The notes beneath the pieces are model-generated. The model had not been told where the DNA came from and ran no database searches. It saw only the letters and a list, made by a program, of their open reading frames with translations. DNA of 64,000 nt from positions 1-64,000 of the forward strand of contig JAULAV010008602.1 of assembly GCA_030789695.1 (NCBI GenBank), given 5' to 3'. Both the position numbers and the translations under genes were made by a program. The DNA is from Scilla litardierei (Eukaryota; Streptophyta; Magnoliopsida; Asparagales; Asparagaceae). Shown one piece after another: positions 1 through 64,000 of this stretch. Positions within the stretch are counted from its first letter, which is position 1. The number at the start of each line of letters is the position of its first letter.

Positions 1-482
1 TTTTACCTTCGGGTGGATTTGTAGATCATTAGGGATAGTAATTTGTGGTCATGATTATTTTTTGAATCAGGTTAGCATATTGGCGGCAAACCATCGTATT
101 ATTCAGAGGTTGAGCAATTGTGGTATGTAGACAATCTTCCTGGGTTATATAAGTGGGTTGCTTTATGATTATAGTAAGCAATTCTGGTTTCAGGAGTAGG
201 CAAGAGGGCCGAAACTAGATAAATCTTTTGCTAGCTACTTTTAGTATTTTTACTTAGATAAACTTATTGAATTAAATTTGAAAACCCAAAGTCTACTTTT
301 TTTACTTTTAATAAAGTCTTGTTTCATGCCAATCTGAAATCTATAGCAAAGGGTATGATCATTTCACTTCCGACTTTGCAAATTTGACAATTACCTTATC
401 TTCACACCTACAAGCTATTATTTATAACATAACTCAAATTTTTACATAAAATATTTGGATTCTAGATAGGATAAGAGGCAAG
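1..482. other. AT-rich sequence, nothing recognised
   Basis: No open frame, repeat or RNA gene could be recognised in this stretch. If the adjacent minus-strand copia element were complete, its RNase H domain and second LTR would lie here, but I see neither, so the element appears to be cut near position 500. Confidence 0.5.
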
Positions 483-1340
483 TTATTCTACATATAAGTG
501 GAGAAAGCAAGATGAGAAATAAGTATAGAAAATAAGTATAGAATGCAAGTTATGTTTCCTATCTCGGACTATATGCATTCCCACAATTTTTTGAGCCGAA
601 CTTAAGTCTTTCATATCAAAAGACTTAGAGAGTTCCTTCTTCAGCTGGCCGATTTTTGTTGCATCTTGTCCAACGATCAGCATATCGTCGACATATAAAA
701 GTAATGCAACAAAGTTATCGTCTGAAAACCGTTGTGTATAAACACACTGGTCTGCAGCGGTCTTTTTGTCGCCTTGACTCTTCATGAATGAGTCAAACTT
801 CATGTACCACTGTCGTGGTGCTTGCTTGAGGCTGTACAGACTCTTCTTCAACTTGCATACAAAAAACCTCGAAACATTCTGGCTGCTCCATGTAGATTTC
901 TTCATGTAGATCACCACGAAGAAACGACGTCTTGACATCCATCTGCTCAAGCTCTAAATTTAACCTGGCTACCAATCTAAGATTGACACAGATTGAAGCC
1001 ATCTTCACAACATGTGAAAAAATCTCGTCAAAGTCAATACCTTTCTTCTAAAGGAATCCTTTGACCACCAGCCGAGCTCTGTGTTTCACCATCTTTCCGT
1101 TGCCATCTTTCTTGAGCTTGAACACACATTTGTTCTTCAGCGCCTTCTTCCTTATAGAAGCTTGATCAACTCATAAATAGGATCCTTCTGCAGAGATTCC
1201 ATCTCATCTTGCATAGATTGCAACCAACTTTCTTTGTTCTTGTGAGATATTGCTTCTTGGAAACTCTCTGGCTCCACATCTTCAGAAAGTAGAAGATACT
1301 TAGCTTCTGAATATCTGGTTGATGGAATCCGGCCTCGTTC
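483..1340 (-). pseudogene. copia reverse transcriptase, partial and broken
   Basis: Minus-strand pieces in more than one frame resemble copia RT. One frame has the QMDVKTSFLRGDLHEEIYMEQP stretch split from the next by a frameshift near 830-950, and the other has KLKKSLYSLKQAPRQWY followed by the catalytic LYVDDMLIVG motif around 670-700. The finger and palm regions are recognisable, but coding similarity ends near 510 and the connection and RNase H regions are absent. At least one frameshift and several stops rule out a functional enzyme. Confidence 0.8.
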
Positions 1341-1383
1341 AGATCTCAGTACTTATGAGTTGTTGACTTCAGGAGGTGTACCA

Positions 1384-2436
1384 TCATCTGCCTGTGATGA
1401 TGATGGTGTAGTAGCTGCCGAGAGGGTTTTGGCCCCCCTGCTCAGCATCCACCTCCTCTTCCACGTTTTGTTCAGCAGCCTCCTCTTCTTCTGGTATTTC
1501 TTCATGCACCTCTTCGCATTGTGTTGGTGCTGGGTCTGGAACACTGTCTTCAGCACTTGAGCTTGCATTTGAAGACACCATGTGATGTTCAATGTCTTCC
1601 AGCGTCTGATTTTTTTGGAACAGCACATCCATGCTCCGTATAACCTTCTTCGTCTTTGGGTCCCACAATCTATACCCAAATTCTTCATCTCCATAGCCGA
1701 TGAAGATACAAGGAATGGTCCTTGCATCAAGCTTTTGCCTTCGCTCATTGGATACATGTGCAAAGGCTAAGCAACCAAATACCCTCAAGTGAGAGTACGA
1801 TGGATTCTTACCATACCACACCGGCTCTGGAATTACGAAATCCAAAGGCACCGGTGGTGATCTGTTGATGATGTAGCAGGTGACAAGAACAGCTTCTCCC
1901 CAGAATGGCTTTGGTAGTTTAGCCATACTGAGCATGCTTCTGACCTTCTCCATGATCGTTCAGTTCATCCTTTCAGCGACGTCGTTGTGTTGTGGAGTGC
2001 GAGGAACCATCTTCTCATGTCTAATGCCTTGAATTTCGAAGTAGCCATCGAACGCTCTGGAAGTGTATTCGCCTCCATTGTCTGCGCGGATGCACTTTAT
2101 CTTCTTTCCTGTCTTACGTTCGACCATGACGTGAAACAGCTTGAAGTAATCGAGCATTTTGTCTTTCGTCCTCAAGAAGTAAACCCACACCTTCCGAGAA
2201 GCATCAACAATGAAGGTAAAGAAGTACCTGTTGCCACCTAGTGATTCAACCTCCAAGGGACCGCAAACATCAGAGTGTACCAGATTGAGTAACTCCGATC
2301 TCCTTGTCGAAGAAGAACTGAAGGAGACTTTATGTTGCTTGCTAGCTATGCAATGCTGACAAGGATCTAGTCCAGCATTCTTAGTGCTTGTGATCAGCTC
2401 CTTCTCTGTTAAGAGAGATAACCCTTTCTCACTCAT
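1384..2436 (-). pseudogene. copia integrase with one nonsense codon
   Basis: Two minus-strand open stretches (2436 to 1960, then 1953 to 1384) are in the same frame and separated by a stop codon at about 1957-1959. The first has the end of the zinc finger (CQHCIASKQ) and the catalytic core with D in HSDVCGP, D in IRADNGGEY and E in NDVAERMN. The second continues with the WGEAVLVTCYIINRSP and VFGCLAFAHV segments typical of copia integrase and ends in an acidic linker toward RT. The stop follows ERMN, where relatives normally have Arg, so a CGA to TGA change is the likely cause. Confidence 0.85.
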
Positions 2437-2779
2437 GTGACCGAGTCGGTGCCACAGATTTTAAGTAGCCTCATGTTCCACAACGTTAAGGCTGTCGGTA
2501 CATATCTTCACATAAGCTTTGTATAACGTACTATAAATGTGTCCCTTTGCGATAATCCTGGCACCTTTTGTCATTCTCCATGTGTCGTTGCTGAAGTGGT
2601 TGTCGAAGCCCTATTTGTCAAGGGCTGTACTGGAGAGCAAGTTTAGCCAGAGGTATGTCACATGTCGGACATCATTCAGAGTTATTGTATAGCCAACGTT
2701 CGTCTAAATCTGAACGTCACCAATTCATACGATCTTGCAGGAACTTGGATTCCCATCTTCACGATGCCAAAGTCTCTTG

Positions 2780-3065
2780 CTTTGTAGATGGTGAAGAAGT
2801 CTCTTCGAGGAGTGGCATAGAAGGATGTTGATGTATCAACCACCCACTCACTGTCCTGGTTGGAAACGTAAAGGCATGTCTCTTCTTGGACATAACAAAT
2901 GGCTACTTCTCCGTTACAAGTGACTAACGCCTCTCCATCATTGGTCTTATGTTGAGAACCATTTTAACATTGTTCTCGTAACAGTTTTCGGCAGCTTTTC
3001 TTCATGTGGTCCTCTATGCCACAATGGTAACACTTGTAGGTGGGCCTCCTCCCATTTGTGGACAT
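2780..3065 (-). pseudogene. copia gag zinc knuckle and protease relic
   Basis: The minus strand near 3000-3050 reads CYHCGIEDHMKKSC, a perfect CX2CX4HX4C retroviral zinc knuckle. Further along (about 2800-2860) it reads SEWVVDTSTSFYATPRRDFF, matching the copia protease start where the catalytic Asp is followed by Thr/Ser. The reading frame is interrupted between these two landmarks and again before integrase. Confidence 0.65.
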
Positions 3066-3148
3066 ACTACAACTTTTGCTCATGCATCTGCCCCAGCTTC
3101 GACCACCTCCTTGTTGTCTTCCTTGAGTCTCTGTCATGAGGCATGCGA

Positions 3149-3709
3149 TTAGTCGGTGCCGGCTTCTTTTCTACTGGCCTCCTTGATGAAGAGGCCATCC
3201 TTAACCATAGACGTGGTAAGTTTGCTGTTTGGGGCCGAATTACTGAGAGAGACCACCAACGTCTCCCAGTTATTTGGAAGAGAACCGAGAAGGAGAAGAG
3301 CTTGCTCTTCATCCCCGAGTCGTAACTCCACTGCAGATAGCTGATTCACCAGGCTCTGGAACTCGCTCTTGTGCTCTGCAACAGAAGTTCCATTCCGTAA
3401 CTTCAAATTTACCGATCGCCTCATTAATAATGATTTGTTTCGAGCGGTCTTGGCTTGGTGCATGTCCTCAAGCGTTTGCCAGATGACATATGCGTCCATA
3501 TCCTGTGCAACATGGTGGAAGACACTGTGATCGATCCATTGTCGGATTTGACTGACCGTTTTTCGATTCATCTTCTTCCAGTTATCTTCTTTGGTGGATT
3601 CTGGATTTACTTCTTTGACCTCCAATGGGTCAAATAAATCTTTACAACTGAGGAGATCCTCTATTCGAGGTCTCCACAGTGTGTAATTTGTGTCCGTCAG
3701 CTTGATCAT
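3149..3709 (-). pseudogene. copia Gag capsid region (UBN2-type)
   Basis: A 186-codon minus-strand frame begins MIKLTDTNYTLWRPRIEDLL, the conserved N-terminus of Tork-type Gag, and continues with the DMHQAKTARNKSLLMRR and LLLGSLPNNWETLVVSL blocks of the capsid domain. It starts about 120 bases inside the primer-binding site, the normal place for gag. The frame is closed by a stop before the zinc knuckle, so the full Gag cannot be made. Confidence 0.85.
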
Positions 3710-3843
3710 TGCTCCCGATGATTATGACTCTTCCATTGACATTTTGAAGAGGAAAAAAATAATGTTTAAAAAACATTTCCCTCCCAAAAAAATCACTCCT
3801 TTTTTTACTCACACACACAGCTCACTTAGGCTCTGATACCACT

Positions 3844-4230
3844 TGTTGTGATTCACTAATCACTATAAAAATTACAGACAGTTAAACAGTAAAAATTGGA
3901 GAGTAAAAATTTTCACTATTTCTCACTGGAAATAACTTTACACACTCTAGGGAAAATACCACTAAAAACTCAATACATACCTCTTTGGGTAATTTTCTCC
4001 CACTGGAGAAATCCCACACTTTTACCTCTCTGGGTTTCTTCTCTCTTTCTCTTGAAGATGAGATGATGTGATTTTGGGATGATCTGAAGCTGCTCTTCGC
4101 ACCTCTATTTTAGGATCATACGGTTGGCCAAAATGCCATTCCTTATGTTGCAAACAAGGGTCAGTCAAAGGAGGGTGTTATGAGGGCAGCTGGTGTCCAA
4201 GCAGACCATGTGTATTACATGGACTTTTCA
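3844..4230 (-). repeat. LTR of the minus-strand copia element
   Basis: The LTR abuts the primer-binding site at 3829-3841. On the minus strand it ends in AATCACAACA, and its TG start is placed at 4229-4230 (TGAAAAGTCC); an alternative start lies near 4250. The far boundary is uncertain because no second LTR is present for comparison. Confidence 0.6.
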
Positions 4231-4261
4231 ACCTTTTTTCTTTTGTCGGCAGCTGGATTCT

Positions 4262-4810
4262 TCAAGTGAGAGGATGACGAAATATGCAGATACCTATATA
4301 TCCGAGAGAATTTTTGACGTTGGTGATTGGGTGTATTTGTGCATACAACCCTAGCTGTAGTTAAGTGTCTTTGCTAAAAGACTTCACAAACTTTCTCCCA
4401 AATATTTTGGGCCATATTAAATATCAGCGGATAGGTTCAGTAGCCTACAGCTTGGTTATGGATTCAACCGTAAAAATACATCATGTGTTTCATGTATCGC
4501 AGTTGAAGAAGAAATTGGGGACTCAAGAGGTGGTTCAAAGCAATTAACCATGCCATGTCGAGGAAATTATCGATGGGCCTGAGAAGATTTTAGACTCTAC
4601 AGCCGGTAAGGTTCCCCAAGTTCTTGTCAATTGGAAGCAAAGGGATTTGGAAGAATCAACATGGGAGAATTATTGGAAATTGGTGAATAGATTTCACTCT
4701 TTTGGCCTTGAGGCAATGTCAAAATTTGGGAAGGGTATTGTTGAAGGCCCAGGAGCTTGGAGGAGGAGCACCCCTGCAGCCCCGTCGTCGCCGAGAGTCG
4801 AGGAATTTTG
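4262..4810 (+). pseudogene. gypsy integrase C-terminus and chromodomain relic
   Basis: Plus-strand fragments in shifting frames resemble the end of a Ty3/gypsy polyprotein: the VGDWVYL block near 4320, HKLSPKYFGPYK/RIGSVAYSL around 4380-4450, HHVFHVSQLKKKLG near 4480-4520, then LVNWKQRDLEESTWENYWKL around 4620-4680, which is the chromodomain-like terminal motif. Stop codons (for example within the segment after VYL) show decay. No LTR or other domain of this element was found nearby. Confidence 0.75.
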
Positions 4811-5036
4811 TGTTTGACCAAACAAGAATGATAAATCTCCGTTTTCATGGTAGGATGTTGTTTTACAACAGTAGTTTTGATGTGAAGCACAAATTATTTA
4901 TTACGATATTTACCCAGAAATCTGAACTTATCTCTGTAGTAAAAGCTACTGTTCAATTGATATATATCAACTGATCAAAACATCCTTATTCCTAAACTAG
5001 TCTGTATAAAATCATCTAGTGATTGCTGGGTAAACT
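4811..5036. other. AT-rich spacer, nothing recognised
   Basis: No supported gene or repeat is visible between the gypsy relic and the GC-richer block that begins near 5037. Confidence 0.4.
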
Positions 5037-5745
5037 GTGCATGTGCACAGCCGCAGGCAGCTTGCCTGCGAAGATTTGGTTCTGAACCGTTGGATCTCAT
5101 CGTGCGGCTATGATTCGCTGCGTCTTGGGAAAAAAATTTCGCAGGGTTCCCCTCTCTCTCACGGCCCCCAATCGTTCAGAACCATCACGAGAAACCCTCA
5201 CCCACGTGAAGAAGCTCTTCACCCCTTGAAATTCAACCGATCTCTGGAAAAAACACAGCTTCACGAAAATCAGCCTATCTCACCAAAACCCTAGCAAAAA
5301 ACGCAGATCCTTCACCCCCATCGTCTCCGACCCTAGCAAACCGTCCAGAGCTCCTCCCTTTAGGTCCTGACCTCCGACCTCCTCCCTTTAGCAAATCGTC
5401 TGGACCAAAAAAATCTTCCCTTTCTTCTATCTCTCAGTTGTCCGAGATCAAGAAGAAGGCGCGTACTAGTTCGCACCCTTACCTTTGACACCGACAGCTG
5501 ACACAGCAACTCAATGGTTAGTTAGGACTTGAAGCTGCCTCGTCGAATTGCCTTTACAGGAAGCCCATACGGGAATTGCTTTAATCCAGCTTAGCACCTT
5601 AGGCACTTAGTCCGATACCCCCCTTATAGTCTACCTTCTACCAGTTATTTCCCAGCCCATCGGCCTGTGACTCATCTCCACTAGGCCTCTTCCTTATCTC
5701 ATCAGATAGGGGCGTCGCGGTAACATCCTCCAACTCAATAGTGTC
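5037..5745. other. leader-like sequence of unknown origin
   Basis: This block is richer in C than its neighbours and contains several copies of the plant leader motif AACCCTAG or ACCCTAGCAAA (around 5285-5340), pyrimidine tracts and no long frame. It looks like a captured plant 5' untranslated region. The part from about 5461 to 5740 has a different texture and could be an organelle-derived insert; I could not test this. Confidence 0.25.
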
Positions 5746-5880
5746 TCAATTGAGAGAGCCCTTGTGTTGAAACCCAAAGCAATTTTTTGATCGCATTATT
5801 TCCCAAACCCCTGTGAAGAATGACCAAAGCCCAGGAAGTCCCTCCTGGGCGTTCTTTGTTACCCGACGATGGCAGATGAG

Positions 5881-6134
5881 TGAATCAGGGCTCAATTGCT
5901 GATCGGAGTCGGAGACCGCCAATCCAAGAATTGACGGACTGATCTGAGCTGTGTTTGTAGAGGAGGAGGACAATGGGAAGCGATTTGAAGCAAGCAGCAG
6001 AGGATCAGGAGTGAATCAGGGCTCAATTGCTGATCGGGGTCGGAGACCACCAATCCAAGAATTGACGGACTGATCTGAGGTGTGTTTGTAGAGGACAATG
6101 GGAGGCGATTTGAAGCAATCAGCAGAGGATCCGG
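5881..6134. repeat. 131-bp tandem duplication, two units
   Basis: The segment starting TGAATCAGGGCTCAATTGCT at 5881 recurs at 6012 with a few substitutions and a short deletion (one unit has GAGGAGGAGGACAATGG, the other GAGGACAATGG). The two units are direct and adjacent. The open frames across them differ between units and look incidental. Confidence 0.85.
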
Positions 6135-6224
6135 CAGAGTTGGAGAGAGAAGAGGCGAGGCGAGGATTGGGTGAGAGCTTGGATCTATGAAGATGGGATT
6201 GCGAGAGTGCAACAATGAGAAGCG

Positions 6225-6446
6225 TCATGCTGCGGGGGCTTCTGCATTGTCCTCTTCTCCTCCTTCGGCTTCTGCAGCATCCTCACGTCGCACTCGATGC
6301 TTGCATAGAACACACACTGCACACACAGCAACGCTGACGACGATCGTGCCAAGGATGACGGCGCCACCGATGCGCAGTACCTTAGCCAATGTATGCGACA
6401 CGTGGACCTTAAACACGTCGTCTCCAAACTGACCGGCGTTTGCCAT
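6225..6446 (-). CDS. small predicted membrane protein, left arm of inverted repeat
   Basis: A 73-codon frame starts at an ATG at 6446 and encodes MANAGQFGDDVFKV followed by a hydrophobic segment (about residues 25-45, rich in Val, Ile, Ala and Cys) and a charged, Glu/Ala-rich tail. This could be a single-pass membrane peptide. I do not recognise the family. The mirror-image arm keeps the first 50 codons but then has a stop. The two arms share many conservative changes in this frame, which mildly supports past coding. No promoter was identified, and it may be only a gene fragment. Confidence 0.35.
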   Translation of the reverse strand: MANAGQFGDDVFKVHVSHTLAKVLRIGGAVILGTIVVSVAVCAVCVLCKHRVRREDAAEAEGGEEDNAEAPAA

Positions 6447-6583
6447 CGTGGAAGGCAAAATCAACGTTTTCTGATTTCAAAACTCTCAAATGCCTTCTTA
6501 TTTATAGGCAGGCGCAGGGGCCAGGGAAATAAGAAGGCATTTGAGAGTTTTGAAATCAGAAAACGTTGATTTTGCCTTCCACG

Positions 6584-6736
6584 ATGGCAAACGCCGGTCA
6601 GTTTGGAGACGACGTGTTTAAGGTCTACATGTCGCATACATTGGCTAAGGTACTGCGCATCGGTGACACCGTCATTCTTGGCGTGATCGTCGTCGGCGTT
6701 ACCGTGTGTGCAGTGTGTGTTCTATGCAAGCATTGA
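6584..6736 (+). pseudogene. small membrane protein, shorter copy in right arm
   Basis: The right arm has the same start (MANAGQFGDDVFKV) and hydrophobic stretch, but a TGA at 6734-6736 ends it after 50 codons, where the left-arm version continues with a 23-residue charged tail. Several substitutions separate the copies (for example His to Tyr and Ala to Thr in the first half). I infer a decayed duplicate. Confidence 0.35.
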
Positions 6737-6963
6737 GCGCGACGTGAGGATGCTGCAGAATTCGAAGGAGGAGAAGAGGACAATGCAGAAGCCCCCGCAA
6801 CATGACGCTTCTCATTGTTGCACTCTCGCAATCCCATCTTCATAGAGCCAAGCTCTCGCCCAATCCTCGCCTCCAAGGTCGGAGCTATGCTTGAGCTAAG
6901 GTGGGCTATAGTCCGGGTAAGTATTTGAATAAACCCTTGTACACTACTATTCAACTTCATAAA

Positions 6964-6968
6964 GTAGC
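6964..6968. other. target-site duplication GTAGC, left
   Basis: GTAGC directly precedes the Athila 5' LTR and recurs at 17502-17506 directly after the 3' LTR. The five-base length is standard for Ty3/gypsy integrase. Confidence 0.95.
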
Positions 6969-8801
6969 TGATTTGGGTTCAATATTGCATATTTAACCCC
7001 CCCCATTTAGCCCTATTTTGTGCTCATGTGATGCTAAATTGGTCTTTAGTACACACGTATTTTCTACACATTTATTTATTAAAGAAAACACACTATTTGA
7101 GCACAAAACAGCAATTAATGAAGTATTTCTGCACTTTTTATATTTTTCCTAGCACCGTCTCGATTTCACGATTCCAACGACTATTTATTTGTATTTTTCT
7201 GAGATCTGTGCTAATTACTATGAATTTTTGAATGCAGAATACCAATTAATTGGGGAAATACGCAAAGAAATACGATTATACGGGACACGTGGCTGCATCT
7301 CCACCGTCCGCAGCTACATCCGACGGCATCCGAATTCTCTTAGCAAACGCTCGATACAGACCGTTGGATTAAGATCCAACGGTCGAAACGAGACAAAACT
7401 TGCATTCGGAGAACGCTGCGGAGCGCCTCTTCTCGAGACACGTGGCGTCATCTCCTGCGTCCGCGAATGCATCCAACGGTCGGGCGAGAAGCGGAACCGA
7501 GCGAAGCACCGAATTCTCCTGTCCACGTGGCGGCCATCGGTCGCATCCCTGCTTCATCCAACGGTCCGCGTCAACCCCGCATTCGAACTCAGAACGAGCG
7601 ACGTGGACGAGCGATGCCCGTACGATGGAGATCCAACGGTTACTCTCGAATCCGAATCGAATCAGCGGAGCGGCGACGTGGCTGTACGTGGACGCTCCGA
7701 TGTGGATCCGACGGTTACAATGAAGCGGATGCGAAGCGGGTTTGCGCACGATTTTTAAAGTCCACGTGGCAGCGCCACGTTAGATCCCGCAACGATCAAC
7801 GGCCCTCGTTTGCCCCGCTTTAGATCTACGGTCCGGATCAATTCGGGTGCGGTTTTTGTGCGGGTTTGAACCCGTTAAGCCCAATAAACCCGCAATCTTA
7901 TTATTTAAGCGTATTCTAGGGTTTTTGGGCGTATTATTGGCGTATTGGAGCACTTAGGAGCCGTATTTTCTTCTGCAAAAATTCTGTAAAGTTCCAGAGC
8001 CTATTTTCTTATTTCCAGAGAGTTTTGAAGACTTTTCAAGGAGAATTGGTGATATTTTCTTCAACTTTAGCTTGTATTTGGGTGTTTTAGCTTGTATTTT
8101 GCCCTTAAACTTCCGTATTTTGCTAATAAACTTATGAATTCTGATCTGAAATTTGTGTATTTCTGCACCATGAGTAGCTAAATATTTTATGTGCATGGTA
8201 TGGAGTAATTAGGTGATGTGAATCGTATTCGTTGGTTGTATTATTGCGCTTAATCGCTATATTTGCTAAAGTTTTAATCGTCGCTCTTAAATCTACTTTT
8301 TCATATTCCAAAAGAATTGTTCTAGTAGATGCTCACCCCACAAGGGTGAGATTTGATCTCTCCAAAAGAGAGTTTCATACTTCATATGTACGTTTACAAC
8401 TTTAGCGATATATTATTAGAATTGATGCGTTAACTCCCAAAAGGACATCTTCCGACGATTCGCTCCCAAAAGGAGGTTTCGTTGAGTTATAATTGATCAA
8501 CCAAAGCTTACGATTCGCTGATCCTAATGAACCCATGCCATGTACATGCCTTTTATATCTATTTTTCACAAACTAGATTTCGTTGTTTGCATTGATCGCA
8601 CGTAACAATCCCATCACCACACACTTTTCATACCACCTTCACCATCACTATTAAAGTGCTTAGATTTTATTCGTAGTTACTCTATTTGACTTGGACTTGT
8701 GGTTTCAACATATTCTCCCGAGGATTCGACATCTGGACTCCCAGATTTTACTACTTGAACGGACTCTTTCGCTTGAAAGAAGCACCTTTCGGAGCCCACC
8801 A
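6969..8801 (+). repeat. Athila 5' LTR
   Basis: It begins TGATTTGGGTTC and ends GAGCCCACCA. The U3 part (about 7280-7830) is GC-rich and packed with repeated CACGTGG and TCCAACGGTY motifs; the later part is AT-rich. Long frames in this LTR overlap in several registers and are not considered genes. Confidence 0.95.
7286..7768 (+). promoter_or_regulatory. G-box and MSA-type motif cluster in Athila LTR
   Basis: Within 480 bases the LTR has four palindromic G-boxes CACGTG (7286, 7439, 7524, 7763). It also has at least four matches to the plant M-phase activator core YCYAACGGYY: 7375, 7472, 7557 and 7632, the last matching TCCAACGGTTA in full. One inverted copy lies at 7359-7368, and a one-base variant at 7707. 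The same set recurs in the 3' LTR. MSA elements are bound by three-repeat MYB proteins in dividing cells; that this LTR responds to the cell cycle is inference. Confidence 0.6.
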
Positions 8802-8807
8802 AGTTTT

Positions 8808-8825
8808 TGGCGCCGTTGCCGGGGA
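8808..8825 (+). other. primer-binding site, tRNA-Asp
   Basis: TGGCGCCGTTGCCGGGGA, six bases inside the 5' LTR, is complementary to the 3' end of plant tRNA-Asp(GUC) (TCCCCGGCAACGGCGCCA). This is a known primer for Athila elements. Confidence 0.9.
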
Positions 8826-8940
8826 GAACGGTTTGTTACTACGGTTTATTTCATTCAGAGGACCTTCGGTGAGATCTTTCCACTTTATTGTATATAAACT
8901 TTTGTTTGCTTTCATATAAAAAAAATATTTGTGCTAGTTT

Positions 8941-10455
8941 ATGTGGCATAGGACTCCTAGGACACATAGGTTGACTCGACGTTTTGATATGGCTAATAAT
9001 AATATGGATGAAAACTTTAGCAACAATAACGAGAATAATGTGCAACCTGGAGTGCCTAGGACTTTAAAAGATTTACTTCGACCCACTGGGACTAGCACTG
9101 CTTCATGCTTTGTTTTACCTGCCGATGCAAATTCTTTCAATTTTAAACCTGGGGTGATCCAACTCTTACCCACCTTTCATGGGTTAGACAAGGAAAATCC
9201 ATATCTTCATATTAAAGGATTTGAGGAGGTTTGCTTGACATGCTTTGATGGGAAAACTAGCGAGGATACGATATATCTTAAACTGTTCCCATTTTCATTA
9301 AAAGACAAAGCTAAAAATTGGTTGAATGCATTGCCATCACGCTCTATTACTACATGGATTGATTTGCAGGCTGAATATCTAAAGAAGTTTTTTCCTATTC
9401 ACAGGACACAGGGACTGAAGCGGCAGATTATGAACTTTGCCCAGAAAAGCGAGGAAACATTCTACCAGGCATTTGAAAGGTTCAATGAGTTGCTGCTCGC
9501 ATGCCCGCACAATGGCTTCGACAAAAGCAGGATTATTGGCTTCTTCTACGATGGACTGCAGCCGCAAATGAAGCAATTTGTAGAGATGATGTGCAATGGA
9601 GGATTCTTTGATAAAGAGCCAGACGAAGCTTGGACGTACCTGGAGGAGATAGCAGAAAATGCGCAGACATGGGACTCCACTTCAGACTACGAGAGAGGAG
9701 GCCATTCTGCACCATCCCAGCCTACACGAGGAGTGGTTTATAATTTGAAGCAAGAGGATGCGTTGGAGGCAAAGATGGAGGCCATGATCTCAAACAAGCT
9801 TCATGCAATGAATTTGAAAGAGGCCAAGGCAGTTGAGATAGAGCAGATTTACGCACTTTGCGACGTCAGTGGCCATGACACCAGTGCATGCCCCACACTT
9901 CCGGCTTTGAAGAGCATGCTAGGCAATCCAACGGGGGTGAATCAAGTGTCTTCGAATTACCAGAACTTCAATTCCAACAAGGGGTGGCGCAACAATCCAA
10001 ACTTGAACTGGGGCCCCAATCAGCAGACTCAGCAGCAGCAGGCTCCCCCTCCGTTCCGACAACCTCAATACAACAACAACAACTATCAAGGTGGGAACCA
10101 GAGGAGGGACCCTGAGCCAGTGCAACAACAGCAGATGCAACCATTTGGTGATGCGCTTCAGCAGCTTATCCAATTGCAACAAGCCCAGATGCAGCAGCAG
10201 CAGGCTCAATTTCAGGCTCAGCAGACTCAGAATCAGCAGATGAGCAAGAGCTTGGAGAGGCTTACAACGACATTAGAAAAAGGTAAGCTTCCATCTCAGT
10301 CAATTCCAAATCCTAATATGGGCTCATCTTCTTCTGCAGGAAATAATATGAAGCCTTGCCAAGCAGTGTCCACTTTGAGGAGTGGAAAAGAGATTCAGAA
10401 GCCTGATCCACCGAGCAGACAAGCTGAGCAGGAAGAGGGAATTCAGATCCAATAA
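8941..10455 (+). CDS. gag: Athila Gag
   Basis: The frame has 504 codons and encodes the capsid protein that packages element RNA in cytoplasmic particles. The retrotransposon Gag domain lies at about residues 75-245 and includes LKDKAKNWLNALPSRSITTW near residue 120 and the FFDKEPDEAWTYLEEIAENA block. A cysteine/histidine cluster (CDVSGHDTSACP, near residue 308) stands where a zinc knuckle would be but lacks the canonical spacing. The C-terminal part (about 355-435) is very rich in Gln and Asn. Translation may start at 8941 or at ATG 8989 in the same frame (MANNNMDENFSN); the second looks more like known Athila starts. The frame ends with TAA at 10453-10455, and pol follows in the same frame. 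Confidence 0.9.
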   Translation: MWHRTPRTHRLTRRFDMANNNMDENFSNNNENNVQPGVPRTLKDLLRPTGTSTASCFVLPADANSFNFKPGVIQLLPTFHGLDKENPYLHIKGFEEVCLTCFDGKTSEDTIYLKLFPFSLKDKAKNWLNALPSRSITTWIDLQAEYLKKFFPIHRTQGLKRQIMNFAQKSEETFYQAFERFNELLLACPHNGFDKSRIIGFFYDGLQPQMKQFVEMMCNGGFFDKEPDEAWTYLEEIAENAQTWDSTSDYERGGHSAPSQPTRGVVYNLKQEDALEAKMEAMISNKLHAMNLKEAKAVEIEQIYALCDVSGHDTSACPTLPALKSMLGNPTGVNQVSSNYQNFNSNKGWRNNPNLNWGPNQQTQQQQAPPPFRQPQYNNNNYQGGNQRRDPEPVQQQQMQPFGDALQQLIQLQQAQMQQQQAQFQAQQTQNQQMSKSLERLTTTLEKGKLPSQSIPNPNMGSSSSAGNNMKPCQAVSTLRSGKEIQKPDPPSRQAEQEEGIQIQ

Positions 10456-13400
10456 GAGGGAATTAAAGAACAAGAGGAGGTGCAGGAAGAGAGCACGGAT
10501 GTGGGTGTGAGCAAAAGCGTCATTAAAGAGAAGGAACCCGCAGCATATGTACCTGCAGCACCCTACCCTCATCGGCTACTTCAGAAAAGCAAAGATAAGT
10601 ATCAAACTGAGATTCGAGAAATTTTTCAGAAGTGCCAGATCAATATTCCATTGCTTGATGCTATTAATCAAATACCTGCCTATGCTAAATTTCTGAAAGA
10701 TTTGTGCACTGTTAAAAGAAAGTTAAACGTGAAAAAGAAAGCATTCTTGACTGAACATGTTAGCTCTATTGTGCAACAAAATACACCACCTAAATTTAGA
10801 GACCCTGGATCACCCACCATCACTTGCACCATTGGCACTAAAAAGATTGGAAATGCTTTATTGGATTTAGGTTCTAGTGTCAATATATTGTCATATCCTA
10901 TTTTTGTGCAGCTTGGGTTAGGACAGCTAAAGCCTACGTCTGTTATATTACAACTAGCTGATAGATCTATTAAAGTTCCTAAGGGATGCATTGAGGATGT
11001 CCTCGTTCAGGTGGACAAATTTTACTACCCCGCGGACTTTATAGTTCTAGACATCCAGGGACCCCAAACTGCCAAGGCTACTCCTATCATCCTAGGTAGA
11101 CCATTCCTAGCGACATGCAATGCTTTAATAAATTGTAGGGATGATCAACTGAAAATTTCTTTTGGCAACATGACTTTGGACTTGAATATTTTTAATACTT
11201 GCAAGTTGCCACATGTGGATGATGAAATTGAGAGGGTGCATATGATTGATTCGTTGGTGGATGATTATATTTGTTCTGAATTTTGTGATGATGCTTCTAT
11301 TGTTGAGACTTTTATTGGTGATTCTGATGACATATCTTTTGTGCAGGAGAACGTGAAGGAGCTCAATGCGGTATGGGAGCCTAGGTTCGAGGCTTTGCCA
11401 CCTAATGCATCAATTCAAATTTCGTCTGAGGTGGAGGATCCAAAGCCAGAGTTGAAGCCACTTCCTAACTATCTTAAGTATGCTTTTCTTGGAGATGAAA
11501 ACAGCTTCCCTGTGGTAATATCTTCTAAACTTACTCTAGAACAGGAAAGCTCTTTACTTGATGTGTTGAGGAAACATAGAGGTGCTATTGGTTGGTCCAT
11601 TGCTGACATAAAAGGTATAAGCCCTATTGTATGCATGCATCACATTTATTTAGAGGATGACGCCAAACCCACTAGAGAAATGCAACGTAGGTTAAATCCA
11701 ACATTAAAAGAAGTGGTGAAAGGCGAGGTTTTAAAATTATTGGATGCAGGCATTATTTATCCTATTTCTGACAGCAAGTGGGTTAGCCCTACACAGGTTG
11801 TTCCTAAAAAGTCTGGCCTCACCGTGGTTAAAAATGAGAATAATGAGCTTATCCCAGTTAGAGCCACCACAGGTTGGAGGATGTGCATAGACTATAGGAA
11901 GTTGAACTCCCGAACTAGAAAAGATCATTTCCCTCTTCCATTTCTTGACCAAATTTTAGAGAGAGTAGCTGGACATGAATATTATTGCTTTCTAGACGGT
12001 TATTCAGGTTATTACCAGATTGAGATTGCACCTGAGGACCAGGAAAAGACCACTTTTACCTGTCCCTTTGGTACTTTTGCATTTAAACGAATGCCGTTTG
12101 GTTTATGTAATGCTCCAGCTACTTTTCAGCGATGCATGCTCAGTATTTTTGATGATATGGTTGAGAAAATTGTTGAGGTATTTATGGATGATTTTTCAGT
12201 ATATGGTAGCTCTTTTCATGATTGTTTGGCTAACTTGGCTCTTGTTCTTGACAGGTGCATTGAAAAGAACCTCCTATTGAATTGGGAGAAGTGTCATTTT
12301 ATGACCACAGAGGGACTTGTCCTAGGTCACCTGGTTTCTAAAGATGGTATACAGGTAGACAGAGCCAAGGTAGCAGTAATTGAGAAGCTACCAAGTCCTA
12401 AATGCGTGAAGGACATCAGATCATTTTTGGGACATGCAGGATTTTATAGGCGGTTCATCAAAGATTTTAGCGCCATGTCTCGCTCTCTTTGCAACGTACT
12501 TACTTTAAATGTGGATTTTATTTGGACACCTGAGTGTCAAATTTCTTTTGAAACTTTAAAGAAGTTGCTGATTTCTGCCCCCATTTTGCAGGTGCCAGAC
12601 TGGTCCCTACCATTTGAAATAATGTGTGACGCAAGCAATTACGCAGTTGGTGCAGTCCTAGGCCAAAGAAAAGACAAAGTTCCAATAGTGATTTACTACG
12701 CCAGCAAGACACTAAATGATGCTCAGAGGAATTATACGACCACAGAGAAGGAGTTGCTGGCCGTAGTATTCGCGTTGGAAAAATTCAGGAGCTATATTCT
12801 GGGATCACCAATTTTGATTTATACTGATCACTCTGCTTTAAAATATTTATTGTCTAAAAAAGATGCTAAGCCCCGATTGATACGATGGATTTTATTGTTG
12901 CAGGAGTTCAATGTCACAATCAAGGACAAGAAAGGCGTGGAGAATCTAGTAGCTGACCATTTATCACGATTGACAGTAGGCCTTGATTCAGCAGATGTGC
13001 CTTTGAAGGACTCCTTTCCAGACGAGCATCTTTTTAGCGTCTCCACCTCTCCATGGTATGCTGATATCGTTAATTATCTGGTAACTGGTAAGACCACTGG
13101 CACTTGGTCTCTTCAAGACTTTAAACGATTCAAGTACGAGGTAAAATATTTCTTCTTTGATGATCCGTACTTATATAAATATTGTAGTGACCAAATTGTT
13201 AGGAGATGCATTCCTGATCATGAAATAACCAGTGTGATACAATTTTGTCATGATGGAGTGTGTGGTGGACACTTTTCAGCGAACAAAACTGTGGCAAAAA
13301 TCTCGCAATGTGGCTTTTATTGGCCATCTATGTTTAAAGACACATTTCATTATTGCAAGACTTGTGCTGCATGCCAACAATTAGGGGGTATTACTAAAAG

Positions 13401-14349
13401 TAACATGATGCCTTTAAACCCTATTTTAGAAATTGAAATATTTGATTGTTGGGGCATAGACTTCATGGGACCTTTCCCACCTTCATTTGGATATGCTTAT
13501 ATTTTGGTTTGTATTGATTATGTTTCTAAATGGGTGGAAGCTATTCCTTGCAGGTCGAACGACACTTCCGTTGTGCTTAAGTTCCTCAAAGAGAACATTT
13601 TCTCTAGGTTTGGAGTGCCAAAGGCCTTGATCAGTGATGGAGGGTCTCATTTTTGCAACTGTATGTTCGCTACCTTAATGAAGAGGTTTGGGGTCACACA
13701 TAAAGTTTCTACTCCGTATCACCCCCAAACCAATGGCCAAGCAGAGTTGGCAAATAGAGAGATCAAAGGAATTCTACAGAAAACGGTGAATCCATCAAGA
13801 AAAGATTGGAGTTTGCGCTTACCTGAAGTGTTGTGGGCCTACAGGACGGCCTACAAAACAATTTTGGGGATGTCCCCTTACCGCCTTGTATTTGGGAAGT
13901 CTTGTCACTTACCTGTTGAGATAGAGCATAGATCTTATTGGGCTATAAAGAAAATGAATTTTGATACCGATGTCTCTTTTTCTTCTCGTAGGTTGCAATT
14001 GTTGGAGCTGGAGGAATTGAGGAGAAATGCGTACGACAACGCTAAAATATCAAAAGAGAGGATGAAATCCGTCCACGACATGATGATCTTAAGGAAGGAG
14101 TTCACCCCAGGCCAAAAAGTACTCCTATACAATTCCAGGCTACACATCTTTCCTGGGAAGCTTCGCTCTAGGTGGTATGGACCTTTCGTCGTCAAAGAAG
14201 TTTTCCCACATGGCGCTGTGCTCTTACTTAATGAAAAAGACGGAAGTGAGTTCAAGGTGAATGGCCAACGATTGAAGCATTTTCACGAGCCTTGGACCAA
14301 GGAAGCGAGCACCATGGATCTCACAGACCCACCTTCGGGTGGGGACTAA
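10456..14349 (+). CDS. pol: Athila Pol (protease, RT, RNase H, integrase)
   Basis: This is a 1289-codon frame counted from the first Met at 10480, and it remains open in frame back to the gag stop. Residues given from that Met. Protease has [12 protein letters not shown] near 127-138. RT has CIDYRKLN near 467 and catalytic FMDD near 567-570. RNase H has [13 protein letters not shown] near 715 and TDHSALKYL. Integrase has an HHCC-type finger around 920-967, then the catalytic triad D in GIDFMG (about 994), D in ISDGGSHF (about 1052) and E in NGQAEL (about 1087). The tail has a [14 protein letters not shown] block but no chromodomain, as expected for Athila. All catalytic residues are present, so apart from needing readthrough of the upstream stop it looks functional. 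Confidence 0.93.
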
Positions 14350-15668
14350 TCAGGTGTGTTCTTTCCATGATTCCCTCTTCCTAACATTGAGGACAATGTC
14401 TATTTTAAGTTGGGGGGAGGGAAATAGCTTTTAGGATTTTTATTTTATTTTCTTTTTTCTTTTTCTTTTAGGATTTTATTTTTTTAGTTCCCTTTTTGCA
14501 TTGAAAAAAAAAATTTTGAGTTAAGAAAATATCACCAAAATCCTTTTTACCTAGAAATGAACCTCATGTGATGAAATTTCTCGTTATTTATTCACCATCG
14601 TACACTCGTGATTTATTCCCCCCCCCCCACTATTTTTCAACATTTCAATCTCATTTTACATGAATTTGAGTGCTTATGGTGAATTTCTTTTTATACATCT
14701 CAATGGCAAGTTTAATCGATGACTTAATGAATCTAGAAATTATGGATTAGCAAGTGGTATGCTCTCATTGGAACACACAAAAGTTCATGCACCAATAATT
14801 CATAAATTAACTGGAGCATTGTTCTTTATCTCGTATTCATTGCCATTTGCATGCTTGGTGTGATTTTGGGTAGAAAAACGTACCACGTCATTTGAAATGA
14901 TTAGGATACCCATTCTTGTGAAAATTTAAAGAAGAGGAAGTTATCTTGCCACGTTGTTTATGCACACACAAAAGAAGAAAAATGAGATGAATGTGGAAGA
15001 AAAGAATGAATAAATGTGCTATTAAAGAAATAACTTGGTTGGCTCGAGTAGTACAGTCCGAGGGGTCCTTCTTGGCCTAATGCCCTATGATCATCTGATT
15101 TGGGAGCCATTGACCGGAAACCTCAATTATTTGATGGAGCGATCCAAGTTATATACTTTTCCGCGAATGTTGCTTGATGCGCGTTATGCGGAACTATGGA
15201 AAAAAGCGAAAGAAAATAGAGAATAAGTGTGCATAATTAGCAAGGCAAGAGAACTTCCAAAGCTTAAAGAAAACACAAGATGTGGTGTGAGTCCCTATGA
15301 ATAGAAATTGACGTGTGTATGTCTTGATACCATCCTATTTTTGATGCTTGCTTTGCATGAACCATCTACGCTCCAAGTTAAAATATTTGATTGAACGGTG
15401 TGTGCCATTGATTTTGTGTACTATGAGCTATGAAGTAATGGATAGTGAATTTGAGTCAACTTTATAACCATTTGAGATGCTTGACTTTCATTTTTGAAAA
15501 CCCACAAGTACCATTACTTGATGAGCTTGAAACATTGATATTAGTGTTTGGTTATCTCTTTTGTCGTAGTAGTATGATGGTGAGTAATTTGAGATCTGAT
15601 AAGGTGATCTAGGCGTATTTTTAATCGCTCTTTTTGCTAGAGACTAGCAAAACGCTAGTTGGGGGGTG
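14350..15668 (+). other. Athila 3' noncoding region with two purine tracts
   Basis: No coding domain is visible in these 1.3 kb, where some Athila relatives carry an env-like ORF. An internal tract TTGGGGGGAGGGAAA lies at 14410-14424, soon after the pol stop. The polypurine tract used for plus-strand priming, GTTGGGGGGTG, directly precedes the 3' LTR (about 15658-15668). Homopolymer runs of C and A occur near 14500-14630. Confidence 0.75.
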
Positions 15669-17501
15669 TGATTTGGGTTCAATATTGCATATTTAACCCC
15701 CCCATTTAGCCCTATTTTGTGCTCATGTGATGCTAAATTGGTCTTTAGTACATACGTATTTTCTACACATTTATTTATTAAAGAAAACACACTATTTGAG
15801 CACAAAACAGCAATTAATGAAGTATTTCTGCACTTTTTATATTTTTCCTAGCACCGTCTCGATTTCACGATTCCAACGACTATTTATTTGTATTTTTCTG
15901 AGATCTGTGCTAATTACTATGAATTTTTGAATGCAGAATACCAATTAATTGGGGAAATACGCAAAGAAATACGATTATACGGGACACGTGGCTGCATCTC
16001 CACCGTCCGCAGCTACATCCGACGGCATCCGAATTCTCTCAGCAAACGCTCGATACAGACCGTTGGATTAAGATCCAACGGTCGAAACGAGACGAAACTT
16101 GCATTCGGAGAACGCTGCGGAGCGCCTCTTCTCGAGACACGTGGCGTCATCTCCTGCGTCCGCGAATGCATCCAACGGTCGGGCGAGAAGCGGAACCGAG
16201 CGAAGCACCGAATTCTCCTGTCCACGTGGCGGCCATCGGTCGCATCCCTGCTTCATCCAACGGTCCCGCGTCAACCCCGCATTCGAACTCAGAACGAGCG
16301 ACGTGGACGAGCGATGCCCGTACGATGGAGATCCAACGGTTACTCTCGAATCCGAATCGAATCAGCGGAGCGGCGACGTGGCTGTACGTGGACGCTCCGA
16401 TGTGGATCCGACGGTTACAATGAAGCGGATGCGAAGCGGGTTTGCGCACGATTTTTAAAGTCCACGTGGCAGCGCCACGTTAGATCCCGCAACGATCAAC
16501 GGCCCTCGTTTGCCCCGCTTTAGATCTACGGTCCGGATCAATTCGGGTGCGGTTTTTGTGCGGGTTTGAACCCGTTAAGCCCAATAAACCCGCAATCTTA
16601 TTATTTAAGCGTATTCTAGGGTTTTTGGGCGTATTATTGGCGTATTGGAGCACTTAGGAGCCGTATTTTCTTCTGCAAAAATTCTGTAAAGTTCCAGAGT
16701 CTATTTTCTTATTTCCAGAGAGTTTTGAAGACTTTTCAAGGAGAATTGGTGATATTTTCTTCAACTTTAGCTTGTATTTGGGTGTTTTAGCTTGTATTTT
16801 GCCCTTAAACTTCCGTATTTTGCTAATAAACTTATGAATTCTGATCTGAAATTTGTGTATTTCTACACCATGAGTAGCTAAATATTTTATGTGCATGGTA
16901 TGGAGTAATTAGGTGATGTGAATCGTATTCGTTGGTTGTATTATTGCGCTTAATCGCTATATTTGCTAAAGTTTTAATCGTCGCTCTTAAATCTACTTTT
17001 TCATATTCCAAAAGAATTGTTCTAGTAGATGCTCACCCCATAAGGGTGAGATTTGATCTCTCCAAAAGAGAGTTTCATACTTCATATGTACGTTTACAAC
17101 TTTAGCGATATATTATTAGAATTGATGCGTTAACTCCCAAAAGGACATCTTCCGACGATTCGCTCCCAAAAGGAGGTTTCGTTGAGTTATAATTGATCAA
17201 CCAAAGCTTACGATTCGCTGATCCTAATGAACCCATGCCATGTACATGCCTTTTATAGCTATTTTTCACAAACTAGATTTCGTTGTTTGCATTGATCGCA
17301 CGTAACAATCCCATCACCACACACTTTTCATACCACCTTCACCATCACTATTAAAGTGCTTAGATTTTATTCGTAGTTACTCTATTTGACTTGGACTTGT
17401 GGTTTCAACATATTCTCCCGAGGATTCGACATCTGGACTCCCAGATTTTACTACTTGAACGGACTCTTTCGCTTGAGAGAAGCACCTTTCGGAGCCCACC
17501 A
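15669..17501 (+). repeat. Athila 3' LTR
   Basis: This LTR has the same length as the 5' LTR (1833 bp). Differences seen by eye include a C7 versus C8 run near the start, an extra C in the CGGTCCCGCG site near 16265, and about eight substitutions such as ACATACG for ACACACG. It keeps all G-box and MSA-type motifs. Confidence 0.95.
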
Positions 17502-17506
17502 GTAGC
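17502..17506. other. target-site duplication GTAGC, right
   Basis: It matches 6964-6968 exactly and overlaps the start of the tRNA-like A box that follows. Confidence 0.95.
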
Positions 17507-17580
17507 CCAGTTGGTTGAGCATTCATGTCTTTGACTTGGAAGTCAGAGGTTCGATTCTTGGCATGCTCAGTCGATAGAGA
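17503..17580 (+). ncRNA. tRNA-like SINE head with Pol III A and B boxes
   Basis: TAGCCCAGTTGG at 17503-17514 is a perfect match to the internal A box TRGCNNAGYNGG. GGTTCGATTCT at 17548-17558 matches the B box at all but the last base. The 33-base gap is normal for tRNA-type promoters. The intervening TGACT-TGGA-AGTCA stem has too short a loop for a real anticodon arm, so a tRNA-derived SINE or a tRNA relic is more likely than a working tRNA. The 3' limit of any SINE is not visible. Confidence 0.5.
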
Positions 17581-18243
17581 ATTATTTTTTTCTCTATACA
17601 TACATTATTGAAAAATTATCTAAAAATTATCTTAGCCTGTCGTTACAAAGCACATTTTGATCTAGCACATAGTTTAAGTACAATTAAACACACTTATCTA
17701 AACCCACATGTCAGTGACAACAACGTAAACTTAATTTTGTACGGAAAAGATGAATCTAACGGTGGTCAGCCTAAAATTTTGATACTTCAACCATCAAGCC
17801 GTGTCGTATTGGATATGTGTCCGATACACATGCCAGATACACCCATCAAACTTGATGTTTTCTTGTTTAAGTACATCCTTTTAAAGAATTTGCTAAAGTA
17901 TCACCGCATCGTATCGCGTAATTAACCACGTTTGATGTCAATTATTGGTAATTAGAAATCTTTGAACAAGCAATTAAACATGGATTTAGGCCAAGACTAA
18001 GCCGGCTAATTATGTGCGAGTTGGTCATCAGAAAGACCTAGACTTTGGACCCTATTTTAACTGGGTCAAATCCATTTCCTACAAATTCCTCATAGCATCA
18101 CCAAAATCCTGAATAATTTAGTGTATATACTGTTAAATTTATATAGTTCAAAGACCAATGTGTAATATTTTCTAACAAATTGTTATCAAGATTACATATT
18201 AACCTATTGACCACTAATAATGTTGTTTTTGGATGATTGTATA
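17581..18243. other. AT-rich intergenic sequence
   Basis: No supported gene was found. One 105-codon frame (17608-17925) has no recognisable domain and ordinary AT-rich composition, so I treat it as chance. Part of this stretch could be the body of the SINE-like sequence. Confidence 0.4.
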
Positions 18244-20122
18244 TGTTGGATATTGGACTCCCCGGATTTGGTTTTGGATGATGAACAAACATAAATATAT
18301 CGTGAACTAACACTTCGTGAGCGCAGTTATGGAGATCGTCGCCAAATTCATATGAATATCAATTACGACGTCTCAAGACTTCTCAAAGCACGTGATCGTA
18401 TGCCTAAAGCTTCGTTGAAGCTTATGGACCATTTTAGAAGTCATGAAGATTCGATTGAAGCTATTGAAGACGGTATCGTCAAGTTTTATTTATTGTCTTT
18501 AAGCTTCTTTCGTAGAATGTTAAGCCTTGAGTAGGTCTTACGGTTTAAATCTTCATAACGCTCATATCTTAGCTCTAGGATCTTAGTAGAAGTCCATACA
18601 ATCCTTCCCGAAGCTTCGCGCTTCGATTCGCAACTTCTTGTGCATGTTAGTTGGTTCAAGAAGAAGAACTGACCGACTAGATGGTGATCTAGTCGGTCGG
18701 CAAAGATTCTTGGACCGACTAGTTTCTGTCAGTTAATTCTAAGCTCTTTACTGTTTACAGTTAGTCGGTCTAAGTTGACTCACCGACCGACTAGTTTGTG
18801 AACTAGTCGGTCAGTGATGCTTCTGTGACCGACTAGTTGAGCTTTCCCTGTACATGCACATTTAAGCCTGAGCTACTGTTTATCATTAGTCGGTCTGTGT
18901 TCATTGATCGACCGACTAGTTGATGAACTAGTCGGTCAACTTTCCTTCTTGGACCGAATAGTTTAGCTTTACTGTACATGCCAATTTTTCACCTAACTTA
19001 CTGTTTATCGTTAGTCGGTCTATGCTCATTTGGCGACCGACTAGTTGGTGAATTAGTCGGTCAACATTTGTTCTTGGACTGACTAAGTCTATTTATGCTC
19101 AGACTTCAGTTTTATCTGTTAGTCGGTCTCAGTTGAGTAACCGACCGACTAGTTGTGAAACTAGTCGGTCAGCTACTCTTCTTGGACCGACTAGTTCCTT
19201 ATGTCTGTGCTTTGATCTTTTCTCTGTTCACTCATTAGTCGGTATACGTTTATTGACCGACCCGACTAGTTGATGAACTAGTCGGTCGGTGGTTGTTCTT
19301 TGACCGACTAGTTGGGTTCAGAAAAGAGCCGTTGGAGCTTTAATTGAAACGTTTTTCTCTCTCTCTCTCTCCTCTATCCTATAAATACTTGTTGGGCTGC
19401 ATTCATTGCAGTCAAGGCTGATATTATTGCAAGTTTAGAGATCAAGAGAAATCATTCCAAGCTCATTCAAAGCTCTTTCATTCCATTCAATAATCTCTCC
19501 TCACTCTTACTTCCAAAGGGAGATTCATTGAGTGTGAAGCCTTCCAAGCCAAGTGCTTGATTCTAGGTCACCAACATCCCCATAGCTCTCCATCGCTGAT
19601 CTACATCTTGGAGCTAGGGTTTGGTGCCACTTCTTCTTCCTCAAAATCATCCTTGCCCTAATTCGTAAGCATTACTCAAGGCATAGGTATTTTGTCGGTA
19701 AGAAGTTTCTTATTTCATTTCAATTTCATATTGTAAGTTTCACTCTTGGTTGTGAGAGTGTGGTTGTGATCCCGGGTTGTGGGAGTCACAAATTACTTTG
19801 TGTATGATTTGACTTGTGGAGGTTTTTTCACAAGTATTTCATAGTGGAAATCTTGAGTTAGGGTTTCTAATTCAAGTATCCGGAGGGGATCCGGGTGGTT
19901 GGGACGTAGGATCACCGGGAACAAGTCGGGGAGACTTGGGTGGATCCGAACCCAGTAATATCTTGTGTTAGAATTGTTAATTTTGTTGTTGTCTTCAATT
20001 TAAGCTTCCGCAAATTGATTTGGTAGTTGTTTGCACGATAATTAGGAATTATACTCCTTGTTATTTTTAAAGTACTATTCACCCCCCTCTAGTACTTGTG
20101 CAGTATCTTGTAGGGCATTACA
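18244..20122 (+). repeat. SIRE 5' LTR
   Basis: It begins TGTTGGATATTGGACTCC and is placed to end at TTACA (20118-20122), two bases before the primer site. Its start is homologous to the partial LTR at 62772. It contains the TAGTCGGTC array (18671-19310), a CT repeat and a TATA box TATAAATA at 19380-19387. The 3' end cannot be confirmed by a second LTR. Confidence 0.8.
18671..19310 (+). promoter_or_regulatory. TAGTCGGTC inverted-motif array with DRE/CRT cores
   Basis: About six units of roughly 120 bp, each of the form TAGTCGGTCT, a gap, GACCGACCGACTAGT, 3-5 bases, ACTAGTCGGTC, a gap, TTCTTGGACCGACTAG, then an AT-rich spacer. The central pair forms an 11-bp stem. I count about 24 copies of ACCGAC or its complement. 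RCCGAC is the core bound by DREB/CBF factors in drought and cold responses. The array ends 70 bases before the TATA box, an enhancer-like position. Stress response of this LTR is inference. Confidence 0.75.
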
Positions 20123-20124
20123 TT

Positions 20125-20137
20125 TGGTATCAGAGCC
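20125..20137 (+). other. primer-binding site, initiator tRNA-Met
   Basis: TGGTATCAGAGCC is the standard plant copia primer site complementary to the 3' end of initiator tRNA-Met. Confidence 0.92.
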
Positions 20138-20149
20138 AGATACTTAGCT

Positions 20150-21382
20150 ATGTCTGCCAACGACAACAAGACCGTGCGTCCACCTTCCGACTATGGCACC
20201 TTCAGGAACCGTGAAGGAGCATCTTCGGTGATGGAAGGACATTCCTCAACGAGGCCTCCATTCTTCAACGGTACCAACTACGGGTACTGGAAATGCAGGA
20301 TGGAAACCTTCCTCCGGAGTGCATCTCTATGGAGGACCACGATGAAGGAATATGTCGAGCCCGTCGAAGAAGACTTTGAGAAATGGACAACCGCGGAGGT
20401 CGTCGCGGAGGTAAGCAATGCCAAGGCAATGAACGCCTTGCAATGCGCATTGGAGCCCGAGGACTTCAATAAGATATGCACATGTAAGAGTGCATATCAA
20501 ATTTGGAAATCCCTCCTCATACTACATGAAGGGACGAGTAGGGTAAGAGACTCTAAACTCGTTGTTGTTAACAAAGATTACGAAATGTTTCATATGCAAC
20601 AGGGCGAGAAGATGAAGGAGTATTACGCTCGCTTCGTCGACATCATAAACGAGTTGGAGGCTCTCGGCAAAACCTACACCCAAAAGGAGAAGTGTTCGAA
20701 GCTTATCAAAGGACTTCCTTCTTCTTGGGAAAAGCGTACCTTCGCCATCGAGGAAGGTAATGATATGAACAAGTACACCGTAGTTCAACTAATGGGTACT
20801 TTAATGTCATACGAGGTACGCAAGGATTGCAAGTTAAAATTGCAGGAAAAGATGAAGTCCTACCTAAAGCAAGACGAGCCAAAGAAGAAGGCTATTGCTT
20901 TCAAGGCTGCTCCATCCACATCCACATCAACCGATGATGAAGACTCGGAAAACGAGTTGGACTTGGAGTCCATGGCACTCATGGCCAAGAAGTTCAACCG
21001 TTTCTTCCGAAAAGGTAACTATAAGAACAAAGCTAAATTTGGTTCTTCTAACGCCTCCTCTTCTCCTTTGTGTTTCAAGTGCAACAAGCCAGGACACATG
21101 AAAGCGGAGTGTCCTCTAAATAAGCAAAAGGAGAAGTGGAAGGCGCCGGAATTCGACAAGTCCAAGAAGTACAAGAAAGGGAACAAAAAGGGGCTTGTCG
21201 GAGCAACATTCACCGACTCCGAGGATTCCTCAAGCGGAGAGTCGGACGATGAGCAAGTGGAGCAAGCACACATGTGCTTTATGGCAAGAGAGGAGAATGA
21301 TCAAGGATCTTCCTCTTCCGATGATAGCGACGACGAAGGTGATGAGGTAACTATGGATGACCTTAGGAATGCTAATTCTTAA
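20150..21382 (+). pseudogene. gag: SIRE Gag, ends at a premature stop
   Basis: The frame has 410 codons. The N-terminal part has PFFNGTNYGYWKCRMETFL near residue 38. The UBN2-type capsid domain follows to about residue 230. Residues 320-333 form a CX2CX4HX4C zinc knuckle (CFKCNKPGHMKAEC). Acidic Ser/Asp clusters lie near the end. The TAA at 21380-21382 is followed in the same frame by sequence that looks like the normal continuation (LWSKYTKLVNRYTKVKDDLA), so I infer the stop is a mutation rather than the natural end. Confidence 0.88.
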
Positions 21383-22399
21383 TTATGGTCTAAGTATACT
21401 AAATTAGTAAATAGGTATACTAAAGTAAAAGATGACCTAGCTAGCATTCAAACCTTGCCTAAAACTATCATCACCAACAATGACACCGTTGTTGAAGGGT
21501 TGAGAAATGAGATTGTTAATCTCAAGACTCAACTTGAACATGTTAGCATTGAAGATCCGGAGGATCACAAGATAGCGGATTTGACTTCTCAAAACTCGAC
21601 TTTGAGTATTGAGAATGAGAGATTTAAATCTCGTGTTTATGTGCTCACATCGCAAGTATCCAACTTGGATACTTCTATGCGTTCTCTCACCGAGAAATAT
21701 GAGAACACATTAGGCTGAATTAATAAATTCAATAAGGGTAAGGACCATTTGGATAAAATCCTAAGTGACTTACTTCCGGCCAATCACCACATTGGCTTGG
21801 GGTATACGATGGGATGTTCATCCAAATCGGCCACTACTTTTGTTAGGCCAACTTCCGGTGACTCAACGAGTGGTAGCAAACACTCTATTGGTAGTTCTTC
21901 TACCAATGGTGCTTCCACCTCGTCCACACCCTCTTTCGGAAAGAAACCCACTTTGGGTGGACCTCCAAAGAAGGGGCATGCTTATATGTACACCAATACT
22001 ATGCCACGTAGGAACACACGTCCTACTCCACCGGCTCACACATATGATGATTTTTATGCAACACATTCACGGGTACGTGCACACCATGTGAGACACCCTC
22101 ACGCACGTGTTCCCTCACATGCATATGTTCACCCACAACATCATATGAATAATTATCCACATGCACCATTCCATCATGTTCATTATGCCTATCCACAACA
22201 TGCATCACGTAGAAATCAACGTCGCATGCATGCACCCAATCGGATGAGGGCTCCCAAGATTTTCACTATTTGGAGCCCAAAGGACACAAGCATGGATGAA
22301 AAACAAGTTTACATGAATGCTTATTTTTCGGATGCTGTGCATAGTCGAAATTATGTGGGGAAGTCTAAGTCCAATTGGACTTGGCTTCCAAAGGTCTAA
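21383..22399 (+). pseudogene. SIRE Gag-Pol linker: coiled coil and His-rich segment
   Basis: This is the same frame as gag. A predicted coiled coil (NEIVNLKTQLEHVS onward, 21455-21715) ends at a TGA at 21716-21718, after which the frame resumes (INKFNKGKDHLDKILSDLLP). It then runs through a Ser/Thr/Gly-rich stretch and a His-rich basic region (around 22020-22230) to a stop at 22397-22399. SIRE elements have such an extension between the zinc knuckle and protease. Two in-frame stops break it here. Confidence 0.7.
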
Positions 22400-22502
22400 T
22401 CTTTTGGACCCAATGACCTTGGGTACCATGATATGAAATTTTCTATCTTTAGGTACTCAAGGAAAAGAAAAAGAAAAGGAGCAACAAATTTAAATTTAGC
22501 TC

Positions 22503-25500
22503 CAAGGGGAATTGAATACTCGATAGCGGGTGTTCAAAACACATGACGGGTGACGCTCAATTGCTCTCCGGAGTGGTTCCCATTGCAAATGGAAACCGCG
22601 TCGTATTTGGAGGCAACGAGAGCGGAACCATCATAGGTGTTGGTAAAGTGGGTAATCCTTCTAAACCCATTATATGTGATGTTTACCTTGTTAAAGGATT
22701 AAACCACAATCTTATTTCAATAAGTCAACTTTGTGACAAAGGTTACAAAGTTAACTTTGCGAAAGGAATGTGCCATATTTTAAGAAAAGATAATAATGAA
22801 TTATTGTTTTCCGGCACACGCCATAAGGATATATATATCCTAGATCTTCCAAGATCACATGAACAATGTCTTATTGCCAACACAAGTGAACAACACTTAT
22901 GGCATCGACGTTTTGGTCATGTGAACTTTGGAACACTTTTTAAGCTTTCCAAGTTAAATTCTATTAGAGGCTTCCCTAAGCTTGTCTTTCAAAAGAAAAG
23001 CTTTTGTGACTCGTGTCAACGAGGCAAGCTTCCAAAATCTTCGTTTAAACCTAAGAAAAGCATTTCTTCTAAGCGGCCTCTAGAGCTATTACATCTAGAT
23101 TTATTTGGGCCAACTAGAGTTGCTTCATTAGGTAATGCTAGATATGGACTTGTCATCGTTGATGACTTTTCTAGGTTTACTTGGGTATTTTCATTGTGTA
23201 ATAAAAATGAAGCTTTTGAAAACTTCACAATTTTTGTTAAGAAAGTACAAAATCTCTTAGGAACCACCATTGTCACTATTCGTAGTGATCATGGAGGTGA
23301 ATTTGAGAATGAGTCTTTTGAGACATTTTGTGATGAAGTTGGTATTACACACACCTTCTCTTTCCCTCGTGCACCTCCTCAAAATGGTGTAGTTGAGAGA
23401 AAGAATAGGACGCTAGTGGAGTGTGCTCGCACTATGCTTGATGATAGCCAACTTGGCCATCAATTTTGGGCGGAAGCGGTACATACCGCTTGCTATGTGT
23501 TTAATAGAATACTTTTGAGGCCCGGCACTAAACAAACTTGTTATGAATTGTTGTTTGGTAGGTTGCCTCAAGTTAATCATTTTCGTGTTTTTGGTTCAAA
23601 ATGTTTTATTAAGAACACGTATGGTAGTTTGGACAAATTCGATCCAAGATCCGATGAGGGGATTTTTGTTGGATATTCTTCGCGTAGCAAAGTCTACCGG
23701 ATATTCAACAAACGAACCTCAACGATCGAGGAATCGCTTCATGTGTCATTTAATGAAGGATTTGTTCCAACTAGAATTACTAATGATGATGACTCTATGG
23801 ATGTCTTATGTGATTCAATTGGTAATTCTAACTCTAATGATTCTATTAATTCTATTGAGACTAACCCGTCTAATGAAGTTGTTGAGAATGTTCCTAGTGA
23901 TCAAGGTATTCCCAAACGGCTTCATACCGTTCGTGACCATCCTCATGAGCAAGTCATTGGCAATATCCATGATAGTGTCAAGACGAGATCGCAAGTGAAC
24001 TACTTCACTCATTGCGCCTTTGCCTCCTCGATAGAGCCAAAGAATGTTAATGAAGCATGCGAAGATAGCGCTTGGATCTTAGCCATGGAGGAGGAACTCA
24101 TTCAATTCGAGAGGAATGCAGTTTGGGAGCTTGTTCCATTGCCATCGAAGAACCACACCGTCATAGGGACAAAGTGGATCTTCAAGAACAAAACCGACGA
24201 AAACCAAGTCGTCGTCCGGAACAAAGCTCAGTTAGTTGCTCAAGGCTACCGTCAAGAGGAATGTATTGATTTCGAAGAATCCTTCGCTCCGGTAGCTAGA
24301 TTAGAATCAATTAGATTATTATTGTCTTTTGCATGCCATAATGATTTTAAATTATTTCAAATGGATGTTAAAAGTGCATTTTTAAATGGAGATGTTGTTG
24401 AGGAAGTTTACGTTTCTCAACCTCCAGGTTTTATTAATGAAAATTTTTCAAATCATGTCTTTAAACTAAAGAAAGCGCTTTACGGCTTGAGACAAGCTCC
24501 TCGAGCTTGGTATGATCGCCTAAAGAATTTTCTTTTGGATTTGAATTTTAAAATGGGAGAAGCCGATTCTACACTTTTTGTTAAGCATTCGAATAATGAT
24601 ATAATTTTAGTTCAAATTTATGTTGATGATATCATTTTTGGTGCTACTAACTTTGCTCTTTGCGAAGAGTTTTCTAATGTTATGAAGGAACAATTTGAGA
24701 TGAGCCACATGGGTGAGCTCAAATATTTCTTAGGTCTCCAAATTCGCCAAATGGACGATGCAATCTTCATCCACCAAACGAAGTATACGGTGGAGTTGCT
24801 TAAGCGATTTGGAATGGAGAGTGCCTCCGGGAAAAAGACTCCAATGAGCACGACTACGCATGTTGATAAGGATACGGGCGGTAAGGATGTAGACATTCGT
24901 CCATATCGAGGTATGATAGGTAGTTTACTTTATCTTACCGCAAGTAGGCCCGATATTATGTTTGCCATATGCGTATGTGCTCGTTATCAGTCTCAACCTA
25001 AGGAGTCTCACTTAGTAGCGGTAAAATGTATTTTTCGCTATCTAAGTTACACTTTAGATTTTGGATTACTTTATCCGAAATCTAGCACATATGAGTTAGT
25101 CTCATATAGTGACGCTGATTATGCGGGATGCAAATCCGACATGAAGAGTACTAGTGGCACTTGCCATTTTATAGGAAATTCCATTGTCTCTTGGTTTTCC
25201 AAGAAGCAAAATTCCGTATCACTTTCAACCACTGAGGCGGAATACATTGCCACCGGTGCCGCGTGTGCTCAAGTTCTTTGGATGAGACACACACTTAAAG
25301 ACTTTGGTATAAACTGTGATACTTGCCCTATCATGGTGGACAACCAAAGTGCAATATGTCTTTCCAAGAACCCAGTACACCATTCTCGTTCGAAACACAT
25401 AGATGTCCGACACCATTTCTTAGATGATCATGTTGCTAAAAAGGACATCATATTAGTGTACGTTGAAACCCAGAAGCAAATCGCCGATATTTTCACGAAA

Positions 25501-25632
25501 CCCCTAAAGGAGGACTCCTTTGTGCGGTTGCGTCGAGAATTGGGGATTATGGGTGAATCCGAGATATATTTGTTATTCAATATTCTTGCATGCTATACTA
25601 TTCGTTATATTTGCTCATGCTTGAAGTATTGA
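22503..25632 (+). pseudogene. pol: SIRE Pol (protease, integrase, RT, RNase H)
   Basis: The long open part is 22543-25632 (1029 codons). Protease sits at its start: [11 protein letters not shown] is readable from about 22520, but the codon two before LDSGC is TGA where relatives have Trp, so protease is cut from upstream. Integrase has [14 protein letters not shown] and FCDSCQRGK (finger), then D in HLDLFGP, D in IRSDHGGEF and E in [10 protein letters not shown] has [13 protein letters not shown] and catalytic YVDDIIFG near residue 692. RNase H has [10 protein letters not shown] near 855, STTEAEYIA, and ends [18 protein letters not shown]. The RT to RNase H part is intact. The frame differs from gag, so at least one shift lies near 22400-22500. 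Confidence 0.9.
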
Positions 25633-25813
25633 AATTTTCTGGATTTTTGTTGAATTTTCGGAATTTTCGCTCGATTTGTGCGTAATCGTCAAATTTCAGA
25701 TTTTCGATGTTTAATGGGGTAGTATAATGATTAATGAGAGTATTTTTATGTTTCATCCAAGTGTGATTAGGAGAGAAATCAAATTTCATAGATTATCAAT
25801 TTTTGGACCTCTT
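25633..25813. other. SIRE spacer after pol
   Basis: AT-rich sequence between the pol stop and the internal motif array. No frame, TATA box or purine tract is recognised in it. Confidence 0.4.
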
Positions 25814-26084
25814 TAGTCGGTTCATGTTCAGTGACCGACCGACTAGATTAAGATCTAGTCGGTCAGTAAGTGAACACAGACCGACTAATTCCTGTCTGTA
25901 CACTTGGGTTCTGCCTCTGTTTACAACTAGTCGGTTCAAGCTCATTGACCGACCGACTAGATCGTGATCTAGTCAGTCAGTGCTTGAACTATGACCGACT
26001 AGTTGTGCCAGGGACTGTTTGGTCTTTTGAGCTCTCGACCGACTTAAATCGCATCTAACCGATTCGTTTTCATTTTAGTCGGTC
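25814..26084 (+). promoter_or_regulatory. internal TAGTCGGTC array before the env-like ORF
   Basis: About two full units and one partial unit of the LTR array type recur here, with paired GACCGACTAG and CTAGTCGGTC motifs around 25835-25865 and 25945-25975. I count about eleven RCCGAC cores. The array ends 227 bases before the ATG of the env-like ORF, mirroring its place before the LTR promoter. No clear TATA box lies between. It may be an internal promoter or enhancer for the second ORF; this is inference. Confidence 0.65.
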
Positions 26085-26310
26085 TCCATCTTTCCTCCAA
26101 CTCGAAAACCCCCGATCCCTCCTCGAGTCTTTTCGACTTCCGTCGATCTTTCGACCCATTTCCGGCCATCCTCTCCGTCCCGGCCGTCGACCTTCGACCT
26201 AGGGTTAGGGTTAGATCATTTTCAGTTAGGGTTTCTATTGGTTTCAGATTTCCTAGGGTTGTGCTAGGGTTTCTTCGATTAGATCTCGTGTGTCGTGTCG
26301 TGCCGCGATT

Positions 26311-27950
26311 ATGGCTCGTACACGTATCCCGATCACTCCATCTAGCCCCTCGCCGATGACCGTAGAACCTACCCCTACGGATCCCGTTCAACCTTCGAGA
26401 ACCCCTCCGAAACACCGTGCTAAGACCACCCATCCCTCGTCGTCTTCGCCTCCTTTCAAGAAGAAGAGGACGACGACCGCCAGGCCTAGAGCCCAACCCA
26501 AGCCTAAGCCCAAGCCCAAGCAACTTGCATCTCCCTCTTCTTTCCATACAGCTACCGATTCCGATTCCGATACCGAGTATAGACCCGAGCCTGAGACTCA
26601 TAGGGAACCCACTCCTCCTACCCATCCTGAGTCTAGCTCCCGACCTCGTACGTCTACCCGTAAGCCTAAGGGAAAGGCTCCGATGCCGGTAGGCGGTGTC
26701 GATATCTCGTTGTGTCGCGACGACCCTTTGTGTCTCGCGGCTTACAACTGTATCGAACATTGCCCGCTGCTTCTGGAGCATTTCGTCCAGTTTAGTGACT
26801 TCATAGGGCTAGCTGATCTTCTTTCGTCCTCGGGTCTTCTCGATTACCTTCGTTATGACCCGAAGGCGAATCCTCACCCCTACCCTCGTTTAGTTAAACT
26901 ATTCTATGCCAATAGGATCCGGGGTCAGTACGATGCGACCCACTCTGTTGAGACGACTGTTTTGGGGACTCCTATAGTCCTCACAGCAGAAATCTTAGGA
27001 GAGATTTTGGGTATATCCTCGTCTGGCCTCCTCCCCTCAGACATTTCTGTTGATGATATTTCTTCCTTAGATCAGACCATCCTCTCTGAGATTTTCCAGC
27101 AGATTCCTCCCGCCATGATTGGCGTGCCCTCCAAATCCTTCAAGCCAAATACATGGGTCCTGAATTTGATTCTGAAGTCGTGCTTGCTACCCAAGTACGG
27201 CTCCTCATCTCTACCGTCCCAGCCTTTTCTGAAGCTGATTTATGCTACTTTCATGGGGAGCTCGATTAACTGGGCTCGCATTATACTCGATAAGATTGAC
27301 TCTTTCGAGGGTATTCACAAGACCACGAAATCGGCTCACATCCCCTTCCCGTGCTTGTTGACCCTTGTTTTCCGTCACTTCCGTGTCACATTGCCTCCTG
27401 ACGATGAGCGTCCACTTGGTCCTCCCCTGAACGCGACGGTCGTCAAGAAATCTCTTGCGGCGCTCTGTCACGTTCAGAGGACGACACCTTCAGCGTCTGC
27501 CTCTGCTGCTCCCTCTACCACACTTGATGAAGCGTCTGGTTACTTCGTCGTCACGAGTCTCGTTTGGCTCATACCGAGGAGGTAGTTTGCCGTATGGCTA
27601 GTCTGATGGGTGTTCAGCTTCCTCCTCCTGTTTCTGAGGATGAGGAGATGGATGAGGAGGACATTGAGGAGCTTTGTCGTGCTTCTACTCGTGCCCCCGA
27701 GGGCACTTCTGGTGATGCTGCTGCTGCTTCGACTGCTGGTGATCCCGAGAGTACACCTGTTGCCACCGCTCCTGCGGTGGATACTCCGACTGGTGCTCCC
27801 GAGGACACTACCGTCGCTGCTCCTGAGTTTGTCTCTTCTGTCGTGCCTAAGACTTCTACCGTCGCTCCAGTTGACCTTCCCACTGATCCAGTCACCACCA
27901 CTTCTCCTGCAGAGCCTGCTGCTACTGCAGATCCTGTCGGTTCCTCTTGA
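26311..27950 (+). pseudogene. SIRE env-like ORF, one frameshift
   Basis: From ATG 26311 the frame encodes a Pro/Lys/Ser-rich N-terminus with repeated KPKP (about residues 50-80), then a folded region with LIVLT/EILGEILGISSSG and NTWVLNLILKSCLLP blocks like those of plant transposon proteins found after pol in SIRE elements. Near 27540 the frame shifts: the register that continues reads ESRLAHTEEVVCRMASLMG and an acidic, Ala/Thr/Pro-rich tail to a stop at 27948-27950. No convincing signal peptide or membrane segment was seen, so an envelope role is doubtful. The name env-like reflects position only. Confidence 0.7.
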
Positions 27951-28510
27951 GCTACTTTGAGGACTCTCCGATGCTCCTTGGATGATACATATAGTGTGAG
28001 AGAGTTTGGTTAGGATAGAGTGGGGTTTTGGATCTTTTTGATGATGTATTTTGATGTATTTTGATGATGTTGTACGTTTTTGTGTCACTCCGATATCTGT
28101 GTGATATGATGATGTATTTTGTGCCCCAATCAGTGGATCGATATTTTGTATGTCAGTGATGTTCATTTTTGATGTACTCTGGTTCATATTATATATATAT
28201 ATACATCGCAGCTGACATTTCATTCTATTGTGCACAATTTATAATTTCTTTTATGTCTCTGATGTTTGATTTCGTCGCTCGACGATATTAACTTGGTTTA
28301 ATAGAAATTTCTTCTATGGAAACATAGAATTGTTTTCCATGCACTAATTTAACCAAGAATGTTGATATTGGAGAGTATATTCCATAACTCAATCCGTAAA
28401 AATTGATTTGAGTTTTGATGATTTCGTTTTACGATTTTCGACTATGGTTTCATTGACACGCCTTGATTTTATTCGTATTTTTCTTTGGTGTGACTTGAAC
28501 CGTCGTCGTA
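27951..28510 (+). other. SIRE 3' noncoding region, truncated
   Basis: AT-rich sequence with TGATGTATTTTGATG-type short repeats (28040-28120), an AT dinucleotide run (28191-28201) and a possible hairpin around 28280-28375 (AACTTGGTTTAATAG versus AATTTAACCAAG). It runs toward where the 3' LTR should be but stops at the Tekay junction. Confidence 0.5.
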
Positions 28511-29872
28511 AGCTGGGGATACTAGAGAGGAGTTGATGGTGGAGGCACACAGTTCGCCGTATTCTGTGCATCTTGGCGGGACCAAGATGTACAAGGATCT
28601 TCGTCTGAATTATTGGTGGCATGGTATGAAGAGGAGTGTGGCTCGGAGTGTAGCCAAGTGTTTGGTTTGCCAACAAGTGAAGGCGGAGCATCAGCGTGCG
28701 GTTGGGTTGCTACAACCGCTTCCGATTCCGGAGTGGAAGTGGCAACACATCACTATGGATTTCGTGACTGGACTACCTCGGAGTCCGAAGCAGAATGACG
28801 CGATTTGGGTGATCGTAGACCGATTGACCAAATCCGCGCACTTTATTCCATTCCGAGTAGGACAGTCCACTGAGGCGCTAGCAGGGAGATACATGGAGGT
28901 AAATTCTTTTACTCTCCGTTTCTGTTTCCTTTTCCTAGCTTAGATAGTGATGTAACGTGAATCGTGCAAGAGATCGTGCGACTTCATGGGGTCCCCGTGA
29001 GTATCGTGTCGGACAGAGACACGAGATTCACATCTCAGTTCTGGCAGAGTTTGCAGAAGAGTTTGGGTACGCGTTTGAGTTTCAGCACGGCGTACCATCC
29101 GCAGACGGATGGCCAGTCCGAGAGGATGATTTAGATTTTGGAAGACATGCTGAGGGCGTGTATGTTGGATTTCAAGGGTTCGTGGGAGGACCATCTACAT
29201 CTGGTGGAGTTTTCTTACAACAACAGCTATCAGGCGTCTATTAGCATGGCGCCTTTCACCGCTTTGTATGGGAGGAAATGTCGATCGCCATTGAGTTGGG
29301 ATGACGTTGGCGATCGGGAGCTGTTGGGGCCTGAGATGATTGTGGAGGCTGTGGAGGTCGTCAGGAATATTCGGGAGAGATTGAGGATTGCTCAGGACCG
29401 TTTTAAGCATTGGGCGGATGCTAAACGTCGTCCTTTGGAGTTTCAGCCTGGAGATCATGTGTTTCTGAGGATTTCCCCGAATCGTGGAGTGATTCGTTTT
29501 GGGAAGCGAGGGAAGTTGAGCCCGCGATACATTGGACCGTTTGACGTTCTGGAGAGAGTTGGCGAGGTATCCTACCGCTTAGCCTTGCCGCCATCTTTGG
29601 AGGGAGTTCACAATGTTTTCCATGTGTCGCAGCTTCGTCGATACATTAGCGATCCATCTCATGCTGTGGATTTCTCGGAGATTACCGTTCGCCCCGATAT
29701 GACGTATGACCAGCAGCCAGTGCAGATTCTGGACAGGCGTCAGAAGTCACTTCGGAACAAGGTTGTCAATCTTGTGAGGGTGATGTGGCGACACGGCTCG
29801 CCTGGAGAGTCTACTTGGGAGAATGAGGATGAGATGCGAGAGCGTTTCCCACTTTTGTTCCCGGACACGTGA
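28511..29872 (+). pseudogene. Tekay Pol 3' part (integrase, chromodomain), copy 1
   Basis: This copy begins inside the region between RNase H and integrase. It has the zinc-finger segment (SVAKCLVCQQVKAEH), the first catalytic Asp (HITMDFVTGLP), an intron-like break at 28899-28972, then the rest of integrase and the chromodomain-like tail ([16 protein letters not shown]). It differs from the full element by a TAG at 29131-29133 where the other copy has CAG (Gln), which disrupts integrase near its third catalytic residue. Confidence 0.85.
28899..28972 (+). other. intron-like insert in integrase, copy 1
   Basis: It is identical in position and sequence to the 43676-43749 insert in the full Tekay element: GTAAAT donor, pyrimidine-rich middle and tandem AGAG acceptor. 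Removal joins ATG GAG to ATC GTG and restores the integrase frame. Confidence 0.55.
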
Positions 29873-29918
29873 GTATTGGGAAATTCCGAGGACGGAATTT
29901 TTCTTAAGTTGGGGAGGA

Positions 29919-32459
29919 TGTAACGACTGGTTTTTATGTATCTGGATTTATTATATTATATTATATGTTTTGGTGGATTTTCTCCTTGTGTGTGGTTTTC
30001 TTCTCCGTAGCTTTCATTTTCGATCGTTTCGTCGCGTTTTCCTAGCTTCTTCCGTTGATCGTCGATTTTGGAGTAAGTCATTCGTGACGGGCTTCATATC
30101 GGTCATATCTTATTGTTAGATCGAGCCTAGGAGTCTTAGGAATCGATCCCGGAGCTTCGCGCTCCATTTCGGAACTTTTGGTGCACATTAGCCGGTGTAA
30201 GAAGGGGCACCGACCGACTAGATGACGATCCAGTCGGTCGGAAAACCTTCTTGAACTGACTAGTGGGCTTTGTTAAATGTTCAGGAGTTACTGTTTATCG
30301 TTAGTCGGTCTAAGAACATTGGTCGACCGACTAGGTTGCAAACTAGTCGGTCAGCAATCGTTCTTTAACCGACTAGCTCTATGATCATTTTTGACACCAA
30401 GTACTATTCATTCTTAGTTGGTCTAAGAACGTTCATCGACCGACTAGATTCAAAACTAGTCGGTCAGTAGTTGTTCTTTGACCGACTAAATCTAAATCCT
30501 ATTTTTGTACAGGAGTTATTGTTTGGACTTAGTCGGTCTGTGTTGGTCAACCGACCGACTAGTTCCCAAACTAGTCGGTCAGTGGTTGCTCTTTGACCGA
30601 CTAATTCATTACCCAGATTTTTCCCTAATTTCGCTGCTTGGTGTTAGTCGGTCACAGCTAATCGACCGACCGACTAGTTGCTAAACTAGTCGGTCAGCCA
30701 ACCTTCTTTGACCGACTAATCAGTGTCGAAACCCTAATTTCTAGGCAGCCGCCAGCACTTCCTATTTAAACCCCTCCCAAACGTTTTCTTCTTCTTCTTC
30801 TTCAACTCTAAACCTAATTTCTCCCCCATTGAGCCCCCTACTACCTCAAACCCTTATTCCTTCATCCCAAGCCCAAAATCCATCATCCAAACCCTCACTT
30901 AACACATTCTACCTCTCATCTTCCTCAAACCTTCATCAAATCCCCCAAAATCCCCCAAAACCCCATTTCTCCAGAATTTCCCCATCTATTCCAGATCTGA
31001 ACCCTAGGTTCCCCGGAGCGTTTCTTCCGTTGATGTGCTTGCTCGGCATCATTCTTCCGCTTCCGATACGGTAATAATCGATCTCTTAATGTTTTCATAA
31101 CCCGTTATGTTTTTGTGAAACCCTAATGAATGAATGTTGTCTTGATGATTGTTTCTCCGTAACAGCGACTTCCCCGTAGATTAGCGTCCGTGAGACGAAC
31201 CCTCGTTGATCGTCATCCTCGGTGCTAGGCAAGTGAAACTTGCCACTTAGGGTTTGGACCATGTCTTAGGCCATTTGCTTGTTGTAGGCGTAAAAGAGAC
31301 TAGGCGACGAAATGATACTCGCCTAGGCGCAATTTCCGGAACTAGCTTGACAACGAAGCTAGGACTGTCATTTATCATGTTGCATAACTATCATGTCATG
31401 TTTAATTTTGATTAACGGTACGCGAATAAATGGTCATCCATGCTATCCATGTTGTATGTCGCATTCGTAGCACACGCTACAATACTTGTGTTTCCTGGCC
31501 CGTGTTCCAGAAGCGGTCTACGTGAGTTGGTTGATAGCCAATGCCCGACCTACTTGTTTACCGGCTAGGCACCTGCGTTGCAGGCATAACCCTACGCCAT
31601 ACATGTTAAATACACTTCCTGGCTCGTGTTCCAGAAGCGAGCATTCCATGTTCGGGGTAATTCCCTGGCTCGATACACGTGGAGGGGTAGAGATAAACGG
31701 TCACTTGAGCTTAGGAGTTGGCCCGATCAGCCACTCTAGCCAACAGGCGGAATCTCTGTGCACAACTTGTTTGCTTGACTGTTCACTTGACGTGAACCAC
31801 TTGACTTGTACTTGTCCGTGTTTTACTTGTTATCCGTGACATACTTGCTACTTGTACTTCTCTTTACTTGTCACTTCCATACTATACTTGCCATGCCATG
31901 CATCATACTATAACTGCTAGGTTGCTAGTTTACCTTACCTTCAGTTTCCTTGCCCAAGTCCTTAGACTTGCTGACATGTGCCCCTTTACTCTTTTGGGTG
32001 ACACATGTTAGATCCCGAGCCTGAGTCCGTTGTTGAGGACGAGGTGTTTGCGGACGCCGTGCCCGAGTCTGTGTTTGGCGAGGAGTACGTGGACACTGGG
32101 GACCAGTCCTAGTGTCTTCGTTGAGCTTTCCCCTTTTTGTTTTAGACTGTTGTTTTGTTCTCGGTGCGTAGCACCTATACTCTGTTTACTGTGTCTTTGT
32201 TTGGCCTTGTTCTGGGCCTTTAGACTCTTTCTTTTAGCCTGGTGACTTTTCTGGATGTTGAACTTAATTTTAATGATGGACATTTTCTGAGATTGAGATT
32301 TGTTTCTGTCTCTCCTTGTGTTATTATTGTTGTTCCGCTTGTGGTTACAGGGACATGCTTATGTTTTATTGACGCTTATCGGGTTTGGGGCTTCACAGCT
32401 CCACTCTCGTGCGGACCTTTTCACGTCTCGCCTCCATTTTAGGGAAGCGGGGCGTGACA
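29919..32459 (+). repeat. Tekay 3' LTR, copy 1
   Basis: 2541 bp, starting TGTAACGACTGG and ending GGCGTGACA, preceded by purine tract AAGTTGGGGAGGA (29906-29918) and followed by CCTTT. It is far closer to the 3' LTR at 44696-47236 (only a few substitutions) than that LTR is to its own 5' partner. TATA box TATTTAAA lies at 30763-30770. Confidence 0.93.
30209..30718 (+). promoter_or_regulatory. TAGTCGGTC array in Tekay LTR, copy 1
   Basis: Five units of the same plan as in the SIRE LTR, ending 45 bases before the TATA box, with about 20 RCCGAC cores. Upstream sequence is also similar to SIRE (AGCTTCGCGCT followed by TTCGGAACTT and a GTGCA-TTAG stretch). This is a gypsy LTR, so the shared block crosses retrotransposon superfamilies. 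Confidence 0.75.
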
Positions 32460-32908
32460 CCTTTCCACCACCTTGGCCGAATCACCTCCACCCCCACACC
32501 ACCATGCCTCCTTTGGTTTGAAGAGAATGAAGGCGAAAGGAGGAGCTTGAATAAGTAGGAGCTTGGATAAGGAGAAGAAGGAGAAGAGCTTGGACAGAGA
32601 GAGCTAAAGCTTGAAGGAGAAATCTTCCTCAATGTAGGATTCTAGCCACCTTTAATTCGTTGAAACCATTAATCGAGCAACAAGACACCTATGCTTTTTT
32701 GTTCAATGTAGGCTTATAATTTTGTAACAGTAACGCTGAGTTTGGGGGAGTGCATATATAGTGTCCAGTTGGTGAGGTATGGCTAAGCCCAAGATAGGAG
32801 AGGACCACTAACCACAAGTGCATGTGGGTGCACCGTTTACGATTCAAGAGTCGCACATCAGTTGTCCTTTTGGTTTTTGCCTTGGTTATCATCCTAGGCT
32901 GCCTTTAA

Positions 32909-33457
32909 TGTTGTGTTTGGTTTCATGGAAAAGGAAAAAAAGAAAAGTGAAATGAAAAGGAAATAGAAAGAAAAAGAAAAGGAAAAGGAAACCGAATTCT
33001 TTTTTATGTTTGGTTAGTGAGGAAAATTGTAAAGAAAATTAAAAGGAAAATGGTATGGAAAATGATTTCTCATGTTTGGTTGCTTATGAAAATGAAAAGG
33101 AAAACTAGAAAGAAATATGATTTTATTTATAATTAATATTTTAAAGGGTCTCATTTTTCTATTAAACTCAATCCAAAATCATTCTTCTGAAATAAAAAAT
33201 GAGCAATAACAAAAAGATAATTTTTGTTGTCGTTACAATTTTTGGCTCAAAAAAGGGAAGAAAATTTTTGGGAAAGAAAACGGTTTCCTTCCGATTTGGG
33301 AGAGAAAAGTAGAGAGAAAAATTCTATATGATTTTTTCTTTCATTTTCCCTCTCACTTTCTTTCCTTTTACTTTTCTATACAACCAAACAATGGAAATTA
33401 ACTTTCCCATCACTTTTCTTTCCTTTCCTTTTCTTTTCCATACAACCAAACACAGCA
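32909..33457. mobile_element. MITE-like element, copy 1
   Basis: 549 bp with terminal inverted repeats: the left starts TGTTGTGTTTGGTTTCATGG, and the complement of the right starts TGCTGTGTTTGGTTGTATGG. It is flanked by TAA on both sides (32906-32908 and 33458-33460). The three-base TAA duplication fits PIF/Harbinger-type MITEs. The interior is purine-rich on one half and pyrimidine-rich on the other, with no coding capacity. Confidence 0.7.
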
Positions 33458-33606
33458 TAAGTGAAAGCTAATATAGGAAGAACGAGCAATTCAGCTACTT
33501 TGGTCAAATGCATGACAGAGCACAAACCCAGCTTGCACCTTGGCATGAAATATTTATAGACATTCTCGAAGCTTAATGCTTGCCTCCATGTAGCTTTTCT
33601 TGAGTT

Positions 33607-33655
33607 TAATTTTATTTTATTTTATTTTATTTTATTTTATTTTATTTTATTTTAT
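33607..33655. repeat. (ATTTT)n microsatellite, copy 1
   Basis: About nine to ten perfect pentanucleotide units. The copy at 48384-48432 has the same number, which is surprising for an unstable repeat if the duplication were old. Confidence 0.9.
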
Positions 33656-33718
33656 CTAAGTGCCGAAAGCCATCCTCATAGCAGCCTTGTCCCAAATTTA
33701 TCAATAACCCTCACTTAT

Positions 33719-34160
33719 GGCGGAGGAATACCGTGTCGGAGATTGCGCACGGCCGTGCCATATGCTTTCACGGCCGTGTCGCTATGCTGAAACAGATTGG
33801 CGTGTTACGCAGACTGTGCGCACTCGTGCCATATATCAGCACGGCCATGCCAAAGTGCAGAAATCCAAAAACATCCAGAATTTGAACTCTAATCTGGGTC
33901 GTTGATCTGTTTTGAGATTAAATCGGATGGACATGATTTAAAACGCCCTATTCTATCCTATGAAGGACTCCTATGATATAAATACCTAGAGATACACCTT
34001 TTGACGGCACACGGCACAACGAAGAGAATTGGAGAAGAATTCTTTGTGTGTTCTTGAGCAAAGCTGATCTTTTACCGGTGACAGATGACGAAATTGTTTT
34101 GAGGGCACTACGAGCTTTGGGAGATGAGGTATTTCTTGTTCTAAAGTTTTTGGTAAGATC
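33719..34160 (+). repeat. LTR-like remnant, copy 1
   Basis: The palindromic CACGGCCGTG-type motifs (33748-33790), followed by a TATA box (TATAAATACC near 33979) and a leader with GAGAATTGGAGAAG, resemble the promoter part of a plant retrotransposon LTR. Boundaries and family are not determined. Confidence 0.35.
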
Positions 34161-35504
34161 TATCTAATTGTTGTGTGCATGTGACGTTGTGATTGCTAGA
34201 GTGCTAGAGTTATTTTGTCGAGAGGGCACATATTGTTTGGAGGAGATTTTGTCGGTGTATTTCTCTAAATTAGCATCTCTGATTTAGTGGAAACCATGAC
34301 AATGGAAGACTGGACGTAAGCTATAGATTGGGCCGAACTACTATAAATCATTGCCTCTCTGATGTGTAATTGCTTGATTTTGATTCTGCGATAGTTCTTG
34401 TGCTTTTTATGATTCCTTCAAGATCGTAGCTCTACATTGATTTAGTTGATGACACTTTATCTATTTATTCCGCTGAGCACACTTTGGTGTTGATTGGTAA
34501 TGTATCAGATTCCCAACACTTTTTCCCTTCATTTTTTTTTCTTAAGAGGAGCTGGGACCGGAGCCACTACCGCATGATTCGTACCCTCACGTGGTTTGTT
34601 ATGAATTCTGTGTTAACAGAATGCACACTGTACTCCACAAAGATCACACAATGCACTCATCCCTGCTGCAACAATTACTACCCTGGCTATTGGCATGTAT
34701 GACTGCAATGACTTTATAATAGAATAGTAATTTATAGTATTGGGACTATTTTAGTCGATTTTGGTATTTAACAGTATCAATTTTGCCTCATAGTGTTCTA
34801 GAAGCCGAGGGAGTAGTGAAATGGCAGCAAGATTCCATGTTTGGGTTTTGGAAAGACGCATGCGTCAAGTATTCCTATTTCTAACAATACAGAAAAAAAA
34901 GTAGTCTACAGACAGATTGGTTTCTTGTATGGATTTAAAATGAAAAATCCACATGATCAATATTACACTTGATTACTCCATTTTACAGAAGTATACAATA
35001 ATCTCACCAATGTTTTTTGAGTAAATTAATCTTGCCAATATTGTTTCTGAAAACTTATTATCCAATCCCCACCACTCAACTGAATGAGATACAAGCATAC
35101 TTGGGATAGTACTAATATTCGATATATCAAGTTCAAAAAAGCACCCAACTCTTGATAGTTTTAATCCAAGACTCCCATTAATCTTTTCATTATAGATGCC
35201 TTGTTGGATATGCCAATAGACAAGTTTAGAATATGCTTTACATTCATTGCCAACCTTCTAATCAGCTAGCTAGAAATGACAATATATCATAACCTCAACC
35301 AATATGACAATATGCCAATAATGGGCTCAACAAATATGACAGAATAGGCAATTAGCCAGGAAATTATGTATTGGGCATACGGTCCAAACTAACGTCCAAG
35401 CTTCACCCATTTCTTGTGAAGCCTAAGCTCACATGAAACGTCTTGATTGAGCCAATTCTGTACATAACACCTCTGGAAGGGCTTTGCATGCAGAAATAGC
35501 ATAT

Positions 35505-36050
35505 CCAAAACCCGTTTACTGTGGTCTTTAAGCGTATGCCACAAACCATGTTTCCCCTCTAAAGCAATTGCAACCTGAAACACATATATTGGAAGTGATT
35601 CAACAAAGCACACATTTCGAGGATACAAACTGAAGTCTCATATAACCCAAGTTCTCTTATTCAACATGACAGCAATAACAAGTCTGAAGCAAGATGCATC
35701 TAATACATGCCACCATTCTCATCTCATAAAAAGTTACATAACTCTTGGGATCGTTCTCATTCCTACTCCGAGAGACTTGGCACAGAAGTTCCACACTCGT
35801 CGTTCAACCAGACAGTCCGATGATACCTGTACAAAGCACATCATGTTGGAATCATTAGTGCATACGAAATTAACGACAAAATATTGGAAAGGAATCAGAT
35901 ATGAATTGGCACGAGGAAACTCAACGCAGCCAATTCTTCCACCAGCATTGCCAGTGCTCTTCCTAAGCTCATGTCCACCTGTAAGAACAAATTGGTCTAA
36001 GTCATAATGAAAAGCAAGGCAAGCATCGTGTACTCTCTCAGAATCACGAA
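35505..36050 (-). pseudogene. SOD 3' end duplicate, last two exons
   Basis: Exon-like 35925-35978 matches the sixth coding exon of the SOD gene ([14 protein letters not shown], with Ser to Arg), and 35804-35826 matches the last exon (IIGLSG and stop). The splice donor between them, GT in the working gene, is TT here (complement of 35923-35924), so the intron could not be removed normally. Upstream exons are absent; the match stops in the intron before the sixth coding exon. It is a truncated, non-functional copy. Confidence 0.9.
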
Positions 36051-36605
36051 TGACGTATGTCATAGTGCGTATCTTAGCCGAAATGAGACATGTCCCTGAC
36101 CTTCGAAAAAGTGTAATATCCATTGGTGTTTTGGATAATGTCGGATGTAAGTCGGTGTTTGAGAATGATCAACTTAGAGTCGCCAAAGAAGCCAGGATTG
36201 TGATGAATGAAAGAAATGTAGGGAATTTATATGCCCTACAAGGTACCATAGTAGAAGGCGAAGCCGATGCCACCTCTAATAGTGACGGAGATTCATCAAA
36301 GTTATGTCATTATCATTTGGGTCACCCGCGTGATAAGACCCTCGATATTCTCCGCCGAAGAAAATTAATTAGAGCTAGCGATGGGAGCGTTGAGTTTTGT
36401 GAAAGCTGTGTGTACGGCAAAAAGACAAAGGTGCAATTCAACACGGGGATGCACACTAATCGAGGTCCTTTGCATTACATGCATTACATGTCCTGTAGCG
36501 TCAGGAGGTGGGGCTAGGTACTTTGTACTCTTCATCGATGATTATTCGCGAAAGGTTCGGATTTATTTGATGAAGACAAAAGATCAAACCTTCGGGATGT
36601 CCTAG
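36051..36605 (+). pseudogene. copia pre-integrase and integrase relic
   Basis: The plus strand encodes VPDLRKSVISIGVLDNVG, then the gag-pre-integrase block HYHLGHPRDKTLDILRRRKL, the finger end FCESCVYGKKTKVQF, and after a frame break ARYFVLFIDDYSRKVRIYLM from the integrase core. This resembles Tork-type copia. Protease, RT and LTRs are absent. It abuts the SOD duplicate directly on the left. Confidence 0.8.
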
Positions 36606-37022
36606 CAATGGCTTGTAATGATTGAAAAGCAAACTGGCAAGGCATTGAAAGTCCAAAGATGAGAAAAACTTGAATTTACTAATTTTTGAAATACCCTAAT
36701 TAATACTAGCAGCCATTATTTGCATAAACCGGTGAACTCCTTCAAGGTGTACTCTCCTCCGTTGTCGGATCTAAGGACTTTCAATGCCTTGCCAGTTTGC
36801 TTTTCAACCATTACAAGCCATTGCTAGGACATCCTGAAGGTATGATCTTTTGTCTTCATCAAATAAATCCGAACCTTTCGCGAATAATCATCGATGAAGA
36901 GTACAAAGTCCGACAACGGAGGAGAGTACACCTCGAAGGAGTTCACCGGTTTCTGCAAATAATGGCTGCTAGTATTAATTAGGGTATTTCAAAAATTAGA
37001 AAATTCAAGTTTTTCTCATCTT
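36520..37022. repeat. interleaved inverted repeats, order A-B-A'-B'
   Basis: A (36520-36654) is reverse-complemented at A' (36775-36909), both 135 bases. B (36656-36769) is reverse-complemented at B' (36909-37022), both 114 bases. In a normal integrase, A is followed by B' ([15 protein letters not shown]), so a reverse-complement copy of the A-B' junction has been inserted exactly at that junction. Arms are almost identical. Confidence 0.9.
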
Positions 37023-37321
37023 GCCACCTACCACCCTTATGTCTCATTAGCTAAAGTTAGCCTCATTCTTATTTTAACACCTGAGCTCCACCTGTCTCAC
37101 CATTAGCTCAAGGAGGATGATTAGGATGGAGATGAAAATTTAAAGGAAAAAGGTAAAAGAAAAGGAGAAGAAAAGAAAAAAAGAAAGGAAAAAAGAAAAC
37201 CAAGTTTCTTCATCCCCAGCTCTCTCCCCTGGCCAGGTCCGAACTACCGCCCATGTTCCTCTTGCTCCTCCTCGTCCACCACCAAGGCCAACCCCCCCCC
37301 CCCCCCCCCGCCCCCCGCTTC
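37023..37321. other. low-complexity left flank of Tekay insertion
   Basis: Contains a purine-rich run (37135-37200) and an 18-base C run (37292-37309). No gene was seen. The frame encoding Leu and Pro runs here is composition-driven. Confidence 0.6.
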
Positions 37322-37326
37322 CCTTT
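37322..37326. other. target-site duplication CCTTT, left
   Basis: CCTTT precedes the Tekay 5' LTR and recurs at 47237-47241 after the 3' LTR (and at 32460-32464 after copy 1). Confidence 0.93.
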
Positions 37327-39868
37327 TGTAACGACTGGTTTTCATGTATCTGGATTTATTATATTATATTATATGTTTTGGTGGATTTTCTCCTTGTGTG
37401 TGGTTTTCTTCTCCGTAACTTTCATTTTCGATCGTTTCGTCGCGTTTTCCTAGCTTCTTCTGTTGATCGTCGATTTTGGAGTAAGTCATTCGTGACGGGC
37501 TTCATATCGGTCATATCTTATTGTTAGATCGAGCCTAGGAGTCTTAGGAATCGATCCCGGAGCTTCGCGCTCCATTTCGGAACTTTTGGTGCACATTAGC
37601 CGGTGTAAGAAGGGGCACCGACCGACTAGATGACGATCCAGTCGGTCGGAAAACCTTCTTGAACTGACTAGTGGGCTTTGTTAAATGTTCAGGAGTTACT
37701 GTTTATCGTTAGTCGGTCTAAGAACATTGGTCGACCGACTAGGTTGCAAACTAGTCGGTCAGCAATCGTTCTTTAACCGACTAGCTCTATGATCATTTTT
37801 GACACCAAGTACTATTCATTCTTAGTCGGTCTAAGAACGTTCATCGACCGACTAGATTCAAACCTAGTCGGTCAGTAGTTGTTCTTTGACCGACTAAATC
37901 TAAATCCTATTTTTGTACCGGTGTTACTGTTTGGACTTAGTCGGTCTGTGTTGGTCAACCGACCGACTAGTTCCCAAACTAGTCGGTCAGTGGTTGCTCT
38001 TTGACCGACTAATTCATTACCCAGATTTTTCCCTAATTTCGCTGCTTGGTGTTAGTCGGTCACAGCTAATCGACCGACCGACTAGTTGCTAAACTAGTCG
38101 GTCAGCCAACCTTCTTTGACCGACTAATCAGTGTCGAAACCCTAATTTCTGGGCAGCCGCCAGCACTTCCTATTTAAACCCCTCCCAAACGTTTTCTTCT
38201 TCTTCTTCTTCAACTCTAAACCTAATTTCTCCCACATTGAGCCCCCTACTACCTCAAACCCTTATTCCTTCATCCCAAGCCCAAAATCCATCATCCAAAC
38301 CCTCACTTAACACATTCTACCTCTCATCTTCCTCAAACCTTCATCAAATCCCCCAAAGTCCCCCAAAACCCCATTTCTCCAGAATTTCCCCATCTATTCC
38401 AGATCTGAACCCTAGGTTCCCCGGAGCGTTTCTTCCGTTGCCGTGCTTGCTCAGCATCATTCTTCCGCTTCCGATACGGTAATAATCGATCTCTTAATGT
38501 TTTCATAACCCGTTATGTTTTTGTGAAACCCTAATGAATGAATGTTGTCTTGATGATTGTTTCTCCGTAACAGCGACTTCCCCGTAGATTAGCGTCTGTG
38601 AGACGAACCCTCGTTGATCGTCATCCTCGGTGCTAGGCAAGTGAAACTTGCCACTTAGGGTTTGGGCCATGTCTTAGACCATTTGCTTGTTGTAGGCGTA
38701 AAAGAGACTAGGCGACGAAATGATACTCGCCTAGGCACAATTTCCGGAACTAGCTTGACAACGAAGCTAGGACCGTCATTTATCATGTTGCATAACTATC
38801 ATGTCATGTTTAATTTTGATTAACGGTACGCGAATAAATGGTCATCCATGCTATCCATGTTGTATGTCGCATTCGTAGCACACGCTACAATACTTGTGTT
38901 TCCTGGCCTGTGTTCCAGAAGCGGGCTACGTGAGTTGGTTGATAGCCAATGCCCGACCTACTTGTTTACCGGCTAGGCACCTGCGTTGCAGGCATAACCC
39001 TACGCCATACATGTTAAATACACTTCCTGGCTCGTGTTCCAGAAGCAAGCATTCCGTGTTCGGGGTAATTCCCTGGCTCGATACACGTGGAGGGGTAGAG
39101 ATAAACGGTCACTTGAGCTTAGGAGTTGGCCCGATCAGCCACTCTAGCCAACAGGCGGAATCTCTGTGCACAACTTGTTTACTTGACTGTTCACTTGACG
39201 TGAACCACTTGACTTATACTTGTCCGTGTTTTACTTGTTATCCGTGACATACTTGCTACTTGTACTTCCCTTTACTTGTCACTTCCATACTATACTTGCC
39301 ATGCCATGCATCATACTATAACTGCTAGGTTGCTAGTTTACCTTACCTTCAGTTTCCTTGCCCAAGTCCTTAGACTTACTGACATGTGCCCCTTTACTCT
39401 TTTGGGTGACACATGTTAGATCCCGAGCCTGAGCCTGTTGTTGAGGACGAGGTGTTTGCGGACGTCGTGCCCGAGTCTGTGTTTGGTGAGGAGTACGTGG
39501 ACACTGGGGACCAGTCCTAGTGTCTTCGCTGAGCTTTCCCCTTTTTGTTTTAGACTGCTGTTTTGTTGTCGGTGCGTAGCACATATACTCTGTTTACGTT
39601 TGTCTTTGTTTGGCCTTGTTCTGGGCCTTTAGACTCTTTCTTTTAGCCTGGTGACTTTTCTGAATGTTGAACTTAATTTTAATGATGGACATTTTCTGAG
39701 ATTGAGATTTGTTTCTGTCTCTCCTTGTGTTATTATTGTTGTTCCGCTTGTGGTTACAGAGACCTGCTTATGTTTTATTGACGCTTATCGGGTTTGGGGC
39801 TTCACAGCTCCACTCTCGTGCGGACATTTTCACGTCTCGCCTCCATTTTAGGGAAGCGGGGCGTGACA
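37327..39868 (+). repeat. Tekay 5' LTR
   Basis: It starts TGTAACGACTGG and ends GGCGTGACA. The motif array is at 37617-38126 and TATA box TATTTAAA follows near 38170. The transcribed part contains two copies of a TTCCTGGCYYGTGTTCCAGAAGC motif (near 38900 and 39026). Downstream of the LTR end I see GGTTTTGTTGGTGGC rather than a familiar primer site. Confidence 0.93.
37617..38126 (+). promoter_or_regulatory. TAGTCGGTC array in Tekay 5' LTR
   Basis: Five units, about 20 DRE/CRT cores. At one position (near 37824) this LTR keeps TAGTCGGTC where both 3'-type LTRs have TAGTTGGTC. The array stands 40-50 bases before the TATA box that would drive the genomic RNA. Confidence 0.75.
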
Positions 39869-40011
39869 GGTTTTGTTGGTGGCCCATGCAGGTCCTTCTG
39901 TACCTGCGAATTGTCGGAATAGCGATAATAATATTAGAATGTCCAATAAACTAAGTTCGACGTCCGAGTCATAAGCTATGAGTCTAATTGTTTCGTTTTC
40001 TGTGTCACTAG
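39869..40011 (+). other. Tekay leader
   Basis: 143 bases from LTR end to the gag ATG. No match to the initiator tRNA-Met primer site TGGTATCAGAGC is visible, although Tekay relatives usually have one. The stretch TTTTCTGTGTCACTAG just before the ATG resembles a splice acceptor. Confidence 0.5.
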
Positions 40012-40968
40012 ATGGCAGGAAGACGAATCACCCGTGGTGGAGGTAGTGGTGCGCCCCCTCATGACGAGGAGCCTGAGCGGGAACCCACCAATGGGGAGAT
40101 GATGCGGATGATGCTTCAGATGATGCAGGTGCAGCAAGGCGTGCTCCTGCAAGTCCAGAATGCTCCGGCTGGTCGAGCTCCTCGGGCGACTCCGGAGGCC
40201 CCTCGCTCCGAGCCGGGAGCGAAGCAATTTCGGGAGCTGGGTCCTGCATATTTTGATGGGTCTGAGGGTCCTCTGACTGCCGATGAGTGGATTCGAAACA
40301 TTGAGGATAACTTGAAGATGGCCAAGATCACCCCGGCTGGATGGGTTGATTTGGCGAAGAGGCAACTCAAGGATAATGCTCGGAACTGGTGGGATGCGGA
40401 AGAGAAGATGCTGGTGGAGCCGATAGCTTGGGCTATCTTTAAGTCCAGGTTTGATGAGGAGTTCTTTCCGAAGGCTGCTAAGAAGGAGATGCTGCAGCGT
40501 TTCATTGATCTGAAGCAAGGGAGCTTGACGATGGACCAGTATCACCAAGAGTTCACTAGGCTTAGTCGGTTCGCGCCGAAGATGGTGCAGGATGCTGATG
40601 AGAGGGCTCAGAGGTTCCTGCAGGGACTTGCTTTGGAGCTCCAGAGTTTTGTGTCTTCCTCTGATCTGGACTCTTATCAGAAGGTTCTGGTCGCTGCAAG
40701 GCGGCAGGAGCTGAACCTGAGTCAGAGGAGGGGACATGTTTCTGGTGCTGGGAAGAGGCCTATGGAGCAGGCCAGAGCGGTGGTTAGGCCTGGTTTCAAG
40801 CCTAATCAGCCAGCTCAGTTCAAGAGGCCAGGAGGGCCTATTCTGAAGACTTGCCATTTCTGCGGTAGGACCGGGCACGTCAAGGATCAGTGTAGGAGAT
40901 TCCTGGGCCAGTGTGTCGTCTGTGGGGATCCTACTCATGCCATGAAGGATTGTCCGAGGTCGAAGTAG
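40012..40968 (+). pseudogene. gag: Tekay Gag with following in-frame stops
   Basis: The open frame has 318 codons. The capsid domain lies at about residues 70-235 (ARNWWDAEEKMLVEPIAW, MDQYHQEFTRLSRFAPKMV). Two zinc knuckles follow: CHFCGRTGHVKDQC near 282 and CVVCGDPTHAMKDC near 302. The TAG at 40966-40968 and another at 41008-41010 are followed by sequence in the same frame that leads into protease (MTEEESMAVDEVITG), so gag and pol were probably one frame; both stops could come from CAG codons. Gag itself is complete enough to fold. Confidence 0.85.
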
Positions 40969-41143
40969 CCTTGGAGGGCACCTGTTGCAGCACCGCCGTT
41001 GCAGTAGAGAGCCCCTGTGCCCGCTGGACGTGGAGCGCCCCTTGTTCCACAGAGACAGGCCTTTCGGCAGGCTGTTCCGCCAAGAGGGCAGGCCTTTCTG
41101 ATGACTGAGGAGGAGAGCATGGCCGTGGACGAGGTTATTACAG

Positions 41144-41255
41144 GTAACGCTCATTCTAGCTATTTTCTTCCTTAGTTAGTTTGATTGTTGTTTATGTTGG
41201 TTGCTTGCTCATGTTTGTTGCTAGAATAGGATTTGATTGTTAGACTGTTTGCTAG
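41144..41255 (+). other. putative 112-bp spliceosomal intron between gag and protease
   Basis: The gag-linked frame reads to VIT plus one base (ACAG), then GTAACG begins a T-rich 112-bp stretch with stops that ends TTTGCTAG. Joining the flanks gives [20 protein letters not shown], the conserved start of gypsy protease, in frame. Donor, acceptor, length and T content all fit a plant intron. Confidence 0.65.
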
Positions 41256-42557
41256 GTGTGGTTTTGGTTTGCACATTTCCTGCACGAGTCCTCTTTGACT
41301 CAGGTGCATCGATGGGCATTTTGGCCCGGAGCTTCGTGGAGAAGCATTCCTTGTCGACGTCCTCTCTTCCTTAAGAGTTGGAATATCGTCACAGGGAACG
41401 GTGTGGCCTCGGTGCATCGTGGGTGCAATTCTTGCCTGTTGGTGGTTTGTGGACGTGAGCTTTGTGCTGATTTCATTGTCCACGACATCATCAACTACGA
41501 TGCGGTCCTTGGGATGGATTGGCTTGCGAGCTTCTATGCTACGATCGACTGTCGGAGGAAGAAGGTGGTGTTCGAGATTCCCGGACATCCAGTATTTGAA
41601 TTCAGCCGAGGTAGTAGCTCGCTTGGTCCTGTCAGATTTCGGGCCAGGCCGGTGGAGATTGTAGCTATGCAGATGGAGCTGGAGAGGCCAGCGGTTGTGC
41701 GGGACTTTGATGACGTCTTCCCCGAGGAGATGTCTGGTTTGCCACCTGATCGAGCTTTAGAATTTTCTATTGATCTTATTCCAGGAGCGCAGCCGATTTC
41801 GAAGGCACCTTATCGTATGGCACCCGCCGAGTTGGAGGAATTGCGGAAGCAGCTGGATGAGCTTTTGCAGAAGGGTTATATCAATCCTAGTGTGTCTCCG
41901 TGGGGAGCACCGGTGCTGCTAGTGAAGAAGAAGGATGGTTCGCGTCGCATGTGCGTGGACTATCGGGAGTTGAATGCGGTGACCATCAAGAACAAATACC
42001 CGTTGCCTCGCATCGATGATATTTTTGATCAGCTTGGAGGATCGAGGGTGTTTTCGAAGTTGGATCTGAGGAGTGGTTATCATCAGCTGAAGGTGAAGAA
42101 TGATGATGTTCCGAAGACAGCTTTCAGGATGAAGTATGGACACTATGAGTTTGTGGTTATGCCTTTCGGCGTAACTAACGCACCCGCAGTTTTCATGAAT
42201 CTGATGAACCTGATTTTCTATGACTTTTTGGATAAGTTTTTCGTTATCTTTATTGACGACATTCTGATCTATTCAAAGTCGGAGGAGGAGCATGCCTCGC
42301 ACTTGAGGACGGTATTGGAGATTTTGAGGAAGCATCGTTTGTATGCTAAGTTTTCGAAGTGCGAATTTTGGCTGGATAGAGTTGCTTTTCTGGGGCATGT
42401 GGTGACTGGGGATGGTATTTCAGTGGATCCCGAGAAGATTAGGGCCATCAGAGAGTGGCATGTTCCGCAGTCAGCGTCTGAGATCTGGAGTTTCCTTGGT
42501 TTGCGGGATATTATCGGCGTTTCATTAAGGACGTTTCCCGTATTGCTGAGCCGATGA
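41256..42557 (+). pseudogene. pol: Tekay protease and RT, frameshifted
   Basis: Protease begins in the frame that gives [10 protein letters not shown] (41269 onward), meets a TAA after SSLP, and shifts register twice near 41350-41400 before the RT frame opens with [27 protein letters not shown] has [50 protein letters not shown] and catalytic [10 protein letters not shown] near 42250-42275. At about 42503 one base is missing (TTTGCGGGATAT where TTGGCGGGATAT is expected), so the frame ends wrongly at 42557. RT fold residues upstream are intact. Confidence 0.88.
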
Positions 42558-43675
42558 CCAGGTTGACGCGGAAGGATGTACCTTTTGTTTGGTCGGGTGA
42601 TTGTGAGAATGCCTTTGGTGTTCTGAGGGAGAGATTGACGACTGCCCCCATTCTTGTTGTGCCTGATCGCAGCGGCGGATTTGAGATCTTTTGCGATGCT
42701 TCTGGCAAGGGTCTCGGTTGTGTGTTGCATCAGCACGGGCATGTTGTGGCGTATGCTTCGCGTCAGCTCAAGACTCATGAGAAGAATTACCCGACGCATG
42801 ATTTGGAGTTGGCTGCTGTTGTGTTTGCGCTCAAGATTTGGAGGCACTTCCTGCTGAGTGAGAAAGTGAAGATCTTCACCGATCACAAAAGCTTGAAGTA
42901 TATTTTTACTCAGAATGAGCTCAACATGCGACAGCGTCGATGGTTGGAGCTCATGGCGGATTATGAGATTGATTTGCAGTATCACCCTGGCAAGGTGAAT
43001 GTGGTTCCTGATGCGCTGAGTAGGCTTCCAGCGGTGATGATTTTGACCTCGCAGTGGAGATTGCAGCATGATTTTTGCGAGTCTGGTGTGGAGATTGTTC
43101 TTCCTGGGGAGGCTTCTTCGTTGATGTGTATGCAGATACAGTCGACGATTGTGGATCAGATCAAGGCTGGCCAGGCTGAGGATCCGAAGCTGGTGAAGAT
43201 TCGGGAACAGGTAGGAGCCGGTCTGCGGACTGACTTTTTGATTCATGAGGATGGCTCGTTGAGGTTTGGAGCCAGGTTGTGTGTGCCAGCTGGGGATACT
43301 AGAGAGGAGTTGATGGTGGAGGCACACAGTTCGCCGTATTCTGTGCATCTTGGCGGGACCAAGATGTACAAGGATCTTCGTCTGAATTATTGGTGGCATG
43401 GTATGAAGAGGAGTGTGGCTCGGAGTGTAGCCAAGTGTTTGGTTTGCCAACAAGTGAAGGCGGAGCATCAGCGTGCGGTTGGGTTGCTACAACCGCTTCC
43501 GATTCCGGAGTGGAAGTGGCAACACATCACTATGGATTTCGTGACTGGACTACCTCGGAGTCCGAAGCAGAATGACGCGATTTGGGTGATCGTAGACCGA
43601 TTGACCAAATCCGCGCACTTTATTCCATTCCGAGTAGGACAGTCCACTGAGGCGCTAGCAGGGAGATACATGGAG
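42503..43675 (+). pseudogene. pol: Tekay RT end, RNase H and integrase N-terminus
   Basis: After the missing base the register continues [20 protein letters not shown]. RNase H follows with FEIFCDASGKGLGCVLHQ near 42680, HDLELAAVVFALKIWRHFLL and TDHKSLKYIF. Integrase begins with the HHCC-type finger (VHLGGTKMYKDLRLNYWW to CLVCQQ, about 43340-43450) and the first catalytic Asp in TMDFVTGLPRS. The frame reads through the GRYME codons into an intron-like insert at 43676. Confidence 0.88.
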
Positions 43676-43749
43676 GTAAATTCTTTTACTCTCCGTTTCT
43701 GTTTCCTTTTCCTAGCTTAGATAGTGATGTAACGTGAATCGTGCAAGAG
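43676..43749 (+). other. putative 74-bp intron inside integrase
   Basis: Coding similarity stops after GRYME and resumes with [19 protein letters not shown]. The insert starts GTAAAT, has a pyrimidine-rich core (TTCTTTTACTCTCCGTTTCT), several stops, and ends in tandem AGAG; the second AG restores the frame. Relatives usually have one more residue before IVRLHG, so the exact acceptor is uncertain. Confidence 0.6.
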
Positions 43750-44649
43750 ATCGTGCGACTTCATGGGGTCCCCGTGAGTATCGTGTCGGACAGAGACACG
43801 AGATTCACATCTCAGTTCTGGCAGAGTTTGCAGAAGAGTTTGGGTACGCGTTTGAGTTTCAGCACGGCGTACCATCCGCAGACGGATGGCCAGTCCGAGA
43901 GGATGATTCAGATTTTGGAAGACATGCTGAGGGCGTGTATGTTGGATTTCAAGGGTTCGTGGGAGGACCATCTACATCTGGTGGAGTTTTCTTACAACAA
44001 CAGCTATCAGGCGTCTATTAGCATGGCGCCTTTCACCGCTTTGTATGGGAGGAAATGTCGATCGCCATTGAGTTGGGATGACGTTGGCGATCGGGAGCTG
44101 TTGGGGCCTGAGATGATTGTGGAGGCTGTGGAGGTCGTCAGGAATATTCGGGAGAGATTGAGGATTGCTCAGGACCGTTTTAAGCATTGGGCGGATGCTA
44201 AACGTCGTCCTTTGGAGTTTCAGCCTGGAGATCATGTGTTTCTGAGGATTTCCCCGAATCGTGGAGTGATTCGTTTTGGGAAGCGAGGGAAGTTGAGCCC
44301 GCGATACATTGGACCGTTTGACGTTCTGGAGAGAGTTGGCGAGGTATCCTACCGCTTAGCCTTGCCGCCATCTTTGGAAGGAGTTCACAATGTTTTCCAT
44401 GTGTCGCAGCTTCGTCGATACATTAGCGATCCATCTCATGCTGTGGATTTCTCGGAGATTACCGTTCGCCCCGATATGACGTATGACCAGCAGCCAGTGC
44501 AGATTCTGGACAGGCGTCAGAAGTCACTTCGGAACAAGGTTGTCAATCTTGTGAGGGTGATGTGGCGACACGGCTCGCCTGGAGAGTCTACTTGGGAGAA
44601 TGAGGATGAGATGCGAGAGCGTTTCCCACTTTTGTTCCCGGACACGTGA
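43750..44649 (+). pseudogene. pol: Tekay integrase core and chromodomain-like tail
   Basis: About 300 codons. The second catalytic Asp is in [11 protein letters not shown] and the third residue (Glu) in [15 protein letters not shown]. Then come the [14 protein letters not shown] block, the [20 protein letters not shown] segment and [13 protein letters not shown]. The C-terminus ([20 protein letters not shown]) is the chromodomain-like motif that in chromoviruses binds histone marks and guides integration. It ends at TGA 44647-44649. This last exon-like part is intact here, unlike copy 1. Confidence 0.88.
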
Positions 44650-44695
44650 GTATTGGGAAATTCCGAGGACGGAATTTTTCTTAAGTTGGGGAGGA

Positions 44696-47236
44696 TGTAA
44701 CGACTGGTTTTTATGTATCTGGATTTATTATATTATATTATATGTTTTGGTGGATTTTCTCCTTGTGTGTGGTTTTCTTCTCCGTAGCTTTCATTTTCGA
44801 TCGTTTCGTCGCGTTTTCCTAGCTTCTTCCGTTGATCGTCGATTTTGGAGTAAGTCATTCGTGACGGGCTTCATATCGGTCATATCTTATTGTTAGATCG
44901 AGCCTAGGAGTCTTAGGAATCGATCCCGGAGCTTCGCGCTCCATTTCGGAACTTTTGGTGCACATTAGCCGGTGTAAGAAGGGGCACCGACCGACTAGAT
45001 GACGATCCAGTCGGTCGGAAAACCTTCTTGAACTGACTAGTGGGCTTTGTTAAATGTTCAGGAGTTACTGTTTATCGTTAGTCGGTCTAAGAACATTGGT
45101 CGACCGACTAGGTTGCAAACTAGTCGGTCAGCAATCGTTCTTTAACCGACTAGCTCTATGATCATTTTTGACACCAAGTACTATTCATTCTTAGTTGGTC
45201 TAAGAACGTTCATCGACCGACTAGATTCAAACCTAGTCGGTCAGTAGTTGTTCTTTGACCGACTAAATCTAAATCCTATTTTTGTACAGGAGTTATTGTT
45301 TGGACTTAGTCGGTCTGTGTTGGTCAACCGACCGACTAGTTCCCAAACTAGTCGGTCAGTGGTTGCTCTTTGACCGACTAATTCATTACCCAGATTTTTC
45401 CCTAATTTCGCTGCTTGGTGTTAGTCGGTCACAGCTAATCGACCGACCGACTAGTTGCTAAACTAGTCGGTCAGCCAACCTTCTTTGACCGACTAATCAG
45501 TGTCGAAACCCTAATTTCTAGGCAGCCGCCAGCACTTCCTATTTAAACCCCTCCCAAACGTTTTCTTCTTCTTCTTCTTCAACTCTAAACCTAATTTCTC
45601 CCCCATTGAGCCCCCTACTACCTCAAACCCTTATTCCTTCATCCCAAGCCCAAAATCCATCATCCAAACCCTCACTTAACACATTCTACCTCTCATCTTC
45701 CTCAAACCTTCATCAAATCCCCCAAAATCCCCCAAAACCCCATTTCTCCAGAATTTCCCCATCTATTCCAGATCTGAACCCTAGGTTCCCCGGAGCGTTT
45801 CTTCCGTTGATGTGCTTGCTCGGCATCATTCTTCCGCTTCCGATACGGTAATAATCGATCTCTTAATGTTTTCATAACCCGTTATGTTTTTGTGAAACCC
45901 TAATGAATGAATGTTGTCTTGATGATTGTTTCTCCGTAACAGCGACTTCCCCGTAGATTAGCGTCCCTGAGACGAACCCTCGTTGATCGTCATCCTCGGT
46001 GCTAGGCAAGTGAAACTTTCCACTTAGGGTTTGGACCATGTCTTAGGCCATTTGCTTGTTGTAGGCGTAAAAGAGACTAGGCGACGAAATGATACTCGCC
46101 TAGGCGCAATTTCCGGAACTAGCTTGACAACGAAGCTAGGACTGTCATTTATCATGTTGCATAACTATCATGTCATGTTTAATTTTGATTAACGGTACGC
46201 GAATAAATGGTCATCCATGCTATCCATGTTGTATGTCGCATTCGTAGCACACGCTACAATACTTGTGTTTCCTGGCCCGTGTTCCAGAAGCGGTCTACGT
46301 GAGTTGGTTGATAGCCAATGCCCGACCTACTTGTTTACCGGCTAGGCACCTGCGTTGCAGGCATAACCCTACGCCATACATGTTAAATACACTTCCTGGC
46401 TCGTGTTCCAGAAGCGAGCATTCCATGTTCGGGGTAATTCCCTGGCTCGATACACGTGGAGGGGTAGAGATAAACGGTCACTTGAGCTTAGGAGTTGGCC
46501 CGATCAGCCACTCTAGCCAACAGGCGGAATCTCTGTGCACAACTTGTTTGCTTGACTGTTCACTTGACGTGAACCACTTGACTTGTACTTGTCCGTGTTT
46601 TACTTGTTATCCGTGACATACTTGCTACTTGTACTTCTCTTTACTTGTCACTTCCATACTATACTTTCCATGCCATGCATCATACTATAACTGCTAGGTT
46701 GCTAGTTTACCTTACCTTCAGTTTCCTTGCCCAAGTCCTTAGACTTGCTGACATGTGCCCCTTTACTCTTTTGGGTGACACATGTTAGATCCCGAGCCTG
46801 AGTCCGTTGTTGAGGACGAGGTGTTTGCGGACGCCGTGCCCGAGTCTGTGTTTGGCGAGGAGTACGTGGACACTGGGGACCAGTCCTAGTGTCTTCGTTG
46901 AGCTTTCCCCTTTTTGTTTTAGACTGTTGTTTTGTTCTCGGTGCGTAGCACCTATACTCTGTTTACTGTGTCTTTGTTTGGCCTTGTTCTGGGCCTTTAG
47001 ACTCTTTCTTTTAGCCTGGTGACTTTTCTGGATGTTGAACTTAATTTTAATGATGGACATTTTCTGAGATTGAGATTTGTTTCTGTCTCTCCTTGTGTTA
47101 TTATTGTTGTTCCGCTTGTGGTTACAGGGACATGCTTATGTTTTATTGACGCTTATCGGGTTTGGGGCTTCACAGCTCCACTCTCGTGCGGACCTTTTCA
47201 CGTCTCGCCTCCATTTTAGGGAAGCGGGGCGTGACA
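44696..47236 (+). repeat. Tekay 3' LTR
   Basis: 2541 bp, preceded by purine tract AAGTTGGGGAGGA (44683-44695) and followed by the duplication CCTTT. TATA box TATTTAAA is at about 45540-45547. Confidence 0.95.
44986..45495 (+). promoter_or_regulatory. TAGTCGGTC array in Tekay 3' LTR
   Basis: Same five units as copy 1; one base differs (AAACCTAGTCGG here, AAAACTAGTCGG in copy 1). In a 3' LTR such an array could act on sequence downstream, which here is the SOD 3' side. Confidence 0.75.
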
Positions 47237-47685
47237 CCTTTCCACCACCTTGGCCGAATCACCTCCACCCCCACACCACCATGCCTCCTTTGGTTTGAAG
47301 AGAATGAAGGCGAAAGGAGGAGCTTGAATAAGTAGGAGCTTGGATAAGGAGAAGAAGGAGAAGAGCTTGGACAGAGAGAGCTAAAGCTTGAAGGAGAAAT
47401 CTTCCTCAATGTAGGATTCTAGCCACCTTTAATTCGTTGAAACCATTAATCGAGCAACAAGACACCTATGCTTTTTTGTTCAATGTAGGCTTATAATTTT
47501 GTAACAGTAACGCTGAGTTTGGGGGAGTGCATATATAGTGTCCAGTTGGTGAGGTATGGCTAAGCCCAAGATAGGAGAGGACCACTAACCACAAGTGCAT
47601 GTGGGTGCACCGTTTACGATTCAAGAGTCGCACATCAGTTGTCCTTTTGGTTTTTGCCTTGGTTATCATCCTAGGCTGCCTTTAA

Positions 47686-48234
47686 TGTTGTGTTTGGTTT
47701 CATGGAAAAGGAAAAAAAGAAAAGTGAAATGAAAAGGAAATAGAAAGAAAAAGAAAAGGAAAAGGAAACCGAATTCTTTTTTATGTTTGGTTAGTGAGGA
47801 AAATTGTAAAGAAAATTAAAAGGAAAATGGTATGGAAAATGATTTCTCATGTTTGGTTGCTTATGAAAATGAAAAGGAAAACTAGAAAGAAATATGATTT
47901 TATTTATAATTAATATTTTAAAGGGTCTCATTTTTCTATTAAACTCAATCCAAAATCATTCTTCTGAAATAAAAAATGAGCAATAACAAAAAGATAATTT
48001 TTGTTGTCGTTACAATTTTTGGCTCAAAAAAGGGAAGAAAATTTTTGGGAAAGAAAACGGTTTCCTTCCGATTTGGGAGAGAAAAGTAGAGAGAAAAATT
48101 CTATATGATTTTTTCTTTCATTTTCCCTCTCACTTTCTTTCCTTTTACTTTTCTATACAACCAAACAATGGAAATTAACTTTCCCATCACTTTTCTTTCC
48201 TTTCCTTTTCTTTTCCATACAACCAAACACAGCA
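47686..48234. mobile_element. MITE-like element, copy 2
   Basis: Identical by eye to 32909-33457, including the TAA duplication. Its presence in both copies shows that it was inserted before the block was duplicated or converted. Confidence 0.7.
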
Positions 48235-48383
48235 TAAGTGAAAGCTAATATAGGAAGAACGAGCAATTCAGCTACTTTGGTCAAATGCATGACAGAGCAC
48301 AAACCCAGCTTGCACCTTGGCATGAAATATTTATAGACATTCTCGAAGCTTAATGCTTGCCTCCATGTAGCTTTTCTTGAGTT

Positions 48384-48432
48384 TAATTTTATTTTATTTT
48401 ATTTTATTTTATTTTATTTTATTTTATTTTAT
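48384..48432. repeat. (ATTTT)n microsatellite, copy 2
   Basis: Same repeat number as 33607-33655. Confidence 0.9.
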
Positions 48433-48495
48433 CTAAGTGCCGAAAGCCATCCTCATAGCAGCCTTGTCCCAAATTTATCAATAACCCTCACTTAT

Positions 48496-48937
48496 GGCGG
48501 AGGAATACCGTGTCGGAGATTGCGCACGGCCGTGCCATATGCTTTCACGGCCGTGTCGCTATGCTGAAACAGATTGGCGTGTTACGCAGACTGTGCGCAC
48601 TCGTGCCATATATCAGCACGGCCATGCCAAAGTGCAGAAATCCAAAAACATCCAGAATTTGAACTCTAATCTGGGTCGTTGATCTGTTTTGAGATTAAAT
48701 CGGATGGACATGATTTAAAACGCCCTATTCTATCCTATGAAGGACTCCTATGATATAAATACCTAGAGATACACCTTTTGACGGCACACGGCACAACGAA
48801 GAGAATTGGAGAAGAATTCTTTGTGTGTTCTTGAGCAAAGCTGATCTTTTACCGGTGACAGATGACGAAATTGTTTTGAGGGCACTACGAGCTTTGGGAG
48901 ATGAGGTATTTCTTGTTCTAAAGTTTTTGGTAAGATC
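48496..48937 (+). repeat. LTR-like remnant, copy 2
   Basis: Same sequence as 33719-34160, with the CACGGCCGTG palindromes and a TATAAATACC box. Confidence 0.35.
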
Positions 48938-50528
48938 TATCTAATTGTTGTGTGCATGTGACGTTGTGATTGCTAGAGTGCTAGAGTTATTTTGTCGAGA
49001 GGGCACATATTGTTTGGAGGAGATTTTGTCGGTGTATTTCTCTAAATTAGCATCTCTGATTTAGTGGAAACCATGACAATGGAAGACTGGACGTAAGCTA
49101 TAGATTGGGCCGAACTACTATAAATCATTGCCTCTCTGATGTGTAATTGCTTGATTTTGATTCTGCGATAGTTCTTGTGCTTTTTATGATTCCTTCAAGA
49201 TCGTAGCTCTACATTGATTTAGTTGATGACACTTTATCTATTTATTCCGCTGAGCACACTTTGGTGTTGATTGGTAATGTATCAGATTCCCAACACTTTT
49301 TCCCTTCATTTTTTTTTCTTAAGAGGAGCTGGGACCGGAGCCACTACCGCATGATTCGTACCCTCACGTGGTTTGTTATGAATTCTGTGTTAACAGAATG
49401 CACACTGTACTCCACAAAGATCACACAATGCACTCATCCCTGCTGCAACAATTACTACCCTGGCTATTGGCATGTATGACTGCAATGACTTTATAATAGA
49501 ATAGTAATTTATAGTATTGGGACTATTTTAGTCGATTTTGGTATTTAACAGTATCAATTTTGCCTCATAGTGTTCTAGAAGCCGAGGGAGTAGTGAAATG
49601 GCAGCAAGATTCCATGTTTGGGTTTTGGAAAGACGCATGCGTCAAGTATTCCTATTTCTAACAATACAGAAAAAAAAGTAGTCTACAGACAGATTGGTTT
49701 CTTGTATGGATTTAAAATGAAAAATCCACATGATCAATATTACACTTGATTACTCCATTTTACAGAAGTATACAATAATCTCACCAATGTTTTTTGAGTA
49801 AATTAATCTTGCCAATATTGTTTCTGAAAACTTATTATCCAATCCCCACCACTCAACTGAATGAGATACAAGCATACTTGGGATAGTACTAATATTCGAT
49901 ATATCAAGTTCAAAAAAGCACCCAACTCTTGATAGTTTTAATCCAAGACTCCCATTAATCTTTTCATTATAGATGCCTTGTTGGATATGCCAATAGACAA
50001 GTTTAGAATATGCTTTACTTTCATTGCCAACCTTCTAATCAGCTAGCTAGAAATGACAATATATCATAACCTCAACCAATATGACAATATGCCAATAATG
50101 GGCTAAACAAATATGACAGAATAGGCAATTAGCTAGGAAATTATGTATTGGGCATGTGGTCCAAACTAACGTCCAAGCTTCACCCATTTCTTGTGAAGCC
50201 TAAGCTCACATGAAACGTCTTGATTGAGCCAATTCTGTGCAGAACACCTCTGGAAGGGCTTTGCATGCAGAAATAGCATATCTAGAATATCTATATATGT
50301 GGCAATTCAGGATTGTAACATACACAAAAGAAGGATGACATTAACACCGTCACAAAAGAAGGATGACATTAAAGAGGGCAAGAAGAACACGGTTAGATAT
50401 TAATGGATCCCTGCCACTCATTTATATGAGCAATTCTTGAAACGGGAAAAATGACAAGCAACAACAAACGTGTGTGTATATATATGAGACGGTTTTATTC
50501 AATTTATGGGAAAACTTATTTTGAAGTG

Positions 50529-50533
50529 AAACT
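50529..50533. other. target-site duplication AAACT, left
   Basis: AAACT is repeated at 58203-58207 after the 3' LTR of the Tat-like element. Confidence 0.92.
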
Positions 50534-51474
50534 TGATACGACTATTTTGGAGAAGCCCAAGAACCGGAGACCCAGGTCCAAGCCAAGAACGGGAAGCCCA
50601 CGAATGAGATTAGGCCCGCCTGACGAGGCCCACAGATAGACCCGAAGTCGGACCGGCCTAGCCCGGGGGAAGCACGATTAGCTCGTGCTCCCCAGAGACA
50701 ACCGTCCCCCTGAACACGCGGCTCTTTAATGACCATTAAGGAGCCCGTTAATCAACGCTCCCCACGACGCACGTAGGCGCCTTGATGGAGGCGGATCGCG
50801 GGGGCGTCAGGGGAGACGGACGAAGGACGTGAATCGGGGGCAATCGTGGCCCGGATCCTATAAAGGGAGGGCAGGGGCAACCGGGATGAGGATCGAATCC
50901 TTAACACCTACAACTGAGGTATTCCGATAAACTAGACCTTGCTTTTTCCCCAAACCATCTCCTCCGCCACCGCTCAATCTGAGGATACAAGTACCGGTCT
51001 CATCAAGAGCCGTGTCGTGCCCACCGAGCATGACACAGATCCGTTCTGACTTAGGCATCGGAGGGGACTTGGCCGGAACCAAGGTCCGGCCCCCCTGACG
51101 AGCTTTCTCGTCCATCCAGGAAGGAGCTGAACCGAGGCGCCGAGGCTATCCATCGGAGCAGAACGGACCCGCTCGTCAACAGCGGGAGCCAACGTCAATC
51201 ATGACTAAGGAGCATTCAAGGCGCCGAGGCTACCCCTCGACGCTCATCCAGCCGAGGCCGAGCACCCGACCTGGAACCGAGGCTTCCCCTTGTCTCCACG
51301 TCGACCGAAGACCGACGCTCCGCCAAGAAGCGTCTGCTCAGCCACGGATCCTTCGCCTACCCACGTCAAGAGCACGTGTGCTTGGCGTGACCAAGGGATC
51401 CCTTCGACCCCTTGACCACGTTGACCGTCGAGACGTCGGTCAACGAGTCCGTGGTGAGAAAACACTCATAAACA
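50534..51474 (+). repeat. Tat-like 5' LTR
   Basis: It starts TGATACGACTATTTTGG and ends CATAAACA. A TATA-like CCTATAAAGGGAGG lies at about 50858-50871. It is GC-rich, unlike the surrounding host DNA. Confidence 0.92.
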
Positions 51475-51476
51475 TC

Positions 51477-51493
51477 TGGCGCCGTCTGTGGGA
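51477..51493 (+). other. primer-binding site candidate
   Basis: TGGCGCCGTCTGTGGGA starts two bases after the LTR. The TGG start and position fit a tRNA primer site; I do not assign the tRNA. Confidence 0.65.
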
Positions 51494-51522
51494 ACCGAAC
51501 AAGCCCACGTCAACCCACCGAA

Positions 51523-53093
51523 ATGGAACCACTCTGCAATGGCTCGGGGCACATGCCCCTCATCCAGGAGGAGGGTGACTACATCCCTCCGAGAACCAAC
51601 ACAGCCATACTACCGAGGGGACCGGCGACTCCCGATCGGTGACCCAAGAGCATCTTCGTCTCTTCGCTCAGGAAACCAATGCCAACCTCCAGACTTTAGT
51701 TGCCATGATTCAACAGCTTGTCGGCAACCTGGCCACCCAGCGAGAGTGGACGGCAGGAGCCCACCAAGGGGGAGCGGACCGCCCACTGGTACGGTCCGCC
51801 GTGGTCACTGACCATGGGGACGGAGCAACCAACTTGGAGCGGCGGTTCACTATGTCGGGCTTCATCCCGAAGAAATCCCTCACTCCCACCTCGCTCCGTG
51901 AAGGAGGCGGGATGGGACTGGAGCAGACTGGAGGAGAATCGGTTACAGCCTCGTCTCGGCGACCGGGCTCTACGAATCGGCGGCCGCCTGGCCACCGATC
52001 CTTGGGGGACCGAGAATACCGAGAAGAGAGGAAGAGCGTCCACCGATCAACCCCCACCCCCAGTTCGGCATGGGCTCGGGTGAACTCCCGGGGAGACCGC
52101 GCTGCCTCACCTCGGCCTACCGGCAACGGCGCAAATACTGAGGGAGCCCCGGGGGAGCCGGCCGTGATCGTTGTCCTTTGTCCCGGAGGATAACTGAGGC
52201 ACGGGTATCCTCCAGGTTCAAGGTGCCGGCACTGGAGAAGTATGACGGCACGGGCGATCCAGCGGACCACGTGATGGACTACGAAGGGGTCATGGCGTTC
52301 CAGGGGGGCTAACGACACCCTGCTTTGCAAAGGCTTTTATTCCACCCTCCGGAGGGCGGCCAGGAGCTGGTACCATGGTCTTCCCAATCGATCCATTGAT
52401 AACTTTGAGGATCTCTCTCAGCAGTTCTGCAAGCAATTCATGGCCGGACGACGGGTAAAGCCGGACTCAGAGCTCCTGTTTAATGTGGTGCAAGGTCCCG
52501 GCGAACCCCTGAGGAGCTACATGCGCCGATTCAACGCAGAGCGACTGAATGTGGAGAGTTGTCCCGAGTTGGTCGTCAAGACGGCCATGAAGAAGGGGCT
52601 CCGCCACAGGGGCCTGAGGAAATCGCTACACAATGATCCTCCGAAAGACCACGCTGGCGTCATAGCCTGGGCGGAACGTTACATGCTGACAGAAGAGGCG
52701 CTGGCCATGGACGACGGAGGCCGCCCCATGGGAACAAGACGGGGATCCAAGCGCGACGAGAGCAAGCACCGCGCCCCCGACAAGCATCGTCAGGAGAAGA
52801 AGGCCAAAGGGAAGCATCGCAGGGAGGAGCCACGACTCCCCAAGCTGGACGCCACCCCAGAGGCTGTCCTCACGCACGCTCAAAAAGAGGGGCGCTTTAG
52901 CAGGCCGCCTCCGAGGATGAAGAGGGGCGGAAAGGACGAGGAGAAGTACTGCAAGTACCACAAGGACAACGACCATGACACTGACGATTGCTGGCACCTG
53001 AAGAAGGATATAGAGAAGCTGGTCAACCGGGGGCACTTAAAGAACTTCGCCGACTACACGGCCCCCGCCCCCGTGGAAGGGAAATCCAAGTAA
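51523..53093 (+). pseudogene. gag: Tat-like Gag, frameshifted
   Basis: The N-terminal part is in several frames (LFAQETNANLQTLVAMIQQL near 51655-51720). The capsid domain starts near 52215 (VPALEKYDGTGDPADHVMDY), is broken by a shift at about 52307 (a TAA in a G-run), and resumes NDTLLCKGFYSTLRRAARSW into the clean 217-codon frame 52440-53093. That frame has FNVVQGPGEPLRSYMRRFNA, a very basic stretch (KHRQEKKAKGKHRREE), and a terminal CKYHKDNDHDTDDCWHLKK motif that replaces the zinc knuckle in Tat-type Gag. It ends at TAA, and no pol follows. Confidence 0.8.
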
Positions 53094-53359
53094 GCAGACA
53101 AGGGAAAGAAGGTGAATGTGATCCAGACGGCCATGCACATCATTGAGTGAGCCGGCAGGACCGCCAGTCACCACCTCGCCTGGGCAAGGCTAGCTTGCCC
53201 TCGCCATCTCTGTTTTATGTTTTTCCTCCAAATGTACGCCCGGGTTCGAGGAATGGAAAGAACCGTGTTAGTACAACTCTTTGTCTTTCAATTGGCTGGC
53301 TAGATGATCGATTGCAGAATAGGCCGGAAGCCTCCTCTCGGGGGAGACCAACGAAATGA
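53094..53359. other. Tat-like element spacer after gag
   Basis: A protease would be expected here but none is found. No domain is recognised in this short stretch before the minisatellite. Confidence 0.5.
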
Positions 53360-54300
53360 TCGACCATAATGCTGGGGGCAACTCCCCCAGCAGGTCGATC
53401 GTCAAGCCCGTTCGTAACGCTGGGGGCAACTCTCCCAGCAGACGGGGACATCGATTGGTTGTAAGCCAAGGGGTAGCCCCCTCGACGACCAACCAATCCG
53501 ATCGACCATAAGGCTGGCTGCAACTCCCCCAGCAGGTCGATCGCCAAGCCCGTTCGTAAGGCTGGGGGCAACTCCCCCAGCAGACGGGGACATCGATTGG
53601 TTGTAAGCCGAGGGGTAGCCCCCCTCGCCGACCAACCGATCCGATCGACCATAAGGCTGGGGGCAACTCCCCCCAGCAGGTCGATCGTCGAGCCTGTTTG
53701 TAAGGCTAGGGGCAACTCCCCCAGCAGACGGGGACATCGGTTGGTTATAAGCCAAGGGGTAGCTCCCCCGCCGACCAACCGATCCATCCAATCGACCATA
53801 AGGCTGGGGCAACTCCCCCAGCAGGTCGATCGCCAAGCCCGTTTGTGAGGCTGGGGACAACTCCCCCAGCAGACGGGGACACCGGTTTGTTATAAGCTGA
53901 GGGGTAGCTCCCCCTACCGACCAACCGATCCATACAAACGGCCATAAGGCTGGGGGTAACTCCCCCAGCAGGTCGATTGTTGAGCCCGTTCGTAAGGCTG
54001 GGGGCAACTCCCTCAGCAGATGGGGACATCGGTTGGTTATAAGCCGAGGGGTAGCTCCCCCTGCCGACCAACCGATCCACCCGACCCTAAGGCTGGGAGC
54101 TACTCCCCCAGCAGGTCGATCGTCATGCCTGTTCGTAAGGCTGAGGGGAACTCCCCCAGCAGACGGGGTCATCGATTGATTGTAAGCCGAGGGATAGCCC
54201 CCTCGCTGACCAACCGATCCAACAGACTGTAAGGCTGGAAGAAACTCCCCTAGTGGGTCTGAACGTCAGATGGGTATAAGCCAGGGGACGACATCCCTTG
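53360..54300 (+). repeat. minisatellite, about 144-bp units with hairpins
   Basis: Six to seven direct units start at about 53361, 53503, 53646, 53793, 53940, 54082 and 54225 (CGACCATAA or variants), so the period is 142-147 bases. Each unit contains two GCTGGGGG-CAACT-CCCCCAGC hairpins and a GAGGGGTAGCCCCCTC-type palindrome. Long frames through the array reflect its composition and period and are not genes. Confidence 0.9.
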
Positions 54301-54920
54301 CGACCCGAAGGATCCCGTCAACCGAGGGACCGGAGGCGATTCATCTCTCAGGCCGAGCCCCCCGACTGGCCGCGAGACCAGGGGCAACCCCGCAATGTGC
54401 AAGGCGATTACCCGAACGAACCAAGTATCGCGAACGAGGGAAGATCCACAGTGGGTCGACCGATAGCGCCCCGAAGGCCCCAATCTATGGGGCCAACGGG
54501 CCCAGAGTCCCGAAGTCCCTTCGCACTCACCGCGAGTGACAAAGGGATGCCAGCAAAACATGGAATTCATGACAAGGTCAAGCACAACAAAAGATCAAAG
54601 AGACTGAGGGTTCCCACAAAGCAGAAAACCCCAACGACAAGAAAAAAGACGATAAGTACATGGACCGACAAAGAAGCTCTATATAAAATTGTTTGAAATT
54701 ACAAGCCAAAAAGGGGGCGGGGAACGAAATAGAGAAGAGCCGTCTGGGGCCCCAGGGCACGGGAGGAAGCGTCCTCTGGAACATCACCCTGCTCGGAGCG
54801 GGGGGTCAGCGAGACCAGCCGAGGATGGGAGCGATTACCGGGCGTGTTCCGCAAACCGTCAGAAGGAGTCTCGGATAACGTCGATAATCCGGGGGGGCCA
54901 GGAGGTCCTCATAGGAGCCG
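54301..54920. other. Tat-like element interior, no gene assigned
   Basis: GC-rich DNA between the minisatellite and the antisense gene. Frames exist in both directions but none has a recognisable domain. The antisense gene's 3' end may extend into this part. Confidence 0.4.
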
Positions 54921-56884
54921 AAGGCCTCCCTAAGGACCGCCGCGATCCGTGGCCTCAGGGCCCTGTCAACGTCCTTCTCCACCTCTTCGACAAACTGGGT
55001 CATCTGATGCAGGTCTGCCACTCGTTCCAGAGATCGCCCCTCTCCCGGCGGAACGCCTATTCTGCCTCTTTGGCCGACCTCTGAGCGTCGGCCAGTTCCC
55101 CCTGGAGGTCCAGCACCTGGGAGGTGAGCTCATCCACCCGGCGTCGAAGCAGCCGAGCCTCCATGTGTGCCTCTTGAGTGGCCACCTCGGCCGCCCCGGC
55201 CCTTGAACGCTCCCGAGCCGAGGACTCCTCGAGGTCTTTCGCCTGGGCCGCCTGACGCTGTGCCTCGACGACCATCACAGTGGCCTGCAAAAAGAAAGGA
55301 GTTATGCTAAGAAGGATCAAGAGACACCTTTGAGAGCAGTAAGACGGCCAAACCTGTTGAAGCTGCCAGACTAAGGAGTCCGGCAGTGCGTTGGTGGGAG
55401 CTCTCTCTAGAAGAGAGCGGTCCCTCGGGAGGACGGATCCGTGGGCCAACCGGTTGGCCATGGTACGGTCAACGAATACCGAGTCCTCGGGGGTAACCTC
55501 GGGGCCCGCCAGGACATTCACCAGTGTGCCACCGGCTCCCACCAAGGAAGGCTCGGCCGAGACAGCAGGAGTGGCCACCAAGGTCAACGGGAGAGTTTCG
55601 CCGGAGGCCATCGGCATCTCGGGAGCCACCGGAGTGCGGGTCTCCCCACCCTCCTTCCTCCTCTTCCTCTCGCTGGGTCCAGCGGACGCCGTGGGGGTGC
55701 TTACGCCCCGCGCCGTGACCAATAGTGGACACACGAGGAGCCGGCCCAGCTCCATCGTTGCCTCCTTCCGCCTGGACGGGGAGGGGGAGTTCGGCCCCCA
55801 TAGGCTCTCCTGCGGGGAGGTCCGTCGCGGCCAAGGGGAGCGGCGTAGCCTCCACCCTTCCCACGGCAGGCTCGGTCTGACGCACCTCCTTGTCAATGGT
55901 GCGACGGGACGCCTGGCCCGAAGGGTTCCCTCGGCTACGGCCGGATCTCCGCCGGATGAGCTCGTCGACATTGCGGGTAAACTCACGTCCAGCCATCTCT
56001 GCAGAAGGAAAGAAGATCAGGGTAAGCGAGAGGGAGGGCGGAAAGAAAAGGAGCACCTACCGGGAGACCACATGACGGACCTAAGAAGCAGGTCGTCCAG
56101 CAGAGGCCAGACCGACCTCTCCTCCAGGGGAAGAGACGACAGAAGCCGGACAGCTGCCTGGTCGGCCTCGGAGAGGGCCAACGTCAAGTTATATTGACAC
56201 AACCATCCCAGCCCGTCAAGATGACGGCGTCCCTAGGGAAGACGACAAAAACGTAGCTCGAGCTCCAATCTCCCACCCAGCGGGGCAGACCGAGCAAACA
56301 CTCCCTCCCACGTGGGCCCAGAGATGCTGCCACGACCCTTGGCCGACCGTCTGGACCTGATAGTAGTGGAAAAGAAGAGGAAGAGACGGCTCCAGGCCGT
56401 GGACGTGGCAGATCATGATGAACCCGGTCAGCACCGCGACGGAGTACGGAGTCAACTGGCACAAGGCCACCATCAAGAGTTCCATGATTTGGATGATGAA
56501 GGGATGAAGGGGGAAGCGGAGTCCCAGGCGGAACATCTCGACATAGACGCCGACCTCATTATTCTGCGGAAAGCAAATCCGCTCATCACTAAAAGAGATC
56601 CTGACGTCGTATGGATGGTATAAGTACTTCTCCCGGATCTCCGTGACCACCGAGAGGGGAACCGTAGATGGCGACCCAAGGACTGCCGGGGGAACATCGA
56701 ACCTCTCAGCAACCCGAGCCACATCGTCGACTACAGGGTCCGTGAAAAGCTTTCTTTTCCCCTTGTCTTGTACGGGACATGTCCCCGAGGGGACTCCGGG
56801 CCTCGAAGGCCGGATATTGCCATGTTCGAGTGCCGGGGGATCCCTTGATCCCGACGCTGAATCGCCTATCCTAAGCGTACCCAT
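54921..56884 (-). pseudogene. antisense multi-exon plant transposon gene (Transposase_28-like)
   Basis: Read from the ATG at 56884, the first exon encodes ERFDVPPAVLGSPS and the VEMFRLGLRFPLHPFIIQIM block, typical of the putative gypsy-type transposon family (PF04195). A frame shift near 56330 leads to RECLLGLPRWVGDWSSSYVF and SEADQAAVRLLSSLPLEERS. Introns appear at about 55998-56060 (GTAGGT to CTGCAG, then MAGREFTRNVDELIRRR) and 55287-55354 (GTTTGG to TTGCAG), after which comes a coiled coil (LRRRVDELTSQVLDLQGELA). A TAG follows AKEAE near 55060. Coiled-coil tails are usual in this family. Its function is unknown; the frameshift and stop suggest decay. Confidence 0.7.
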
Positions 56885-57247
56885 GGGGCAAGTGAAGGAG
56901 AAAGGAGGTTACCTTGAAAAAGAATCTGAAGGAAGATAGACGACGGAGAGAAGGAGCTTGTAAGACCGGAATCAGGAGGAAAGGCGCGAAAGAATCGAAA
57001 CTTGGGAGGCCGACGCCCTTATATGGAAAGCAATCACGAAATCGAGACCGTCCGAAGGGGAGCACGTGGCGGCATCTGAAGATCGACAGCGCTTCGAATC
57101 CTGCACCATGAGAAGTTCAAACGGACCGCGTCATGATGACCCCCATTTAATGGGCTGGCCTCGACTGACGCGCCTGTCAAATCCCCAAGAGTCACATCGC
57201 CCGAACCGAACCGGCTAAACCCGAACGGCTCGAACGATGGGGGCAAT
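56885..57247. other. Tat-like 3' noncoding region and purine tract
   Basis: Probable 5' side of the antisense gene and the sense-strand polypurine tract AACGATGGGGGCAAT just before the 3' LTR. A purine-rich stretch near 56890-57000 could hold the antisense promoter; no clear TATA box was identified. Confidence 0.5.
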
Positions 57248-58202
57248 TGATACGACTATTTTGGAGAAGCGCAAGAACCGGAGACCCAGGCCTAAGCCAA
57301 GAACGGGAAGCCCACGAATGAGATTAGGCCCGCCTGACGAGGCCCACGGATAGACCCGAAGTCGGACCGGCCTAGCCCGGGGGACGCACGATTAGCTCGT
57401 GCTCCCCAGAGATAACCGTCCCCCTGAAACCGGGGCTCCTTAATGACCATTAAGGAGCCCGTTAATCAACGCTCCCCACGACGCACGTAGGCACCTTGAT
57501 GGAGGCGGATCGCGGGGGCATAAGGGGAGGTGGACGAATGACGTGGATCGGGGGCAATCGTGGCCCGGACCCTATAAAGGGAGGGCAGGGGCAACCGGGA
57601 TGAGGATCGAATCCTTGACAACTACAACTGAGGTATTCCGATAAACTAGACCTTGCTTTTTCCCCAAACCATCTCCTCCGCCACCGCTCGGTCCGAGGAT
57701 ACAGGTACCGGTCTCATCAAGAGCCATGCCGTGCCCACCGAGTGTGACACAGATCCGTTCTGACTTAGGCATCGGAGGGGACTTGGTCGGAACCAAGGTC
57801 CGACCCCCCCTGACGAGCTTTCTCGTCCATCCAGGAAGGAGCTGAACCGAGGCGCCGAGGCTACCCCTCGAAGCGGAACGGACCCGCTCGTCAACAGCGG
57901 GAGCCGGCGTCAATTAGGACAAAGGAGCATTCAAGGTAGCCTCGCAAGGCGCCGAGGCTACCCCTCGACGCTCATCCAGCCGAGGCCGAGCACCCGACCT
58001 GGAACCGAGGCTTCCCCTCGTCTCCACGTCGACCGAAGACCGACGCTTCGCCAAAAAAACGTCTGCTCAGCCATGGATCCTTCGCCTATCCACGTCAAGA
58101 GCACGTGTGCTTGGCGTGACCAAGGGATCCCTTCGACCCCTTGACCACGTTGACTGTTCAGACGTCGGTCAACAAGTCCATGGTGAAAAACACCCGTAAA
58201 CA
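57248..58202 (+). repeat. Tat-like 3' LTR
   Basis: 955 bp, same ends as the 5' LTR, with scattered substitutions and one 14-base insertion. Followed by the duplication AAACT at 58203-58207. Confidence 0.92.
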
Positions 58203-58207
58203 AAACT

Positions 58208-58532
58208 CATTGTTACTGACCATGTTGAAATATCCAAAATCTGTTTATTGGGGTCTTTTAAGTGTTTGCTTCAAACCATGTTTCACCTCTAAAGCAATTG
58301 CAACATATATTGGAAGTGAATCGTGATGCAACAAAAGCACACATTTCGAGGATACAAACTGAAGTCTCATAAAACCCAAGTTCTCTTATTCAACATGATA
58401 GTAATAACAAGTCTGAAGCAAGATGCATCTAATACATGTCACCATTCTCATCTCATAAAAAGTTACATAACTCTTGGGATCATTCTCATTCCTACTCCGA
58501 GAGACTTGGCACAGAAGTTCCATACTCGTCGT
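58208..58532 (-). other. SOD 3' untranslated and downstream region
   Basis: Sequence after the SOD stop codon. On the minus strand an AATAAA lies near 58243-58248, about 290 bases after the stop, and could serve for polyadenylation. The Tat-like element is inserted only 25-35 bases beyond it. Confidence 0.5.
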
Positions 58533-60795
58533 TCAACCAGACAGTCCGATGATACCTGTACAAAGCACACCGTGTTGGAATCATTAGTGCATACGAAATT
58601 AACGACAAAATATTGGAAAGAAACCGAGGAAACTCACCGCAGCCAATTCTACCACCAGCATTGCCAGTGCTCTTGCTAAGCTCATGTCCACCTGTAAGAA
58701 ACAAATTGGTTCAAGTCATAATGAAAAGCAAGGCAAGCATCTTGTGCTCTCTCAGAATCACGAAAGGCGTATCAGTTGTTGCTAATTATATGATACGATA
58801 ATAGATGGATAAGGAAGCTATAAACAAGTGCATCAACATGTAATGCCATCAAAGTTGGGTGGTACAATAAAAGGATGAAAGACTGCGGATAAAAACCAGA
58901 AGATTTTTGACAGAAAAAGCAGAAAACCACACAAATTATAGCAACAGGCTTTTGATAATGTAAACAAAATGTTTTGTGACGTTTGTGAAGCCGTTGCTAA
59001 TGTGCATCACAATTGAAGGACAAATAAATTAAACACAACTAGTGGCTTATGACTGGCAACTGGCATTTCTGAGCACAACTACCATGGAAAACCATTTGGA
59101 AGCAGCGCAGAGAAGGAATTTTGTATCTATCTTAAATTTTAAATTTATCAAAAAAAAACTTGCAGAATACATTTGAGGCAAATTTGTTGAATTTTTAACA
59201 TGTTCGTCCAGTTATTTTTTTTTCTCAGAAACACTGGAAGATATATCTTGAAGGGAAAGTAATGTTATGCTTCCCTTTTATGTATATGGAAAATTTTAAG
59301 TCAAGCCAAACCAGAAGAAGAAAGAAATGTAGCAACTGCCATATAAAGGCGCATTGATGATTGATAAAGCTACTACTCAGAAGGTTAAATCTATACAGGA
59401 AAAAGAAAGAAAAATGTGTTGATAAAATGTGGATATCCGTGTTTATTTGGATGAGTTCATACATTTGGATGAGTTCATACACGCAGTCTAATGGCACTAC
59501 TCAGAAAGCATGTATTAGGTTGCCCATCAAAAGAAAGAGATTTGAATTTGAATTACGGGTAAAGGATTACCCTTTCCAAGGTCATCAGGATCAGCATGAA
59601 CGACGACAGCCCTTCCGATGATGGAGTGTGGTCCGGTGAGTGGAATCTGTGGAAAAATAGAATATTACTAAATGGAACTACTCATCACTTTTTTTTTGTT
59701 TTTGTTTTTTGTTTTTGTTTTGTTTTTGTTTTGTTTTTTATTTTATTTATTTATTTATTTATTTTATTTTATTTTATTTTTTTTTGGGGGGGGGGGGGAT
59801 TTAAAATACAGTACAGTACAAAAAAAGTCAAGGCTAATTATAAAAAAAAATACTTTTGTGTTCTGCTCGTTCCCACGATACTAACTTTAAGTTCTAAAAT
59901 ATCAAAATGATGCCCTATTTTTGACTTTCCAGGGTAACTTAGAGTTGTAAAAAATACCTTATATTTCACTCTTTTTAAGGTGGCATTTTTTATCTTAGAA
60001 CTTAATGATGGTAATGTGGGGAAACGCCAAACATAAATGTAGTTTTTTAATAACTAGCCAAAAAACAAATTGAAAAACAATTATCTACCTGGTTGTCTGT
60101 GATGGTGAAAGTAGCAGTTCCTGAAATATTCAAAGAAGAGATGCATCAGACAAAGGTTAACAATTATATATATGATTCAAAATACTGAAAATGCCATCTA
60201 AAATACGCAAATATCACAACCACCAAACTATTATTTTGAAATAAGTGATAAGGGAAAAATAAAAGGATGGTTCTATACCATCCTCTCCTGCAGTGATATT
60301 GCCGAGGTCACCAGCATGGCGGTTCTCATCCTCAGGTGCCCCATGCTCCTTTCCAGCAGGATTGAAATGAGGCCCTGCATTGAAATGAAAATTGACAATG
60401 AACAATAATGAGATTACTTTTATGCTGAAGGATTTCCATTTTTAATCACACAATGTGCAAATATCACTAGAGGAAAAAATACCAGTGGACATGCAGCCGT
60501 TTGTGGTGTCGCCAAGGGCATGAACATGAAAACCATGAAGCCCAGGCTTGAGACCAGAGACTGTCCCTGTTACTGTAGTTGGGCCTGAAATCAGAAAATA
60601 AGATCACATGTATAATTGATGTACAAAAAAGAGTGCACCAATAAATTGATACAATTGGATCCTCTTGTTTTATCTCAGCATTAGATTGCAGAAAAATAAT
60701 TTGTCATGGGCTCTAAATTTACCATCTCCCTCTTGAGTGAAGGTCACCTGGCCCTTCACGCCCTCACCGACAATTACTGCAACAGCCTTCGCCAT
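58533..60795 (-). CDS. CSD: cytosolic Cu/Zn superoxide dismutase, seven coding exons
   Basis: It converts superoxide to oxygen and hydrogen peroxide. Coding exons (minus strand order): 60723-60795, 60483-60584, 60279-60374, 60089-60120, 59571-59646, 58638-58691, 58533-58555. Every junction is GT-AG, and lengths sum to 456 bases, 151 residues plus stop, against about 152 for the family. Metal ligands are in GFHVHALGD (two His), GPHFNP (bridging His), HGAPED and RHAGDLGN (zinc His and Asp) and VVVHADPDD (copper His). Disulphide cysteines are in NGCMSTG and IGCGI. No transit peptide, so the cytosolic form. The start [12 protein letters not shown] is the first ATG after the leader intron. All key residues are intact. 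The protein ends IIGLSG. Confidence 0.97.
59690..59803. repeat. low-complexity T-rich and G tract in SOD intron
   Basis: Runs of T with G, then TTTA units, then 12 or more G lie in the intron between the fourth and fifth coding exons. Frames across it encode Phe and Leu runs only. Confidence 0.85.
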
Positions 60796-60807
60796 TCTTA
60801 ATGTGAT

Positions 60808-61642
60808 CTACGCACACAAACATCCAAAACAATAGAAGCGTTTCAGTAACTAAAACAAGAAACAAATTTACAAATGATGTTTACCACAAGAAAAAGGTAG
60901 AAAAGAACTCAAAATCTTATTTTTCACGAAAACTAACATGCTTATCGACCATTACATAGCCTATACTCGATGAGAACACTCAGTATTCTGTCCATTAACT
61001 AAGATAAGACCAGCAAAACTTATAGCAGTTCAATGTAACATTTAAAGAACTCGACGCGTACAGAGAGCTAGTAAAGAAATCAAGACTGACTTCTGGTGAT
61101 TTTTAACTCCTATGTAGCCCACGATATGGAAATATCAATTGCTGCAAGACACATTTTTGGTGTACATTCAAGTTAGAAGTTACTGCAAATTACCAATTAC
61201 TGCAAAATAAAATACAAGTTACATTTTGTGTGTATGAGAGACGAACTGTGTAATGTAAATAGCAAACCCTCAATGTGTATGGATTTTGTGTGTATGATGA
61301 TAGCCCCCAATGTGTATAAATCTACAACAGTTTCCAGAAGCAGCTAGGAAACCATTACAGCGGTCACAGAAATTTCGGCTGATGATATCCAAATAGGAAG
61401 AACTCGTACATCAAAAAGTTACTTTGGTTCACAAAATCAAAGGTCGTATATAAACCTCATCTTCTAAAGTCCAATTTTACATCTTTTTTCACAGATCACA
61501 TGTTAACACCAACACGAAGCTACACATAATATATATATAATAAAAATAGATCAGCCAAAAAATAAAAAAAGGACATTCTTTATGGTTTCATTGTGTGGAT
61601 CGTTGAAGATTAAATCCCTCGACTCTTATTTATTCACTAGTA

Positions 61643-61682
<40 letters not shown>

Positions 61683-62002
61683 CCGCTTTTTGGGATTATT
61701 CAAGTGAGGAAATAGATTAAGAACTGTGAAACAAGGGTAGCACACAAAAATCTCATTGCATAAAAACATATGGTAATGGACTAAACATCTATGAACAACA
61801 TTAGAACCCAGATTTAACATCGAGTCAAAAATATCCACGAAGATCATTATTATATTTACTCAACTAATAAGATATAAATTAAAAGATCGGATCTTTACTT
61901 GTATGGCAAGAAATGACTTTTCGGAGCTTAAACCCTAGAGATTCACTGAGATTTTCGAGATTTAACCTTAAAAAGATTTGATCTTGAGATAAGGATTCGT
62001 AC
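60808..62002 (-). other. SOD leader intron
   Basis: 1195-bp intron in the 5' untranslated region: donor GTACG after CCTGAG (62003 side), acceptor GTGCGTAG followed by ATCACATTAAGA and the ATG. Leader introns are usual in plant cytosolic SOD genes and can raise expression. It contains the long C run at 61645-61681. Confidence 0.8.
61645..61681. repeat. poly-C run of 37 bases
   Basis: Uninterrupted C on the plus strand (G in the SOD leader intron). A G run this long can form quadruplex structures, and its length is also likely to be misread in sequencing. Confidence 0.9.
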
Positions 62003-62200
62003 CTCAGGCGACCCCTTTAGAGAGATAGGGATAGAACCGTTTTGGGGGAGCGAGCGAGCGAGCGACAGATAGATTGCTTATGTTATGAGGAAGAAGACGA
62101 AACAGCATACACTGTATGACACAGAGCAGCTGGGTTACTGTCACGTCACGTGAGAATAAGCACCATGGACCACTGGGAGGCAACTTTTAATTATGATATT
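62003..62200 (-). promoter_or_regulatory. SOD first exon (leader) and core promoter
   Basis: The minus strand from about 62100 down to 62003 has the CT-rich GTCGCTCGCTCGCTCGCTCC stretch typical of a plant leader and ends at the donor. A G-box CACGTG at 62147-62152 next to a second ACGT core lies just upstream. The transcription start is not fixed, and no clear TATA box was found. Confidence 0.6.
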
Positions 62201-62771
62201 AATTTTGGGAGGTAAGCTTACCTCTGTTGAGCACATGGAAGCAAATGTGGAATCAGGTGTGAAAGGAATCTAGAAACCTACCCACTCGGTCCATTGGGCG
62301 ATTCGCTCCGGTAAAAACTAGAAACTTCTAAATCATTAATTAATTAAAGGTGTACGAGTCATAATAATCCGGCTCATTTAAGTTTTTTCTCCGTCAAATC
62401 TTTGTTCTCCAAAAAATTATTTTTACAGTCAAAACTTAAAAGAACAACATATTAGCGTAAAAATATTTAGGCGATACGGACACCTTCGACGCGGAACAAC
62501 AAATTTGGCGCGGACGCCTTTGACGCGGAATAGTAAATTCACGTAGAACAACAAATTTTGCGCCGACGCCTTTGACGCGGAATAACAAATTAATATTAAA
62601 AAAAATCGGAGAAAGTGAGGCCTTGTTTAATTAATAAAGGGTTGTTATGAATCATCACCTGGAAGGAGGAACCACACAGCTCTTTATTTATAGCAGAGGT
62701 GGAGCATACAGAGATAAGATACAATAGATACGGTCTTATCTATAAGATAAGACGTGATACTAACCAACTTA
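62201..62771. other. SOD upstream region with short direct repeats
   Basis: No gene was seen. Between about 62477 and 62592 a unit containing GACGCCTTTGACGCGGAA occurs about three times with variation, interspersed with AACAACAAATTT. This is plausibly distal promoter DNA. Confidence 0.5.
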
Positions 62772-64000
62772 TGTTGAATATTGGACTCCCCGGATTTGGT
62801 TTTGATGATGACCAAACATAAATAATCCATGAATTAACAATTTGTGAGCGCAGTATTGGAGATCGTCGCCAAATTCACGAGAACATTCAAAGCGACATCT
62901 CAACACTTCTCAAAGCTCGTATTCATGCCTAAAGCTTCATTGAAGCTCTTGCGCCGTTTTGGAAGTTATGAAGAATTAATCGAAGCTCTCGAAGACCGTT
63001 CTTTAAGGTTTTATTTATAGTCTTTTTAGCTTCGATATATAGAATGTTAAGCCTTGTGTATATCTTACGATTCTAACTTCATAACGCTCATATCGTAGCT
63101 CTAGGATCTTAGTACAAGTTCATTCTAACTTCCTCGAAGCGTCGCGCTTCGATTCGGACTTGTTTGTGCATGTTAGTTGGTACAAGAAGAAGTACTGACC
63201 GACTAGATGGTGATCTAGTCGGTCAGCAACTCTTCTTGGACCGACTAGTTTGATTCCTTAATTTCTTGGACTTTACTGTTTACAGTTAGTCGGTCTACGT
63301 TGACTCACCGACCGACTAGTTTGTGAACTAGTCGGTCAGTGATGCTTCTTTGACCGACTAGTTGTGACTTACTGTTCATGCTAAATTTCTCCTAAGCTAC
63401 TGTTTATCGTTAGTCGGTCTAAGAACGTTTGGTGACCGACTAGTTGACAATCTAGTCGGTCAACTTTTGTTCTTGGACTGACTAAGTCAATTTGTATTCA
63501 GACTATTTCATTTTGCCTCTTAGTCGGTCTACGTTCACTGACTGACCGACTAGTTGTGAAACTAGTCGGTCAGAAAGTCTTCTTGGACCGACTAGATTTC
63601 TAGGTCTGAATTTCTTTCTTCTCAGTTCCTCTCTTAGTCGGTCCATGCTGTTTGACTGACCGACTAGTTGATGAACTAGTCGGTCAGTGATTGTTCTTTG
63701 ACCGACTAATTGCCCCAGATTTCTATCCGTTGGAATTTGACCTAAGTTGTTTTTATGGGATCCTATAAATACGAACCTAGGTCATTCCTATCTAGGTCAG
63801 AGCTTCCATTCAGAGATTCATTGAGTTCAAAAGAGATAGCCATTCTCACTCATTTCTAAAGCTCTCTTCCTCACAAGAAACCCATTCTCTCTCATTTCTA
63901 GATCTAGAATCCATATTGAGAGAAGTTTGTCCTTGGTGAGCTCTTCAAGCTATTGCTTGATCCAAGTCTCCAAATCATCCCTAGGCACCTATTGCTGGTC
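62772..64000 (+). repeat. SIRE-type LTR, cut by window end
   Basis: It begins TGTTGAATATTGGACTCC and is homologous along its length to the LTR at 18244, though clearly diverged. It has a TATA box TATAAATA at 63764-63771. Whether an element body follows is outside the window. Confidence 0.85.
63197..63708 (+). promoter_or_regulatory. TAGTCGGTC array upstream of SOD
   Basis: About five units of the same plan as the other arrays, ending 55 bases before the LTR TATA box. It lies about 1.1-1.6 kb upstream of the divergently oriented SOD promoter and carries around 20 DRE/CRT cores. Confidence 0.75.

Follow-up and report, generated by a model that had tools for sequence, protein, structure and literature searches.

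The control regions of LTRs are usually traced family by family. The 64-kb window studied here (the whole stretch of DNA that was analysed, 64,000 nucleotides) is plant DNA in which LTR retrotransposons are densely packed, and it raises the question of how a SIRE element (Ty1/copia) and a Tekay-like element (Ty3/gypsy) came to carry the same array of short sites ahead of a TATA-like box. The occurrence of one block in two unrelated kinds of retrotransposon suggests that control blocks can pass across kinds. The explanation that we favour on balance is that a Sirevirus-type array of repeated motifs (RMs), lying in a U3 block, moved from one family into the other, with SIRE as the probable donor and Tekay as the recipient, and was retained as a transcription-factor platform. 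Because RM arrays have already been described for Sireviruses (PMC2829016), only the gypsy half of the observation is unexpected.

Elements and arrays in the window

The 5′ LTR of the first SIRE element (SIRE1; 18244–20122, forward strand; 18243–20117 in the computations) runs from TGTTGG to TTACA and is followed by the primer site TATCAGAGC and a copia body with RVT_2. Its gag ORF (20114–21382) has a best match of 39% identity (14 proteins), and its pol ORF (22516–25632, forward strand) contains Pol_BBD, gag_pre-integrs, rve, and RVT_2, which mark it as copia. Retrotran_gag_2 and RVT_2, encoded by the ORFs behind the LTR, are among the domains that, together with the primer site, identify SIRE1 as Ty1/copia. 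The nine-mer of the primer-binding site is exact, and the intervening TTTGG is one base off the ATTGG of Sireviruses (PMC2829016). A CCCCCC run about 35 bp before the LTR end, located by eye and as this run only, corresponds to the C-rich integrase signal. Multiple AGGGGGAG polypurine tracts ahead of the 3′ LTR are a further Sirevirus trait; no SIRE1 3′ LTR was seen within the window, where the DNA from 28511 on belongs to a Tekay duplication. The second SIRE-type LTR (SIRE2; 62772–64000, forward strand) is cut by the window end and is classed on LTR similarity to SIRE1 alone, because its body falls outside the window.

The gypsy side is represented by a complete chromovirus-like element at 37327–47236, which consists of LTR b (37327–39868), a body (40012–44649), and LTR c (44696–47236), all on the forward strand, with CCTTT immediately before LTR b and after LTR c. 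The several ORFs of the body encode Retrotrans_gag, RVP_2, RVT_1, RNase H, Integrase_H2C2, SH3_Tf2-1, and a weak Chromo domain (E = 1e-4; 22.3 bits, under the Pfam cut-off of 25.1) in the gypsy domain order. The gag product is 52% identical to one metagenome protein (2 proteins). The LTR end GCGGGGCGTGACA, with GGG at −8 to −10, fits the type A Del U5 att (PMC4029996). The name Tekay is a label from the first reading of the sequence, and its lineage basis here is this U5 att end together with the gypsy domain order. LTRs b and c are 98.3% identical, and the 5-bp target-site duplications are intact. We considered whether a copia LTR had been mis-assigned to a gypsy body and rejected it: the domains enclosed by the two LTRs are of gypsy type (RVP_2, RVT_1, RNase H, and integrase zinc-binding) and are accompanied by the weak chromodomain match, CCTTT duplications bound the element, and a masked BLAST search against SIRE matches solely one 94-bp upstream piece (discussed below).

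A third Tekay-like LTR, LTR a (29919–32459, forward strand), lies where the 3′ end of the 37327–47236 insertion recurs as a segmental copy. The copies, 28511–35505 and 43288–50282, are 99.8% identical and 14.8 kb apart. Some 7 kb are duplicated here, from the 3′ end of the Tekay-like body through one LTR into 3 kb of flank; this is either a recent segmental duplication or an assembly duplicate. Since LTRs a and c are copies of this kind, the five LTR arrays represent three independent insertions. C-rich DNA with an extended poly-C stretch ends just before the Tekay target-site duplication (37290–37318), and at 36520–36909 there is an inverted repeat whose 141-bp arms share 96% identity.

Two other LTR pairs (6969–8801/15669–17501 and 50533–51474/57247–58202) are free of exact array sites, because all exact sites fall inside six arrays; sites within two mismatches number two and six in their first LTRs (6969–8801 and 50533–51474, respectively). 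The former pair belongs to another gypsy-type element (6969–17501; LTRs 99.5% identical, gag and pol ORFs), which has no array site and is immediately preceded by a fold-back at 6157–6873 with 347-nt arms (95% complementary, 23 nt apart). The latter is a repeat pair of 93% identity, probably LTRs, around a tandem repeat of six units, each about 143 bp long (53346–54252), within 50533–58202.

The exact 9-mers TAGTCGGTC and GACCGACTA occur 89 times in the window, all inside the six arrays, which bears out the claim of the sequence-only reading that SIRE and Tekay LTRs share one array. The pair TAGTCGGTC-N14-GACCGACTA with up to two mismatches was found at 52 places, again all in arrays; 100 dinucleotide shuffles gave a mean of 0.00 and a largest count of 0. 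The unit is a rigid 74-bp module of four sites in alternating orientation (+ − + −) starting at 0, 23, 42, and 65, and linkers of 34–51 bp separate the modules. The earlier description of a module of about 120 bp therefore fits the repeat length (108–125 bp) and not the module itself. The spacing is free of indels in 17 modules, namely five each from SIRE1, SIRE2, and Tekay LTR b and two from the sixth array. This set leaves out the modules of LTRs a and c, which are near-copies of those in b, and one degenerate SIRE1 module, from 19236, which departs from the four-site spacing.

In SIRE1 the array spans 18648–19310 (modules at 18648, 18762, 18887, 19012, and 19120, and the degenerate sixth from 19236), in SIRE2 63174–63708 (63174, 63287, 63411, 63521, and 63635), and in Tekay LTR b 37597–38126 (37597, 37710, 37823, 37938, and 38053); those in LTRs a and c lie at 30189–30718 and 44966–45495, and all are read on the forward strand. 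The positions given at first were right within about 25 bp. The true starts (18648, 63174, 30189, 37597, and 44966) are earlier, because each LTR array opens with one further degenerate site. Downstream of the last site, a TATA-like box follows at 69 bp in SIRE1 (TATAAAT, 19380–19386), 55 bp in SIRE2 (TATAAAT, 63764–63770), and 44 bp in Tekay LTR b (TATTTAA, 38171–38177), each on the forward strand. One turn of the DNA helix takes 10.5 bp. Within a module, successive ACCGAC cores are spaced by 22, 20, and 22 bp and sites of like orientation by 42 bp, by arithmetic near two and four helical turns. Helical phasing of the inter-module linkers was dropped, as lengths of 34–51 bp do not decide it. 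A CpG island is a further trait of Sirevirus RM boxes; in the four arrays measured, CpG observed/expected is 0.96–1.19 and GC content only 0.42–0.46, as values of base composition.

All five LTR arrays of the earlier reading are present, although only as three insertions, and a sixth array had been missed. It lies at 25814–26084 (forward strand) between the SIRE1 pol and the next ORF, begins about 180 bp past the pol stop, and consists of modules at 25814 and 25928, followed by additional sites at 26037 and 26076, the former with one mismatch. The arrays had been said to lie always just before a TATA box. This holds for the LTR arrays of SIRE1, SIRE2, and Tekay b and fails for the sixth, for which no TATA-like box was found in 26002–26320, a point against the explanation that we favour. 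The ORF behind it (26257–27585, forward strand), which we assign to SIRE1 from its position, lies where Sireviruses carry ENV; it matches PF20167 (Transposase_32; 54.5 bits, cut-off 45) and is 29–31% identical to Cephalotus proteins (9 proteins). Because PF20167 is related to Athila ORF1 (PMC11728184), this ORF need not be env. Sireviruses with ENV have extra RM boxes ahead of it (PMC2829016), and the sixth array fits this description, the ORF being a putative env only.

Homology beyond the sites

Shared sites by themselves could arise by motif-only convergence, in which the LTRs would have separately accumulated the sites of one host factor at the spacing that its complex needs. The sites are indeed much more alike than the spacers (0.952 versus 0.566, 17 modules), and CGG-CCG palindromes recur in Sireviruses whose LTRs are otherwise divergent (PMC2829016). 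Against this explanation, the spacers, the linkers, and a motif-free upstream block are similar as well. Strict in-module spacers of SIRE and Tekay agree at 0.539, calculated on 32 of the 38 spacer columns with the base beside each inner site edge omitted; permuted columns gave 0.264 ± 0.039 with a largest value of 0.424, and none of 5000 permutations reached the observed value. Spacer similarity between SIRE and Tekay modules (0.528 and 0.551) is on the level found among Tekay modules (0.525). Within SIRE1 or SIRE2 it is 0.562 or 0.566, and between LTR modules and those of the sixth array it is lower (0.478, 0.509, and 0.456). The inter-module linkers are alike as well and score 5.19 (null −3.07 ± 0.97, maximum 0.06), and after removal of the 14 bp beside the site they score −3.69 (null −6.0 ± 0.84, maximum −3.84; 300 shuffles each).

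The first module, module 0, forms the best cross-superfamily module pair, with a similarity of 0.75 to both SIREs (next best, 0.69), and in both superfamilies it combines a degenerate first site with a GATG..GATC inner loop. The longest exact match between SIRE and Tekay is the 29-bp TACTGTTTATCGTTAGTCGGTCTAAGAAC, which substantiates the earlier claim of a common word around the motif. A strictly collinear, module-by-module transfer was rejected, since the straight order ranks 11 of 120 pairings and only module 0 is clearly partnered. Because the spacers are alike (54% versus 26%) and module 0 is the best cross-pair, we judge motif-only convergence highly improbable.

The similarity extends upstream of the first site, as the sequence-only reading had claimed, and it is clear for SIRE1 and weak for SIRE2. 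When the sites were masked, BLAST aligned SIRE1 18551–18644 with Tekay 37500–37593 (72.9% of 96 columns, E = 5e-8) as the sole match between SIRE1 and Tekay; between SIRE2 and Tekay there was no match at E = 0.01, which counts against a transfer. By local score, the motif-free upstream blocks (18551–18647 in SIRE1 and 37500–37596 in Tekay LTR b, forward strand) reach 60, compared with a largest value of 31 in 1000 Markov-simulated sequences. The score of 31 for SIRE2 and Tekay (largest of 1000 simulated, 35) is weak on its own and likewise counts against a transfer. Over 97 aligned columns, the identity is 0.845 for SIRE1–SIRE2, 0.68 for SIRE1–Tekay, and 0.588 for SIRE2–Tekay. The block contains a short palindrome whose two arms change together, GAAGC-TTCGC-GCTTC in SIRE1 (18596–18620), GAAGC-GTCGC-GCTTC in SIRE2 (63130–63155), and GGAGC-TTCGC-GCTCC in Tekay (37560–37574).

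Downstream of the array, no similarity between SIRE and Tekay was detected (p = 0.16 and 0.90). A recombination edge at the array 3′ end was also considered for SIRE1 and SIRE2 and rejected, because their downstream DNA still aligns above chance (global score 95.4, against a maximum of 54 in 300 null trials). The homologous U3 segment, comprising the array and about 95 bp upstream, measures about 0.76 kb in SIRE1 and about 0.63 kb in Tekay of the same plant. Divergence in its upstream block (JC 0.42 and 0.60) far exceeds that of the Tekay LTR pair (98.3% identical), so that the exchange would be much older than the Tekay insertion.

Origin and function of the shared segment

The aligned spacers and upstream DNA favour transfer or common capture over motif-only similarity, among the possibilities of transfer, capture, and convergence raised at the outset. 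In the explanation that we favour, the U3 segment would have passed between SIRE and Tekay-like families, probably from SIRE to Tekay, through reverse-transcriptase template switching on co-packaged RNAs or recombination of nested copies. The SIRE-to-Tekay direction is favoured because Sireviruses commonly carry RM arrays (13 elements; PMC2829016) and because SIRE1 has another array before the env-position ORF. The scarcity of CpG islands in eudicot Del/Tekay LTRs (PMC4029996) would point the same way, if it applies to this plant. The evidence base of three independent LTR-array insertions in one window counts against this explanation.

The reverse passage, from Tekay to SIRE, draws on the fact that the window itself gives no direction, the Tekay modules being as diverse (0.525) as those of SIRE1 and SIRE2 (0.562 and 0.566). 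We regard it as decidedly unlikely, given that both monocot and eudicot Sireviruses bear RM arrays with a CGG-CCG core, also before ENV (PMC2829016), and that SIRE1 has both an LTR array and the array before the env-position ORF. Alternatively, both families may have independently captured a third sequence, such as a host promoter, a minisatellite, or another mobile element, with no direct passage between them. A maize Sirevirus (copia) palindrome is also the commonest structured motif in Helitrons (Martin et al., PMC10760457), which shows that palindromes of this kind are present in transposons of another type, and the present comparison covers SIRE and Tekay of one window. On the other hand, no exact site was found outside the element arrays in the window, the block occupies the same functional place in both families, and such arrays are a standing feature of Sireviruses (PMC2829016). 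The latter two points make a SIRE source simpler, and we consider third-sequence capture quite unlikely.

The sites appear to be under constraint in the SIRE lineage. Between paired modules of SIRE1 and SIRE2, differences affect 1 of 144 positions in the sites and 27 of 152 in the spacers (p = 8e-8), where pairs were picked by spacer similarity and the partnerless S1.2 and S2.4 were omitted; site conservation is biased upward, because the modules were located through their sites. Across the superfamilies, module 0 shows 6 differences in 36 site positions and 10 or 11 in 38 spacer positions, so the sites are not clearly better kept.

Each module is at the same time an imperfect 74-bp palindrome. 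The array might accordingly be kept mainly as a hairpin, either in 3′-end RNA or as a DNA cruciform, or be renewed by palindrome-driven slippage, with protein binding secondary. Folding of two arrays gave structures of much greater stability than those of shuffled sequences (z = −19.2 and −14.5), and maize Sirevirus LTR palindromes attract small RNAs (PMC10760457, PMC5311732), from which the array may also carry a silencing cost. Covariation is divided on this point. Doubly changed cells number 15 versus 9.6 expected (5 of 500 shuffles), and the covariation score is 0.098 versus 0.069 (3 of 500); doubly changed pairs are not in excess (6 versus 4.9; 145 of 500), nor are further pair types (12 versus 11.9; 305 of 500). 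What does not vary is the sequence of the sites, as in a protein site. Moreover, 110-nt windows below −40 are found in the LTRs with arrays (59/353 in SIRE1, 69/224 in SIRE2, and 59/487 in Tekay LTR b) and in array-free LTRs (7/345 in the LTR at 6969 and 49/167 in the unrelated LTR at 50533), and their frequency in the latter indicates that they are not special to array LTRs. A primarily structural role therefore seems unlikely to us, though it deserves some weight.

We prefer to regard the array as a probable protein platform about 45–70 bp ahead of the TATA-like box. The rigid four-site module would place its sites near one face of the DNA, and for this reason we propose that a host factor binds cooperatively. 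A stress-responsive AP2/ERF (DREB) protein is a candidate. ACCGAC is the core of the DRE element (PMC4849061, PMC3784558) and is preferred by DREB2A (PMC3784558); the ACCGAC of the array fits the A/GCCGAC core of DRE/CRT and represents a predicted DREB site. ACCGAC or GTCGGT occurs 136 times in the window, 75 of them in the four arrays counted. Because most published RMs in Table 3 of PMC2829016 lack ACCGAC, DREB is a candidate only.

A broader proposition, which we hold tentatively and as falling somewhat short of probable, is that a U3 control cassette crosses the Ty1/copia–Ty3/gypsy divide as a unit, with the two families sharing one promoter switch and being co-activated and co-silenced. 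A transfer of this kind would mean that elements of different superfamilies exchange sequence through co-packaging and template switching or through nested recombination. If the array passes between superfamilies, regulation would spread apart from the coding genes, and classification based on pol would miss it. Two families with one switch should also answer the same stimulus and meet the same small RNAs.

Comparison with known systems

No Ty3/gypsy LTR with an RM array of the Sirevirus kind was found among the literature matches listed, with subscription papers mostly outside the search, and the matches listed for the four 10-mers included no work on LTR retrotransposons. The whole window gave no Rfam match at gathering scores. 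No relatives of the SIRE pol or the Tekay RT were confirmed in IMG/VR, which is not a plant genome collection. Matches of the inner hairpin in two IMG/VR sequences (L001 and L002; first 2000 bases of each) showed the hairpin at one place each and were taken as chance, terminator-like occurrences. The same hairpin had no match in GTDB contigs, an absence that says little, since this is not a plant genome collection either.

The arrays resemble the palindromes of maize Sirevirus LTRs (Bousios et al. 2016; via PMC10760457 and PMC5311732) in their clustering in the control region and their strong predicted structure, whereas their sequence differs. Maize Ty3 (RLG) elements are generally without an obvious hairpin peak (Martin et al., PMC10760457). 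Eudicot Del/Tekay LTRs are predominantly without CpG islands (Cruz et al. 2014, PMC4029996), which may not apply to this plant; plastic 5′ CpG islands are described for Del/Tekay LTRs in the text available from that study, which does not mention RM-like palindromes such as those present here. An exchange of LTR segments has a precedent in the grass centromeric retrotransposons, for which template switching or nested recombination was proposed (PMC4079200). Those swaps took place within one chromovirus lineage and not across superfamilies. Ancient recombination has also been suggested among copia lineages (PMC6317226).

The closest known system is that of the Sirevirus RM boxes (Bousios et al. 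2010, PMC2829016), palindromic repeated motifs that lie in the LTR ahead of its TATA box and again in front of ENV. The arrays share with them a high-copy palindromic motif with a CGG-CCG core, the same place in the LTR, and an occurrence before a putative env. RMs are characterized by palindromes with this core in at least 8 copies, and the present arrays contain 89 exact half-sites with the CGGTC and GACCG halves in inverted order. The RMs of Osr10 and Osr8 from rice and of Vitis have the same half-site, CGGTC/GACCG (PMC2829016 Table 3). Like the RM clusters in the upper LTR, the arrays precede the TATA-like box, by 55–69 bp in SIRE and 44 bp in Tekay LTR b. RMs were described as specific to Sireviruses in a comparison of Ty1/copia elements only, whereas the arrays in LTRs b and c are in gypsy LTRs. 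In contrast to the RM boxes of that study, the half-sites here are split by 10 and 14 bp and arranged in a fixed four-site module, which also occurs in the Ty3/gypsy LTR. This module offers a defined probe for the factor behind the Sirevirus RM boxes, a question left open in 2010 (PMC2829016).
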